Below are positions 1 to 42,729 of a stretch of 42,729 bases of DNA, one piece after another. Numbering within the stretch: the stretch's first letter is position 1; each line of letters begins with the position of its first letter. The notes under the pieces were generated by a model that searched no databases, was not told the DNA's origin, and saw only the letters and a list, made by a program, of their open reading frames with translations. The translations under genes were made by a program, and so were the position numbers. The stretch is from Lachnospiraceae bacterium. Lineage in GTDB: Bacteria > Bacillota > Clostridia > Lachnospirales > Lachnospiraceae. Location of the stretch: NCBI GenBank assembly GCA_021770245.1, contig JAETRI010000027.1, positions 1 to 42,729 of the forward strand. The letters run 5' to 3'.

Positions 1-1445
1 TGAGCGGTAAGAACTGGGCTCGTATTCTTGTGGGTATCGCAGAGCAGGAAATCGAAAGGAAAAATCCAGCGTTGGATTCATTGTATAAGCAGTCTCTGCT
101 GGCTAATAAAAAGGACCGGACGTTTTTCCTGAAAGCTAAGATTGAGGGACTGAATTGTTCGGAACTTTCAAACGGCTATTGGCTGAATGTGAATTACAGT
201 ATACCTCGTTTGATGGAGCAGATCCGGGCGCTGTGTCTGCATTGCGGATATAACAAATCTCAGGTTGTGATTTATGGTGTTCCGAAAGGAAGCAGTTCTG
301 CAAAGTCTGGTAATCCCGCTGCACCAAAGACAGGCGGTAATGGTGTAGCAATTGAAAAGGCAGAGGCCTTCCTTAAAACAGCAGACCTTCAAGGAGCTAA
401 GGTGCAGAAATTGATAGATGCCGTTCAGCCGGGCGCCGCAGTGTACCCGACAAAGAATGCGCTTGATGCCTCGGACAACGTGATTGAAATGCCAAATGGC
501 CGCTATGTTCATGTGGATGCCTTCGTTGATCTTGATGAGGCCGAGGACGACATGAGAGACATACTCCGAACGCATTTTGCGCAGTTTGGCGGCTACAGCA
601 ACAATAAGCTTCTGTACGGCGCAGCTTCGCATGACCTATCGATGTTTCTGAACGACAATGACTGCGAGGATATCGACAGTGTATATGCCTTGGCGCAGTT
701 TTTCTTCAGCAAAAAGAGCGATGGCGAGAAGTTTACATTCTCGTATCCCCATATCTTTGAGCATAAGCCGGACTATCCGCTTACACTGAAAGGACTGATG
801 ATTAACTTCTCCCGGATGAACGACGGTGTGTTGAGCGCGGACGAGGCAAAGGACTACCTTCAGAAAACGATGCTCACTTATGGAAGTCTGAATCAGCTGT
901 TGGCGATATCTTCGTCGGACACGTTCCTGCTTTATGATTCGAACCGTTATCTGCTGACCGAAAAGGTCGGTGTAACTGCGGAATGGAAGCAGACTGTGCA
1001 CGACAAGCTGGACAATCTGTTCCGTCATGCTAATGTGGCGTTTATCATACCGAGGGACATTAACCAAGCATGGATGAATGCACTGCCAGCTTTGCCACAT
1101 GGCTTGGGGTGGACGGCGCTCCTGTTACAGGATGTTATGCGGAAGTTTCCGGATATCGGTTACAGGCCGGTGACATCAGAGCTCGGTCAGGCGATAGATA
1201 CCATTGCAGCTGCAATTGTGCCGACAAACTCCGCTGTCCAGTCGTTCCCGGATGTAGTGACGCTGTTTATGCAGGAAAAGCACAGCCTGCCCAAGCGCAT
1301 GTCTTGCGAGGAGCTTCGTGTTGAGCTGAGAGACGCAGGAATGCTGGAGGGAAATGAATTGATTTATGCTTTACCCAAGGCTCTGGACGACTATCGGTTC
1401 TCTTGGACAGATGAAAATAAAATGGTGCTTGTGAGAGGAAATTAA
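1..1445 (+). CDS. Unrecognised protein, first gene of BREX-4 operon, 5' end at window edge
   Basis: The reading frame is open from the first base to the stop at 1443-1445. The first two bases are TG followed by AGC GGT AAG, so an ATG one base outside the window would give a protein starting MSGKNWAR. A GTG at 30 is in frame but has no ribosome site, so I treat it as internal. About 480 residues are visible. A small-residue- and lysine-rich linker at about 85-115 (SSSAKSGNPAAPK) separates a short N-terminal segment from a larger, mostly helical C-terminal part. I see no P-loop, nuclease, methylase or membrane segment and do not recognise the family. It ends 27 bp before brxP on the same strand, so it is probably co-transcribed and may be an accessory or specificity component. 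It could also be the C-terminal part of a longer protein. Confidence 0.7.
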   Translation, partial: SGKNWARILVGIAEQEIERKNPALDSLYKQSLLANKKDRTFFLKAKIEGLNCSELSNGYWLNVNYSIPRLMEQIRALCLHCGYNKSQVVIYGVPKGSSSAKSGNPAAPKTGGNGVAIEKAEAFLKTADLQGAKVQKLIDAVQPGAAVYPTKNALDASDNVIEMPNGRYVHVDAFVDLDEAEDDMRDILRTHFAQFGGYSNNKLLYGAASHDLSMFLNDNDCEDIDSVYALAQFFFSKKSDGEKFTFSYPHIFEHKPDYPLTLKGLMINFSRMNDGVLSADEAKDYLQKTMLTYGSLNQLLAISSSDTFLLYDSNRYLLTEKVGVTAEWKQTVHDKLDNLFRHANVAFIIPRDINQAWMNALPALPHGLGWTALLLQDVMRKFPDIGYRPVTSELGQAIDTIAAAIVPTNSAVQSFPDVVTLFMQEKHSLPKRMSCEELRVELRDAGMLEGNELIYALPKALDDYRFSWTDENKMVLVRGN

Positions 1446-1472
1446 TAGCACCTGAGATTAGAGGAAACGCCT

Positions 1473-3812
1473 ATGTATGGATATGAGTGGACAGAACGAA
1501 ATGGCATATACCGTTTGTCTCTGGATAGTAAAATTGAAAAGGAAATCCGGCCCGTTTTTAAGGAGGAGCTGGATTACTTCGGTTTCAATGGACACTGGAC
1601 ATATCCTAATACTAAGGCGCCGCTTTTGTGGGCCGAGGGAATCCGTCGCTATATCGTCAACGGAGAATGCGTCGCAGAAGCTGTAGGTGGCGGTTTTTAT
1701 ACCAAGCCTACTATTAAGATAAAGAAAGAAAACCTTGCACTGGCTCCTATCGACATCGAGGACCTCTGGAAGGAAAACGAACGAATCATGCTGGGCTTAG
1801 AAAAGACAGCAATTGATGCGATTCGTAAATATTATGATAAGTATTCGGCAATGGGCATGGAATTTGCCGTTGCATTTAGCGGAGGAAAGGATTCTCTCGT
1901 ATTACTTGACCTTGTCAGCCGTGCGCTTTCACCAGACAAATTTTCTGTTGTTTTTAGCAACACGGGAATGGAGCTTTCTACAACCTATGAATCTGTTGAG
2001 AAGGCAAAAAAATACTGGTCATCTTTAAAGTTTTACGAGGCAAAGAGCCACTTAAACCCTGAGGACAGTTGGGAAGAATTCGGCCCTCCGGGACGCCGGA
2101 TGCGTTGGTGCTGTGCTGTTCATAAGTCGGTGCCCACCATATTGTTGTTCCGAGAGCTTACCGGAAATTACGACGTGAAAGTCGTCGTTTTTGAAGGTGT
2201 GCGTGCGGAAGAAAGTGCGGCAAGAGCAAAGCGAGACGAAATTAGCGTCGGAGCAAAAAACATAAACCAGATAAACTGCAGCCCGATTCTAAAATGGAGT
2301 ACAGCTGAATTGTTTATCTATTTGATGCATTATGACATATTGTTTAACGATGCCTACAGAAAAGGATTGTTCAGAGTTGGATGTATTGTGTGTCCTATGT
2401 CATCAAGCTGGTGGGACGGCATTACAAACGATTTATATCCTGAAGAGATAAAGCCGCTTCTTAACAAGGTCGAAAAGTATGCAAAGGCAACTAAGTCAGA
2501 GTCTGAAATTGTAAGCTTCATTGAGCAAGGAGGCTGGAAAGCCCGTATGGGTGGTAGAGGTTTACCAAACGGAGGAAACCGTGTAATTGAAACTATTAAC
2601 GAAGACAAAATCTCGTTTGGCTTCACTTCACATACTCAGAATTGGCTCGACGTTTCAACGATACTTGGACCTGTCGTTTCGTTTGATGAAGGAGTCTATT
2701 CGCAGATAATAGCGAATCAAGAGTTTCATTTTTCTGTAACAGGCGAGAATAATAACGTCGTAACTTATTGGCCTTATTCTAAAATGGATAGATTTGTTCT
2801 AAGCCATTTGAGGGGTATCGCAAATAAAGTGGCATATTGTTTTGGATGCAAGGCTTGTGAAGTGCAATGTCCGGTTAATGCGTTCACGATTACAGACAAA
2901 GGGTCAATCTATGTGAGAGAAAACAAGTGTGTTCACTGTTATAACTGCATCGAATTCACTAATGGGAAGGGATGCCTCGCAGCCAAATCACTGTCAACTA
3001 CAGGAGGAGAGAACGGTATGGATTTAAAAGGAATGAACAGATATCAGCATTTTGGACTTCGTCGTCCATGGCTTGAGCACTTCTTTGCGATGAAGGAAAA
3101 CTGCTTTACTGCTGGACAGCTCGGCACAAGGCAGTATGATTCCCTTAAAGTGTGGGTTAAAGAAGCCGGTCTTCTGTCCGCATCAGGAAAAGGGACGAAA
3201 GCTGGTGTGCCGACACCTTTATTTGAAAAATTAGAGCATCTTGGGGCAGGCAACCCATTGGTATGGGCTATCATTTGGACCAATCTTGCATATAATTCCA
3301 TTATCTCAAAATGGTATATGCTTAATGTTCCTTCTGGAGATACTTATGAAAAGAACGAGCTGGTGTTCCAGCTTGGTGACGATTATTCAAAATCTACCCG
3401 CGATAATGCGGTGACCGCACTTTTGGAGACATTCCGTCACAGCCCGATAGGTAGTGTCCTGAAACAGGGCATTCCGATTGCCAGCGGCAGTAGTTACAAG
3501 TTCTCGAAACAGGGATGGAACACACCGGACGCAGTTGCTATCCTTTACGCGATATATATGTGGGCCGAAGCAACTGACCGCTATGATTTTACCTTGAGCC
3601 AGCTTGAGACCGCAAGAGGAAACGCTGATGCTAAAGGTGTAGATCCAGTTGCCATCTTTGGTATTAACCCTGAAAAGTTTAAGGATATTCTTCAGGACAT
3701 TGCTCTTCAGTATCCGGATTACATCCGCACTACTTTTGTTGCCGATCTGGATAATGTGAAGCTGTTCCCGCAGTTTAAATCCATCGACATTCTTGATTTG
3801 ATTCAGAGGTAA
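1473..3812 (+). CDS. brxP: BrxP, PAPS/APS-reductase-like Fe-S protein of type 4 BREX
   Basis: A 779-residue protein with several domains. The PP-loop of the PAPS reductase/ATP pyrophosphatase fold is SGGKDS at 136-141. A Cys-Cys pair at 213-214 and CxxC at 304-307 are 89 residues apart, which resembles the CC-x80-CxxC motif that binds [4Fe-4S] in assimilatory APS reductases. A ferredoxin-like segment follows, with Cys 456, 459, 462, 466 and 486, 489, 492, 501. Its second half has an unusual long last spacing (Cx2Cx2Cx8C). The C-terminal part (about 520-700, with LGTRQYDSLKVW) resembles the DUF4007 type seen beside sulfur-modification genes. In the BREX classification a PAPS reductase-domain protein replaces the PglX methylase in type 4. 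The exact reaction is not known from sequence; activation or sulfuration of DNA is inferred from DndC. Confidence 0.88.
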   Translation: MYGYEWTERNGIYRLSLDSKIEKEIRPVFKEELDYFGFNGHWTYPNTKAPLLWAEGIRRYIVNGECVAEAVGGGFYTKPTIKIKKENLALAPIDIEDLWKENERIMLGLEKTAIDAIRKYYDKYSAMGMEFAVAFSGGKDSLVLLDLVSRALSPDKFSVVFSNTGMELSTTYESVEKAKKYWSSLKFYEAKSHLNPEDSWEEFGPPGRRMRWCCAVHKSVPTILLFRELTGNYDVKVVVFEGVRAEESAARAKRDEISVGAKNINQINCSPILKWSTAELFIYLMHYDILFNDAYRKGLFRVGCIVCPMSSSWWDGITNDLYPEEIKPLLNKVEKYAKATKSESEIVSFIEQGGWKARMGGRGLPNGGNRVIETINEDKISFGFTSHTQNWLDVSTILGPVVSFDEGVYSQIIANQEFHFSVTGENNNVVTYWPYSKMDRFVLSHLRGIANKVAYCFGCKACEVQCPVNAFTITDKGSIYVRENKCVHCYNCIEFTNGKGCLAAKSLSTTGGENGMDLKGMNRYQHFGLRRPWLEHFFAMKENCFTAGQLGTRQYDSLKVWVKEAGLLSASGKGTKAGVPTPLFEKLEHLGAGNPLVWAIIWTNLAYNSIISKWYMLNVPSGDTYEKNELVFQLGDDYSKSTRDNAVTALLETFRHSPIGSVLKQGIPIASGSSYKFSKQGWNTPDAVAILYAIYMWAEATDRYDFTLSQLETARGNADAKGVDPVAIFGINPEKFKDILQDIALQYPDYIRTTFVADLDNVKLFPQFKSIDILDLIQR

Positions 3813-3823
3813 GGAGGACTGAC

Positions 3824-6800
3824 ATGCTAAACTACAGCACCTACATAGAATTGAGTCCGAATTACGAATCTGTTGTAGATATCGATTCGGAAAGCAGAAA
3901 TCCTAACTTATGGCAAGAGTACATTGTCCATGAGGATATGAAGGATGCACTGGATAAAATATGCCAGTCATTGTCTTTCGAGGATTTAGACAGGCGCCGT
4001 TCTTTCTGGGTGCACGGCGCTTACGGTACCGGCAAGAGCTATGCTGCAATCGTTTTGAAGCATCTTTTTGAAGATCCTGTGGAAAGCATCCGGCCGTTCC
4101 TTTCAAAACAGCTGCTGATTCCTTATCGCGACAGCTTTATTGCTCAGCGTGAAAAAGGAAAGTATCTTGTTGTCTGGAAAAGTCAGACCACAGATATTAA
4201 GAGTGGCACACAGCTGATGATGGCAGTTGAACTTGCTATCCGTGAAAAGCTAAAAGAGGAGTTTGGCGATAATGCTTATTACGGAAGGAATTCCCTCACA
4301 TCAGCAGCCAAGGACGCAATCAAGAAAGCCTCCATTAACTGGCAGGATATTTTTGATAACTCCTCCCTCGGCCTTTACGATGACTATGAATCACTGGACG
4401 CATTTAAGGCAGAGGTTGAGTCTGGCAATCTGAAAGCCTGCAATTATGTGGCTAAGATTTTCCGCGATAATGGATGGGGTTTCTTCACTGTAATTGAGGA
4501 CTTCAAAAAATGGTTAAAGGATATCATTGAAGGAAATCACCTTCAGGATACCGGCATTATCTTTATCTGGGACGAATTTACTACCTACCTCAGAGATAAC
4601 CCGCATGACGATGTTCTGCAACCTCTCTCCGAATACTGCAAAGAGCAGCCATTCTTCATGTGCCTTATCGTTCATAAGGATTCCAGCTGGCTGAGCAATG
4701 TCGGTGAAGATACTTATAACCGGATTGTGCACCGTTACCACTCTATGGAATTCCATGTCAGCGAAGACGCTGCTTATGAGCTGATTGGCAATTCCATCCT
4801 TACCCGCGCAGGCATGGAAACCCAGTGGGAAGGTGTAAAAGATAAACTTATGAATACAATCAGCAAGAATATGGCTGATTTCGATAATCTGGACCTTTCA
4901 AACAGCCGTGAGCGTTTCCGTCATCTTTGCCCGCTGCATCCGATGACGCTTTCCATGCTGGCAATAGTGGCCCAGAACTTTGGCGCGTCCCAGCGTACTC
5001 TGTTCCGTTTCATGAAGGATCGCAACGAGTCTACACAGAATGTAGGCTTTATTCACTATATCAATCATTTTGGTTATGACCACTGGCGCTGGCTGACCAC
5101 TGACTTTTTGTGGGATTATTTCTTCATGCGCGAGAGCGATGTAAAGAATTTCTCAACAGAAGCCAAGAGCGCATACCAGCATTTCGTAACCAAGAAGGAA
5201 TATATCTCTGATGATTACCACATGCATGTTTTCAAAGCAGCAATGCTTCAGATTGCAGTCATGTCCTCTGGTAACGTCAGCAACCTTTATAGTCAGGCAA
5301 CACAGAGAAAAGTATCCTCTACACGGAGCACTTTGCATAAGTGCTTTGCTGGCGTGCTTACAAAAGACGATGTCAATGGCTATTTGAATGACCTCGTTGA
5401 AATTGGCGTTCTCAGACTGGATGATATGACAAATGGCGATGCCCGTCTGCAGATTCCATATTCCGGAGGTGTAGGAGATGTTTTTGAGTATAGGAAGCAG
5501 CAGATTATGGCAAAGTATACCCGCTACGAGCTGTTCAAGAAAAACGGTGTCTTTGCTAAAGCTATTGAGACAAAGTTAACAGATAAGAATGATGCGGCTT
5601 ATAACAGACTTTATATTGCTGCAGCCAGTTCCGAAACATCCTCGATTAACAATCGCATGGATGAAATCAAGAAGGAGCTGGAAAAGTCTCCGTATCGTTT
5701 TGGCATTTTCGTGATAGCAATCGGCGAGGCCAGCAAGTTCTCCTCTATGCAGGAAAAAGTTAAAACATTAGCAGCTGAAGACACAACCGGGCGCCTTGCA
5801 GTTTGCCTTCTGAAGTCGCCACTTCCTGATGACCATTTGGATAGATGGTATAACGCCAAGACACACTCTGAGCTTGCCAGTGATGAAGGCAAAACCAGTG
5901 ATGCTGACCGTTACACGGAAGAAGCAGCGGTTATCGTATCTGAATGGTCAGAATCTGCCGGTGATGATCAGATTATGGCAGTGTGCGGTACCAGAACTTA
6001 TCCGAATGAATATGGCGCATACAGCCTGATTGCTGACCTTAAAAAGGATGTTATTTTCGGTACAGTATTTACTGCAGCACCGGAGCGTTTTGTAACTACA
6101 TATACTGCGTTCAAGAAAATGCAGGCGCCTACCGCAGAATATGGTGTTAAGAAGGAAGAGCCAAACAATGCGCAGACTATGAGCGTTGTTAACGGTCTGA
6201 AAACAGTTCACGCATGGGATGCTGAAACCTTGACGGAGCTGACACAGTGCAGCGGAAGTGCCGGTGCAGATGCCGTTGCAGCAATTGCCAACTATATCTC
6301 ACAGAAATTTGCTCAGGGTACGCAGATTAAGTTGGACGAGATGTGGTTAGAATTACAGAAGCCTCCGTATGGATATTATAACAATATTGCATGCGGATAC
6401 ACACTTGGCTATATTTTGAGATTCTATGTTAATAGTGAGTTTAGCTGGAATCGCGGAGATAATAACCCTTGGCCGTTTACTGAAAAGAACATCGCAACGA
6501 TGATCAAGGATATGTGCGAGGGTAAAACAGTCAATCACTATCTGTCTCCCGGCTCTGAGGTATGGCAGAAGTTTAAGCCCTATGCTCAGAAAGTGTTCCA
6601 GCTTTTTGATGGTGAGGCAGTAAACGACACAGAAGCAAGGAAGTATATGTCCAAGCAGTGCACTGAGAAAGCCGGTGTACCGTTCTGGGCTTTAAAGTAC
6701 GTCCCTGAAAATAAGTTTGGCGGCGCCTCTGCGAAGGCTATAGCGGATGAAATTGTAACGTTGTTCTGTGACTTTATGACCGAAAACGGCAATCAGGAAT

Positions 6801-8023
6801 CCGTGATGGGAGACATTATTACGAAGTTTACCGGAAACGGAAAGATTCGTAGCACACTCGCTACGCTCTACTTTGATCAGGATACAGTTTACACAGCATT
6901 CGGAGAATTTATTTCTCAGAAATGTCAGGAGCTTCAGGACCTTCGCAGTGAAATTGGCCTGACAAATCGTGATATGTTTGATGCCATTCATCAGCTTATG
7001 CAGGGACAGGTGTCAACATGGACCGAGCAGCAGGTAGAGGAAAAACTGGAGGAGCTCTGCATTGAATACCGCGCTGTTGCGGCTTTGAACAAAGCTCTCG
7101 GCATGAATAGAAAGAGCATCAAGAAGCTCAGCGACGACATAAAGAATGCATTTGATAACATGATCGTTCCCGGCTCTGTAATTGAGGGAATGGATTATGA
7201 TTGGATTCCTACGTTGAAGGCGCTTCATGCGATTTCAACAACACAGTGGTTCAAGATTGAGGTTGAAGAACGCAATGCTTATACACAACTCATTGATGAG
7301 AATGCCAACAAGGTATGGGGTAATGTTACATCCGGGAAAGCGCTCCTGAAGAAATATATGGAAGACCACGGAAACAATTGTACCGAAGATGAATTGCGTG
7401 ACATCTTCGCTGCGCTTGTTCCGTCTAAGTACGATTCTTCTGTGACAGACTTCGACGACAAGATTACATCTCAGCTGAACAAGATTGCCTATAATCGGAA
7501 CAAGACGCGTATTAATGAGCTCTGGCTTCAACAGTCCGGTTTTGCTACTGTTGCAGAATGGTGTAATAACTTTGCCGTTCCTATTCAGTGGGTTGTTCCG
7601 GACGAGGTGCAGAATCACATAGCCGTTCTGCATACAATTCAGAACGGAAACTCCGTAAATAACATATCTCTTCAGAATGCCACACAGTATTTTGAAGGTC
7701 ACACTGTAACTGTGTTGAAAGATAAGCAGAAAATCAAGGACAGTTTCCTTACGAATGTGGGCGAAAGCTATAGAGCAGCTTTCGGTGCTTCCGCTTCTGT
7801 ACTTGTGCCACGTCTGAAAACCAATAAACAGCTCACCTCAAATGTTTATAGCTGGGCGAACAAAGTAGGCAAGATTCGCGAGGTAATTGACGAGTTCCTG
7901 CGGACAAAATTTTGCGAAGACGCTAAGAAGAAAGTTAGAACGATGAAGGAGGATGTGCTCCGCGATAAGGTTATTGCCTTACTGGAACAGAATCCGGATC
8001 TTTATACGCTGTTCATCAACTAA
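3824..8023 (+). CDS. brxC: BrxC/PglY-type large P-loop ATPase of BREX
   Basis: A 1399-residue ATPase, within the 1200-1400 residues usual for BrxC/PglY. Walker A is GAYGTGKS at 65-72, and a Walker B-like IIFIWDEF lies near 243-250 with acidic DE residues. The protein has no membrane segments. It starts at ATG 3824 behind GGAGG, 11 bp after brxP, and ends 14 bp before pglZ. BrxC/PglY is one of the two proteins found in all BREX types and is thought to be an ATP-driven core component of the modification or interference complex; its precise mechanism is not established. The assignment rests on length, P-loop position and immediate linkage to pglZ. I cannot tell BrxC from PglY by eye, and type 4 loci use the BrxC name. 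Confidence 0.88.
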   Translation: MLNYSTYIELSPNYESVVDIDSESRNPNLWQEYIVHEDMKDALDKICQSLSFEDLDRRRSFWVHGAYGTGKSYAAIVLKHLFEDPVESIRPFLSKQLLIPYRDSFIAQREKGKYLVVWKSQTTDIKSGTQLMMAVELAIREKLKEEFGDNAYYGRNSLTSAAKDAIKKASINWQDIFDNSSLGLYDDYESLDAFKAEVESGNLKACNYVAKIFRDNGWGFFTVIEDFKKWLKDIIEGNHLQDTGIIFIWDEFTTYLRDNPHDDVLQPLSEYCKEQPFFMCLIVHKDSSWLSNVGEDTYNRIVHRYHSMEFHVSEDAAYELIGNSILTRAGMETQWEGVKDKLMNTISKNMADFDNLDLSNSRERFRHLCPLHPMTLSMLAIVAQNFGASQRTLFRFMKDRNESTQNVGFIHYINHFGYDHWRWLTTDFLWDYFFMRESDVKNFSTEAKSAYQHFVTKKEYISDDYHMHVFKAAMLQIAVMSSGNVSNLYSQATQRKVSSTRSTLHKCFAGVLTKDDVNGYLNDLVEIGVLRLDDMTNGDARLQIPYSGGVGDVFEYRKQQIMAKYTRYELFKKNGVFAKAIETKLTDKNDAAYNRLYIAAASSETSSINNRMDEIKKELEKSPYRFGIFVIAIGEASKFSSMQEKVKTLAAEDTTGRLAVCLLKSPLPDDHLDRWYNAKTHSELASDEGKTSDADRYTEEAAVIVSEWSESAGDDQIMAVCGTRTYPNEYGAYSLIADLKKDVIFGTVFTAAPERFVTTYTAFKKMQAPTAEYGVKKEEPNNAQTMSVVNGLKTVHAWDAETLTELTQCSGSAGADAVAAIANYISQKFAQGTQIKLDEMWLELQKPPYGYYNNIACGYTLGYILRFYVNSEFSWNRGDNNPWPFTEKNIATMIKDMCEGKTVNHYLSPGSEVWQKFKPYAQKVFQLFDGEAVNDTEARKYMSKQCTEKAGVPFWALKYVPENKFGGASAKAIADEIVTLFCDFMTENGNQESVMGDIITKFTGNGKIRSTLATLYFDQDTVYTAFGEFISQKCQELQDLRSEIGLTNRDMFDAIHQLMQGQVSTWTEQQVEEKLEELCIEYRAVAALNKALGMNRKSIKKLSDDIKNAFDNMIVPGSVIEGMDYDWIPTLKALHAISTTQWFKIEVEERNAYTQLIDENANKVWGNVTSGKALLKKYMEDHGNNCTEDELRDIFAALVPSKYDSSVTDFDDKITSQLNKIAYNRNKTRINELWLQQSGFATVAEWCNNFAVPIQWVVPDEVQNHIAVLHTIQNGNSVNNISLQNATQYFEGHTVTVLKDKQKIKDSFLTNVGESYRAAFGASASVLVPRLKTNKQLTSNVYSWANKVGKIREVIDEFLRTKFCEDAKKKVRTMKEDVLRDKVIALLEQNPDLYTLFIN

Positions 8024-8037
8024 GAGGAGGTTTAATC

Positions 8038-10458
8038 GTGACGATTGCTGAAATTATAAATAAACTTCGGCAAGAGCGTGATTTTGGGTCTCGTTTTCCT
8101 GCAAGGATTATATTTGTAGATGATCTTAATTCATACTCAGACTTAGTATCACAATTAAAGAGCGCGTGCGATGTCCCGATTAATCTTGCCGATTTTGGTA
8201 AAAACGATGTCGTTCCGCAATTCGAAAAAATGAGAACTGCGCTTGAACAATACGAGGGCAAGCAGGTGCTGCTTCTTTCGGTTGGCGAATATCTTCGCAT
8301 GTGCATTAAGCGTGAGTTGAACAAAGAACGTGCACAGTTTCCGGCTTTCTGGGAATGCATGCAGCCGGAGTCTTCTAAGACCAGATATATTATGCCAGTG
8401 TTCAGATGCAGGGATAGTTTTGACAGAATCATCGGAAAGGTTGATGAGCGTCAGGAGGGCTTCATTTGGGAGTTGGATAATTCGCCATCTGGCGGTCGAT
8501 CAATGTCTCTTGATAGCAACAGTGCGTCAAATCATTATGAATTGCACGATCCGGGAGTACCTTACAGAACGGCAAAACATTATACCATTTCGGTCTATTC
8601 TCCTCAGTTTGCACAGGCCATAAATGCTGATGCAGACAATTTTGAATCTTGGCTCAGAGATTGGGATATTATCTTGAGTCGGGATGTACCATGTACAGTA
8701 ATAACCAATCAATATAGGAACACTGAGGCCTCGTATGGCACCATCAGTTTGAAGCCGATTGACAGTCCTTTTGCGTACCTGTCTGATTTATTGACGGATG
8801 CTGAATCGTTGAACAAAGGGTGGGAATCGGATGATTTCTGGGCTCAGCTTATACCTTTTGCAAAGCGCGATATGAAATTCGCGGACCTTGTCTTGGATCA
8901 GCTTGGCATTACTTTTTTTGATTTTGTTTCGGTTATTGCAAGGTGGAAAACGCTGAACAACCTTCAGAGGAAATTGATCTGGATGTGGTACAGAGTGTAT
9001 CCTACAGATGAGTACTACTCTTATGCCTGCACAAAGGCGACGAAAGCAACTCAAATCCCTGAAAAAATCCGGGATGAGATACTGCTGCTTTCCACAAGAA
9101 GTGACAGCTGGATTGACCAGCGTATGGCAGCCATGCAGGTTCTTTCATTTAATTCGTTTGACGATGCGTATTTTAAAGCGCTTGACAAGCTGCAGCTGGC
9201 AGATATGAAGCTGCGTTTGTTGACTTATAGGACGCATGAAGAGTTCACCTATGCAGTAAAAACCGTCAGCGCGATGCTTCGTGACGGAGTGGAGCCGGAG
9301 GCTGTTGCCGAGTTGTTAAAAGACACATATCCGAGCCTTTATACATATCTTTCTGCGACATCCGGTATTGATGCTGAAGTGGACGAATATCTGTCGTGGT
9401 ACAGAAAGAATAAGATTATTAATAGGTTTCCGGGCCAATATCCAAAGCATCTGACATTTGACCGTTTTGATGCTCGTCTGAAGCAGCTTAATAAAATGAA
9501 TGGAAAAGACTGCTTTATTCTGTGGATTGATGGATTCGGTATGGAATGGCTTCCTGTATTTTTGAAAGAACTGGAACTTCGTAATATCCGGCCGGAAAGC
9601 AAGAATATTGCAACAGCCAAGCTGCCGACAGAAACAGAATACAATCATCAGTGGAATGAAGATGACCCGATGTCAGATAAATGGGGCCGTCTGGATTCAC
9701 TGTCACATCACGGTATGCCCGATGACAAAAGCTATTTCTCCTGTGTTGTTTATCAGCTCGCAGTTTTTTCTAAAGTAGCCAAAAAAGTCGACGAGCTTTT
9801 GGATGAGCATGAGTATGTAGCCATAACGGGAGACCATGGCAGCAGCCGTTTAGCGGCGTTGGCATTCCACGATACCGGTGTGGTACCCACAATCGCGCCT
9901 CAGCATTCTAAAGTGCGCAGTTTCGGTCGCTTTTGTGAATTGTCTGATGCTGACAGCGCTTATCCGATTCTGGACTTCATGCAGAAGGCCACTCTCGACG
10001 GAAAAAACTATGTGGTTATGAAGGACTACAATCAGTTTTCTGTAAGCGGAAACGCCGCTGGTGGTAATACCGATGATGAAGATGTAGTTGGCGAAATCCA
10101 TGGTGGCAACACACCTGAAGAACGGCTTGTCCCGGTTGTTATTGTCAAAAGATCTCAGCCTTTGCCGCCTATGAGTTGCAAATCCAAGAATAAATTTGTA
10201 ACTCGTAGAAATGGCCACGTTGACGCAAATCTTATCTTCAACAGAAACGTATTCTCATTGGAAATTTCTGCAGAATGTGGAGAAGGAGTTTGCAGCAAGA
10301 ATCCAGATGGTACATGGGATATCGCTTTCGATGGTGTGACAGGTGACAGTCTTAGTGTAGCTGTTATAGCTAACGGAAATCTCATAGCGGATAAAGTCCT
10401 TCTGAAGGTAAAGGGACAAGGTATCGACCGGAACGGGGGAATGGGAGGATTACCATGA
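8038..10458 (+). CDS. pglZ: PglZ, alkaline-phosphatase-fold BREX protein
   Basis: An 806-residue PglZ. The alkaline-phosphatase-superfamily metal site is visible in two places: FILWIDGFGMEW near 490-501, where Asp-Gly begins the metal-binding strand, and ITGDHGSSR near 595-603, the Asp-His pair. The N-terminal 450 residues are an uncharacterised helical region. The start is GTG at 8038, preceded by GAGGAGG, 14 bp after brxC. The gene ends in an ATGA overlap with the next small gene, which points to translational coupling. PglZ is the hallmark of all BREX systems. Its phosphatase-like fold suggests a phosphoryl or nucleic-acid phosphodiester chemistry, but no substrate can be read from the sequence. 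Confidence 0.9.
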   Translation: MTIAEIINKLRQERDFGSRFPARIIFVDDLNSYSDLVSQLKSACDVPINLADFGKNDVVPQFEKMRTALEQYEGKQVLLLSVGEYLRMCIKRELNKERAQFPAFWECMQPESSKTRYIMPVFRCRDSFDRIIGKVDERQEGFIWELDNSPSGGRSMSLDSNSASNHYELHDPGVPYRTAKHYTISVYSPQFAQAINADADNFESWLRDWDIILSRDVPCTVITNQYRNTEASYGTISLKPIDSPFAYLSDLLTDAESLNKGWESDDFWAQLIPFAKRDMKFADLVLDQLGITFFDFVSVIARWKTLNNLQRKLIWMWYRVYPTDEYYSYACTKATKATQIPEKIRDEILLLSTRSDSWIDQRMAAMQVLSFNSFDDAYFKALDKLQLADMKLRLLTYRTHEEFTYAVKTVSAMLRDGVEPEAVAELLKDTYPSLYTYLSATSGIDAEVDEYLSWYRKNKIINRFPGQYPKHLTFDRFDARLKQLNKMNGKDCFILWIDGFGMEWLPVFLKELELRNIRPESKNIATAKLPTETEYNHQWNEDDPMSDKWGRLDSLSHHGMPDDKSYFSCVVYQLAVFSKVAKKVDELLDEHEYVAITGDHGSSRLAALAFHDTGVVPTIAPQHSKVRSFGRFCELSDADSAYPILDFMQKATLDGKNYVVMKDYNQFSVSGNAAGGNTDDEDVVGEIHGGNTPEERLVPVVIVKRSQPLPPMSCKSKNKFVTRRNGHVDANLIFNRNVFSLEISAECGEGVCSKNPDGTWDIAFDGVTGDSLSVAVIANGNLIADKVLLKVKGQGIDRNGGMGGLP

Positions 10459-10658
10459 GCCGTAAAGCCAAGACCTGCTGCGAATGTGAGAAAAAACTGA
10501 AAAAGGATGAAGTCGCTCTGTGCCAAAAACTGCTTGGTACGGACACAGAAGATTTTTATTGTATAGATTGCCTGAGTGAATATTTAGGATGCTCTACCGA
10601 GGATCTCGAAATAAAAATTCAGGAATTCAAAGAACAGGGATGTACACTTTTCCTGTAA
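10455..10658 (+). CDS. Small zinc-ribbon-like protein between pglZ and brxL
   Basis: A 67-residue acidic and lysine-rich protein whose ATG overlaps the TGA of pglZ (ATGA). It has two Cys pairs, CCEC near 8-11 and CIDC near 36-39, with a further Cys at 45 and one near the C-terminus. This is compatible with a single Zn ribbon, with a helix after it (STEDLEIKIQEFKEQ). The tight coupling and the conserved-looking Cys pattern argue for a real gene rather than a chance frame. I do not recognise the family. Small zinc ribbons often act as protein-protein or nucleic-acid adaptors, so an adaptor role in the BREX complex is plausible but unproven. The brxL ribosome site begins just after its stop. Confidence 0.72.
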   Translation: MSRKAKTCCECEKKLKKDEVALCQKLLGTDTEDFYCIDCLSEYLGCSTEDLEIKIQEFKEQGCTLFL

Positions 10659-10675
10659 ACGAAGGAGGCACAGTA

Positions 10676-12115
10676 ATGTTAGAGGATAAAATTCGCGATG
10701 TATTTGCGGATATGGTTGTTCTTAAAAATCCAGAAAGGGCTGAGTTCTTTAAAAACTTGAGCCTGCCTTCATACATGCGAGACTGGCTCGTCATGAAGTT
10801 TTCAGACGATAACGGAGATATTGATTATGATAGCGTTCTTCGTTACATCAGACAGTATATTCCGAGTCGAGAAGATTACGAGCAATTTAAGTTTGAAATG
10901 GTTAACGGAGAAACCGTCAGATTCCTTGCGAGAGTACGTGTTGCTGTTGATATAAAAACCGGAAAGACAATGTTTGAACTTCCTGACTTTGGAGGTGGCA
11001 AAGCCGGAGCTTCTGGTGAAGTCGCAAATGAAGTCGTTAGTAGATGGAAAGATACTCTTCTTAAGGAAAGTGAAAACTGGGGTATTGTTGAGCTGATATG
11101 GGGTAAATCGAGCAAGGGCAAAGGCATCGTCAAACTAATTGAGTATAACCCGTTCTGCCCGTACACAGTAGACCTTGATTACTATAAGGATGCCAGAAAT
11201 TCCTTTACAACAGAGGAATGGATAGACCTTCTTGTTGCAGCAGCTGACTACAATCCAGATGGGTATGAATCTGAGGCGCAAAAGCTGTGCTTCCTTCGCA
11301 GGCTCCTACCATTTGTCGAGAAACGAGTAAACATGATGGAACTGGCACCAAAGGGCACCGGCAAGAGCTATGTTTATCAGAAAATCAGTAAGCACGGATG
11401 GCTGATTTCCGGAGGCACTGTTTCAAGAGCTTCGCTTGTTTATGATAACGCGAAAAAGACTGGCGGTCTTATTACTCGATTCGATTTTGTGGGCTTTGAT
11501 GAAATTCAGTCTATGTCATTTGTTCAGCCGAGCCAGATTCAAACGGCCCTGAAGGACTATATGGAATTTGGTGAGATACAGGGCTTTGATGCTTCTATTG
11601 TTGCGGATGCTGGTATTATCGTCCTTGGCAACATTGATGCAAGTCGCTTTGATGTTAATGAGAATATGATGGAGGAAGTGAGCCCTGTGTTCCGTGAATC
11701 TGCTTCTCTTGACAGATTCCACGGATTTATTCCAGGATGGGAACTCCCGCGTATGCATCAAGGGCTTGTTGCTAATGGCTGGGCACTAAATACCGAGTAT
11801 TTTGCAGAAGTGCTCCATCTGCTTAGGGATGATTTATCATATTCGACTATTGTTGATGAGTGTTTGCTATTGCCTCCAAAACCGGATCAGAGAGATTTAA
11901 CAGCAATTAAGCGCCTTTGCACGGCATTTATGAAACTGATATTCCCGAATGCGACATGCAAGGAAGATATTCCAGCGGAAGACTTTATTAAATATTGCCT
12001 GAATCCTGCAAAAGAGATGCGTGCTGTTATAAAGAAACAGCTTTGCATTATTGATCCGAAGGAATTTAACGTGCCGGGCAAAAAAGACATCCCGGACATT
12101 CAATATAAGTATTAA
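10676..12115 (+). CDS. brxL: BrxL, short AAA+ form of type 4 BREX
   Basis: A 479-residue BrxL-type AAA+ protein. Walker A is APKGTGKS at 224-231, and a Walker B-like FVGFDEIQS lies near 270. The N-terminal 200 residues are the usual BrxL DNA-binding-like region. I chose ATG 10676 because GAAGGAGG sits 8-12 bp upstream; an in-frame GTG/ATG extension to 10589 would run back through the preceding gene. Long BrxL proteins of type 1 systems are about 680 residues and carry a Lon-like C-terminal domain. This one stops about 200 residues earlier, so it belongs to the short family without a recognisable protease domain. BrxL is an ATP-driven DNA-engaging complex in characterised BREX systems. Here it is the penultimate gene of the operon, 23 bp before the desulfurase. 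Confidence 0.87.
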   Translation: MLEDKIRDVFADMVVLKNPERAEFFKNLSLPSYMRDWLVMKFSDDNGDIDYDSVLRYIRQYIPSREDYEQFKFEMVNGETVRFLARVRVAVDIKTGKTMFELPDFGGGKAGASGEVANEVVSRWKDTLLKESENWGIVELIWGKSSKGKGIVKLIEYNPFCPYTVDLDYYKDARNSFTTEEWIDLLVAAADYNPDGYESEAQKLCFLRRLLPFVEKRVNMMELAPKGTGKSYVYQKISKHGWLISGGTVSRASLVYDNAKKTGGLITRFDFVGFDEIQSMSFVQPSQIQTALKDYMEFGEIQGFDASIVADAGIIVLGNIDASRFDVNENMMEEVSPVFRESASLDRFHGFIPGWELPRMHQGLVANGWALNTEYFAEVLHLLRDDLSYSTIVDECLLLPPKPDQRDLTAIKRLCTAFMKLIFPNATCKEDIPAEDFIKYCLNPAKEMRAVIKKQLCIIDPKEFNVPGKKDIPDIQYKY

Positions 12116-12138
12116 TTCTCAGATTAGGAGAACTTGTA

Positions 12139-13263
12139 ATGGGTGCTCATATCTATGCCGATAATGCGGCAACAACAAAACTGGATACTGTTGCGTTTGA
12201 AACAATGACACCTTGGCTTCTCGAAGAATACGGCAATGCCTCCCAGCTCTACGCTTTTGCACGAAAGCCCAAGAAAGCTCTTGTAGAGGCAAGGGCAACA
12301 ATCGCGGAATGCATCGGTGCGTTGCCGGATGAGATTTATTTCACCTCCGGTGGCACCGAGAGTGATAACTGGGTCATCAAAAGTTCTGCCTTTTCTGACC
12401 CTGATAAGCGGGCAATGGTAACGACTGCTTTTGAGCATCACGCCGTGCTGCATTCCTGCGCGGCAATTGAGCGGCTGGGATACCCGGTTGTCTATATGTG
12501 GCCAACTGCTGAGGGATACATCACGCCTGATATTTTAGAGAGTTACATTACTGATAGCACCCGGCTGATCTCTGTGATGTTTGCTAATAACGAGATAGGA
12601 AGCATTCAACCTATCCGGGAACTTAGCGAGACTGCTCATGCACACGGTGCACTCTTTCACACAGATGCAGTACAGGCTGTTGGGCATGTCAAAATTAACG
12701 CCCACGAGCTTGGTATAGATTTTCTTTCTGCCTCCGCACACAAGTTTAACGGGCCGAAAGGTATCGGTTTCCTCTATATCCGCAAGGGCGTAGATTTGAA
12801 GCCCTACGCGGATGGAGGCGCACAGGAAAGTGCACATCGTGCCGGGACGGAAAACATAGCTTCTATTGTGGGAATGGCTGCAGCCTTAAAAGGAAATTGT
12901 GATACGTTGGAGACCAGCCAAAAACACCTTGTGAATCTAGAGAAACTTCTGCTGGCAAGGCTGGATGATGCTGCCATTGCTTATAAACATAATGGCGGGA
13001 AGTACAGACTTCCGGGACTATTGAGCCTTTCATTTCCGGGGAAAGATGGGGAAGCCATTCTTCATCGCATGGACTTGATGGGGATATGTATCTCGACAGG
13101 CTCTGCGTGCAATAGCAAGGATACAGAGATATCACACGTTCTCAAGGCTATTAAACTCGACGAAAAATATGCGATGGGAACGATACGAATCTCTCTTGGA
13201 AAATATAACACAGAGGATGATGTGGAGCGGATCGTTCAAGGGCTCAAGAAGATATTGCTGTGA
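12139..13263 (+). CDS. Cysteine desulfurase (NifS/IscS/DndA type)
   Basis: A 374-residue class V aminotransferase-fold cysteine desulfurase. It takes sulfur from cysteine as an enzyme persulfide and releases alanine. PLP-binding Lys202 lies in SAHKFNGPKG, the ring-stacking His is in FEHHAV near 100, and Asp176/Gln179 are in HTDAVQ. The persulfide Cys324 lies in STGSACNSK. Length and motifs are complete. The gene follows brxL by 23 bp with its own AGGAG site. No iscU or other Fe-S assembly gene is adjacent, so the sulfur is more likely meant for BrxP, either to build its three predicted Fe-S clusters or as substrate sulfur, as DndA serves DndC. A housekeeping paralogue elsewhere in the genome is likely but cannot be seen. 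Confidence 0.92.
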   Translation: MGAHIYADNAATTKLDTVAFETMTPWLLEEYGNASQLYAFARKPKKALVEARATIAECIGALPDEIYFTSGGTESDNWVIKSSAFSDPDKRAMVTTAFEHHAVLHSCAAIERLGYPVVYMWPTAEGYITPDILESYITDSTRLISVMFANNEIGSIQPIRELSETAHAHGALFHTDAVQAVGHVKINAHELGIDFLSASAHKFNGPKGIGFLYIRKGVDLKPYADGGAQESAHRAGTENIASIVGMAAALKGNCDTLETSQKHLVNLEKLLLARLDDAAIAYKHNGGKYRLPGLLSLSFPGKDGEAILHRMDLMGICISTGSACNSKDTEISHVLKAIKLDEKYAMGTIRISLGKYNTEDDVERIVQGLKKILL

Positions 13264-13389
13264 ATTGAGGCATCCATATCATATACGAAACCTTTTAACG
13301 AAGGATTAAATCAACCCTAAGACGGGCACCGTAACACGAAAGCAACCTGCTTCAGTAATAAAAATGATGGCGAGAGGAGGTGGTTCGGC

Positions 13390-14505
13390 ATGAATCAGGA
13401 TCCCTTTAAGGAATATATCAAGGAGACCGAGCCTGGTAAGCGGGACAAGGGATACGCATGGCATACAGCCATTGGCCTGCAGGCGGTTGACGGGCTTAAG
13501 ACATCAGAATACTTGGTGCACACCGCTGTCCGCAATATTGAGGGTGAGATTTCCTTTGAGGAGGCAAATGCGCTTTTGCAGAGCTATTATGAGGAAAATC
13601 CTGCCCGTGACTCGGATGATCGAACCGAGGAGGCGGATAAAGTTTCTGCCAGAATTGCTATGCTTCTTTCGGAAAAAGCATTTAGCTTTACTCCGAATGA
13701 GTACCTTTCCATCCACCGGAAGCTGTTCACCGGTATCTATTCCCATGCCGGACACATCCGGGATTATAACATTACTAAAAAGGAATGGGTGCTCGACGGT
13801 GCTACGGTGCTTTACGGTAGCGCCACAGAATTGAGGGCAACGCTGGATTATGATTTTTCTGAAGAAAAAAAATTCTCCTATAAGAATCTTTCTATGGATG
13901 ACATTGTCCATCACCTTGCTGTGTTCATATCCAGACTGTGGCAAATTCACGTCTTTGGTGAAGGCAACACCAGAACGACAGCAGTGTTCTTTATCAAGTA
14001 CCTGCGCACCCTCGGTTTTGATGTAACAAACGATATTTTCGCAGAAAATGCGTGGTACTTTCGCAATTCCCTTGTCAGGGCAAACTATAGCGACTTAAAA
14101 AACGGCATCCATGAGACCACAGAGTTTCTGGAACTGTTCTTGAGAAACTTTCTGCTGAATGAGAATCATCCGCTTCATAACCGGACATTGCATATCAGTG
14201 GAACGTTCAATATTCCAGAAGAAGTGAACATTAAGGATCAAAAAGCGAACATTGAAAGTGAAAAAGTGAACATTCAAAATTCATTTACCGCTAAAACGGC
14301 TTCTCATGTTTGTAAATTGTTGGAGAAATTTGGATTTCAGACGATCTTTGGCAGGTCGGATGTTCAGGGAGTTCTCGACCTGAAACCGACCAGAAGTACG
14401 GCACTGCTCAATGAGATGGCGGCGAAAGGGTTTGTCGAACCGGTCACCGGACACGGAAAAGGAAAGTACAGATTCAAACTGCCATCCGCCAAGTCGAGAC
14501 AATGA
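13390..14505 (+). CDS. Fic-domain protein with C-terminal winged helix
   Basis: A 371-residue Fic protein. The core motif is HVFGEGNTR at 187-195, which keeps catalytic His187, the acidic residue, Asn193 and Arg195. Fic enzymes usually transfer AMP from ATP to protein hydroxyls. A candidate class II inhibitory segment near 45-53 reads VRNIEGE, retaining Glu-Gly but lacking the usual Ser/Thr four residues before. A three-unit heptad, VNIKDQK / ANIESEK / VNIQ, at 280-297 links the Fic core to a C-terminal winged-helix-like region (300-371, KPTRSTALLNEM). This suggests DNA binding or autoregulation. The gene starts at ATG behind GAGGAGG, 126 bp after the desulfurase, so it may be read through from the BREX operon or be independent. 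The target is unknown. Confidence 0.88.
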   Translation: MNQDPFKEYIKETEPGKRDKGYAWHTAIGLQAVDGLKTSEYLVHTAVRNIEGEISFEEANALLQSYYEENPARDSDDRTEEADKVSARIAMLLSEKAFSFTPNEYLSIHRKLFTGIYSHAGHIRDYNITKKEWVLDGATVLYGSATELRATLDYDFSEEKKFSYKNLSMDDIVHHLAVFISRLWQIHVFGEGNTRTTAVFFIKYLRTLGFDVTNDIFAENAWYFRNSLVRANYSDLKNGIHETTEFLELFLRNFLLNENHPLHNRTLHISGTFNIPEEVNIKDQKANIESEKVNIQNSFTAKTASHVCKLLEKFGFQTIFGRSDVQGVLDLKPTRSTALLNEMAAKGFVEPVTGHGKGKYRFKLPSAKSRQ

Positions 14506-14578
14506 ATCCTCCATCCGGCAGACAGGCTGAAAGGCCTTCACGCCGAAAGAATTTGCCGAAAGAATTTTGAAAAAAGTG

Positions 14579-14609
14579 TTGACTCCTACGTTACGTAATA
14601 GTTTATAGT
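14579..14609 (+). promoter_or_regulatory. MerR-type promoter with 19-bp spacer
   Basis: TTGACT (14579-14584) and TATAGT (14604-14609) are separated by 19 bp instead of 17. The spacer contains the perfect palindrome TTACGTAA (14591-14598). Overlong spacers with dyad symmetry are typical of promoters activated by MerR-family proteins, and the downstream gene encodes one, so autoregulation is inferred. Confidence 0.7.
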
Positions 14610-14639
14610 AATATTACCAAGCGAACGGAGGAAATGCCG

Positions 14640-15386
14640 ATGATGACAGTACACGAAGTGAGCAAGCTTGCCGGGGTGAGTATACGCACCCTGCAGTATT
14701 ATGACAAGATCGGTCTTTTGCATCCGACGGGATACACCGATGCGGGATACAGACTGTATGACGATACAGATTTGGAACGCCTGCAGCACATCTTACTGTT
14801 TCGTGAGTTGGAATTTTCTTTGAAGGACATCAAAGCTATCATAAACAGTCCGGATTTCGATAGAGGGAAAGCTTTGGAACAGCAGATAGAACTGCTTAAA
14901 CTGAAGAAAGAGCATATCGAAAACTTAATGAACTTTGCGCTTGGAATAAAATTGTTAGGAGTGAAGCATATGGATTTTAAGGCGTTTGATAGAAGCAGGC
15001 TGGATGAATATTCCAGACAGGCAAAGGAGCTTTACGGCAATACACCTGAATATAAAGAACTTGAAGAGAAACAGAAAAACCGGACAGATGAAGATGACAA
15101 ACTTCTGGCTGACAGATTCATGCTGCTCTTCAAAGAGGCCGGTGAAATGAGAAGCAAGGATCCGGCATCCTCTGAAGCACAGGAACTTGTAAAGAGGATA
15201 CAGGATTTCATTACGGAAAATCTGTATACCTGCAGCAACAAGATACTTAGGGGACTTGGAAAGATGTATTCCGGAGGCGGGGATTTTACCAAAAACATCG
15301 ATGAGTATGGCGGCTCGGGCACGGCAGAATTTGTCGATAAGGCGATTCAGATTTATTGCGATAAAAAAGATGCCGGTATGAATTAA
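14640..15386 (+). CDS. MerR-family regulator with TipAS-like drug-binding domain
   Basis: A 248-residue regulator. The N-terminal MerR helix-turn-helix is clear (VHEVSKLAGVSIRTLQYYD, then GYRLYDDTDLERLQ). A long dimerisation helix follows at about 75-110, and a C-terminal TipAS-like helical domain with many acidic residues and YSGGGDFTKNIDEYG-type ends. TipAS domains bind thiopeptides and other multidrug ligands; ligand binding turns on target promoters. I prefer ATG 14640 because GGAGG ends 8 bp upstream; ATG 14634 is only two bases from it, and ATG 14643 is possible. No efflux gene is directly downstream, so its targets other than its own promoter are not visible. Confidence 0.88.
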   Translation: MMTVHEVSKLAGVSIRTLQYYDKIGLLHPTGYTDAGYRLYDDTDLERLQHILLFRELEFSLKDIKAIINSPDFDRGKALEQQIELLKLKKEHIENLMNFALGIKLLGVKHMDFKAFDRSRLDEYSRQAKELYGNTPEYKELEEKQKNRTDEDDKLLADRFMLLFKEAGEMRSKDPASSEAQELVKRIQDFITENLYTCSNKILRGLGKMYSGGGDFTKNIDEYGGSGTAEFVDKAIQIYCDKKDAGMN

Positions 15387-15467
15387 GACAAAAGTGAGCA
15401 GTTATTGTCGGGAAGCCTCCGGGCGGGAACGCTATACTGGAGTCACAATCAAGTTGGAGGTGACCGG

Positions 15468-16322
15468 ATGAACTGGGCAAAGATCATCGAAGATGCCATC
15501 GATTACATTGAAGAGAATATAACCGAAGATCTGACGGCAGGCAGGATTGCCGGGGAAGTGAATACATCCGCATTTTACTTCCAGAGAGGTTTTTCCATGC
15601 TTTGCGGATATACCGTTGGAGAATATGTCCGCATGAGAAGATTATCTATCGCCGGTGAGGAACTTCTTTCATCGGATGTGAAGGTGATCGACATTGCAAT
15701 GAAATACGGTTATGATTCTCCGGATAGCTTTACCAAGGCATTTACACGATTCCACGGAAGTACTCCAACTGATGTAAGGCGTGGCGGTGCGATGCTGAAA
15801 TCATTTGCTCCGCTGCATATCAAATTAACATTAGACGGAGGTAGTACGATGGAGTACAGAATCGAAAAGAAGCCGGCATTTAAGGTTATGGGCGCTGCTA
15901 AGAATTTCGCCTATGAGAACGCAAATGCGGAAGTGCCGCAGTTTTGGGATGAAGTCTTTATGCAGTCAGAAGAAAGACCTGTGATGGGAATGTACGGAGT
16001 GTGCTTTGATGAAGAGATGGCCGGCAATGAGTTCCGCTATATGATCGCCGATGATTATGACGCGGGGCAGGCTGAGGCTAAAAAGCTGGATGTGCATGAA
16101 ATCAAGGAGCATACCTGGGCAGTATTTCCGTGCCGTGGCCCGATGCCGCTTCCCTTGCAGGAAGTAAACCGCAGGATTTTTTCAGAGTGGCTGCCTGCGA
16201 GCTCATATGAGATCGCCGAAGGATATAATATCGAGTATTACAGCAATCCGGAAGATTTCAAGATGGGGATGCAGGATCATGAGTATTATGCAGAAGTGTG
16301 GATTCCTGTTAAAGAAAAATAA
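15468..16322 (+). CDS. AraC-family regulator with GyrI-like effector domain
   Basis: A 284-residue protein. Residues 1-110 carry the two AraC helix-turn-helix motifs (DLTAGRIAGEVNTSAFYFQRGF and VIDIAMKYGYDSPDSFTKAF). Residues 125-284 form a GyrI/BmrR-like small-molecule-binding domain (MEYRIEKKPAFKVMG ... EVWIPVKEK). The ATG at 15468 is placed 7 bp after GGAGG; an in-frame start at 15405 has no ribosome site. It lies 81 bp downstream of the MerR/TipAS gene. Two multidrug-type sensors in a row suggest a local stress or drug response. This architecture is common in Clostridia and Bacilli; ligands are unknown. Confidence 0.9.
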   Translation: MNWAKIIEDAIDYIEENITEDLTAGRIAGEVNTSAFYFQRGFSMLCGYTVGEYVRMRRLSIAGEELLSSDVKVIDIAMKYGYDSPDSFTKAFTRFHGSTPTDVRRGGAMLKSFAPLHIKLTLDGGSTMEYRIEKKPAFKVMGAAKNFAYENANAEVPQFWDEVFMQSEERPVMGMYGVCFDEEMAGNEFRYMIADDYDAGQAEAKKLDVHEIKEHTWAVFPCRGPMPLPLQEVNRRIFSEWLPASSYEIAEGYNIEYYSNPEDFKMGMQDHEYYAEVWIPVKEK

Positions 16323-16348
16323 GAAGGTACTGAGTAAACGGGTTTTGT

Positions 16349-16374
16349 GGGAGAGCCGGGCGACCGGCTCTCTC
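16349..16374 (+). terminator. Hairpin after the AraC gene
   Basis: GAGAGCCGG (16351-16359) and CCGGCTCTC (16364-16372) form a 9-bp perfect stem closed by a GCGA (GNRA) tetraloop, extendable by two pairs. Only a weak T-rich tail follows, so it may act as terminator or as 3'-end stabiliser. Confidence 0.55.
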
Positions 16375-16490
16375 TTCATGTCCAAAGGGAGGCGGTCATT
16401 TGTATCCGGTCAGCAATGCCTTCCTGCATGCGGTGAAGGCGAATGTAGGAAAATATGATTGGCGGATCGGGCAGGGGGCAGGGGCCGCAA

Positions 16491-16512
16491 GGCCATTCCT
16501 GCATTTGTCCTG
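16491..16512 (+). repeat. Half copy of dispersed TGCGTTTGTCCTG repeat
   Basis: The segment ends in TGCATTTGTCCTG, one base different from the arm of the hairpin at 38142-38154, and is preceded by GGCCATTC as in the complementary copy there. No matching inverted arm is obvious upstream, so this looks like a decayed half element. Confidence 0.5.
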
Positions 16513-16563
16513 CGGATCGGATAGAATGTCTATCAAATATGCCTTTTTCGATGTATAATAAGA

Positions 16564-16650
16564 GTGAAAGATTTTTCAAATCTTTCCCTCCCCCTGATTT
16601 GTCTGCGCGCCAAGGCGCGCAGATGGGAGCCAAGTATGAAAGAAGTGCGC
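16564..16650 (+). repeat. Leader stem-loop cassette upstream of the LysM lipoprotein
   Basis: Three consecutive stem-loops can be read. The first is GAAAGATTT with AAATCTTTC (16564-16584). The second is TCTGCGCGC (16602-16610), loop CAAG, GCGCGCAGA (16615-16623), followed at once by TGGGAG (16624-16629). The third is TATGAAAG with CTTTCATA (16635-16657). The middle stem with the GATGGGAG tail recurs at 29881-29979, 32577-32600 and 36349-36376. A TATAAT-like hexamer at 16554-16559 may start the transcript just upstream. The function is unknown; its place in the leader suggests RNA-level control of the next gene or a mobile small repeat. Confidence 0.6.
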
Positions 16651-16675
16651 TTTCATAGTCGGAAGGAAAATATGT

Positions 16676-19042
16676 ATGGTAAAAGATTTCTATCAGAATG
16701 CCGGAGAAAATGAGAAGACGGATTCTCACAAAAGAAGACGGCGGAACAAAAAAAGAGGAAACCGCATCATCGGTATAGCCGTACTTGGCTTGCTGCTTGC
16801 GGCCTGCGTACCATCAGGAAGAGCGGAAGAAATGCAGACTGCCGAAACGGAGGAGGAAGCGAGAGAATGGCCAAAGGAGCATGACAGCTGTGCGGTGCAG
16901 GAGCTTAGCGGATATCTGTATGAACATACTTCCGTAAGTCCTTATGCCGGCGCGGAAATTACGATAAAGGATTATGAAGCAGAAAGGCTGGAAACCGAGT
17001 GGGATGCTCCACCGGCTTTTCGGTTCGCGGGAGAAGCGGATGTGACATGGCAGTTTTACAATTCTCTTGCGGAAATGGAGACAGCGCTGAACGAGGCGGC
17101 CGCGCAGGAGACGGATGCGAACGCGCTTCATTTTCTGTACTATACCTTTCCTATGACGGAGGACGACCACGCCCTCGACCTATACCATATTCTGAAAAGG
17201 AAATTCGACACGAAAGAGCATCCTTTGACAGCATGGAGCACAGACAACGGAAAGGCGTTTTATTATATACAGGAAACGCTGAAAGAGGAGGACGACTATG
17301 AGTTTTCCTGTCTGAACAACCGGAGCTCGAAGGTCAATCTTTATGTGAAGGACAGGACGGCATACGGACTTATCCTGTTGAACGCGCCGTCTGAAGGCGA
17401 CGAAGAAACTCTGGAATATGTGTTTGATGATGTTTTCCGGCATTACGGTACTTCGTGGGGCGGCTGGGGGCTGGATGAGGAAAGCCTATACTGGATCGAC
17501 CATGATGAGAGGCTGACCGAGCTGGAGAACCCAAAGCGCAGCTTTCTGGAAGTCCGTGGAATCGATGAAAATTGGGAATCCGCCGGAGACGAGGGGATTA
17601 TGCGATATTTTGGCCTGCTTGTAGAGGCGGATTACGAACTACCGCTTACGGAGAACGGCAGGATGCTTTCCCTGCATTTCTCACTGGCGAAGGATGGCGG
17701 GGAAGAAGAGGCTTCTTTTTCCGATTATATCTATGATTTCAGGAAAGATTCCATTATATCCGCCGCCCGCTCTCTGACGGAAAGCGGGGAGGAGACTCCA
17801 AGGAATGAAAAAGAAACGTCCGCGGAGGAAGAGGATACGTTCCTTCGCTACTATCTCTTAAACGGCTATTGTATGGACGAACCCTACGATATGACAGTGA
17901 CGGATAGGCAGACCGGCGAAGTGCTGCAGGAGAGCAGGGTATCTATGAGTATTGAGCTGCCGGACACGATCACCTATCCGGACTTAAATGGCGACGGCTG
18001 CGCGGATATGCGGGTCGGCGCGCCGGTTCATGAGAGCGGGGGAAAAGCGACGGAGGAAGGTTATACGCCGCCCTCTTATCTGCTCTGGGATCCGCAGGCG
18101 GAGCAGTTTGTGCGCAAGACGGAAAAAGAAGTGGAAAACAGCAGGCGAGCGGTGGCAAACGGCTTGACGGAAGAAGAACAGGAGGAGAAGACCAAGCGGG
18201 AGCGAAGGGATCTTTTTGCGCCGGTTCGTGAACTGCCGGAGTGGGCCGAACCGGAGGATTATATTAAGCTCACGGGCGACAAGATGCCGGAATACGAGGT
18301 GCAGGAAGGAGACAGCCTCTGGCGTATCAGTGAACGTTTTTACGGGACCGGATACAAGTGGCCGACAATCGTACGGGTTGAGGATGCGCCGGGAGATCCG
18401 AATGATCTGCTGGCAGGTGAGACGGTATTTATGCCGGATATTTTCTATATCCGCAAAGATCCGTCTTCCAGGGGCGGTCTGCGCTCCGAAGGGAGTTTCC
18501 AGATTGAACAGCCGTATGGATTTGCCCATTATTTTCTGGATGGCGATGTGTCTTATGTGTCTTGGGAGGAGGAGAACCAGATTCACAGCCTGCCGGTAAC
18601 GAATCCCGTGGAGGAAAATCCGTTCCATGAACCAAAGGATTGGGAGGCGTTCCAGGCGGAGGTGATACGGTGTGGCGAAGAGCTTTGCCCGGGAAGAGTG
18701 TCGAACCTCACTTTTGAAAAGAGTCATATGGAGGATGGCTGCGACCTGTATGGGTACTTCTTCGAATATGATACGGGGAAAGAAATTCTGGAATATGTGG
18801 ATTTCTTTAAGTTTGGTAAAGCCAATATGGCGGAAGTAATCGGCGTGCGCGAGCAGGAGCCGAACACTGTGCTGGTGAATACCGTCCGCTATATGGCGGC
18901 CAGTTTCACCGATTACGGCGGCAAGCCGGGGATGGGCTGGGGAGACGGCGCAGCCCCCAACGTAGGCGCGGATCAATGGAAGTACCCTTACCTTCACAAT
19001 CTGTTCGAGGCGGCGAGGGAGCAGTTTGGGACAGGCAATTGA
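16676..19042 (+). CDS. Large LysM-containing lipoprotein
   Basis: A 788-residue secreted protein. After a long, very basic N-terminus (KRRRRNKKR near 20-27) comes a hydrophobic segment and the lipobox LLAAC, with lipid-attached Cys44. A LysM domain lies near 538-587 (VQEGDSLWRISERFYG, then LLAGETVFMPD), expected to bind peptidoglycan. The 500 residues before it are acidic and not recognised; the C-terminal 200 residues (after 590) are also unassigned. An EF-hand-like PDLNGDGCADMR near 430 resembles a calcium-binding or FG-GAP/dockerin-type loop. ATG 16676 follows GGAAGG. It is probably a cell-wall-associated surface protein. The gene stands alone. Confidence 0.8.
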   Translation: MVKDFYQNAGENEKTDSHKRRRRNKKRGNRIIGIAVLGLLLAACVPSGRAEEMQTAETEEEAREWPKEHDSCAVQELSGYLYEHTSVSPYAGAEITIKDYEAERLETEWDAPPAFRFAGEADVTWQFYNSLAEMETALNEAAAQETDANALHFLYYTFPMTEDDHALDLYHILKRKFDTKEHPLTAWSTDNGKAFYYIQETLKEEDDYEFSCLNNRSSKVNLYVKDRTAYGLILLNAPSEGDEETLEYVFDDVFRHYGTSWGGWGLDEESLYWIDHDERLTELENPKRSFLEVRGIDENWESAGDEGIMRYFGLLVEADYELPLTENGRMLSLHFSLAKDGGEEEASFSDYIYDFRKDSIISAARSLTESGEETPRNEKETSAEEEDTFLRYYLLNGYCMDEPYDMTVTDRQTGEVLQESRVSMSIELPDTITYPDLNGDGCADMRVGAPVHESGGKATEEGYTPPSYLLWDPQAEQFVRKTEKEVENSRRAVANGLTEEEQEEKTKRERRDLFAPVRELPEWAEPEDYIKLTGDKMPEYEVQEGDSLWRISERFYGTGYKWPTIVRVEDAPGDPNDLLAGETVFMPDIFYIRKDPSSRGGLRSEGSFQIEQPYGFAHYFLDGDVSYVSWEEENQIHSLPVTNPVEENPFHEPKDWEAFQAEVIRCGEELCPGRVSNLTFEKSHMEDGCDLYGYFFEYDTGKEILEYVDFFKFGKANMAEVIGVREQEPNTVLVNTVRYMAASFTDYGGKPGMGWGDGAAPNVGADQWKYPYLHNLFEAAREQFGTGN

Positions 19043-19123
19043 AGAAGAGAGAATTGCGAAAAACAAACCGGACGTTGTGTAAAAACCTGTCCGAAACAGG
19101 TCAATAAAAAGAGGTGGGAAAGG

Positions 19124-19903
19124 ATGAACCAGCAGGAACGAAGAATCTATTTAATTCAGGAGCTTTTATGTGAAAACAGGGCGTATGGCGAAAGGAAGAT
19201 TCCCGAGACGCCCGGGGAGCAAAAGCGGCTTTTGCGCGGGCTGATGAACATCCGTATGCCGGGACCTGCAGGGGAAGAATTTTTAAAAATACAGGATGAG
19301 TATCTGCGGGAAGAAATAAGACGGAAAGGAGTCACGGAAATAGACAGCCTGGTTCCGGTTCAGGATGGGATCTATCTCTGGCAGGGAGATATTACCACGC
19401 TGCGGTGCGATGCCGTTGTCAACGCTGCCAACAGCCAGATGCTGGGCTGTTTCTGCCCTAATCATGGCTGTATTGACAATGCAATCCATACTTTTTCCGG
19501 CATACAGCTTCGGGCGGCCTGCGCGGAGCTGATGGAGGAACAGGGACACGAAGAAAAGACCGGGGAAGCCAAAATCACTCCGGCATTTAATCTGCCCTGT
19601 AAATATGTGCTTCACACCGTCGGGCCGATTGTCAGGGGGAAACTTACGGGAAATGATAAAGGGCTGCTGGCCTCATGCTATCGTTCCTGTCTGGAGCTTT
19701 CGGAAGAAAAGCATATAAAAAGTATTGCCTTCTGCTGTATTTCAACGGGAGAATTTCATTTTCCCAATGATAAGGCGGCAGAAATTGCGGTCAGGACAGT
19801 GAAAGAATATCGGAGACAGACCGGGAGCAAAATGGAAGTGATATTTAATGTCTTCAAGGATCTGGACAGGGAAATCTACGAAAAACTGCTCATGGCAGAT
19901 TGA
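19124..19903 (+). CDS. Zinc-type macrodomain protein-ADP-ribose hydrolase
   Basis: A 259-residue protein. The N-terminal 75 residues form a helical extension. The macrodomain core starts near 85 with LWQGDITTLRCDAVVNAANS and continues with LGCFCPNHGCIDNAIH, where the Cys/His cluster is the signature of the zinc-containing macrodomains (SauMacro type). The later loop CCISTGEFHFP binds the distal ribose or phosphate in this family. Such enzymes remove ADP-ribose from protein side chains. In Staphylococcus and Streptococcus they sit with SirTM and a lipoyl carrier; none of those genes is here. It starts at ATG behind AGGTGGGAAAGG. Loss of partners or a stand-alone function are both possible. Confidence 0.9.
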   Translation: MNQQERRIYLIQELLCENRAYGERKIPETPGEQKRLLRGLMNIRMPGPAGEEFLKIQDEYLREEIRRKGVTEIDSLVPVQDGIYLWQGDITTLRCDAVVNAANSQMLGCFCPNHGCIDNAIHTFSGIQLRAACAELMEEQGHEEKTGEAKITPAFNLPCKYVLHTVGPIVRGKLTGNDKGLLASCYRSCLELSEEKHIKSIAFCCISTGEFHFPNDKAAEIAVRTVKEYRRQTGSKMEVIFNVFKDLDREIYEKLLMAD

Positions 19904-19929
19904 ACAATTACGGGCAGGAGTGGCGCAGA

Positions 19930-19950
19930 GCCGTTCATGCGTTTGTCTTG
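19930..19950 (+). repeat. Half copy of dispersed TGCGTTTGTCCTG repeat
   Basis: TGCGTTTGTCTTG at 19938-19950, preceded by GCCGTTCA, matches the right arm of the 38119-38154 hairpin with one change. It lies 27 bp after the macrodomain stop and is followed by a short T-run (CTTTGGCTTTTTC), so it may contribute to termination. Confidence 0.5.
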
Positions 19951-20093
19951 CTCTTTGGCTTTTTCGCATAGAAAGGCTGCGTTCGTGGGTTCTGTTTTAT
20001 TGGGGAGATGTTATTTATGATGAACCGTATTCCTATGAAGATAGGGGCGGCGACTGGTCCAGGATAAAGAAGCGGAGATTGTCTCGAATTCAA

Positions 20094-20321
20094 ATGGAGA
20101 ATCGTATTGAAAATATAAAATATATGCGTACAAGAACTATCGATTTGGCACAATTGTATATTTTTTTTAGAAACCGCGGTTGGAATACAATGACAGAAGA
20201 GGAATATAATCTTATTTGTGATTGTAACTGTGACTTGGATTTATATTCTAACGAGAAAAAAGATTTGCTGAAGTATTTAAAAGAACGTTTTAAAGATGCC
20301 TGGGAAAATAAGAGATCTTGA
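20094..20321 (+). CDS. Small hypothetical protein or 3' fragment
   Basis: A 75-residue frame that looks coding (acidic/basic balance, aromatic-rich, TMTEEEYNLICDCNCDLD). The same frame stays open upstream with protein-like sequence (YDEPYSYEDRGGDWSRIKKRR) from about 19996, but no start codon with a ribosome site is found. The stretch is markedly more AT-rich than the genes on either side. It is either the 3' end of a gene whose beginning was lost or a small protein started at ATG 20094 without a clear Shine-Dalgarno. I do not recognise a family. Confidence 0.4.
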   Translation: MENRIENIKYMRTRTIDLAQLYIFFRNRGWNTMTEEEYNLICDCNCDLDLYSNEKKDLLKYLKERFKDAWENKRS

Positions 20322-20405
20322 AAATCTGCCGGTGGGATTGTTCCTATTTCCCTGATCCTGGAAAGCCGGCCGGATAACAAAAAAATAAAGCAGGAGGATT
20401 TGAAA

Positions 20406-20963
20406 ATGAGAAAGAACTTTGGAGCAAAACCGTGGACGTATCCGCAGCCGGTATTTATCATCGGCAGCTACGATGAGGACGGAAAGGCCAATGCGATGAA
20501 TGCGGCTTGGGGCGGCATCAGCTGCGACACGGAGCTGTGCATGTGCATCAGCGCCGGACACAAGACGACAAAAAATATACTGGCCAGGAAGGCTTTCACC
20601 GTAAGCATGGCGACGGTGGCACAGATGACTGCCTGCGATTACGTCGGCATCGCATCCGGAAACAATACGGCGGACAAGATGGAGAAGGCCGGTTTCCATA
20701 CCGTAAAGGCGGAGCATGTGGATGCGCCCGTTATTGAGGAACTGCCGATGACGTTGGAATGCAGACTGATCGGCTACGATCCGGAAAGCTGTCATCTGTT
20801 CGGGGAAATCGTGAATGTGAGCGCCGACGAATGTATCCTGACGGACGGAAAAATCGACGTGATGAAACTGGCTCCGATTACATTTGATCCGGTGGGAAAT
20901 GCCTATCATGTGATCGGCGAGAAGGTGGGAAATGCTTTCCATGACGGATCGAAACTGAAATAG
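20406..20963 (+). CDS. Flavin reductase-like (FMN-binding split barrel) protein
   Basis: A 185-residue single-domain protein of the flavin reductase/DIM6-NTAB type. The characteristic start PQPVFIIGSYDEDGKANAMNAAW and the SAGHKTTKNI and FTVSMAT segments build the FMN-binding barrel. Members reduce flavin with NAD(P)H or act as redox proteins; the physiological partner cannot be told. I chose ATG 20406 because AGGAGG lies 8 bp upstream; a TTG at 20400 is too close to it. The stop is 14 bp from the end of the convergent MATE gene, so the two genes share a 3' region. Confidence 0.88.
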   Translation: MRKNFGAKPWTYPQPVFIIGSYDEDGKANAMNAAWGGISCDTELCMCISAGHKTTKNILARKAFTVSMATVAQMTACDYVGIASGNNTADKMEKAGFHTVKAEHVDAPVIEELPMTLECRLIGYDPESCHLFGEIVNVSADECILTDGKIDVMKLAPITFDPVGNAYHVIGEKVGNAFHDGSKLK

Positions 20964-20977
20964 GAGGAACGGCCGGA

Positions 20978-22324
20978 TCAGGGCAGTTTTGCCATCATTT
21001 TCCGGGACGTCCATAAATACAGTGCCGCGACGAGTACGGTGGAAAGCAGGTCGGCTGCCGGCTGCGCCCAGGCCAGGCCGTTGGCCTCCAGTACGGCCTG
21101 CAGAATAAAGAGCGCCGGGATATAGATAATCCCCTGGCGGCTCAGGTTGATGACGAGGGCCTGAACCGCCGCTCCCATGGCCTGCAGGGCGTTGGAAAGT
21201 ACGTAGAATACGCCGAACAGGAAGCTGGTGGTCAGCAGGATGTTGGTAAATGTAATCGCGTAGTCAAAGGACGCCGGTTCCGTCAAAAACACACGGATAA
21301 TGGAATCCCGGAGCAGATAGCACAGCCCCGTCATGACTGCGCTGAGACCCAGGGAGAACAGGACGGAAAAGCGCATGATCTTCCTGAAACGTTCCCAGTT
21401 CTTTGCCCCTACGCAGTAGCCCAGCAGAGGCTGGACACCCTGGCCGAAACCGATGCAGACCATGCCGGTCATCATGGTCACTTTCATGGCTACGCCCATG
21501 CCAGCCAGGGCCATGTCGCCGTAGCCCGCCATCCGCGCGTTGACGATGATCTGGGACACGCTCATCAGCAGGGAACCCAGAGAGGCCGGAATGCCGATGG
21601 CCAGTACGCCGGTACAGATCCTGTCTTTCAGGGCGAAGTCCCGGATATGGATGCTGAGAGCGGACTGCCCCCGCAGATAGTAAAGAATATAGTACCCGGC
21701 GCCAGCCAGGTTACCGATGACCGTGGCAATGGCCGCGCCGGCGATGCCCCAGCGGAAGGCGAGGATCAGGAGGGGATCCAGGACGACATTGAGAAGATTA
21801 CCCAGGATTTGCCCGATCATCGCCCTGTTGGGCTGGCCTTCTGCCCGGAGGATGTTGGAATAGCAGTTGGAGATCAGGACGAAGGGACCGCCCAGGGCGA
21901 CGATGGTCAGATAGGTTTTCGCAGGTTCCCAGGTGTCCGCGCTGGCTCCGATCAGGGCCAGAATTTGGTTCATAAAGAGCAGGAACGCGGCGGACATGAC
22001 GATTCCAACAGCTACGCAGCCCCACATACAGAAGGAACACACCTTTTTGGCGTACTCCCTGCGCCCCTCGCCGAACGCGCGGGAGATCACCGATGTGCCG
22101 CCGATGCCGAACACGGTCCCCGCTGCCATAAAAATGAGAAAGACCGGCGTGGCCAGGGATACCGCCGCCACCAAAATGTCATTGTGGGTCTGCGCGATAA
22201 AGAACGTATCCGCCAGATTGTAGATCAGGACCATCAGCATGGCTGCCATGGCGGGGACGGCATTTTGCAGCACCGTCCTTGGCACAGGAGCTTTTTCAAA
22301 AACAGACATGGTATTATCGTTCAT
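20978..22324 (-). CDS. MATE-family multidrug efflux transporter
   Basis: A 448-residue integral membrane protein with about 12 predicted transmembrane helices in two similar halves, the expected MATE length. Typical features are VLIYNLADTFFIAQ in TM1-2, GIGGTSVISRAFGEG in the first loop and GFGQGVQPLLGYCVGAK in the second half. It should export cationic drugs or metabolites using Na+ or H+. It starts at ATG 22324 with AAGGAGG 8 bp upstream and lies 115 bp downstream of the marR-type gene on the same strand. A TAATAGC-TT-GCTATTA inverted repeat just upstream matches sites in front of that regulator, so MarR control is inferred. Confidence 0.93.
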   Translation of the reverse strand: MNDNTMSVFEKAPVPRTVLQNAVPAMAAMLMVLIYNLADTFFIAQTHNDILVAAVSLATPVFLIFMAAGTVFGIGGTSVISRAFGEGRREYAKKVCSFCMWGCVAVGIVMSAAFLLFMNQILALIGASADTWEPAKTYLTIVALGGPFVLISNCYSNILRAEGQPNRAMIGQILGNLLNVVLDPLLILAFRWGIAGAAIATVIGNLAGAGYYILYYLRGQSALSIHIRDFALKDRICTGVLAIGIPASLGSLLMSVSQIIVNARMAGYGDMALAGMGVAMKVTMMTGMVCIGFGQGVQPLLGYCVGAKNWERFRKIMRFSVLFSLGLSAVMTGLCYLLRDSIIRVFLTEPASFDYAITFTNILLTTSFLFGVFYVLSNALQAMGAAVQALVINLSRQGIIYIPALFILQAVLEANGLAWAQPAADLLSTVLVAALYLWTSRKMMAKLP

Positions 22325-22355
22325 AAATATCCTCCTTAAATTAATATCATACTTT

Positions 22356-22371
22356 TAATAGCTTGCTATTA
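22356..22371 (-). promoter_or_regulatory. Inverted repeat in the MATE promoter, candidate MarR operator
   Basis: TAATAGC-TT-GCTATTA is a 7-bp inverted repeat 32 bp upstream of the MATE start. On the minus strand it sits within the spacer and -10 of a possible promoter (TTTACA, 16 bp, TATTAA). The half-site TAATAGCA recurs twice in the promoter of the neighbouring marR-type gene. Confidence 0.6.
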
Positions 22372-22385
22372 TTTGATGTAAAAGC

Positions 22386-22434
22386 GGCCGCCGCAGGATG
22401 GCGGCGGTTTCCTTCGTGTGCCCGGTGGGCACAC
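22386..22434 (-). terminator. Two hairpins after the MarR-type gene
   Basis: CGTGTGCCC (22414-22422) and GGGCACACG (22426-22434) form a perfect 9-bp stem just past the marR stop. A second stem, GCCGCC with GGCGGC (22386-22404), is followed on the minus strand by CGCTTTT. The pair could end or attenuate transcription between marR and MATE. Confidence 0.5.
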
Positions 22435-22439
22435 GATCT

Positions 22440-22862
22440 TCACAGGGAATTTTGTACTTTTTTCAGAAGGGAGTAGAAGATATCCCGCTCCGTTTCCGTC
22501 AAGCCGGAGAGAAGCTTCGTTTCTGCCTCCTCCCTGTGGTGGAAGGCGGCGTGAACGCATTCGGTGCCCGCAGGTGTAATCCGCACCCGTTTGATCCGCC
22601 GGTCCCCCGCATCTCCAAAGCCCTCCGCAAAGCCCTTCTGTTCCAGCCGGGCGACGATTCCCGCCGCCGTGGACTGGGCTACGTGGAGAATCTGCTCCAG
22701 CTCCTTCAGCGACCTCTGCCCGTCCGGGGATTGCTCCAGCTCCGCCAGGGCATCCAGCTGGGCCAGAGTAATATCCAGGGGCCGCAGGGCGTTGTTGGCA
22801 TTTTTGCGCAGTTCGTCGTTGATTTGTTTAATAAGCAGCCCGCAATCCTGTTGTATCTCCAT
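22440..22862 (-). CDS. MarR-family regulator of the adjacent MATE pump
   Basis: A 140-residue MarR-type winged helix protein. The recognition region is SLKELEQILHVAQSTAAGIVARLEQKGF, followed by the wing GDAGDRRIKRVRITPAG, with dimerisation helices at both ends. I chose ATG 22862 because AGAGG lies 9 bp upstream; an in-frame extension to 22937 would run through two hairpins and has no ribosome site. It lies upstream of the MATE gene on the same strand and probably represses both genes until a ligand binds. Candidate operators lie in its own promoter (22958-22996) and in the MATE leader (22356-22371). Confidence 0.88.
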   Translation of the reverse strand: MEIQQDCGLLIKQINDELRKNANNALRPLDITLAQLDALAELEQSPDGQRSLKELEQILHVAQSTAAGIVARLEQKGFAEGFGDAGDRRIKRVRITPAGTECVHAAFHHREEAETKLLSGLTETERDIFYSLLKKVQNSL

Positions 22863-22877
22863 AGATATACCTCTGTA

Positions 22878-22937
22878 TATCGCAGGCGGAGCCTGCGATA
22901 CTGCCTCCAATAAGAAGTTTGAAACGCAGTTTCGCAC
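22878..22937 (-). promoter_or_regulatory. Two leader hairpins upstream of marR
   Basis: TATCGCAGGC (22878-22887) and GCCTGCGATA (22891-22900) form a perfect 10-bp stem with a 3-nt loop directly before the ribosome site. A second, GAAGT..GAAAC with GTTTC..ACTTC, lies at about 22914-22940. A GGAGG-like sequence sits between them on the minus strand. The layout resembles the leader cassettes at 16564 and 32543, though the stem sequences differ. Confidence 0.5.
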
Positions 22938-22956
22938 TTCACTTCTGATATGAATT

Positions 22957-22996
22957 ATAATAGCATGCTTTTAAAATACTGTCAATAGCATACTTT
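22957..22996 (-). promoter_or_regulatory. Promoter and operators of the MarR-type gene
   Basis: On the minus strand TTGACA (22980-22985) and TATTAT (22957-22962) are 17 bp apart. TAATAGCATGCTTTTA (22958-22973) covers the -10 and spacer, and AATAGCATACTTT (22984-22996) abuts the -35. Both resemble the repeat in front of the MATE gene, so binding here would block RNA polymerase. Confidence 0.68.
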
Positions 22997-23277
22997 ATGC
23001 TCTCAGGACAAACATAGGACTGAGTTTCGGATACAGCTCTGGCACTTAAAAATTTACACAAAAAACCTCCTATTTTATGGGGAAATGCGGGATAATAGAA
23101 GTGATAAAACAAACTATTTCTTCGCACACCCATAAAAGAGAGAAGGTTTTACGATGAAGCAGGAATGAAAATCACAAGAAAGGAAACTTCTTATGACCTG
23201 CATCAGAACAGGAATCCAGGGTGTACAGGAGAAGAAATGTATATTTAAGCGTCAGAGCTGGATCGAAATGAATGTGA
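22997..23277. other. Intergenic stretch without a supported gene
   Basis: About 280 bp between the divergent marR and chemotaxis-receptor promoters. Only short frames without family resemblance are present. I see no RNA gene or repeat here. Confidence 0.5.
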
Positions 23278-23306
23278 TTGCATTTTCCCGTTTTTTGTGT
23301 TATGAT
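23278..23306 (+). promoter_or_regulatory. Sigma-A-like promoter for the chemotaxis receptor
   Basis: TTGCAT (23278-23283), a 17-bp spacer, then TATGAT (23301-23306), 94 bp before the receptor start. No sigma-28-type motility promoter was seen. Confidence 0.6.
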
Positions 23307-23399
23307 TTCCGATACCAAATAATGCTCAGGATTTTTAAGCGGGGCATGGCGGAGGCAATGGACGGCTATGTCCACTAAAACGCAAAGGAGATCGGCGAT

Positions 23400-25118
23400 A
23401 TGATCAACTGCATACGGAATTTGCAAATCAGGTTTAAACTGTACATCCTCATTGGCGTCGCACTGTTTGGGCTGCTGATTACCAACGGCATGTCATTCTC
23501 TTTTATGGGGCGGATGAACGACATGACAAACGATATTGCGACAAGCTGGCTCCCCAGCGTTGATATTGCGAGAGACCTGGCCGCCACTATTTCCAACATC
23601 CGCCTCAATGAATTGGGGTATCTTACCGCGATTTCCGATGAGACGGCGGAATCCAGTCTTCAGTACATAGAAAAGGAAAAAGGGGACATGGACGCCCTCT
23701 TGGCCGAGTATGGGTCATTGATCGACAAAGAGGAACGCAGATTCTATGATACTGCGCTGAATATCTGGACGCAGTATGATAAAGCGGATGAAAACATGAT
23801 AGCGCTGGCCAAACAGGGCCGCGCGGCGGAGGCCCGCACGATCCTGGAGGGTGAATGCGTGGATCTTTACAATTCTTTGAACATCGCCCTCAATGACATT
23901 ATCGCCTACAATACCGACGGCAGCGCCGGCGCGGCGGAGGAAAGCGTCTCCCTTTACAAAACAGCCGTTTTCCTTCTGGCGGGGGTCTTCATCGCCGTAA
24001 TCCTGGCGGGAGTCTTTTTCTCCTTCGTGATCGTGCGCCTAATTAGGACCCCTATTGCCGAGATCCAGAACGCCGCTATCAAAATGGCAGAGGGAGATCT
24101 GGATGCAGCGATTTCCTATTCCTCCAAGGATGAGCTTGGCGTTCTTGCCGCGCAGGTACGCAGATTGATCCACAAGCTTCAGGTCATCATTGACGACGAG
24201 AATAAGTTCCTCGCCAAAATGGCCGAGGGAGATTTCACGGTGGACTCGATCTGCGAGGAAGAATATACCGGAGCCTTCCATCCCCTGCTGGTCTCCTTCC
24301 GGAGTATTTCGGAAAAGCTCAACGACACCATGCTGCAAATCAGCCAAAGCTCCTCGCAGGTTGCGGGCGGGGCGGACCAGGTATCCAACGGCTCCCAGGC
24401 CCTTGCCCAGGGAGCGGCCGAGCAGGCCAGCTCCGTACAGGAACTGGCCGCCACGATCACCGAGATCTCCAACAAGGTCAATCAGAACGCGGAGAATGCG
24501 CGGCAGGCCAGTGCCGCAGCCGGCAGCGTCAGCGCGAAAATGAATGTGAACAAAGAGAAAATGCAGCAGATGATGCAGGCAATGGGCGACATCAGCGCTT
24601 GCTCCAGCGAGATCGGCAAAATCATGAAGATCATCGAGGACATTGCCTTCCAGACCAATATCCTCGCCTTGAACGCTGCTGTGGAAGCCGCCCGGGCAGG
24701 CGCTGCCGGAAAAGGCTTTGCCGTAGTAGCCGATGAAGTGCGCAATCTGGCGAACAAGAGCAAAGAGGCCTCTGATAATATCTCCGGCCTGATTGAAAAT
24801 TCCTTGAAGGCGGTGAAAAACGGTACACAGATCGCGGATGATACCTCTCAATCCCTGATTCAGACGGTCAGCGACGTAAGCGAAGTGACAGGCATTATCG
24901 GGCAGATCTCGGCGGCCAGCAGCGAGCAGGCTGATTCGATCTCTTTGATCACTGCGGGGATCGATCAGATATCCAGCGTAGTGCAGACAAATTCGGCAAC
25001 CGCGGAACAGAGCGCGGCGGCAAGCGAGGAACTGTTGAACCAGTCGCAGCTTATGAGGAGGCTTGTTGAACGGTTCAAGCTAAAAAGCCGCGTTTCAAAT
25101 CGCTATATATCAGGATAA
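23400..25118 (+). CDS. Methyl-accepting chemotaxis protein
   Basis: A 572-residue transmembrane chemoreceptor. TM1 is about 12-34 ([14 protein letters not shown]), followed by a four-helix-bundle-type extracellular sensor to about 185. TM2 is about 188-211 ([18 protein letters not shown]), a HAMP domain follows ([20 protein letters not shown]), and then a long cytoplasmic coiled coil. The highly conserved signalling tip is [20 protein letters not shown] near 417-436. Signalling goes through CheW/CheA. The ligand is unknown. There is no CheW-binding pentapeptide at the C-terminus that I recognise. It starts at ATG behind AAGGAG. The gene is monocistronic, with a large hairpin after it. Confidence 0.95.
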
Positions 25119-25153
25119 GGTCGGGATGTTTTCTTGCTCCCCAAATGTGAGGA

Positions 25154-25214
25154 TGTTCTTTCAGCAAGCCTAAAACGTGTGCGGCAAGCACCGTTTTGGC
25201 GGGCTGAAAGAACA
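25154..25214 (+). terminator. Long hairpin after the chemotaxis gene
   Basis: TGTTCTTTCAGC (25154-25165) pairs perfectly with GCTGAAAGAACA (25203-25214). Inside, GCC-AAAACG pairs with CGTTTT-GGC. There is no long T-run, so it is a probable but not classical terminator. Confidence 0.55.
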
Positions 25215-25243
25215 TTTCAGGCAAAAGCTCTTGTACAGGCCGC

Positions 25244-25555
25244 CTATTTCCTGTTATTAGCGAAGTATTCCCGCATATTCATGCTGCCGGTTTCTATCCA
25301 GAATGCAGTATAGGCATATCGGTCAACAATGGCCTCTGCCTGTACCCCTTCTCCCAGCCGCCTGATCCAGTCCTCTTTGCGGTACTGGGTACAGAAGATG
25401 GTGGAGGTGGAGCCTGAGCGCCGCTCCATGAATTCAAACAGAAAGTACAGTTCACTGTCTGAGATATCGGAGACCAGCCATTCATCAATGATAAGGAGAG
25501 GGATCTTCCCATATCTGTCCAGCAGTTGCTGCTGTTTCCTTTATGTGTTTGCATT
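25244..25555 (-). pseudogene. istB: C-terminal remnant of IS21-family istB
   Basis: The minus-strand frame reads the end of an IstB/DnaC-like ATPase. Walker B LLIIDEWLVSD is followed by SELYFLFEFMERRSG, STIFCTQYRKEDW, the arginine-rich EAIVDRYAYTAFWIE and SMNMREY. About 95 residues remain of the usual 240-260. Walker A and the whole istA partner are missing, and no start codon is possible upstream. It is a dead insertion-sequence scar. Confidence 0.72.
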
Positions 25556-25629
25556 TATTTCCAACGGCCTGTGTCTGGTTTCCAGCTTGTCACGTCAGGC
25601 GATGTATCCTCAAGCAGAGGCTGCACGAA

Positions 25630-25722
25630 AATCTTTATTCGAGCCATAGCATTTTGTGACGGTTGGCAGGAATAAGGAGATGGCGGTGACTTTCCGGGAT
25701 GGTACGGAGATAACAGCATAGA
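25630..25722 (+). pseudogene. Possible tail of a site-specific recombinase, degraded
   Basis: A short frame ends MAVTFRDGTEITA and stop at about 25722. Endings of this kind (VTFRDGTEI) are common in large serine recombinases. The preceding codons carry a stop and a frame change, and no catalytic domain is present. The match is short, so confidence is low. Confidence 0.3.
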
Positions 25723-25725
25723 GTT

Positions 25726-25765
25726 ACATCAAAAACATCTCGCTTCGGCGGGGTGTTTTTGATGT
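25726..25765. terminator. Bidirectional hairpin with UUCG loop
   Basis: Bases 25726-25743 pair with 25748-25765 over 18 pairs, two of them G-U. The TTCG tetraloop (25744-25747) is closed by C-G. A-runs and T-runs lie in the arms, so it could terminate transcription in both directions. It lies at the edge of the insertion-sequence remnants. Confidence 0.68.
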
Positions 25766-25795
25766 ATGAAATCTTGAGCGTTAGGGTATTGTGCT

Positions 25796-25824
25796 TTGAA
25801 ACCAAACGGTTTATATTATTTATA
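25796..25824 (+). promoter_or_regulatory. Promoter for the small HTH gene
   Basis: TTGAAA (25796-25801), a 17-bp spacer and TTTATA (25819-25824), 31 bp upstream of the start at 25856. Confidence 0.5.
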
Positions 25825-25855
25825 GCGATATATGCTTTCAGAATGGAGCGGAGAA

Positions 25856-26101
25856 ATGAAAACATCTGATATGATATGGGAACTATGTAACAAAAAGGGG
25901 ATAAGCGCGTCAGAACTAGCCCGGCGCATTGGCCAGTCACCTCAAAATTTTGGGAAAAAGCTGAAAAGGGATACGGTCACTCTGGATGAGATGATAGAAA
26001 TCGCAAGAGCCGTTGGAGTCACTTATGAGCAGGCTTTTGTTTTGGACAATGATGAAAAAATTGAAATAAAAAGCATGAAGCAGAAAAATCTTACAATTTG
26101 A
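25856..26101 (+). CDS. Small XRE-type helix-turn-helix protein
   Basis: An 81-residue protein made almost entirely of one Cro/C1-type HTH (SASELARRIGQSPQNFGKKLK, then LDEMIEIARAVGVTYEQAF), with a short basic tail. The ATG at 25856 follows GCGGAG; an in-frame ATG at 25832 lacks a site. Such solo HTH proteins regulate restriction-modification or mobile-element genes. It is followed 17 bp later by the broken GIY-YIG gene, with which it may once have formed an operon. Confidence 0.8.
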   Translation: MKTSDMIWELCNKKGISASELARRIGQSPQNFGKKLKRDTVTLDEMIEIARAVGVTYEQAFVLDNDEKIEIKSMKQKNLTI

Positions 26102-26118
26102 CAGAGGAGGAAATGGCA

Positions 26119-26400
26119 ATGCCATCACTTGGAAAAAGCATTAATTTATATCTTATGGACGGTACCGCCGCTGGCCGATGGCAGGCTACGCTTTCAAACT
26201 GGAATGGCATTGCCTATAAGATTCCGAGAGGAATTCTGAAAGAATGTTTGCCGACCTGACAGACCTTAACGCGCCGGGAGTTTATTTTCTCTTTGGGAGG
26301 GATGATTCCACCTGGCGGCAGTTCATCTATATCGGTGAGGGTGACGATGTCCGAAAGCGCCTTGCCCAGCCGCACACTTTTGAAAAGGATGGCAGCTATT
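26119..26400 (+). pseudogene. Frameshifted GIY-YIG nuclease gene, 5' part
   Basis: ATG 26119 with GGAGG 8 bp upstream begins a typical N-terminus of GIY-YIG restriction-type nucleases (NLYLMDGTAAGRWQA, LSNWNGIAYKIPRG). The frame ends at TGA 26257-26259. The expected continuation, LNAPGVYFLFG and FIYIGEGDDVRKRL with the GIY and YIG strands, runs in another frame from about 26244, so one base is missing near 26245. The catalytic domain is then cut at about residue 92 (DGSYW), where a foreign sequence begins. The gene is dead unless frameshifting rescues the first half. Confidence 0.78.
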
Positions 26401-26561
26401 GGTTCCTTCTCTACACTTGCGGGAATCCAAGCGGTGGGTATGTAAAGAGTATTACAAAGACGCTTGAGTCAAATGGCACAAAGGTAATGGGAAGCTATGG
26501 CTGCAGAGGTTATGATACCTATGGCCCGTTCAAAAGAGATGACACAGTGGGGATACAATAA
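26397..26561 (+). pseudogene. Flavodoxin-family fragment fused in frame to GIY-YIG remnant
   Basis: In the same frame as the GIY-YIG remnant the protein switches to LLYTCGNPSGGYVKSI and then MGSYGCRGYDTYGPFK. I recognise these as the middle and late parts of Lachnospiraceae-type flavodoxin-family proteins, where the glycine-rich GNPSGG and CRGYDTYGPFK segments are conserved. Only about 50 residues are present, ending at TAA 26561. This is a recombination scar, not a functional flavodoxin. Confidence 0.6.
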
Positions 26562-26997
26562 GAATGTTATCCCTTTTCCCTATCTGTTTGTGAAAAACAA
26601 AGCCTATTCCCTTTCGGAGAGGCCGCAGTGGTGCCTGTCCCTTACCCGCGGAAAGAGCCCCGTATGTGCGCAGGAGAGTAAAGAATACCTGCTGAACCAG
26701 AAATGCAATCGCTGGGACGAGATCGATTTATCCTTTGTAAAGACGGCGGATCCTCTGTGGCTGGAAAGGATAGACCGAAGCCTGTTTACCCAGCTGAACG
26801 ATATTCTGATCAACTCGACCGGCGAAGAGTCGATCGGCAGGGCGAGCCTGTTTCCGCTGCCGGATTTGGCCAGACAGGATGAAATTGCCGCACATATTTC
26901 GGCCGGAAAGGACAGAATAAAAGAGCTACGTCAAAGGGCGGAAGGCCTAAGGCGGCTTGCGAAAGGAGAGTTCAAGAGAAATGTGTTCGGCGAGTGA
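26562..26997 (+). pseudogene. hsdS: Type I restriction specificity (HsdS) remnant with internal deletion
   Basis: The open frame contains WDEIDLSFVKTADPLWLERI and NDILINSTGEESIGRAS, the central conserved region of HsdS subunits. The chain then jumps directly to FPLPDLARQDEIAAHIS and a closing coiled coil (RIKELRQRAEGLRRLAKGEF), the end of the subunit. The second target-recognition domain between them is missing, and so is the N-terminus. No hsdM or hsdR is adjacent. The frame ends at 26997, overlapping the next gene by 17 bp. Confidence 0.68.
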
Positions 26998-27481
26998 GAA
27001 ATACGGCAAAATCCTGTATAAAAGGGCCGGGATCCGGGATCTGGAGCTGTTGGTCGAAACGAGGATAGAGGTACTTCGGGCTGCGAACCGTCTGGACGAG
27101 TCCGCGGACCTGTCCTGCGTGAGGCAGCAGACACGGGATTACTACGAAAAAGCCCTGAACGATGAGACCCACATCGCCTATCTCGTTTTTGCCGGAGAAA
27201 CCCTGGTCGGGGCGGGAGGCGTCAGTTTTTTCCGGGTGATGCCCACCTTCCATAATCCCACAGGGAGGAAAGCATATCTTATGAATATGTATACGGCCCC
27301 GGCCTGCAGAAGGAGGGGGATCGCCTCCCATACCCTGGAGCTTCTGGTACAGGAAGCGAGGAGAAAAGGGGTGGAACACATCTCGCTGGAGGCGACGGAT
27401 ATGGGGAGACCGCTGTATGAACGGTTCGGTTTCGTGAAAATGGAGAACGAAATGGAGCTGGAGACAACACAATCAGGATAA
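26981..27481 (+). CDS. GNAT-family N-acetyltransferase
   Basis: A 166-residue acetyltransferase. The acetyl-CoA motif is RRRGIASHTL near 110-119, after the beta-strand YLMNMYTAPA. The C-terminal half has ISLEATDMGRPLYERFGF, the usual closing helix of the fold. The substrate is unknown. The likely start is ATG 26981, inside the 3' end of the hsdS remnant; the in-frame start at 26957 lies deeper in it. The stop TAA falls within the left arm of a 96-nt inverted repeat, which could protect or end the transcript. Confidence 0.87.
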   Translation: MCSASEKYGKILYKRAGIRDLELLVETRIEVLRAANRLDESADLSCVRQQTRDYYEKALNDETHIAYLVFAGETLVGAGGVSFFRVMPTFHNPTGRKAYLMNMYTAPACRRRGIASHTLELLVQEARRKGVEHISLEATDMGRPLYERFGFVKMENEMELETTQSG

Positions 27482-27569
27482 ACGCAGGATCAGCCTTGTG
27501 CCCGGATGCCGCCCGGCCGTCCCCTGCCAGGCGGCATCCGGGCACAGGGCCGATCCTGCGTTTGCCCTG
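27474..27569. repeat. Long inverted repeat of the CAGGACAAACGCA family
   Basis: Arms of 40 nt (27474-27513 and 27530-27569) pair with only about four mismatches around a 16-nt loop. The outer ends, CAGGATAAACGCA and TGCGTTTGCCCTG, are variants of the hairpin ends at 38119-38154. It carries the stop codon of the GNAT gene and may terminate its transcript. Confidence 0.82.
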
Positions 27570-27587
27570 CAACGCAATGACAATGGA

Positions 27588-27616
27588 TTGATAAACTGCC
27601 CTTTTTCTGTTATGAT
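27588..27616 (+). promoter_or_regulatory. Promoter of the restriction-modification operon
   Basis: TTGATA (27588-27593), a 17-bp spacer, then TATGAT (27611-27616), 39 bp before the first methylase start. It is a good sigma-A match. Confidence 0.7.
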
Positions 27617-27655
27617 GAAGTACGAAAAAACGCTGTATGGAGAAAAGGAGAGACT

Positions 27656-28270
27656 ATGACCGAACAGGTCAAAACGAAGCAACGCGTGGCCGACCACGGC
27701 GAGGTATTCACGGCGAAGCGGGAGGTGGAAGCCATGTGCGCCCTGGTGGAGGACGAATGCCTGCGCATCGATTCCCGGTTCCTGGAACCGGCGTGCGGGG
27801 ACGGGAATTTCTTATGGGAAATCCTGAGCCGGAAGCTGGATGTGGTGGCCAAGAGATATAGAAAGGTTCCCTATGATTATGAAAGAAACGCCCTGCTCGC
27901 GTTGGGAAGCCTTTACGGTGTGGAGCTCTTAGCGGACAATGTCATCGCCTGCCGGGAGCGGCTGTACGGACTCTGGAACCGGAAATATGAAAGGGCAGTG
28001 GCGAAAAGAGAGCAAAACGACGAGGTAAGGGAATCCGCCGGATATATCCTGGAGCATAATATCATCTGCGGGAATGCGCTGAGCTTATGTTGTGTGGACG
28101 ATGAGGGCAGGGATACGGACAGGCCGATCGTTTTCAGCCAATGGGCTTTCGCCACCGGACCGATGATGAAGAGGGAGGATTATACCTTCGCGCAGCTTTT
28201 GGAGGGAGAAGGAACCCTGATTAAGGCTTACCCGCCGATTCACTACAGGAGGTTAAAGGAATATGGATGA
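27656..28270 (+). CDS. N-6 DNA methylase-like subunit lacking motif IV
   Basis: A 204-residue protein. The N-terminal VADHGEVFTAKREV resembles motif X of adenine methylases, and motif I is FLEPACGDGNF at 42-52, which binds S-adenosylmethionine. The later ILEHNIICGNALS resembles the strand before motif IV, but no NPPY/DPPY follows; IVFSQWAFATGPMMKRED stands in its place. The gene overlaps the complete methylase downstream by 8 bp, so the two are translationally coupled. It probably acts as a partner or regulatory subunit, or is specialised. Small N-6 methylases of this type are known beside larger NPPY-bearing ones. The start at ATG 27656 follows AAGGAGAG. Confidence 0.82.
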   Translation: MTEQVKTKQRVADHGEVFTAKREVEAMCALVEDECLRIDSRFLEPACGDGNFLWEILSRKLDVVAKRYRKVPYDYERNALLALGSLYGVELLADNVIACRERLYGLWNRKYERAVAKREQNDEVRESAGYILEHNIICGNALSLCCVDDEGRDTDRPIVFSQWAFATGPMMKREDYTFAQLLEGEGTLIKAYPPIHYRRLKEYG

Positions 28271-29849
28271 AACGGGAGGTTTTCATACCGTCTATAATCC
28301 GGACGTGTTGACCTGCCTGGCCAACCTGTCGAACGACGAGGTGTTCACGCCGCCGGAGGTCGCCTGCGCCATGCTGGATCTGCTCCCCCGGGAGATTTTT
28401 ACGGACCCATCGGTAACCTTCCTGGATCCCGCGTGCAAATCCGGTGTTTTTCTGCGGGAAGCGGCGAAACGGCTGATTGCAGGGCTGGAGGGGTGTATAC
28501 CGGATCTGCAGGAACGGATCGATCATATTTTACATAAACAGTTATACGGGATTGCCATTACGGAACTGACGGGCCTTTTATCGAGAAGAAGCCTGTACTG
28601 CTCCAAATATCCGAACGGCACGCATTCCGTATCCCGGTTTGAGGACGAACAGGGAAATATCAGGTATCGGGAGACCGATCACAGCTGGCGGGATGGGAAG
28701 TGCATCTACTGCCAAACTTCGCAAAGGGGGAGGCTGTCAGACCGAAGAAGGGGAGAGGGACTGGAGGCCCATGCTTATGAATTCATCCACACCGCCAGCC
28801 CGGAGGAGCTTATGGGAATGTCTTTTGATGTGATCATCGGGAATCCGCCGTATCAGCTGTCAACGGCGGGAGACGACAACGGCGCACAGGCGAAGCCTGT
28901 CTATCATAAATTCATCGAACAGGCCAAAAAACTGAATCCGCGGTATCTTTTGATGATTATCCCGTCCAGATGGTTTTCCGGGGGATGGGGGCTGGACGAA
29001 TTCAGGGATGCCATGATGTCGGACCGCTCCATCCGGGAGCTGCACGATTTTCCGGACGCATCGGACTGCTTCCCGGGGGTCGAGATCAAGGGCGGCGTCT
29101 GCTATTTCCTGCGGGACAGGCTGTATGACGGGCCGTGCCGCTTCGTTACGCACCGGGGAGAGCGGATTGTGTCCGGTGCGGACCGGTTTCTGCGGGAACC
29201 GGGCTGTGACATCGTGATCCGCCTTAACGAAGCGATCCCCATCCTGCATAAAGTGGCTGCAATGGGAGAGGAGACCTTTGATTCCATCGTGAGTACCAAG
29301 AAGCCGTTCGGATTCATTACCAATTATAAGGGGATGAAAAGGAAGCCCTCCGAGGACGGCGTGAAGCTGTATGCGAACAGAAGGATCGAATACGTCCGAA
29401 GATCGGAGATCCACAGAAACCAGGAGGCCGTGGACCGCCCCAAGGTGATCGTCCCCAAGGCGGTGGGCTCCGGAGACGGGAAAACGGACGTGATCAGGCC
29501 GCTGTACTGCGAACCGGGGGCCTGCTGCACGGAAACCTATCTGCTCGTGGGGCCCTTCGACAGCCGGGAGATCGCGGAGCATGTGATGGAATACATGGGA
29601 ACGAGATTTTTCCATTTCCTGGTCACCCTGCAGAAGAATACCCAGGACTGTATGAGGCGGGTCTATTCTTTCGTGCCCATGCAGGATTTTGGCCGGGCGT
29701 GGACGGATGAAGAGCTGTATGAAAAATACGGCCTGACGGAAGAGGAAATCGCCTATATCGAAGCCTCCGTCTGGCCGGACAGGCCGGAGGAGAATGCGGA
29801 TGAGAAAACGCAGAGCGTGCGGCCTGCACGCAGACGGGAGCAAGATTGA
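28263..29849 (+). CDS. Eco57I-type N-6 adenine DNA methyltransferase
   Basis: A 528-residue methylase. A motif X-like NDEVFTPPEVACAML at 24-38 precedes motif I, FLDPACKSGVF, at 53-63. The catalytic motif IV is NPPY at 194-197 (VIIGNPPYQLS), so adenine N6 methylation is expected. A small Cys cluster (KCIYC at 146-150, with Cys113) lies in the insertion between them and may bind zinc. The C-terminal half should hold target recognition. The gene is coupled to the previous subunit and is followed by repeats and then the helicase/nuclease gene, so it supplies the protective mark of the module. Its TGA stop is inside the first copy of the tandem repeat. Confidence 0.88.
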   Translation: MDETGGFHTVYNPDVLTCLANLSNDEVFTPPEVACAMLDLLPREIFTDPSVTFLDPACKSGVFLREAAKRLIAGLEGCIPDLQERIDHILHKQLYGIAITELTGLLSRRSLYCSKYPNGTHSVSRFEDEQGNIRYRETDHSWRDGKCIYCQTSQRGRLSDRRRGEGLEAHAYEFIHTASPEELMGMSFDVIIGNPPYQLSTAGDDNGAQAKPVYHKFIEQAKKLNPRYLLMIIPSRWFSGGWGLDEFRDAMMSDRSIRELHDFPDASDCFPGVEIKGGVCYFLRDRLYDGPCRFVTHRGERIVSGADRFLREPGCDIVIRLNEAIPILHKVAAMGEETFDSIVSTKKPFGFITNYKGMKRKPSEDGVKLYANRRIEYVRRSEIHRNQEAVDRPKVIVPKAVGSGDGKTDVIRPLYCEPGACCTETYLLVGPFDSREIAEHVMEYMGTRFFHFLVTLQKNTQDCMRRVYSFVPMQDFGRAWTDEELYEKYGLTEEEIAYIEASVWPDRPEENADEKTQSVRPARRREQD

Positions 29850-29979
29850 AAATTAAAATTTTCAATCTCCCTGAATGGAGGGCGTGCTAAAGCACGCAGA
29901 CGGGAGCAAGATTGAAAATTAAAATTTTCAATCTCCCTGAATGGAAGGCGTGCCTTGCACGCGGACGGGAGCAAGATTG
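29826..29979 (+). repeat. Tandem 66-bp repeats with nested palindromes
   Basis: Two full units of about 66 bp and a truncated third begin at 29826, 29892 and 29957 with GCACGC. Each unit has a GC-rich stem (GCGTGC/GCACGC), then AGACGGGAGC, then a 24-nt perfect palindrome (29844-29867 and 29910-29933). CTCCC and GGGAG can pair across the GC stem. The first unit covers the end of the methylase gene. The last ends in GGGAGCAAGATTG, which gives the next gene its ribosome site and TTG start. Confidence 0.82.
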
Positions 29980-32529
29980 AAAGAAGAGGATTTTTTCGGG
30001 CAGAGGCCGGAAGCCGCGCCTGTCATCTATGCATATGAGCTGCCCGGAGTGGCCGGCCACGCCGGATATTTGAAGGTCGGCTATACCAGGAGGGATGTGG
30101 AAACCCGGGTGGCGGAGCAGCTGCATGCCAGCGCCGTCCCCTACCGGATCGTGCTGCGCGAACCGGCCATGCGTCCGGACGGCAGCAGCTTTACCGACCG
30201 CGAGGTGCACGCGGTGCTGCGAAGAAGGGGAGTTCGGCAGTTAAACGCCGGAGAAGACCGCAACGAGTGGTTCCGGTGCGATGCGGACACGGTGCGCTCC
30301 GCCATCCTTTCCGTCCGGTACCGCCGGGAAAACGCGGAAAACCGGTCGCGTTCCTTTCGGATGCGACCGGAGCAGAGGGAGGCGGTTTCGCGCACCGCCG
30401 CCTATTTCCGGCGGGCGAAGAGGGAGGAGCCGGGCCGGGCGCCGAAATTTTTGTGGAATGCCAAGATGCGTTTCGGAAAGACCTTTGCCGCCTATCAGCT
30501 GGCCAGGCAGATGGGGTATACCAGGGTGCTCGTGCTCACTTTTAAGCCCGCGGCGGAGTCGGCCTGGATGGAGGATCTGAAGGTCCATGTGGACTTTGAG
30601 GGCTGGCAGTTTATTTCCAATCAGGACGCCCGGGAGCAAAAGATCAGCGTGGACGAGGCCTTTTACCGGGCGGATCCTTTAAGGCCGGTCGTGGTTTTCG
30701 GCTCCTTCCAGGATCTGCTGGGTACCAATGAAAACGGGGGGATCAAGGCGAAGAACGGATTTATCCACTCCACGGACTGGGATCTGGTGATCTTCGACGA
30801 ATACCATTTCGGCGCCTGGAGGGAGAACGCGAAGAAGCTGTTCGAGGATCCGGACGAGGAGGCGGAAGCGGATTTTGACCAGGAAAAATATCAGGCGGAG
30901 GAGGCGGGAAACGCCTGCGACGAAACCTTCCTGCCCATCCGCACAGGGGCCTATCTGTTCCTGTCCGGCACGCCGTTTCGGGCCATGAATTCCGGGGAAT
31001 TTATAGAGGAACAGATTTACAGCTGGACCTATTCCGACGAGCAGAGGGCCAAGGAGGACTGGAGGGGGCCGGACAATCCCTATGCCTCGCTGCCGCGCAT
31101 GGTGATGATGACCTATCAGCTGCCGGAGAGCATCCGCCAGATCGCCATGGGAGGCGAATACGACGAATTCGACCTGAACGTTTTCTTCTCCGCCAAACGG
31201 GCGGAGCGGGTGGAGGATTCCCGTTTCGTCTATGAGAATGAGGTAGCCAGGTGGGTCGCGTTGATCCGGGGGGCCTACCTGCCTTCCAATGTGGACGACA
31301 TGAAGCTGGGAATGGATAAGCGCCCGCCCATGCCCTTTTCGGATACCAGGCTTTTAAAGGTGCTGAACCATACCCTGTGGTTTCTGCCGGACGTGGCTTC
31401 CTGCCATGCCATGTATCACCTGCTTCGGGAGGATTCTTTTTTTGCGGATTATCGGATCCTGGTCTGTGCGGGAGCGGGGGCGGGTACGGGGGCGGATGCC
31501 CTTCGGCCGGTACTGGAGGCTATGGGGGATCCGCTGGTTACAAAGACCATCACCCTATCCTGCGGGAAATTAACCCAGTCCGTTACGGTGAAGCCCTGGA
31601 CGGGAGTGTTCATGCTTCGCAGCCTGAAAAGCCCGGAAACCTATTTTCAGACGGCATTCCGCGTGCAGTCCCCCTGGACGGCTCCGGACGAGGGGGGCGG
31701 GGAAGTCATCCTGAAGCGGGAATGTTATGTCTTTGATTTCGCTCTGGACCGCGCACTGAGGCAGATCTCCGACTATTCCTGCCGGCTGAACGGAAACGAG
31801 GATCAGCCGGAACGCAAGGTGGCGGAGTTCATCGGGTTTCTTCCGGTGCTGGCCTATGACGGCTCCACCATGAAGCGGATTTCCGCCCAGGAGGTGCTGG
31901 ATATCGCCTTGTCCGGCACCTCCGCCACGCTGCTGGCCAGGCGCTGGGAGTCGGCGCTTCTGGTGAACGTGGACAACGATACCTTAACCAGACTGATGAA
32001 CAACCCCGAGGCTATGGACGCTCTGATGAAGATCGAAGGCTTCCGCTCCCTGAACCAGGACCTGGAAATCATCATTAACAAGTCGGAAAAGGTGAAACAG
32101 ATGAAAAAGGAAGGCTCCCAGCGGCTTACGGCAAAGGAAAAGAGGGAGCTATCCCGGGAAGAAAAGGAATATAAGCTCCTGCGCAGACAGATTCAGGAAA
32201 AGCTGATCAAGTTTGCCACCAGGGTGCCGGTTTTCATGTATCTGACGGATTACCGGGAACGTACCCTGAAGGATGTTATTACTCAGCTGGAGCCGGGACT
32301 TTTCCGTAAGGTGACCGGGCTGGACGTGAAGGATTTTGAGATGCTCTGCACCATCGGCGTATTCAATGCGAGCCTGATGAACGACGCGATTTTCAAGTTC
32401 AAGCGTTACGAGGATGCCAGCCTTTCCTATACGGGCATCGACATGGGAGAAGGCAGGGATGTGGGAGGCTGGGATACGGCGGTCCGGCGGGAGGAGTATG
32501 AGGCCCTTTTTTATCCGCGGGGCGTCTGA
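29977..32529 (+). CDS. GIY-YIG (T5orf172-like) nuclease fused to SF2 helicase, restriction subunit
   Basis: An 850-residue protein. The N-terminal VIYAYELPG and GYLKVGYTRRDVETRV segments, with Glu in TDREVHAVLRR, form a GIY-YIG/T5orf172-type nuclease domain (about 10-105). An SF2 helicase core follows: motif I AKMRFGKT near 162-169, motif II IFDEYHFG near 272-279, motif III LSGTPFRA near 328-335, and motif VI-like FQTAFRVQSPW. The C-terminal third is a helical extension rich in Lys/Glu. I prefer the TTG start at 29977 behind GGACGGGAG; an in-frame ATG at 29941 would lie inside the repeat with no site. It probably cleaves DNA that lacks the methyl mark while translocating, as in type I and III restriction subunits. 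Confidence 0.85.
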   Translation: MKEEDFFGQRPEAAPVIYAYELPGVAGHAGYLKVGYTRRDVETRVAEQLHASAVPYRIVLREPAMRPDGSSFTDREVHAVLRRRGVRQLNAGEDRNEWFRCDADTVRSAILSVRYRRENAENRSRSFRMRPEQREAVSRTAAYFRRAKREEPGRAPKFLWNAKMRFGKTFAAYQLARQMGYTRVLVLTFKPAAESAWMEDLKVHVDFEGWQFISNQDAREQKISVDEAFYRADPLRPVVVFGSFQDLLGTNENGGIKAKNGFIHSTDWDLVIFDEYHFGAWRENAKKLFEDPDEEAEADFDQEKYQAEEAGNACDETFLPIRTGAYLFLSGTPFRAMNSGEFIEEQIYSWTYSDEQRAKEDWRGPDNPYASLPRMVMMTYQLPESIRQIAMGGEYDEFDLNVFFSAKRAERVEDSRFVYENEVARWVALIRGAYLPSNVDDMKLGMDKRPPMPFSDTRLLKVLNHTLWFLPDVASCHAMYHLLREDSFFADYRILVCAGAGAGTGADALRPVLEAMGDPLVTKTITLSCGKLTQSVTVKPWTGVFMLRSLKSPETYFQTAFRVQSPWTAPDEGGGEVILKRECYVFDFALDRALRQISDYSCRLNGNEDQPERKVAEFIGFLPVLAYDGSTMKRISAQEVLDIALSGTSATLLARRWESALLVNVDNDTLTRLMNNPEAMDALMKIEGFRSLNQDLEIIINKSEKVKQMKKEGSQRLTAKEKRELSREEKEYKLLRRQIQEKLIKFATRVPVFMYLTDYRERTLKDVITQLEPGLFRKVTGLDVKDFEMLCTIGVFNASLMNDAIFKFKRYEDASLSYTGIDMGEGRDVGGWDTAVRREEYEALFYPRGV

Positions 32530-32542
32530 ACAGGAGGATAGC

Positions 32543-32669
32543 GTGAAATCTTCGATTTCACGATCTTGATTTGAGTGCCCGCCAAGGCGGGCAGATGGGA
32601 GTTAGTGTGAAAAATAAGCCTGATGGCTTATTTTTCACACGGCTATTTGCGCCGGAGCGTCGCAAATAG
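32543..32669 (+). repeat. Leader stem-loop cassette upstream of the PD-(D/E)xK gene
   Basis: Four stem-loops lie in series. GTGAAATC/GATTTCAC (32543-32561) is followed by GCCCGCC/GGCGGGC (32577-32592) with the tail AGATGGGAG. A perfect 16-bp stem (32605-32620 with 32625-32640) comes next, and then CTATTTGCG/CGCAAATAG (32643-32669). The GATTTGAG-stem-AGATGGGAG core matches cassettes at 16596-16629 and 36343-36376. The start codon of the next gene lies 49 bp after the last stem. Confidence 0.75.
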
Positions 32670-32717
32670 CTTTGGTGGCATGACCCGTCGCGTAAACGCT
32701 CCGAAATGGAGATTAAT

Positions 32718-33833
32718 ATGCTGAGAAAGGGAATTCTGGCAAAGGCCGGGGATCCGGTGAAGATCGCGTCTTATAACCCGTACTGCGGGGATCCGATGAG
32801 ATGGTTTGATAACGAATTTTTCAGGAATAACGGTTTGTCCTGCACCACCTTCGATTTTTTCGTGGATTGGAAAAAAAGGTCGATTCCCGGGCGGCTTTGG
32901 ACCAAGCGGATCATCTATCGCGCCTTTCCCATGGAATGCGATGAAATCTATCGAAGAATCGTCACCGCCGACGGGAGGGACAGCCTGGAAACCCTTCTGA
33001 GCTTCTGCCAAAGCAACCGGTTTGAGCTGGAATATCTCCTTTGTCCGGACATCCCGGCCGACGACTGGGCAGATCCGGAAAACCGTTTGTACCTATTTAA
33101 TATGTCAAAATATAGGGAGAACCGCCCGGTAGACGAGGTGCTGCGCGGGATGAGCGCGGATCAGCTGAAGGAGGTTATCCACGGCTTGCGCAGGGAATCC
33201 CATGGCATAGGCAAAAAGGGGCTGCATTACGCTTCCTCCTCGCTGGAGGTGTATTTATCCAGGGACGATTATATCTATCCGGGGGATGCGGATATCGTCC
33301 TGCTGGATGAAAACGGGAAGGCCAGGGCGGTGATCGAGGTTAAAAAGCATACCATATACAGCGAGAAGAAGGTCGGGCCTGTCGAAAACGAAACGTACTA
33401 TCCTTACAAGTATCCGGACAAGATGAAATTCGAGAGCCTGGGAATTTTAAAGGATACCCTGGGCTGCCCCCTGTACATGCTCTACTATTCCACGGTGCCG
33501 GACAGGGAGGGCGGTATCGTGAAGCTGGAGAGGCTTGTGGGGAGCCCGAACCGCCTGCTGGCGGTATATCCCCACACGATGAGGCTTCCGGAGGCGGCCA
33601 ACGGTTATTCCCTGCTTGCGTTCCAGGAGGATTTTCTGAAATATCACAACGAGATCTGCAGATATGATTTTGACAAAATCTGCTTATCGAGCAGCTACGG
33701 CGCGGGCACGCCCATTTCCAGGGCTGCGGCGGGGTACCTGAAATATATCCTGGATGACAGAAATCATGCGCCGGAGAAGGATGCCGTAAAGGCATTCCGG
33801 GATTTCACTGTGGGACATGTTCCCGGGCTGTAA
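32718..33833 (+). CDS. PD-(D/E)xK nuclease-like protein of the restriction module
   Basis: A 371-residue protein. A PD-(D/E)xK-like core is visible as YPGDADIVLLDENG and then AVIEVKK, with Asp192, Glu207 and Lys209 in the expected spacing and beta-strand pattern. The N-terminal 180 residues are not recognised. ATG 32718 is placed 7 bp after GGAG; ATG 32706 is the alternative, without a site. It is the last gene on the strand after the methylases and the helicase/nuclease, so it may be a second endonuclease, a specificity factor or an independent restriction enzyme. The catalytic assignment rests on motif reading alone. Confidence 0.72.
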   Translation: MLRKGILAKAGDPVKIASYNPYCGDPMRWFDNEFFRNNGLSCTTFDFFVDWKKRSIPGRLWTKRIIYRAFPMECDEIYRRIVTADGRDSLETLLSFCQSNRFELEYLLCPDIPADDWADPENRLYLFNMSKYRENRPVDEVLRGMSADQLKEVIHGLRRESHGIGKKGLHYASSSLEVYLSRDDYIYPGDADIVLLDENGKARAVIEVKKHTIYSEKKVGPVENETYYPYKYPDKMKFESLGILKDTLGCPLYMLYYSTVPDREGGIVKLERLVGSPNRLLAVYPHTMRLPEAANGYSLLAFQEDFLKYHNEICRYDFDKICLSSSYGAGTPISRAAAGYLKYILDDRNHAPEKDAVKAFRDFTVGHVPGL

Positions 33834-33857
33834 TCCTATCGGTAACAAAGGCTGCCG

Positions 33858-33965
33858 CTCCCGGCTCCGCCCGCTTCCCTGCCGGAAGAAAGGCTGTCCG
33901 GCCGTTCCTTCCCGGCAGGAAGGCCGTCCGGATCCTTTTCGGCCGGAAGGCTGCGTGTCCGGGAG
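33858..33965. repeat. Imperfect multi-stem inverted repeat
   Basis: CTCCCGG (33858-33864) pairs with CCGGGAG (33959-33965), and inside CTTCCCTGCCGG (33874-33885) pairs with CCGGCAGGAAG (33912-33922) with one bulge. An A-rich run follows. It may end the restriction operon transcript. Confidence 0.55.
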
Positions 33966-33997
33966 CCGGTGCAAATAAAAAAAGGAGGAAAAAGAAA

Positions 33998-35167
33998 ATG
34001 AGGGATGAACTGTTGACACTGACACATGGGGGAGAACATCAAAAGGATTATCTGAATGCGGTGACGCCGCCGGTATTCTTAAATTCCCTGCATATTTTCG
34101 ACAGCATGGAAGACTACCTGGACCATGACGAAACGGGGGCATATGTGTACGGAAGGGTTTCCAATCCCACGGTACACATCCTGGAGGAAAAGGTGGCGGC
34201 TCTGGAAAAGGGGAGCATGGCCGTGGCCTTTGCCAGCGGGATGGCGGCTTTTTCCGCGGCAGTGCTGGCGGTGTGCGGGACGGGCAGCCACATCATCTGC
34301 CTGCGGAACGTATACGGGCCGGTCAAACAAGTGCTGAACGATTATTTTATCCCGCAGATGGGGATGACGGTCTCTTATTGGGACGGACGCAGCCTGGACG
34401 AGCTGGAGGGCCTGATCCGGGATAACACGGCCCTGATGGTGCTGGAGAGCCCGGCCACCCTCGTTTTTTCCGTATTTGATATCGAGGGGACAGCCCGGAT
34501 CGCCCGGGCCCACGGGGTAAAAACCTACATAGACAATTCCTACTGCACACCGTTGTATCAGAAGCCGCTGACCCTGGGGATCGACATCGTGATGCATACC
34601 ATGTCGAAGTACATCGGGGGGCACAGCGACATCATCGGCGGGATCCTGGCAGTTCGGGATGAAGAGCTGGGGAAGACATTGGCGGATCATATCAGGCAGT
34701 GGTTCGGCGGGATCCTGGGGCCCATGGAGGCGTGGCTTGCCATCCGGGGGCTGCGCACCCTGGATCTGCGGGTGGAGAGGCACCAGAAGACCGCCATGGC
34801 GGTGGCGGCGTACCTGGAAAACCATCCCAAGGTGGAGGAGGTCTATTATACCGGCCTGCCATCCCATCCCCAGGCGGATTTGATCAGAAAACAACAGACC
34901 GGCCATACGGGCCTTATGAGCTTCCGGCTGAAAGCGGGGCCGGAGGCGGCCATGCGGCTGGTGGACGAATTGAAGATTTTTGAGATCGGATGTTCCTGGG
35001 GCGGCTTTGAAAGTCTTGCCATCGTGCCGCTTGCCCGGGCCGGTGAAGAAGAGCTGAAATTGCTGGGGCTGGGAGAAAAGGGCAGGGGATTGATCCGAAT
35101 CCACTGCGGCCTGGAAGGGACGGAAGCGCTGCTGGCGGATTTGGAGCAGGCTTTGGAGAAAATATAG
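33998..35167 (+). CDS. Cys/Met-metabolism PLP-dependent enzyme (cystathionine lyase/synthase type)
   Basis: A 389-residue fold-type I PLP enzyme of the MetB/MetC/MegL family. PLP Lys204 is in MHTMSKYIGGHSD, the usual lysine context of this family. Other hallmarks are YGRVSNPTV, the aromatic/Tyr region that holds the substrate, and FASGMAAFSAAV at the phosphate loop. The C-terminal LIRIHCGLEGTEALLADL is the family end. Gamma-synthase, gamma-lyase and beta-lyase activities cannot be separated by eye. The gene is behind AGGAGG, 164 bp after the restriction module, and 298 bp before an amino-acid-binding lipoprotein, so a link with sulfur-amino-acid uptake is possible. Confidence 0.9.
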   Translation: MRDELLTLTHGGEHQKDYLNAVTPPVFLNSLHIFDSMEDYLDHDETGAYVYGRVSNPTVHILEEKVAALEKGSMAVAFASGMAAFSAAVLAVCGTGSHIICLRNVYGPVKQVLNDYFIPQMGMTVSYWDGRSLDELEGLIRDNTALMVLESPATLVFSVFDIEGTARIARAHGVKTYIDNSYCTPLYQKPLTLGIDIVMHTMSKYIGGHSDIIGGILAVRDEELGKTLADHIRQWFGGILGPMEAWLAIRGLRTLDLRVERHQKTAMAVAAYLENHPKVEEVYYTGLPSHPQADLIRKQQTGHTGLMSFRLKAGPEAAMRLVDELKIFEIGCSWGGFESLAIVPLARAGEEELKLLGLGEKGRGLIRIHCGLEGTEALLADLEQALEKI

Positions 35168-35194
35168 GCAGCTCTCTTCTTAAGAGCCGTCCAT

Positions 35195-35229
35195 CGCCGC
35201 CCGTTCCCGGTTAAGTGGGACGGGCGGCG
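35195..35229 (+). terminator. Strong hairpin after the PLP enzyme gene
   Basis: CGCCGCCCGTTCCC (35195-35208) pairs with GGGACGGGCGGCG (35217-35229) with one bulged T and an 8-nt loop. No T-run follows directly. Confidence 0.55.
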
Positions 35230-35332
35230 GTACGTCCCTCCGGTTCGTGCAGCATAGACTGCTGCATCTATCCATCCCATTATGGATTTAAGCTATAGCA
35301 AATAGGCATAACAAAGCATACGCTATAAGTAT

Positions 35333-35408
35333 TTGTGCGATTTTTCCTCCTGATATATAATAGCCACAGAGCAAAGACCAACGATAGAGGAGAAGGAATC
35401 TCCTCTAT
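35333..35408 (+). promoter_or_regulatory. Promoter and leader hairpin of the solute-binding protein gene
   Basis: TTGTGC (35333-35338), a 17-bp spacer and TATAAT (35356-35361) form a good promoter, giving a leader of about 95 nt. Inside the leader ATAGAGGAGA (35384-35393) and TCTCCTCTAT (35399-35408) form a perfect 10-bp stem followed by a short T-run. This could be an attenuator or mRNA stabiliser. No known riboswitch core is recognised. Confidence 0.6.
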
Positions 35409-35465
35409 TTGTGCGCGTATCCTTCAATTTATATGTACATTAAAGTGTGCAGATAGGAGGCAATT

Positions 35466-36326
35466 ATGAAAAGAAAGGCATTTTTGACCGGCCTGGCGGT
35501 CGTTCTGACCTTGGGTTTACTGACCCTGTCAGGTTGTTCCGGGCAGGAGCCGGCACCTGAAGGCGGGGAAAACGGCGCAGCGGAGGCACAGGACGGGGCA
35601 GCTGCCGACCGCCTTGCCGAAATCCGGGAGAAGGGGGAGATCGTGGTGGCGATGGAAGGCACCTGGGCTCCCTGGACCTATCACGACGAGAACGACAATC
35701 TGGTGGGCTATGACGTGGAGGTGGCGCAGAAGATTGCGGAGAAGCTCGGCGTAACGGCCGTTTTTGTGGAAGGGGAATGGGACGGCCTGCTGGCCGGCCT
35801 GGATGCCGGACGGTACGACATGATGGTAAACGGCGTGGAGATCACACAGGAGCGTGCGGAGAAATACGATTTCACCATCCCCTACGGCTACATAAGGACC
35901 GCCATCATCGTGAACGGAGAGAACGAGGAGATCCAATCCTTTGAGGATCTGGCGGGCAAGCATACCGCCAACACCATTTCCAGTACCTATGCGGAGCTGG
36001 CGGAGAGCTACGGCGCCGAGGTGACCGGTGTGGACGATCTGAACCAGACCTTTGAACTGCTGCTGAGCGGGCGCATAGACGCCACCCTTAATGCGGAGCT
36101 GACCTACTACGATTATATGAAGGCCCATCCGGACAGGGATCTCAGGATCGCGGCGCTGACGGAGGATGCCTCCCATGTGGCGATCCCCCTGCGTAAGGGA
36201 GAAGAGTCGGCCAGCCTGCTTGCCGCCGTCAATGAAGCTCTGGCGGAGCTTAGCGAGTCAGGGGAACTTTCCGAGCTGTCCATGAAATATTTCGGGAGCG
36301 ATATCTCCCAAAATCCGCAGGAGTAA
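35466..36326 (+). CDS. Amino-acid ABC transporter substrate-binding lipoprotein
   Basis: A 286-residue SBP_bac_3-type periplasmic-binding protein on a lipid anchor. The signal sequence ends in LSGC with Cys24, followed by a short acidic linker. The mature part begins LAEIREKGEIVVAMEGTW and contains NLVGYDVEVAQKIAEKLG, the conserved family motif, and DLNQTFELLLSGRIDA in lobe 2. It should deliver a polar amino acid, cystine or similar. No permease or ATPase gene is adjacent, so it must work with a transporter encoded elsewhere or belong to a split operon. The start ATG follows GGAGG. Confidence 0.92.
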   Translation: MKRKAFLTGLAVVLTLGLLTLSGCSGQEPAPEGGENGAAEAQDGAAADRLAEIREKGEIVVAMEGTWAPWTYHDENDNLVGYDVEVAQKIAEKLGVTAVFVEGEWDGLLAGLDAGRYDMMVNGVEITQERAEKYDFTIPYGYIRTAIIVNGENEEIQSFEDLAGKHTANTISSTYAELAESYGAEVTGVDDLNQTFELLLSGRIDATLNAELTYYDYMKAHPDRDLRIAALTEDASHVAIPLRKGEESASLLAAVNEALAELSESGELSELSMKYFGSDISQNPQE

Positions 36327-36342
36327 CCCGGAAAGAGAAAAA

Positions 36343-36393
36343 GATTTGTACGCGCGCAAAAGCGCGTAGGATGAGCAGCCGCGCAGGACGCGG
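36343..36393 (+). repeat. Leader stem-loop cassette upstream of the aldo/keto reductase
   Basis: GATTTG then TACGCGC (36349-36355) paired with GCGCGTA (36362-36368), followed by GGATGAG. A second stem, CCGCG with CGCGG (36379-36393), ends just before the GGGAGG ribosome site at 36395. It is the fourth locus with this GATTTG-stem-GATGxGAG layout. Confidence 0.6.
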
Positions 36394-36406
36394 CAGGGAG
36401 GTTGAT

Positions 36407-37537
36407 ATGGATCAAAAGAAACTGGGTTTCGGCCTGATGCGTCTGCCGCTTTTAAACCAGACGGACGCGGCGGATGTGGACGTCGAACAGGTAAAGGCGA
36501 TGGTGGATCGTTTCCTGGAAAAGGGCTTCACTTATTTCGACACCGCCTGGATGTACTGCGGCTTTAACAGTGAAAACGTGACGAAGACGGCTCTGGTGGA
36601 CAGGCATCCGCGGGAGTCCTATACGCTGGCCACCAAGCTGCATGCCGGATTTATAGAAAAGCCGGAGGACCGCGACCGGATTTTCAACGAACAGCGTTCC
36701 AAGACGGGCGTTACCTACTTCGACTATTATCTCCTGCATGGGCTGGAGGCAGAAAGTTATGAGAAGATGGAAAGGCTGGACTGCTTTTCCTGGATCGTGG
36801 AAAAAAAGAAACAGGGATTGGTAAAAAACATCGGCTTTTCCTTCCATGACAGCGCCGAGCTCCTGGATCGGATTTTAACAAAGCATCCGGAAATGGAGTT
36901 CGTACAGCTTCAGATTAACTATCTGGACTGGGACAACGAGTGGATCCAGTCCGCCCGCTGCTATGAGGTGGCCACCAAACACGGGAAACCGGTGATCGTT
37001 ATGGAGCCCGTCAAGGGCGGTACGCTGGCCAGGCTTCCGGAGGCCGTGGAATCCTCCTTCCGGGCATATGCTCCGCAGATGTCCATGTCTTCCTGGGCCA
37101 TCCGCTTCGCGGCTTCCCTGGATAACGTGATGATGGTACTGTCCGGTATGAGCAGCCTGGAGCAGCTGGAGGACAACATAAGTTATATGGAAGATTTCAA
37201 ACCGCTGTGCGATCAGGAGCGGGAATTGATCAGACAGGCCGTGGCCGTGATCAAGGCGGATATTACGATTCCCTGCACCGGCTGTTCCTACTGTACCAGC
37301 GGATGCCCGAAGCAGATCGCAATTCCGCAGTATTTCTCCCTCTATAACGGGGATATGCAGGAGGCGAAGGAAAAGGGCTGGACGCCGAACGGCATTTATT
37401 ATGAAAAACTGACCGCGGATTTCGGAAAGGCCAGCGAATGTATCGCCTGCGGGCAGTGCGAGGGCGTATGTCCCCAGCATCTGCCGATCATAGAGCATCT
37501 GCGGGCGGTGGCGGAACATTTTGAAGGACAGAACTAA
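36407..37537 (+). CDS. Aldo/keto reductase with C-terminal 2[4Fe-4S] domain
   Basis: A 376-residue oxidoreductase. The AKR barrel has the catalytic set Asp and Tyr in FDTAWMY, Lys in LATKLH and His in YYLLHGL. The C-terminus carries two ferredoxin-like motifs, CTGCSYCTSGCP and CIACGQCEGVCP, each Cx2Cx2Cx3CP. This Fe-S fusion type is frequent in anaerobes and probably passes electrons between a carbonyl substrate and a ferredoxin-type partner; substrates are unknown. ATG 36407 follows GGGAGG; the in-frame start 36371 lies inside a hairpin leader. It ends convergent with a MarR gene, sharing a 32-bp palindrome as terminator. Confidence 0.92.
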   Translation: MDQKKLGFGLMRLPLLNQTDAADVDVEQVKAMVDRFLEKGFTYFDTAWMYCGFNSENVTKTALVDRHPRESYTLATKLHAGFIEKPEDRDRIFNEQRSKTGVTYFDYYLLHGLEAESYEKMERLDCFSWIVEKKKQGLVKNIGFSFHDSAELLDRILTKHPEMEFVQLQINYLDWDNEWIQSARCYEVATKHGKPVIVMEPVKGGTLARLPEAVESSFRAYAPQMSMSSWAIRFAASLDNVMMVLSGMSSLEQLEDNISYMEDFKPLCDQERELIRQAVAVIKADITIPCTGCSYCTSGCPKQIAIPQYFSLYNGDMQEAKEKGWTPNGIYYEKLTADFGKASECIACGQCEGVCPQHLPIIEHLRAVAEHFEGQN

Positions 37538-37538
37538 T

Positions 37539-37570
37539 CAGGAAGGGCAGATTTAAATCTGCCCTTCCTG
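37539..37570. terminator. Perfect 32-bp palindromic bidirectional terminator
   Basis: Bases 37539-37554 are exactly complementary to 37555-37570. GTTTTTG follows on the plus strand, giving a good intrinsic terminator for the reductase. On the minus strand it includes the last five codons and the stop of the MarR gene. Confidence 0.82.
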
Positions 37571-37984
37571 TATGTTTTTGGTGAGACGCTCCAGAAGGGA
37601 CAGGAGGGTCTTCTTCTCTTCCGGGGAAAAATCCCGCAGGGCCAGCCGTTCCATCCGATCAACCACGTCGTTGACCTTTTGGGCATAGGATCGGCCCAGA
37701 TCGGTTAAATAGATGCCGTAGGCCCGTTTCCCGCCCGAAACGGTGAGACTCTCCTTCTGGATCAGGCCGCCTGCGCACATTTTCTGTAATAAACTGGTCA
37801 TGGTTGCAGGCTCCACGTGGCACTGCTGCGCCAGCTCCTTCTGAACGATGCCCTCCCGTTCCAAAAGGCAGGACAATACTTTGGGCTGGCCCTCCGACAG
37901 ATCGAGCTTCTGGAATTCGGCCCGGCTTCTTTTCCGGTGCGAAGCGGATGCGTTGGCGAGCGCAACATGTAATGGTGTTTTGAT
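37553..37984 (-). CDS. MarR-family regulator with probable AUC start
   Basis: A MarR-type winged helix protein of about 143 residues (LSEGQPKVLSCLLEREGIVQKELA, then VEPATMTSLLQKM, and the wing GGKRAYGIYLTDLGRSYA). The strongest ribosome site, AGGAGGTGG, ends 4-8 bp before ATC 37984, in frame with KTPLHVALANASASHRKR. That is the usual length and beginning for these proteins, so I propose AUC as the start. A GTG at 38059 is in frame but has no ribosome site and would place the AGGAGG inside the coding region. The gene is convergent with the aldo/keto reductase. Its ligand and targets are unknown. Confidence 0.78.
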   Translation of the reverse strand: MKTPLHVALANASASHRKRSRAEFQKLDLSEGQPKVLSCLLEREGIVQKELAQQCHVEPATMTSLLQKMCAGGLIQKESLTVSGGKRAYGIYLTDLGRSYAQKVNDVVDRMERLALRDFSPEEKKTLLSLLERLTKNIQEGQI

Positions 37985-38118
37985 AGGCCACCTCCTGTAT
38001 ACAAAGGGGTTTTGGCGGCGGATCAATCCGCTGCCCGGAACGATAAACTTGTCGTACACAATTTTTATTCAGTTTATGCCGGCCGGCCGCCCTTGTCAAG
38101 CCCGGCGGGAATCGAAAG

Positions 38119-38154
38119 CAGGACAAACGCATGAATGGCCCTGCGTTTGTCCTG
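38119..38154. repeat. Short perfect hairpin, minimal copy of CAGGACAAACGCA repeat
   Basis: CAGGACAAACGCA (38119-38131) and TGCGTTTGTCCTG (38142-38154) pair perfectly over 13 bp around a 10-nt loop. It lies 12 bp beyond the end of the GH51 gene and may act as its terminator. Confidence 0.78.
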
Positions 38155-38166
38155 GAAGCGAAAGAA

Positions 38167-39786
38167 TCAGCCTTTTATCCTGGGGAGAGAGAAGCGGAGG
38201 ATGTTCCAGGAAAGCGGCGCAAATCCCGCTTTTACGATGCCGTCGGCCATGACGGTTTCCGTATTTGTTTCGGGTAGTACGGCATCCGGGTGCTCCCAGG
38301 TGCTGACGGCGTCCGGATCCGGGGAATACATCTGAATATGTTCCTCCAGCCTGCAGCCGGGGAATGCGCCGACATCGACTGCGGCGCGGATTTCGTCCCG
38401 GGGATGGCGGTTGATGACGAAGATACACAGTTCTCCGTTTTCCTCCTGCAGGGCTGCCGCGGTATCCAAATAAGGAAGGCCTTCGCGCGGCTGGTACTGG
38501 GCATTGTCGTCGATGGCATATCCGGGCAGATCGAAGACGGGTCCCTCCACCGCAGTGCGCAGGGAAACGCCTTGGCCGAACCGCATGAGCTGGGTGAGCG
38601 GGTAATGGGCGCCGGCTTTCCATACGTGCAGGCGGTCCGTAGCCGCCAGGGCGTTGATGCCCCGGGTCATACAGGCGATCTTGACGCGGTCGGCATGGCG
38701 CAGGAACACGAGCAGGGTGGACGCGGCGGTTAATGCGTCAAACATGTCGCTTTGCTGCGGATATTGTCTGGCATTGGACATGTCGTCGGGATCGTAGCGC
38801 AGATATTTCCGGCCGGAATCGAAACGATAGTGGGCGGCCGCCAGGTTGTGGGGGCCGTATCCGGAATTCGGCTTTGCGCAGGGACGCACCATCGTCCCGT
38901 ATTCGTCAAAGGAAAGCATCATTTTCCTGGGAGAGCGCATCTTGGTCTGTACAAAATCGCAGAGGGCGGCCTCCGTATTGATGTAGTCTTCAAAATAGCA
39001 GGAACCGCCCAGCAGGGCCGCCCAGTCGCCCGCCGGGGCGGAGTGGTAGTGATGGAGCGAAAGATAATCCACGGTTTCGTAGCATTCCTGCAGCACCTCC
39101 AGATCCCACTGCGGATAGTGGGCGAGGAAGGGAGAGGAAGAGGCGCAGGCCGCGGTTTCGATGCCGGGATCGGTCCATTTCATGGCTTTGGAAACCTCAT
39201 GGGCCGTCACGCCGTAGCCCCGGGGGTCTTTTTCCCAGGAACCGATCTGCCAGGGCCCGTCCATTTCGTTCCCCAGATACCAGGTTTTGACGCCGTAGGG
39301 AAGGGGATGGCCGTTGCGGCGGCGAAGATCGGACCAATAAGTCCCGTCGGGATGATTGGTATATTCCACGGCATCCATGGCATCCCGGATGGTACCGGTG
39401 CCCAGGTTGACGGTATACATCGCCTCCGCACCTATACTCTCGGCCCATTGGAGATATTCGTCGTGTCCCACATCGTTGGGGATGTATTGGAACCATGCCG
39501 GATCCAGGTGCGCTTTCCGCTGCGAAAGCGGGCCGATGGAATCCTTCCAGTCCCAGCCGGATACGAAATTACCGCCCGGGAGACGGATGGCCTTCAGGCC
39601 GGCTTCCTGCAGGGCCCGGATAAAGTCCTGACGGAAGCCTCTGTCGTCCGCAGAAGGATGGCGGGGATTATACATACTCCCGTTGACCATGGTGCCGATG
39701 GGCTCAAGAAATGCGCCATAGATCCGGGGAGAGATGGTACCGATGCGAAAGGCGGGATGAACCAATATTTTTGCATCTTTCGGCAT
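38167..39786 (-). CDS. GH51 alpha-L-arabinofuranosidase
   Basis: A 539-residue glycosidase, the usual length for GH51. Family features are IYGAFLEPIG near the start and AIRLPGGNFVSGWDW. The acid-base Glu174 is in WYLGNEMDGPWQ, and the nucleophile Glu295 is in MMLSFDEYGTM. A C-terminal beta-sandwich follows. There is no signal peptide, so it works in the cytoplasm on short arabino-oligosaccharides taken up from plant hemicellulose or pectin. It starts at ATG 39786 behind GGAGG, 40 bp downstream of the serine hydrolase gene, and is probably the last gene of a three-gene minus-strand operon. Confidence 0.94.
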   Translation of the reverse strand: MPKDAKILVHPAFRIGTISPRIYGAFLEPIGTMVNGSMYNPRHPSADDRGFRQDFIRALQEAGLKAIRLPGGNFVSGWDWKDSIGPLSQRKAHLDPAWFQYIPNDVGHDEYLQWAESIGAEAMYTVNLGTGTIRDAMDAVEYTNHPDGTYWSDLRRRNGHPLPYGVKTWYLGNEMDGPWQIGSWEKDPRGYGVTAHEVSKAMKWTDPGIETAACASSSPFLAHYPQWDLEVLQECYETVDYLSLHHYHSAPAGDWAALLGGSCYFEDYINTEAALCDFVQTKMRSPRKMMLSFDEYGTMVRPCAKPNSGYGPHNLAAAHYRFDSGRKYLRYDPDDMSNARQYPQQSDMFDALTAASTLLVFLRHADRVKIACMTRGINALAATDRLHVWKAGAHYPLTQLMRFGQGVSLRTAVEGPVFDLPGYAIDDNAQYQPREGLPYLDTAAALQEENGELCIFVINRHPRDEIRAAVDVGAFPGCRLEEHIQMYSPDPDAVSTWEHPDAVLPETNTETVMADGIVKAGFAPLSWNILRFSLPRIKG

Positions 39787-39826
39787 AGGGGTTGCCTCCT
39801 TTCATAAAACAGCATGAGCTTAACTG

Positions 39827-41023
39827 TCAGTCCAGGCAGCCATAGGCGACGGCCCGCATGCGCAGATGGTGGTATTCTTCCAGGTTGGGCTGGATATTGT
39901 GCATATAGACGATGGAAACCCCTTCGGACGGGTCTGCCTCCGCCCAGGTACCGGAGCCGCCGGTCCATCCGAACGCGCCCAGGGAACCGTTGTGCTGCCC
40001 CGCATATTTGTCCATCAGCGTGCGCATGCCATATCCGTAGCCGTAACCGGCAAGATAGGAGTTGTGGAAATCTTTCTCAAGCATCTCGTCGGTCAGCGTA
40101 TTCGTACGGATGAGATCGATGGTTTTGCGCCCGATAAGGCGTACGCCGTTATAGGTGCCGCCGCACGCCAGCATCTGCATCAGCTTGGTATAGTCGCGGC
40201 AGTTGGTGACCACCCTGGAAAATCCGGAGACGGTGCCCAGAGGGCCTACCATGACGTCTTCCTCGGCAGGCGGGACGAAGAGGGCCCCTTCTTCCCCGAG
40301 TTCCCTGCCGGGGGTGAGAAAATAATTCTTTACGAGCCGTTCTCCCATATCTCCGAACAGGAAGTTGGCGGTGGTATCCATGCCCAGCGGTTCGAACAGC
40401 ATTTCCTTCAGCGCCATTTCAGCGCTCTTTCCCGTTATGACCTCGATCAGCCCGGCAGTCAGTTCGCTGGCAAAGCCATAGAGGAATCGGGTGCCCGGTT
40501 CAAAGGCCAGCGGTACGTTGGCTGCGGCCCGGATCTGTTCCCGCAGGGTGAAGCGTCCTTTTTTGCGCAGCTCCTTCATGCCCTCGGCCATCGCGGCCGC
40601 AGTGGGATGGGACACAGGCGTCCTCCCCATAATCATCTCGTAGGGCAGGCCGCAGGTCATGTTCATGATCTGACGCACGGTGATCGGCCGGTCGGTGGGA
40701 ACCACGTCCCAGGCCCCGTTTTCTTTGCGCACCAGTTTGGTGGAGTGTCTCCATTCGGGAAAATATTCGTAAAGGGGATCGGTCATGAGGAAACGCCCCT
40801 GCTCGTATAGCATCATCGCCAGCGTATACATGGCAATTTTGGTAAGCGATGCCTGGCGGAAGACGTGATCGGCAGTGAGAGCCTGCCCGCCTTCTATATC
40901 GGCCCAGCCGAAATAATTTTCATATAAAATTTCCCCCTTCCGGGAGATGACGCAGCCGCAGCCGGGGAGGCCGTCGTCCACGAACTTTTGTAACAATGTA
41001 TCGAGATGTCTGAAATCTGACAT
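39827..41023 (-). CDS. Beta-lactamase-fold serine hydrolase, copy A
   Basis: A 398-residue protein of the class C beta-lactamase/esterase EstB-type family. The nucleophile motif SxxK is SLTK at 59-62 (FRQASLTKIAMYT). The usual YxN motif is replaced by a YGF-type motif (FLYGFASELTAG), so this is more likely an esterase or D-peptidase-like enzyme than a beta-lactamase. The C-terminal GAFGWTGGSGTWAEADP is the third family block. There is no signal peptide. ATG 41023 has AGGA 9 bp upstream; the longer in-frame start at 41044 has none. It is paralogous to copy B upstream. Confidence 0.9.
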   Translation of the reverse strand: MSDFRHLDTLLQKFVDDGLPGCGCVISRKGEILYENYFGWADIEGGQALTADHVFRQASLTKIAMYTLAMMLYEQGRFLMTDPLYEYFPEWRHSTKLVRKENGAWDVVPTDRPITVRQIMNMTCGLPYEMIMGRTPVSHPTAAAMAEGMKELRKKGRFTLREQIRAAANVPLAFEPGTRFLYGFASELTAGLIEVITGKSAEMALKEMLFEPLGMDTTANFLFGDMGERLVKNYFLTPGRELGEEGALFVPPAEEDVMVGPLGTVSGFSRVVTNCRDYTKLMQMLACGGTYNGVRLIGRKTIDLIRTNTLTDEMLEKDFHNSYLAGYGYGYGMRTLMDKYAGQHNGSLGAFGWTGGSGTWAEADPSEGVSIVYMHNIQPNLEEYHHLRMRAVAYGCLD

Positions 41024-41062
41024 AATTCCTGCTTTCTGCCGCATAAGCGGCTTTTCTATGTG

Positions 41063-41106
41063 ATGCGGGACGGGCAGCGCCGGGGACCGGCCGGGACGTC
41101 CCGCAT
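41063..41106. terminator. Hairpin between the two serine hydrolase genes
   Basis: ATGCGGGACG (41063-41072) pairs perfectly with CGTCCCGCAT (41097-41106). The loop is G+C-rich. It may weaken transcription from copy B into copy A. Confidence 0.45.
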
Positions 41107-41169
41107 GGATCCTGCCGGCTGTCGGCGCCGGGATGCGGTCCTGGACAGACAGCCGGATAAACAGATGCC

Positions 41170-42342
41170 TTATTGAACCAGCCCGTACGCCGCGGTACGC
41201 ATGCGGGGATGATAGTAACGTTCCCGGTTGGGAAGCAGATTGTGCATATAGACGATGGAAAGCCCCTCCTGAGGGTCCGCCTCGGCCCAGGTACCGAAAC
41301 CGCCCGTCCAGCCGAAAGCGCCCGGAGAACCGTTCAGATTGCCGGCCGCGTTGTCTATGAGCGTGCGTACGCCGTAACCGTAGCCGTACCCGGCATTATA
41401 GGGATCGTTAAAATCCTCCTGCTGCAGGGCATTCAGGCCGTTTGCACGCATCAGGTCGATGGTCTTCCTGCCCATGATACGCACGCCGTCATGCACGCCG
41501 CCGCACGCCAGCATCTGCATCAGGCTGGAATAATCGTTGACGGTGGAAAACAGCCTGCCCCATCCCGCCTCATGCTCCGGTCCCGGAAGGTGCTTTCGGT
41601 CGAAGAAGTCCGGTCCGGGCGATAGCGTATTGTCGTCGGAGGGTGTATACAGCTTCACCAGGCGTTCCGGGATGTCCCCGAAAAAGCGGGAACGGGTATC
41701 GTCCATGCCCAGAGGGCGGAACAGATATTCCAGCAGCACATCATCGATGGGCTTATCGCAGACCGCTTCGATGATGCCCGCGGCCAGCTCGCTGGAGAAT
41801 CCGTAGAGCCAGTGCGTCCCGGGTTCAAAAGCCAGCGGGGCCTGTGCAATCGCTGCGATCTGTTCCCGCAGCGTATAATGCCCCCGCTCCCAGAGAGGCC
41901 GCATACATTCCTGCATGGCGCGAAGCGTGGGATCCTCCGTGGGTTCGTCGCTGTTGCAGTAAGGCAGGCCGCATTTCATGGACAACGCATCCCGTACCGT
42001 TACGGGACCGTCCGTGGGAACGGCCTCGATCGAGCCGTTGGTCCTGCGTACGATTTTCTTAACGGATGCCCACTCCGGGAAAAAGCGGCTGACGGGATCG
42101 TTCAGCAGGAATTTACCCTGCTCGTAAAGCATCATCATGACGGTGTACATGGGAATCTTGGACAGAGATGCCTGCCGGAAAACGGATCTCTCATCGATCG
42201 GTTTTTTGGTATCCACATCGGCATATCCGAAATATCCTTCATACAGGGTATTGCCCCGTTGCACGACCTTCATGGCGCAGCCCGGCAGCCCCCCGTCCAC
42301 AAATCCCTGGAGAAGACGATCCAGATCCTTGGCATTTGACAT
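41170..42342 (-). CDS. Beta-lactamase-fold serine hydrolase, copy B
   Basis: A 390-residue paralogue of copy A with the same SxxK motif (SLSK at 59-62), WLYGFSSELAAG and GAFGWTGGFGTWAEADP. The two align from end to end, so this is a tandem duplication that has since diverged; differences are spread along the chain. It starts at ATG 42342 behind AAGGAGG and is the first gene of the minus-strand cluster with GH51. The link suggests removal of acyl or ester groups from arabinose-containing glycans, but no substrate can be proven. Confidence 0.9.
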   Translation of the reverse strand: MSNAKDLDRLLQGFVDGGLPGCAMKVVQRGNTLYEGYFGYADVDTKKPIDERSVFRQASLSKIPMYTVMMMLYEQGKFLLNDPVSRFFPEWASVKKIVRRTNGSIEAVPTDGPVTVRDALSMKCGLPYCNSDEPTEDPTLRAMQECMRPLWERGHYTLREQIAAIAQAPLAFEPGTHWLYGFSSELAAGIIEAVCDKPIDDVLLEYLFRPLGMDDTRSRFFGDIPERLVKLYTPSDDNTLSPGPDFFDRKHLPGPEHEAGWGRLFSTVNDYSSLMQMLACGGVHDGVRIMGRKTIDLMRANGLNALQQEDFNDPYNAGYGYGYGVRTLIDNAAGNLNGSPGAFGWTGGFGTWAEADPQEGLSIVYMHNLLPNRERYYHPRMRTAAYGLVQ

Positions 42343-42393
42343 TTGCGGTTCCTCCTTTTCATGGGTAAATCATTGACATGTAATTCATAGACT

Positions 42394-42409
42394 AATTAGA
42401 TATCTAATT
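42394..42409 (-). promoter_or_regulatory. 16-bp palindrome upstream of the hydrolase-GH51 cluster
   Basis: AATTAGATATCTAATT is perfectly palindromic and lies 52 bp before the copy B start, in an AT-rich stretch that could hold the promoter (TTCAAA and CTATGA on the minus strand). Its size and form suit a homodimeric repressor. Confidence 0.6.
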
Positions 42410-42461
42410 TGAATTATTACCATATGCACTGGCGATTGTCAAGAGGGAAAATTGGGAGAGC

Positions 42462-42729
42462 CAGGACAAACGCATCAGTTCAGCCACCCCGCAGGCTCCC
42501 GGACGCCGGGACGCACAGGGAAGGATCCCGCCGGAAGCCCGCCGCCCCTTTGGGCTGCTTCTAAAGCCGCCGTGCCCGGCTTCGGACCTTGCGAATGCGG
42601 CTAAACTCCTCGCCATGCTCGTCGGACAACGCCGCATTCGCAAGGAAGCCGCTCCCATCGGCTTAAGAAGCAGCACCAAAGCGGCAGATGGCTTCCGGCG
42701 GGATCCTTCCCTGTGCGTCCCGGCGTCCG
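42462..42729. repeat. Large composite hairpin element, cut by window end
   Basis: It begins with CAGGACAAACGCA (42462-42474). The 40-nt arm 42500-42539 is exactly complementary to 42690-42729. Inside, 42554-42569 pairs with 42659-42674 (one mismatch) and 42587-42601 pairs perfectly with 42631-42645. The whole folds into one hairpin of at least 230 nt. The matching outer end is expected beyond the window. Confidence 0.82.

Follow-up and report, generated by a model that had tools for sequence, protein, structure and literature searches.

Organization of the operon

The window, meaning the whole stretch of DNA analysed (42,729 nucleotides), opens with seven genes that lie on the forward strand in one run: an unnamed first gene, brxP, brxC, pglZ, a zinc-ribbon gene, brxL, and a cysteine desulfurase gene. 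The genes, and two parts of the first gene, are as follows.

3..1445, forward strand: first gene, cut at its 5' end, for an unnamed modular protein of DNA-binding type; homologues lie 5' of brxP; without family match
3..290, forward strand: NGYW module at the N-terminus of the first gene, 5'-incomplete (module HMM, E 6e-35)
351..1436, forward strand: "core A", the C-terminal portion of the first gene, which an AlphaFold2 model predicts to consist of about five winged-helix domains in tandem
1473..3812, forward strand: brxP, with a PAPS-reductase-like PP-loop part, a ferredoxin-like Cys-rich segment, and an SspB/DUF4007-like C-terminus (PADLOC BrxP, E 3.6e-235)
3824..8023, forward strand: brxC, a large P-loop ATPase (PADLOC BrxC, E 3.4e-71)
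8038..10458, forward strand: pglZ, type-4 form, a probable phosphodiesterase/nuclease effector (NCBIfam BREX_PglZ_4)
10455..10658, forward strand: small zinc-ribbon protein of 67 aa (CxxC...CxxC motif; recurrence)
10676..12115, forward strand: brxL, an AAA+ ATPase, short form (TIGR02688; Pfam BrxL_ATPase, BrxL_N)
12139..13263, forward strand: cysteine desulfurase, NifS/DndA-like (PADLOC DndA, 6.2e-125; SAHKFNGPKG and STGSACNS motifs)

The original prediction described a tight run with gaps of at most 30 bp and one overlap, and the spacing agrees: no gap exceeds 27 bp (first gene/brxP 27 bp, brxP/brxC 11 bp, brxC/pglZ 14 bp, brxL/desulfurase 23 bp), and the pglZ and zinc-ribbon ORFs overlap by 4 bp. 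The brxL ORF is open from 10589; because the PADLOC BrxL match starts at residue 31 of this ORF, the gene probably starts at 10676, which places it 17 bp past the zinc-ribbon stop. Because the window starts at contig base 1, the first gene lacks its 5' end. The whole gene set, or the part of it held by the contig, was present in 10 of the 11 named-record loci, with protein identities of 24–89%, and this recurrence indicates that the set is not a chance assembly. The eleventh of these loci (L018) yielded a brxP match of 239 residues only.

Assignment to type 4 BREX

Judged by its predicted products, the operon is a type 4 BREX. BrxP stands in place of PglX, and PglZ is of the type-4 form (NF033445, 243 bits; cut-off 140), with a further match to PADLOC PglZ (E 1.2e-34). 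BrxC was recognized by its PADLOC profile and carries the Walker A motif GAYGTGKS; it also matches PADLOC SspC (E 1.9e-22), and a Pfam search of BrxC gave no match. The NCBIfam BrxC model, which we take to have been built mainly for BREX types other than 4, scored 28.6 bits, under its cut-off of 400. BrxL exceeded the TIGR02688 cut-off (415 against 329 bits) and matched both Pfam BrxL families. No methylase match was obtained among the operon genes with PADLOC, Pfam, or NCBIfam, so that the predicted lack of PglX or another methylase stands within the operon; it does not extend to the rest of the window, where an Eco57I-type methylase pair lies at 27656–29849. The PglX model also gave two partial matches in the source genome (ORFs of 1014 and 530 aa), which were set aside and read as other methylases because the same model matches in 9 of 14 control genomes.

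The closest described system is the type 4 BREX with a desulfurase and a small zinc-finger protein (PMC12839542), with which the window shares all core genes, the desulfurase, the zinc ribbon, and the SspB/DUF4007-like part on BrxP. It differs in that the window's clade has the zinc-ribbon gene between pglZ and brxL, and in a conserved modular first gene, of which sections 34 and 35 (part 1) of that source make no mention. The Ssp system (SspABCD) is similar in that a desulfurase, a PAPS-reductase-like protein, DUF4007/SspB, and an SspC-like ATPase adjoin in three loci (L066–L068). In those loci, however, SspB is a separate gene and no pglZ, brxL, zinc-ribbon, or first-gene match was found, whereas in the window the SspB-like part is fused to BrxP and PglZ and BrxL are present. 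The likeness to Dnd lies in the DndA-like desulfurase and the DndC-like PP-loop enzyme, but BrxP scored 21.9 bits against the NCBIfam DndC equivalog cut-off of 290.4, and DndB, DndD, and DndE found no match among the operon genes (PADLOC, NCBIfam).

BrxP, the zinc-ribbon protein, and the probable sulfur mark

BrxP matches Pfam PAPS_reduct (E 2.5e-27) and Fer4_7 (E 2.3e-6), both above cut-offs, and contains the motifs SGGKDS, RWCC, and GCxxCP; its ferredoxin-type cysteines are invariant across seven aligned rows. The DUF4007 match in the window BrxP itself is weak (E 0.035). The separate SspB/DUF4007 gene of Ssp locus L066 matches the BrxP profile at 524–654 (E 4e-5), and the BrxP C-terminus corresponds to this gene; the two halves of BrxP have their counterparts in the PAPS-reductase-like gene and the SspB gene of Ssp loci. 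The zinc-ribbon protein had no family match at default cut-offs (PADLOC, Pfam, NCBIfam). Members were found in 23 sources, the window included; outside the window's clade, in most loci, the gene follows brxL. This conservation supports the proposal that it is a further part of the system, and a small zinc-finger protein of type 4 BREX is already in print (PMC12839542).

The desulfurase matches PADLOC DndA and SspA (4.4e-124), and falls under the NCBIfam equivalog cut-offs for DndA (312.9 against 480 bits) and NifS (433.5 against 530.75 bits). Aligned to a solved cysteine desulfurase, it holds the PLP-lysine motif SAHKFNGPKG and the cysteine loop STGSACNS, whose Lys and Cys we take to be catalytic; with these motifs present, it may work like DndA despite the sub-cut-off score. 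The expected enrichment of desulfurase genes next to brxP was found: among the matches listed, 16 of 26 readable loci carry one, as do all 10 readable loci of the window's own BrxP clade, compared with a published 255 of 457 type 4 BREX taxa (PMC12839542). The count includes the window and L065; the gene was not readable in L013, L014, L018, L051, L052, L062–L064, L078, L081, and L086. Sorted by the core type of the first gene (described below), a desulfurase accompanies core A in 10/10, core B in 6/9, core C in 0/1, and other loci in 0/6. The resulting association with core A or B (16/19 against 0/7 elsewhere, among the matches listed) is confounded by descent, because there are only two independent pairs and an independent-pairs test has no power.

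Very probably, on the evidence of these genes, the operon marks host DNA with sulfur. The original prediction of a sulfur self mark, with the desulfurase supplying BrxP, is supported in that the window genes fit the way type 4 BREX has been interpreted in print: BrxP makes a phosphorothioate self mark, and the desulfurase provides the sulfur (PMC12839542 section 34); the claim is therefore already in print and not new. A further source lists brxPCZL among phosphorothioate-making families (PMC11931770). This listing, and the correspondence of the BrxP halves to Ssp proteins, argue against BrxP modifying a base or tRNA instead of the DNA backbone, with a mark other than phosphorothioate, a reading we regard as very improbable. 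In its favor are the BrxP score far under the DndC cut-off and the many substrates of PP-loop enzymes.

An unlikely alternative, though a more probable one, is that the desulfurase only builds the iron-sulfur clusters of BrxP, is not the source of DNA sulfur, and can be replaced by house-keeping desulfurases. It accords with the invariant BrxP cysteines, with two more full-length desulfurase-like matches and one partial match in the source genome, with the 10 of 26 readable loci that lack the gene (among the matches listed), and with a desulfurase clade (100/99, in a tree otherwise poorly resolved) that serves L012, L065, and L055 across BrxP clades. Substitution by house-keeping homologues is also considered likely in PMC12839542. 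Against it stands the desulfurase in every readable locus of the window's clade; moreover, cluster building and DNA-sulfur supply are not exclusive, as one enzyme may serve both. From its tree the desulfurase looks exchangeable between loci. Its distances track those of the other operon genes least (r 0.62–0.77), and, being the part most loosely co-inherited with the rest, it may assist the system without being indispensable. Loci with and without it offer a natural contrast for whether the enzyme is needed.

Architecture of the first gene

At E<=0.001, the first gene had no family match in Pfam, NCBIfam, or PADLOC. It comprises an N-terminal module, NGYW, and the C-terminal core A, both names coined here; the window row was outside the building set of the NGYW HMM. 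Elsewhere, three GmrSD-type proteins carry this module between their GmrSD_C and DUF4268 parts, so the first gene has it in common with GmrSD-type restriction enzymes (GmrSD_N/GmrSD_C, DUF4268), but no GmrSD nuclease domain was matched in the first gene. N-terminal modules differ between sister loci: NGYW precedes the core in the window and FRN in L008. The L012 first gene has a HARE-HTH match (E 7e-5) of 23.6 bits, under the cut-off of 25.9; HARE-HTH is known from restriction fusions.

An AlphaFold2 model of core A (11 rows; mean pLDDT 84.8) reaches mostly 84–96 in blocks from residue 121, with dips to 72 at residues 391–400 and 69 at 451–460, and its DSSP string is read as about five winged helices. 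Foldseek searches of two first-gene models against the PDB returned no structure at E<=0.001; the highest-ranked entries include several multi-winged-helix proteins (for example VPS25, SelB, and Dcc1) mixed with unrelated ones, and so only agree with the winged-helix reading. Two other identities were considered and rejected: an SspB/DUF4007 homologue (no family match; the DUF4007-like part is the BrxP C-terminus) and a nuclease (no nuclease domain in PADLOC, Pfam, or NCBIfam). A search of the source genome for the missing 5' part, with the L011 SAM-region query or the FRN profile, returned nothing, which shows little.

Recurrence and co-inheritance of the first gene

Recurrence was counted in 34 loci found through BrxP: 11 of named records, 16 among the matches listed (the split G532 and 15 places at E<1e-200, of which G421 has two), and 7 of the 8 of a class sample, L078 being left out as it has no upstream sequence. 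The window and L065, which was found via the first gene, lie outside this count. Of 18 weaker BrxP places listed (E about 1e-100 to 1e-74, G532 apart), three were taken up, the Ssp loci.

Among the matches listed, a protein with first-gene modules is encoded ahead of brxP, in the same orientation, in 24 of the 34 loci, with a small gene in between in four (L013, L016, L017, L051), and a sigma-70-type gene occupies this position in a further three. The remaining seven (L018, L049, L050, L052, L057, L059, L081) have no first gene, so some type 4 BREX systems can dispense with it. By set, the homologue is present in 10 of 11 named-record loci (L008–L017, not L018) and in 6 of 7 of the class sample, which had been kept out of model building (five by core B, one by NGYW alone); L080 has an NGYW module with no recognized core, and in L083 only the end of core B is visible. 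A scan of 4,385 ORFs found 34 with these modules, and 31 of the 34 occupy the first-gene position, a count that is partly circular because the models were made from such genes. Conservation in 24 of 34 loci supports the suggestion that the first gene is a further part of the system. No published description of it was found, sections 34 and 35 (part 1) of PMC12839542 being silent on it.

Wider searches returned few relatives. In 250 genomes of the family, one first gene besides that of the window was found (G050), adjoining a BREX operon; in 398 genomes of the phylum, the core-A profile found the window and two weak matches (L069, L070). The profile missed the remaining BREX loci in the phylum sample, which indicates that first genes are highly unlike each other. 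No match to the core region was obtained in plasmids, and 210 pattern matches in IMG/VR held one relative (L071), whose first-gene letters are identical to those of L007 from G050. Outside the loci described here, the FRN profile matched in 1 of 120 family genomes, in a 237-aa ORF with no Pfam match.

The core appears from sequence comparison to be inherited with the BREX core, while the N-terminal modules are shuffled. On a BrxP tree (quick, without bootstrap, partial rows included, L018 and L064 dropped as too short), core A forms one clade (SH-aLRT 100), as do A, B, and C together (99); core labels require 7 changes, which is the fewest possible, compared with 22.1 when the labels are shuffled, and core B alone requires two. 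Such clustering also mirrors common descent of the entire operon. Pairwise identity of core A correlates with that of PglZ (0.99), BrxC (0.95), and BrxP (0.93) over 45 non-independent pairs from 10 loci, and the core tracks PglZ and BrxC no less closely than these track one another. Values of dN were 0.12–0.18 for core A, 0.08–0.10 for BrxP, 0.13–0.21 for PglZ, and 0.18–0.32 for the desulfurase; the dN/dS ratio is unusable because synonymous sites were saturated in 15 of 16 comparisons.

A proposed mechanism and the possible role of the first gene

In the explanation we prefer (probability about 0.7), the operon is a type 4 BREX with a sulfur mark and the first gene as its seventh part. Gene content, order, motifs, recurrence, and a tighter co-inheritance of the other genes than of the desulfurase come from the present analysis. 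Phosphorothioate formation by brxPCZL is taken from the papers cited above; the sulfur route in the source strain and the defence steps are our extension. The desulfurase would take sulfur from cysteine and pass it to BrxP, directly and/or by building its iron-sulfur clusters; BrxP, with BrxC and its own SspB-like DNA-binding C-terminus, would put phosphorothioate on host DNA as self mark; and PglZ and BrxL would act against phage DNA without it. The first-gene protein would select the DNA that the complex examines; some five winged helices would form its C-terminal rod, and interchangeable reader modules its N-terminal side.

Given its conservation, the first gene probably has a function within the system; that it is a swappable DNA reader rather than a regulator falls just short of an even bet. 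As an operon regulator, its winged helices would bind the promoter and its N-terminal modules would sense infection and turn on BREX, which we consider possible but doubtful. This role is favored by the three loci with a sigma-70-type gene at the first-gene position; the L056 protein matches Pfam sigma regions 1.1, 2, 3, and 4 above cut-offs, and in L053 sigma region 4 is fused to a type B core. (In L050, scored as lacking a first gene, an ORF of 120 aa matches sigma region 4 only.) The two large proteins weakly matched by the core-A profile (E 7e-6, 6e-5) also contain stretches read as sigma-like helix-turn-helix. Autoregulators, too, usually stand first in an operon. Against regulation, the window first gene has no sigma match, to region 2 or 4 included, at E<=5; the core tracks PglZ and BrxC as described; and the shuffled modules, one of them common to GmrSD-type enzymes, suggest DNA reading. 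Returning to the reader, we tentatively propose that, in this phylum, the majority of type 4 BREX loci have an undescribed first component, a winged-helix backbone with exchangeable readers from the modification-dependent restriction pool, that may serve as specificity or infection-sensing subunit of a phosphorothioate-based BREX. An inherited core with a swapped front end is what would be expected of a part that meets phage or modified DNA.

Organization of the BREX Operon

The window is a complete contig of a 4.28-Mb draft genome, and it contains the following features relevant to the operon and its methylase content:

3-13263, + strand: type 4 BREX genes, in the order 5'-cut first gene, brxP, brxC, pglZ, zinc-ribbon gene (+ strand, 67-aa product), brxL, and cysteine desulfurase
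27656-32529: Eco57I-type methylase split in two (204 + 528 aa) and a helicase-like protein of 862 aa that bears a T5orf172 domain, with type IIG-like matches

Family searches confirmed the gene names assigned in the original prediction, and the tight packing that it described was borne out, with intergenic gaps of at most 27 bp, and with pglZ and the zinc-ribbon gene overlapping by 4 bp. A further overlap, of the zinc-ribbon gene and brxL, is only apparent and vanishes if brxL begins at 10676, where its family match starts. The operon had also been said to lack a methylase, and indeed none of its genes gave a methylase match; the Eco57I-type pair and its T5orf172-domain companion lie ~14 kb downstream. 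In the genome of the window, the PglX model yielded nothing beyond partial matches, and this same model also finds matches in 9 of 14 control genomes.

The zinc-ribbon gene occupies the pglZ-brxL interval in the window’s clade, is found 3' of brxL in most other loci, and sits between brxP and brxC in L057; it had no match in several of the loci compared (L049, L050, L054, L059, and L080). A Fic-domain protein (13390-14505) that strongly matches PADLOC candidate PDC-S72 (E 3.4e-195) is encoded 126 bp 3' of the desulfurase; it was not found in the other 31 loci compared. A macro-domain protein is encoded farther downstream (19124-19903).

Probable Sulfur Marking and the Desulfurase

PMC11931770, citing Yuan et al., counts brxPCZL alongside dnd and ssp among the families that make phosphorothioate. 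The sulfur-marking reading of type 4 BREX is already in print, and as a sulfur-marking BREX the window operon is ordinary.

A desulfurase is present in 16 of the 26 loci with a readable 3' side, being found in 10/10 readable loci of the window’s BrxP clade, 6/9 with core B (core types are described below), 0/1 with core C, and 0/6 others. Its distances track those of other operon genes least (r 0.62–0.77 vs. 0.84–0.99 among the remaining genes; 10 loci, 45 non-independent pairs). Furthermore, the desulfurases of L012 and L065 (BrxP clade A) form their own clade (100/99) with that of L055 (clade B), in a tree that is poorly resolved elsewhere (10 of 18 inner branches open). Because of this patchy presence, looser tracking, and cross-clade grouping, the desulfurase looks like an exchangeable helper. 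The window’s enzyme keeps the PLP-lysine motif and cysteine loop, and might either give sulfur to DNA directly or build the clusters of BrxP. Two more full-length desulfurase-like matches and one partial match occur in the same genome.

A Modular Gene Upstream of brxP

Relatives of BrxP were drawn from named records (11 loci), 398 phylum genomes (16 places fetched), and 391 class genomes (8 loci, 7 with upstream sequence). Searched against Pfam, NCBIfam, and PADLOC, the first gene of the window had no match at E ≤ 0.001. At this threshold, a Pfam scan of nine relatives returned a single match, HARE-HTH in L012 (E 7e-5), slightly below Pfam’s own cut-off, and a PADLOC scan of three (L008, L060, and L082) returned none. 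Homologues precede brxP in L008-L017, and in the remaining loci the preceding gene frequently encodes a large protein too. When 25 proteins encoded at this position were compared all against all, they proved to have common modules in shuffled arrangement, namely four N-terminal modules (SAM-like, HARE, FRN, and NGYW) and three C-terminal cores (A, B, and C), names coined here with the exception of HARE-HTH.

In 24 of 34 loci located through BrxP, HMMs built from first-gene segments detected a core or module ahead of brxP. Among the class loci, which did not contribute to HMM building, 6/7 were positive, five through core B and one (L080) through NGYW alone; the Ssp loci gave 0/3. Modules were borne by 34 of 4,385 scanned ORFs, all on the same strand as brxP. 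Of the 34, 31 are either first genes themselves or small genes that separate the first gene from brxP, a count that is partly circular because most of those genes went into the models. A search of 250 family genomes with the first gene as query, independent of brxP, recovered one first gene besides that of the window, ahead of a BREX operon in genome G050. No description of the gene was found in the article sections consulted on type 4 BREX, BrxP, and brxPCZL. The first gene is apparently an overlooked modular part accompanying type 4 BREX.

Cores A and B are weakly alike (L015 vs. L053, E 5e-6 in the all-against-all comparison), and the core-B model matches the cores of the window (E 2e-5) and L016 (3e-9). 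The structure model of the window’s protein (mean pLDDT 84.8) is confident across most of the core, and its DSSP string can be read as a tandem series of five winged helices. Foldseek found no match to this model at E ≤ 0.001, nor any to the weaker model of the full-length relative L011 (pLDDT 74.4).

On the BrxP tree, core A forms one clade (100), as do A, B, and C together (99), while core B alone needs two changes; all the labels together require seven changes, the minimum, vs. 22.1 when shuffled. Core-A distances correlate with those of PglZ (r 0.99), BrxC (0.95), and BrxP (0.93) over 10 loci and 45 non-independent pairs. Part of this agreement is due to the common descent of the operon. 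Unlike the cores, the N-terminal parts do not follow BrxP descent. The front module differs even between closest relatives (NGYW in the window, FRN in L008, with BrxP 84% identical), L010 departs from the module order of L009 and L011, and L012 and L065 carry SAM-like and HARE modules.

A Possible Reader or Regulator

NGYW is common to the window’s first gene and to GmrSD-type proteins, members of a type IV restriction family according to PMC12839542. Outside BREX, it occurred in 3 of 119 other family genomes at E ≤ 1e-5 (120 with the window’s own), each time in a GmrSD-type protein and flanked by GmrSD_C and DUF4268. Four loci have a small gene between the first gene and brxP:

L013, 9256-9987
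L016, 9267-9980
L017, 9299-9967
L051, 4663-5376

By eye, we read HNH-like cysteine-histidine pairs in these small genes. FRN was weakly matched in L013 (E 7e-4) and L051 (E 5e-4), and Pfam gave a weak, below-cut-off HNH match in L017 only (E 0.016), with none in L013, L016, or L051. No such gene was seen in the inspected gaps where the first gene itself bears FRN. These patterns lead us to favor a reading function, at slightly below even odds (about 0.45). A role as the operon’s transcription regulator is a possible, less probable alternative, supported by the sigma-70-type genes that occupy the first-gene position in three further loci (L056, L062, and L064) and by the fusion of sigma region 4 to core B in L053. 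The L056 gene matches sigma regions 1.1, 2, 3, and 4 in Pfam, and the type 4 BREX loci L062 and L064 are both decayed. That the protein acts in some third capacity is unlikely.

Several minor observations concern related genes. In L018, a 90-aa remnant-like ORF with the look of the small gene lies ahead of a brxP fragment, and in L049 a gene related to the sigma-70-type first genes stands after brxL. A 1327-aa frame in L070, weakly like core A (E 6e-5) and with a sigma-like helix-turn-helix stretch discerned by eye, directly precedes a phospholipase-D-like/helicase protein and may belong to a wider defence-linked family. Finally, in the IMG/VR contig L071, type 4 BREX has genes for prophage tail and lysin-like proteins, named by eye, at a distance of a few kb, and its first-gene letters are identical to those of L007 from G050.
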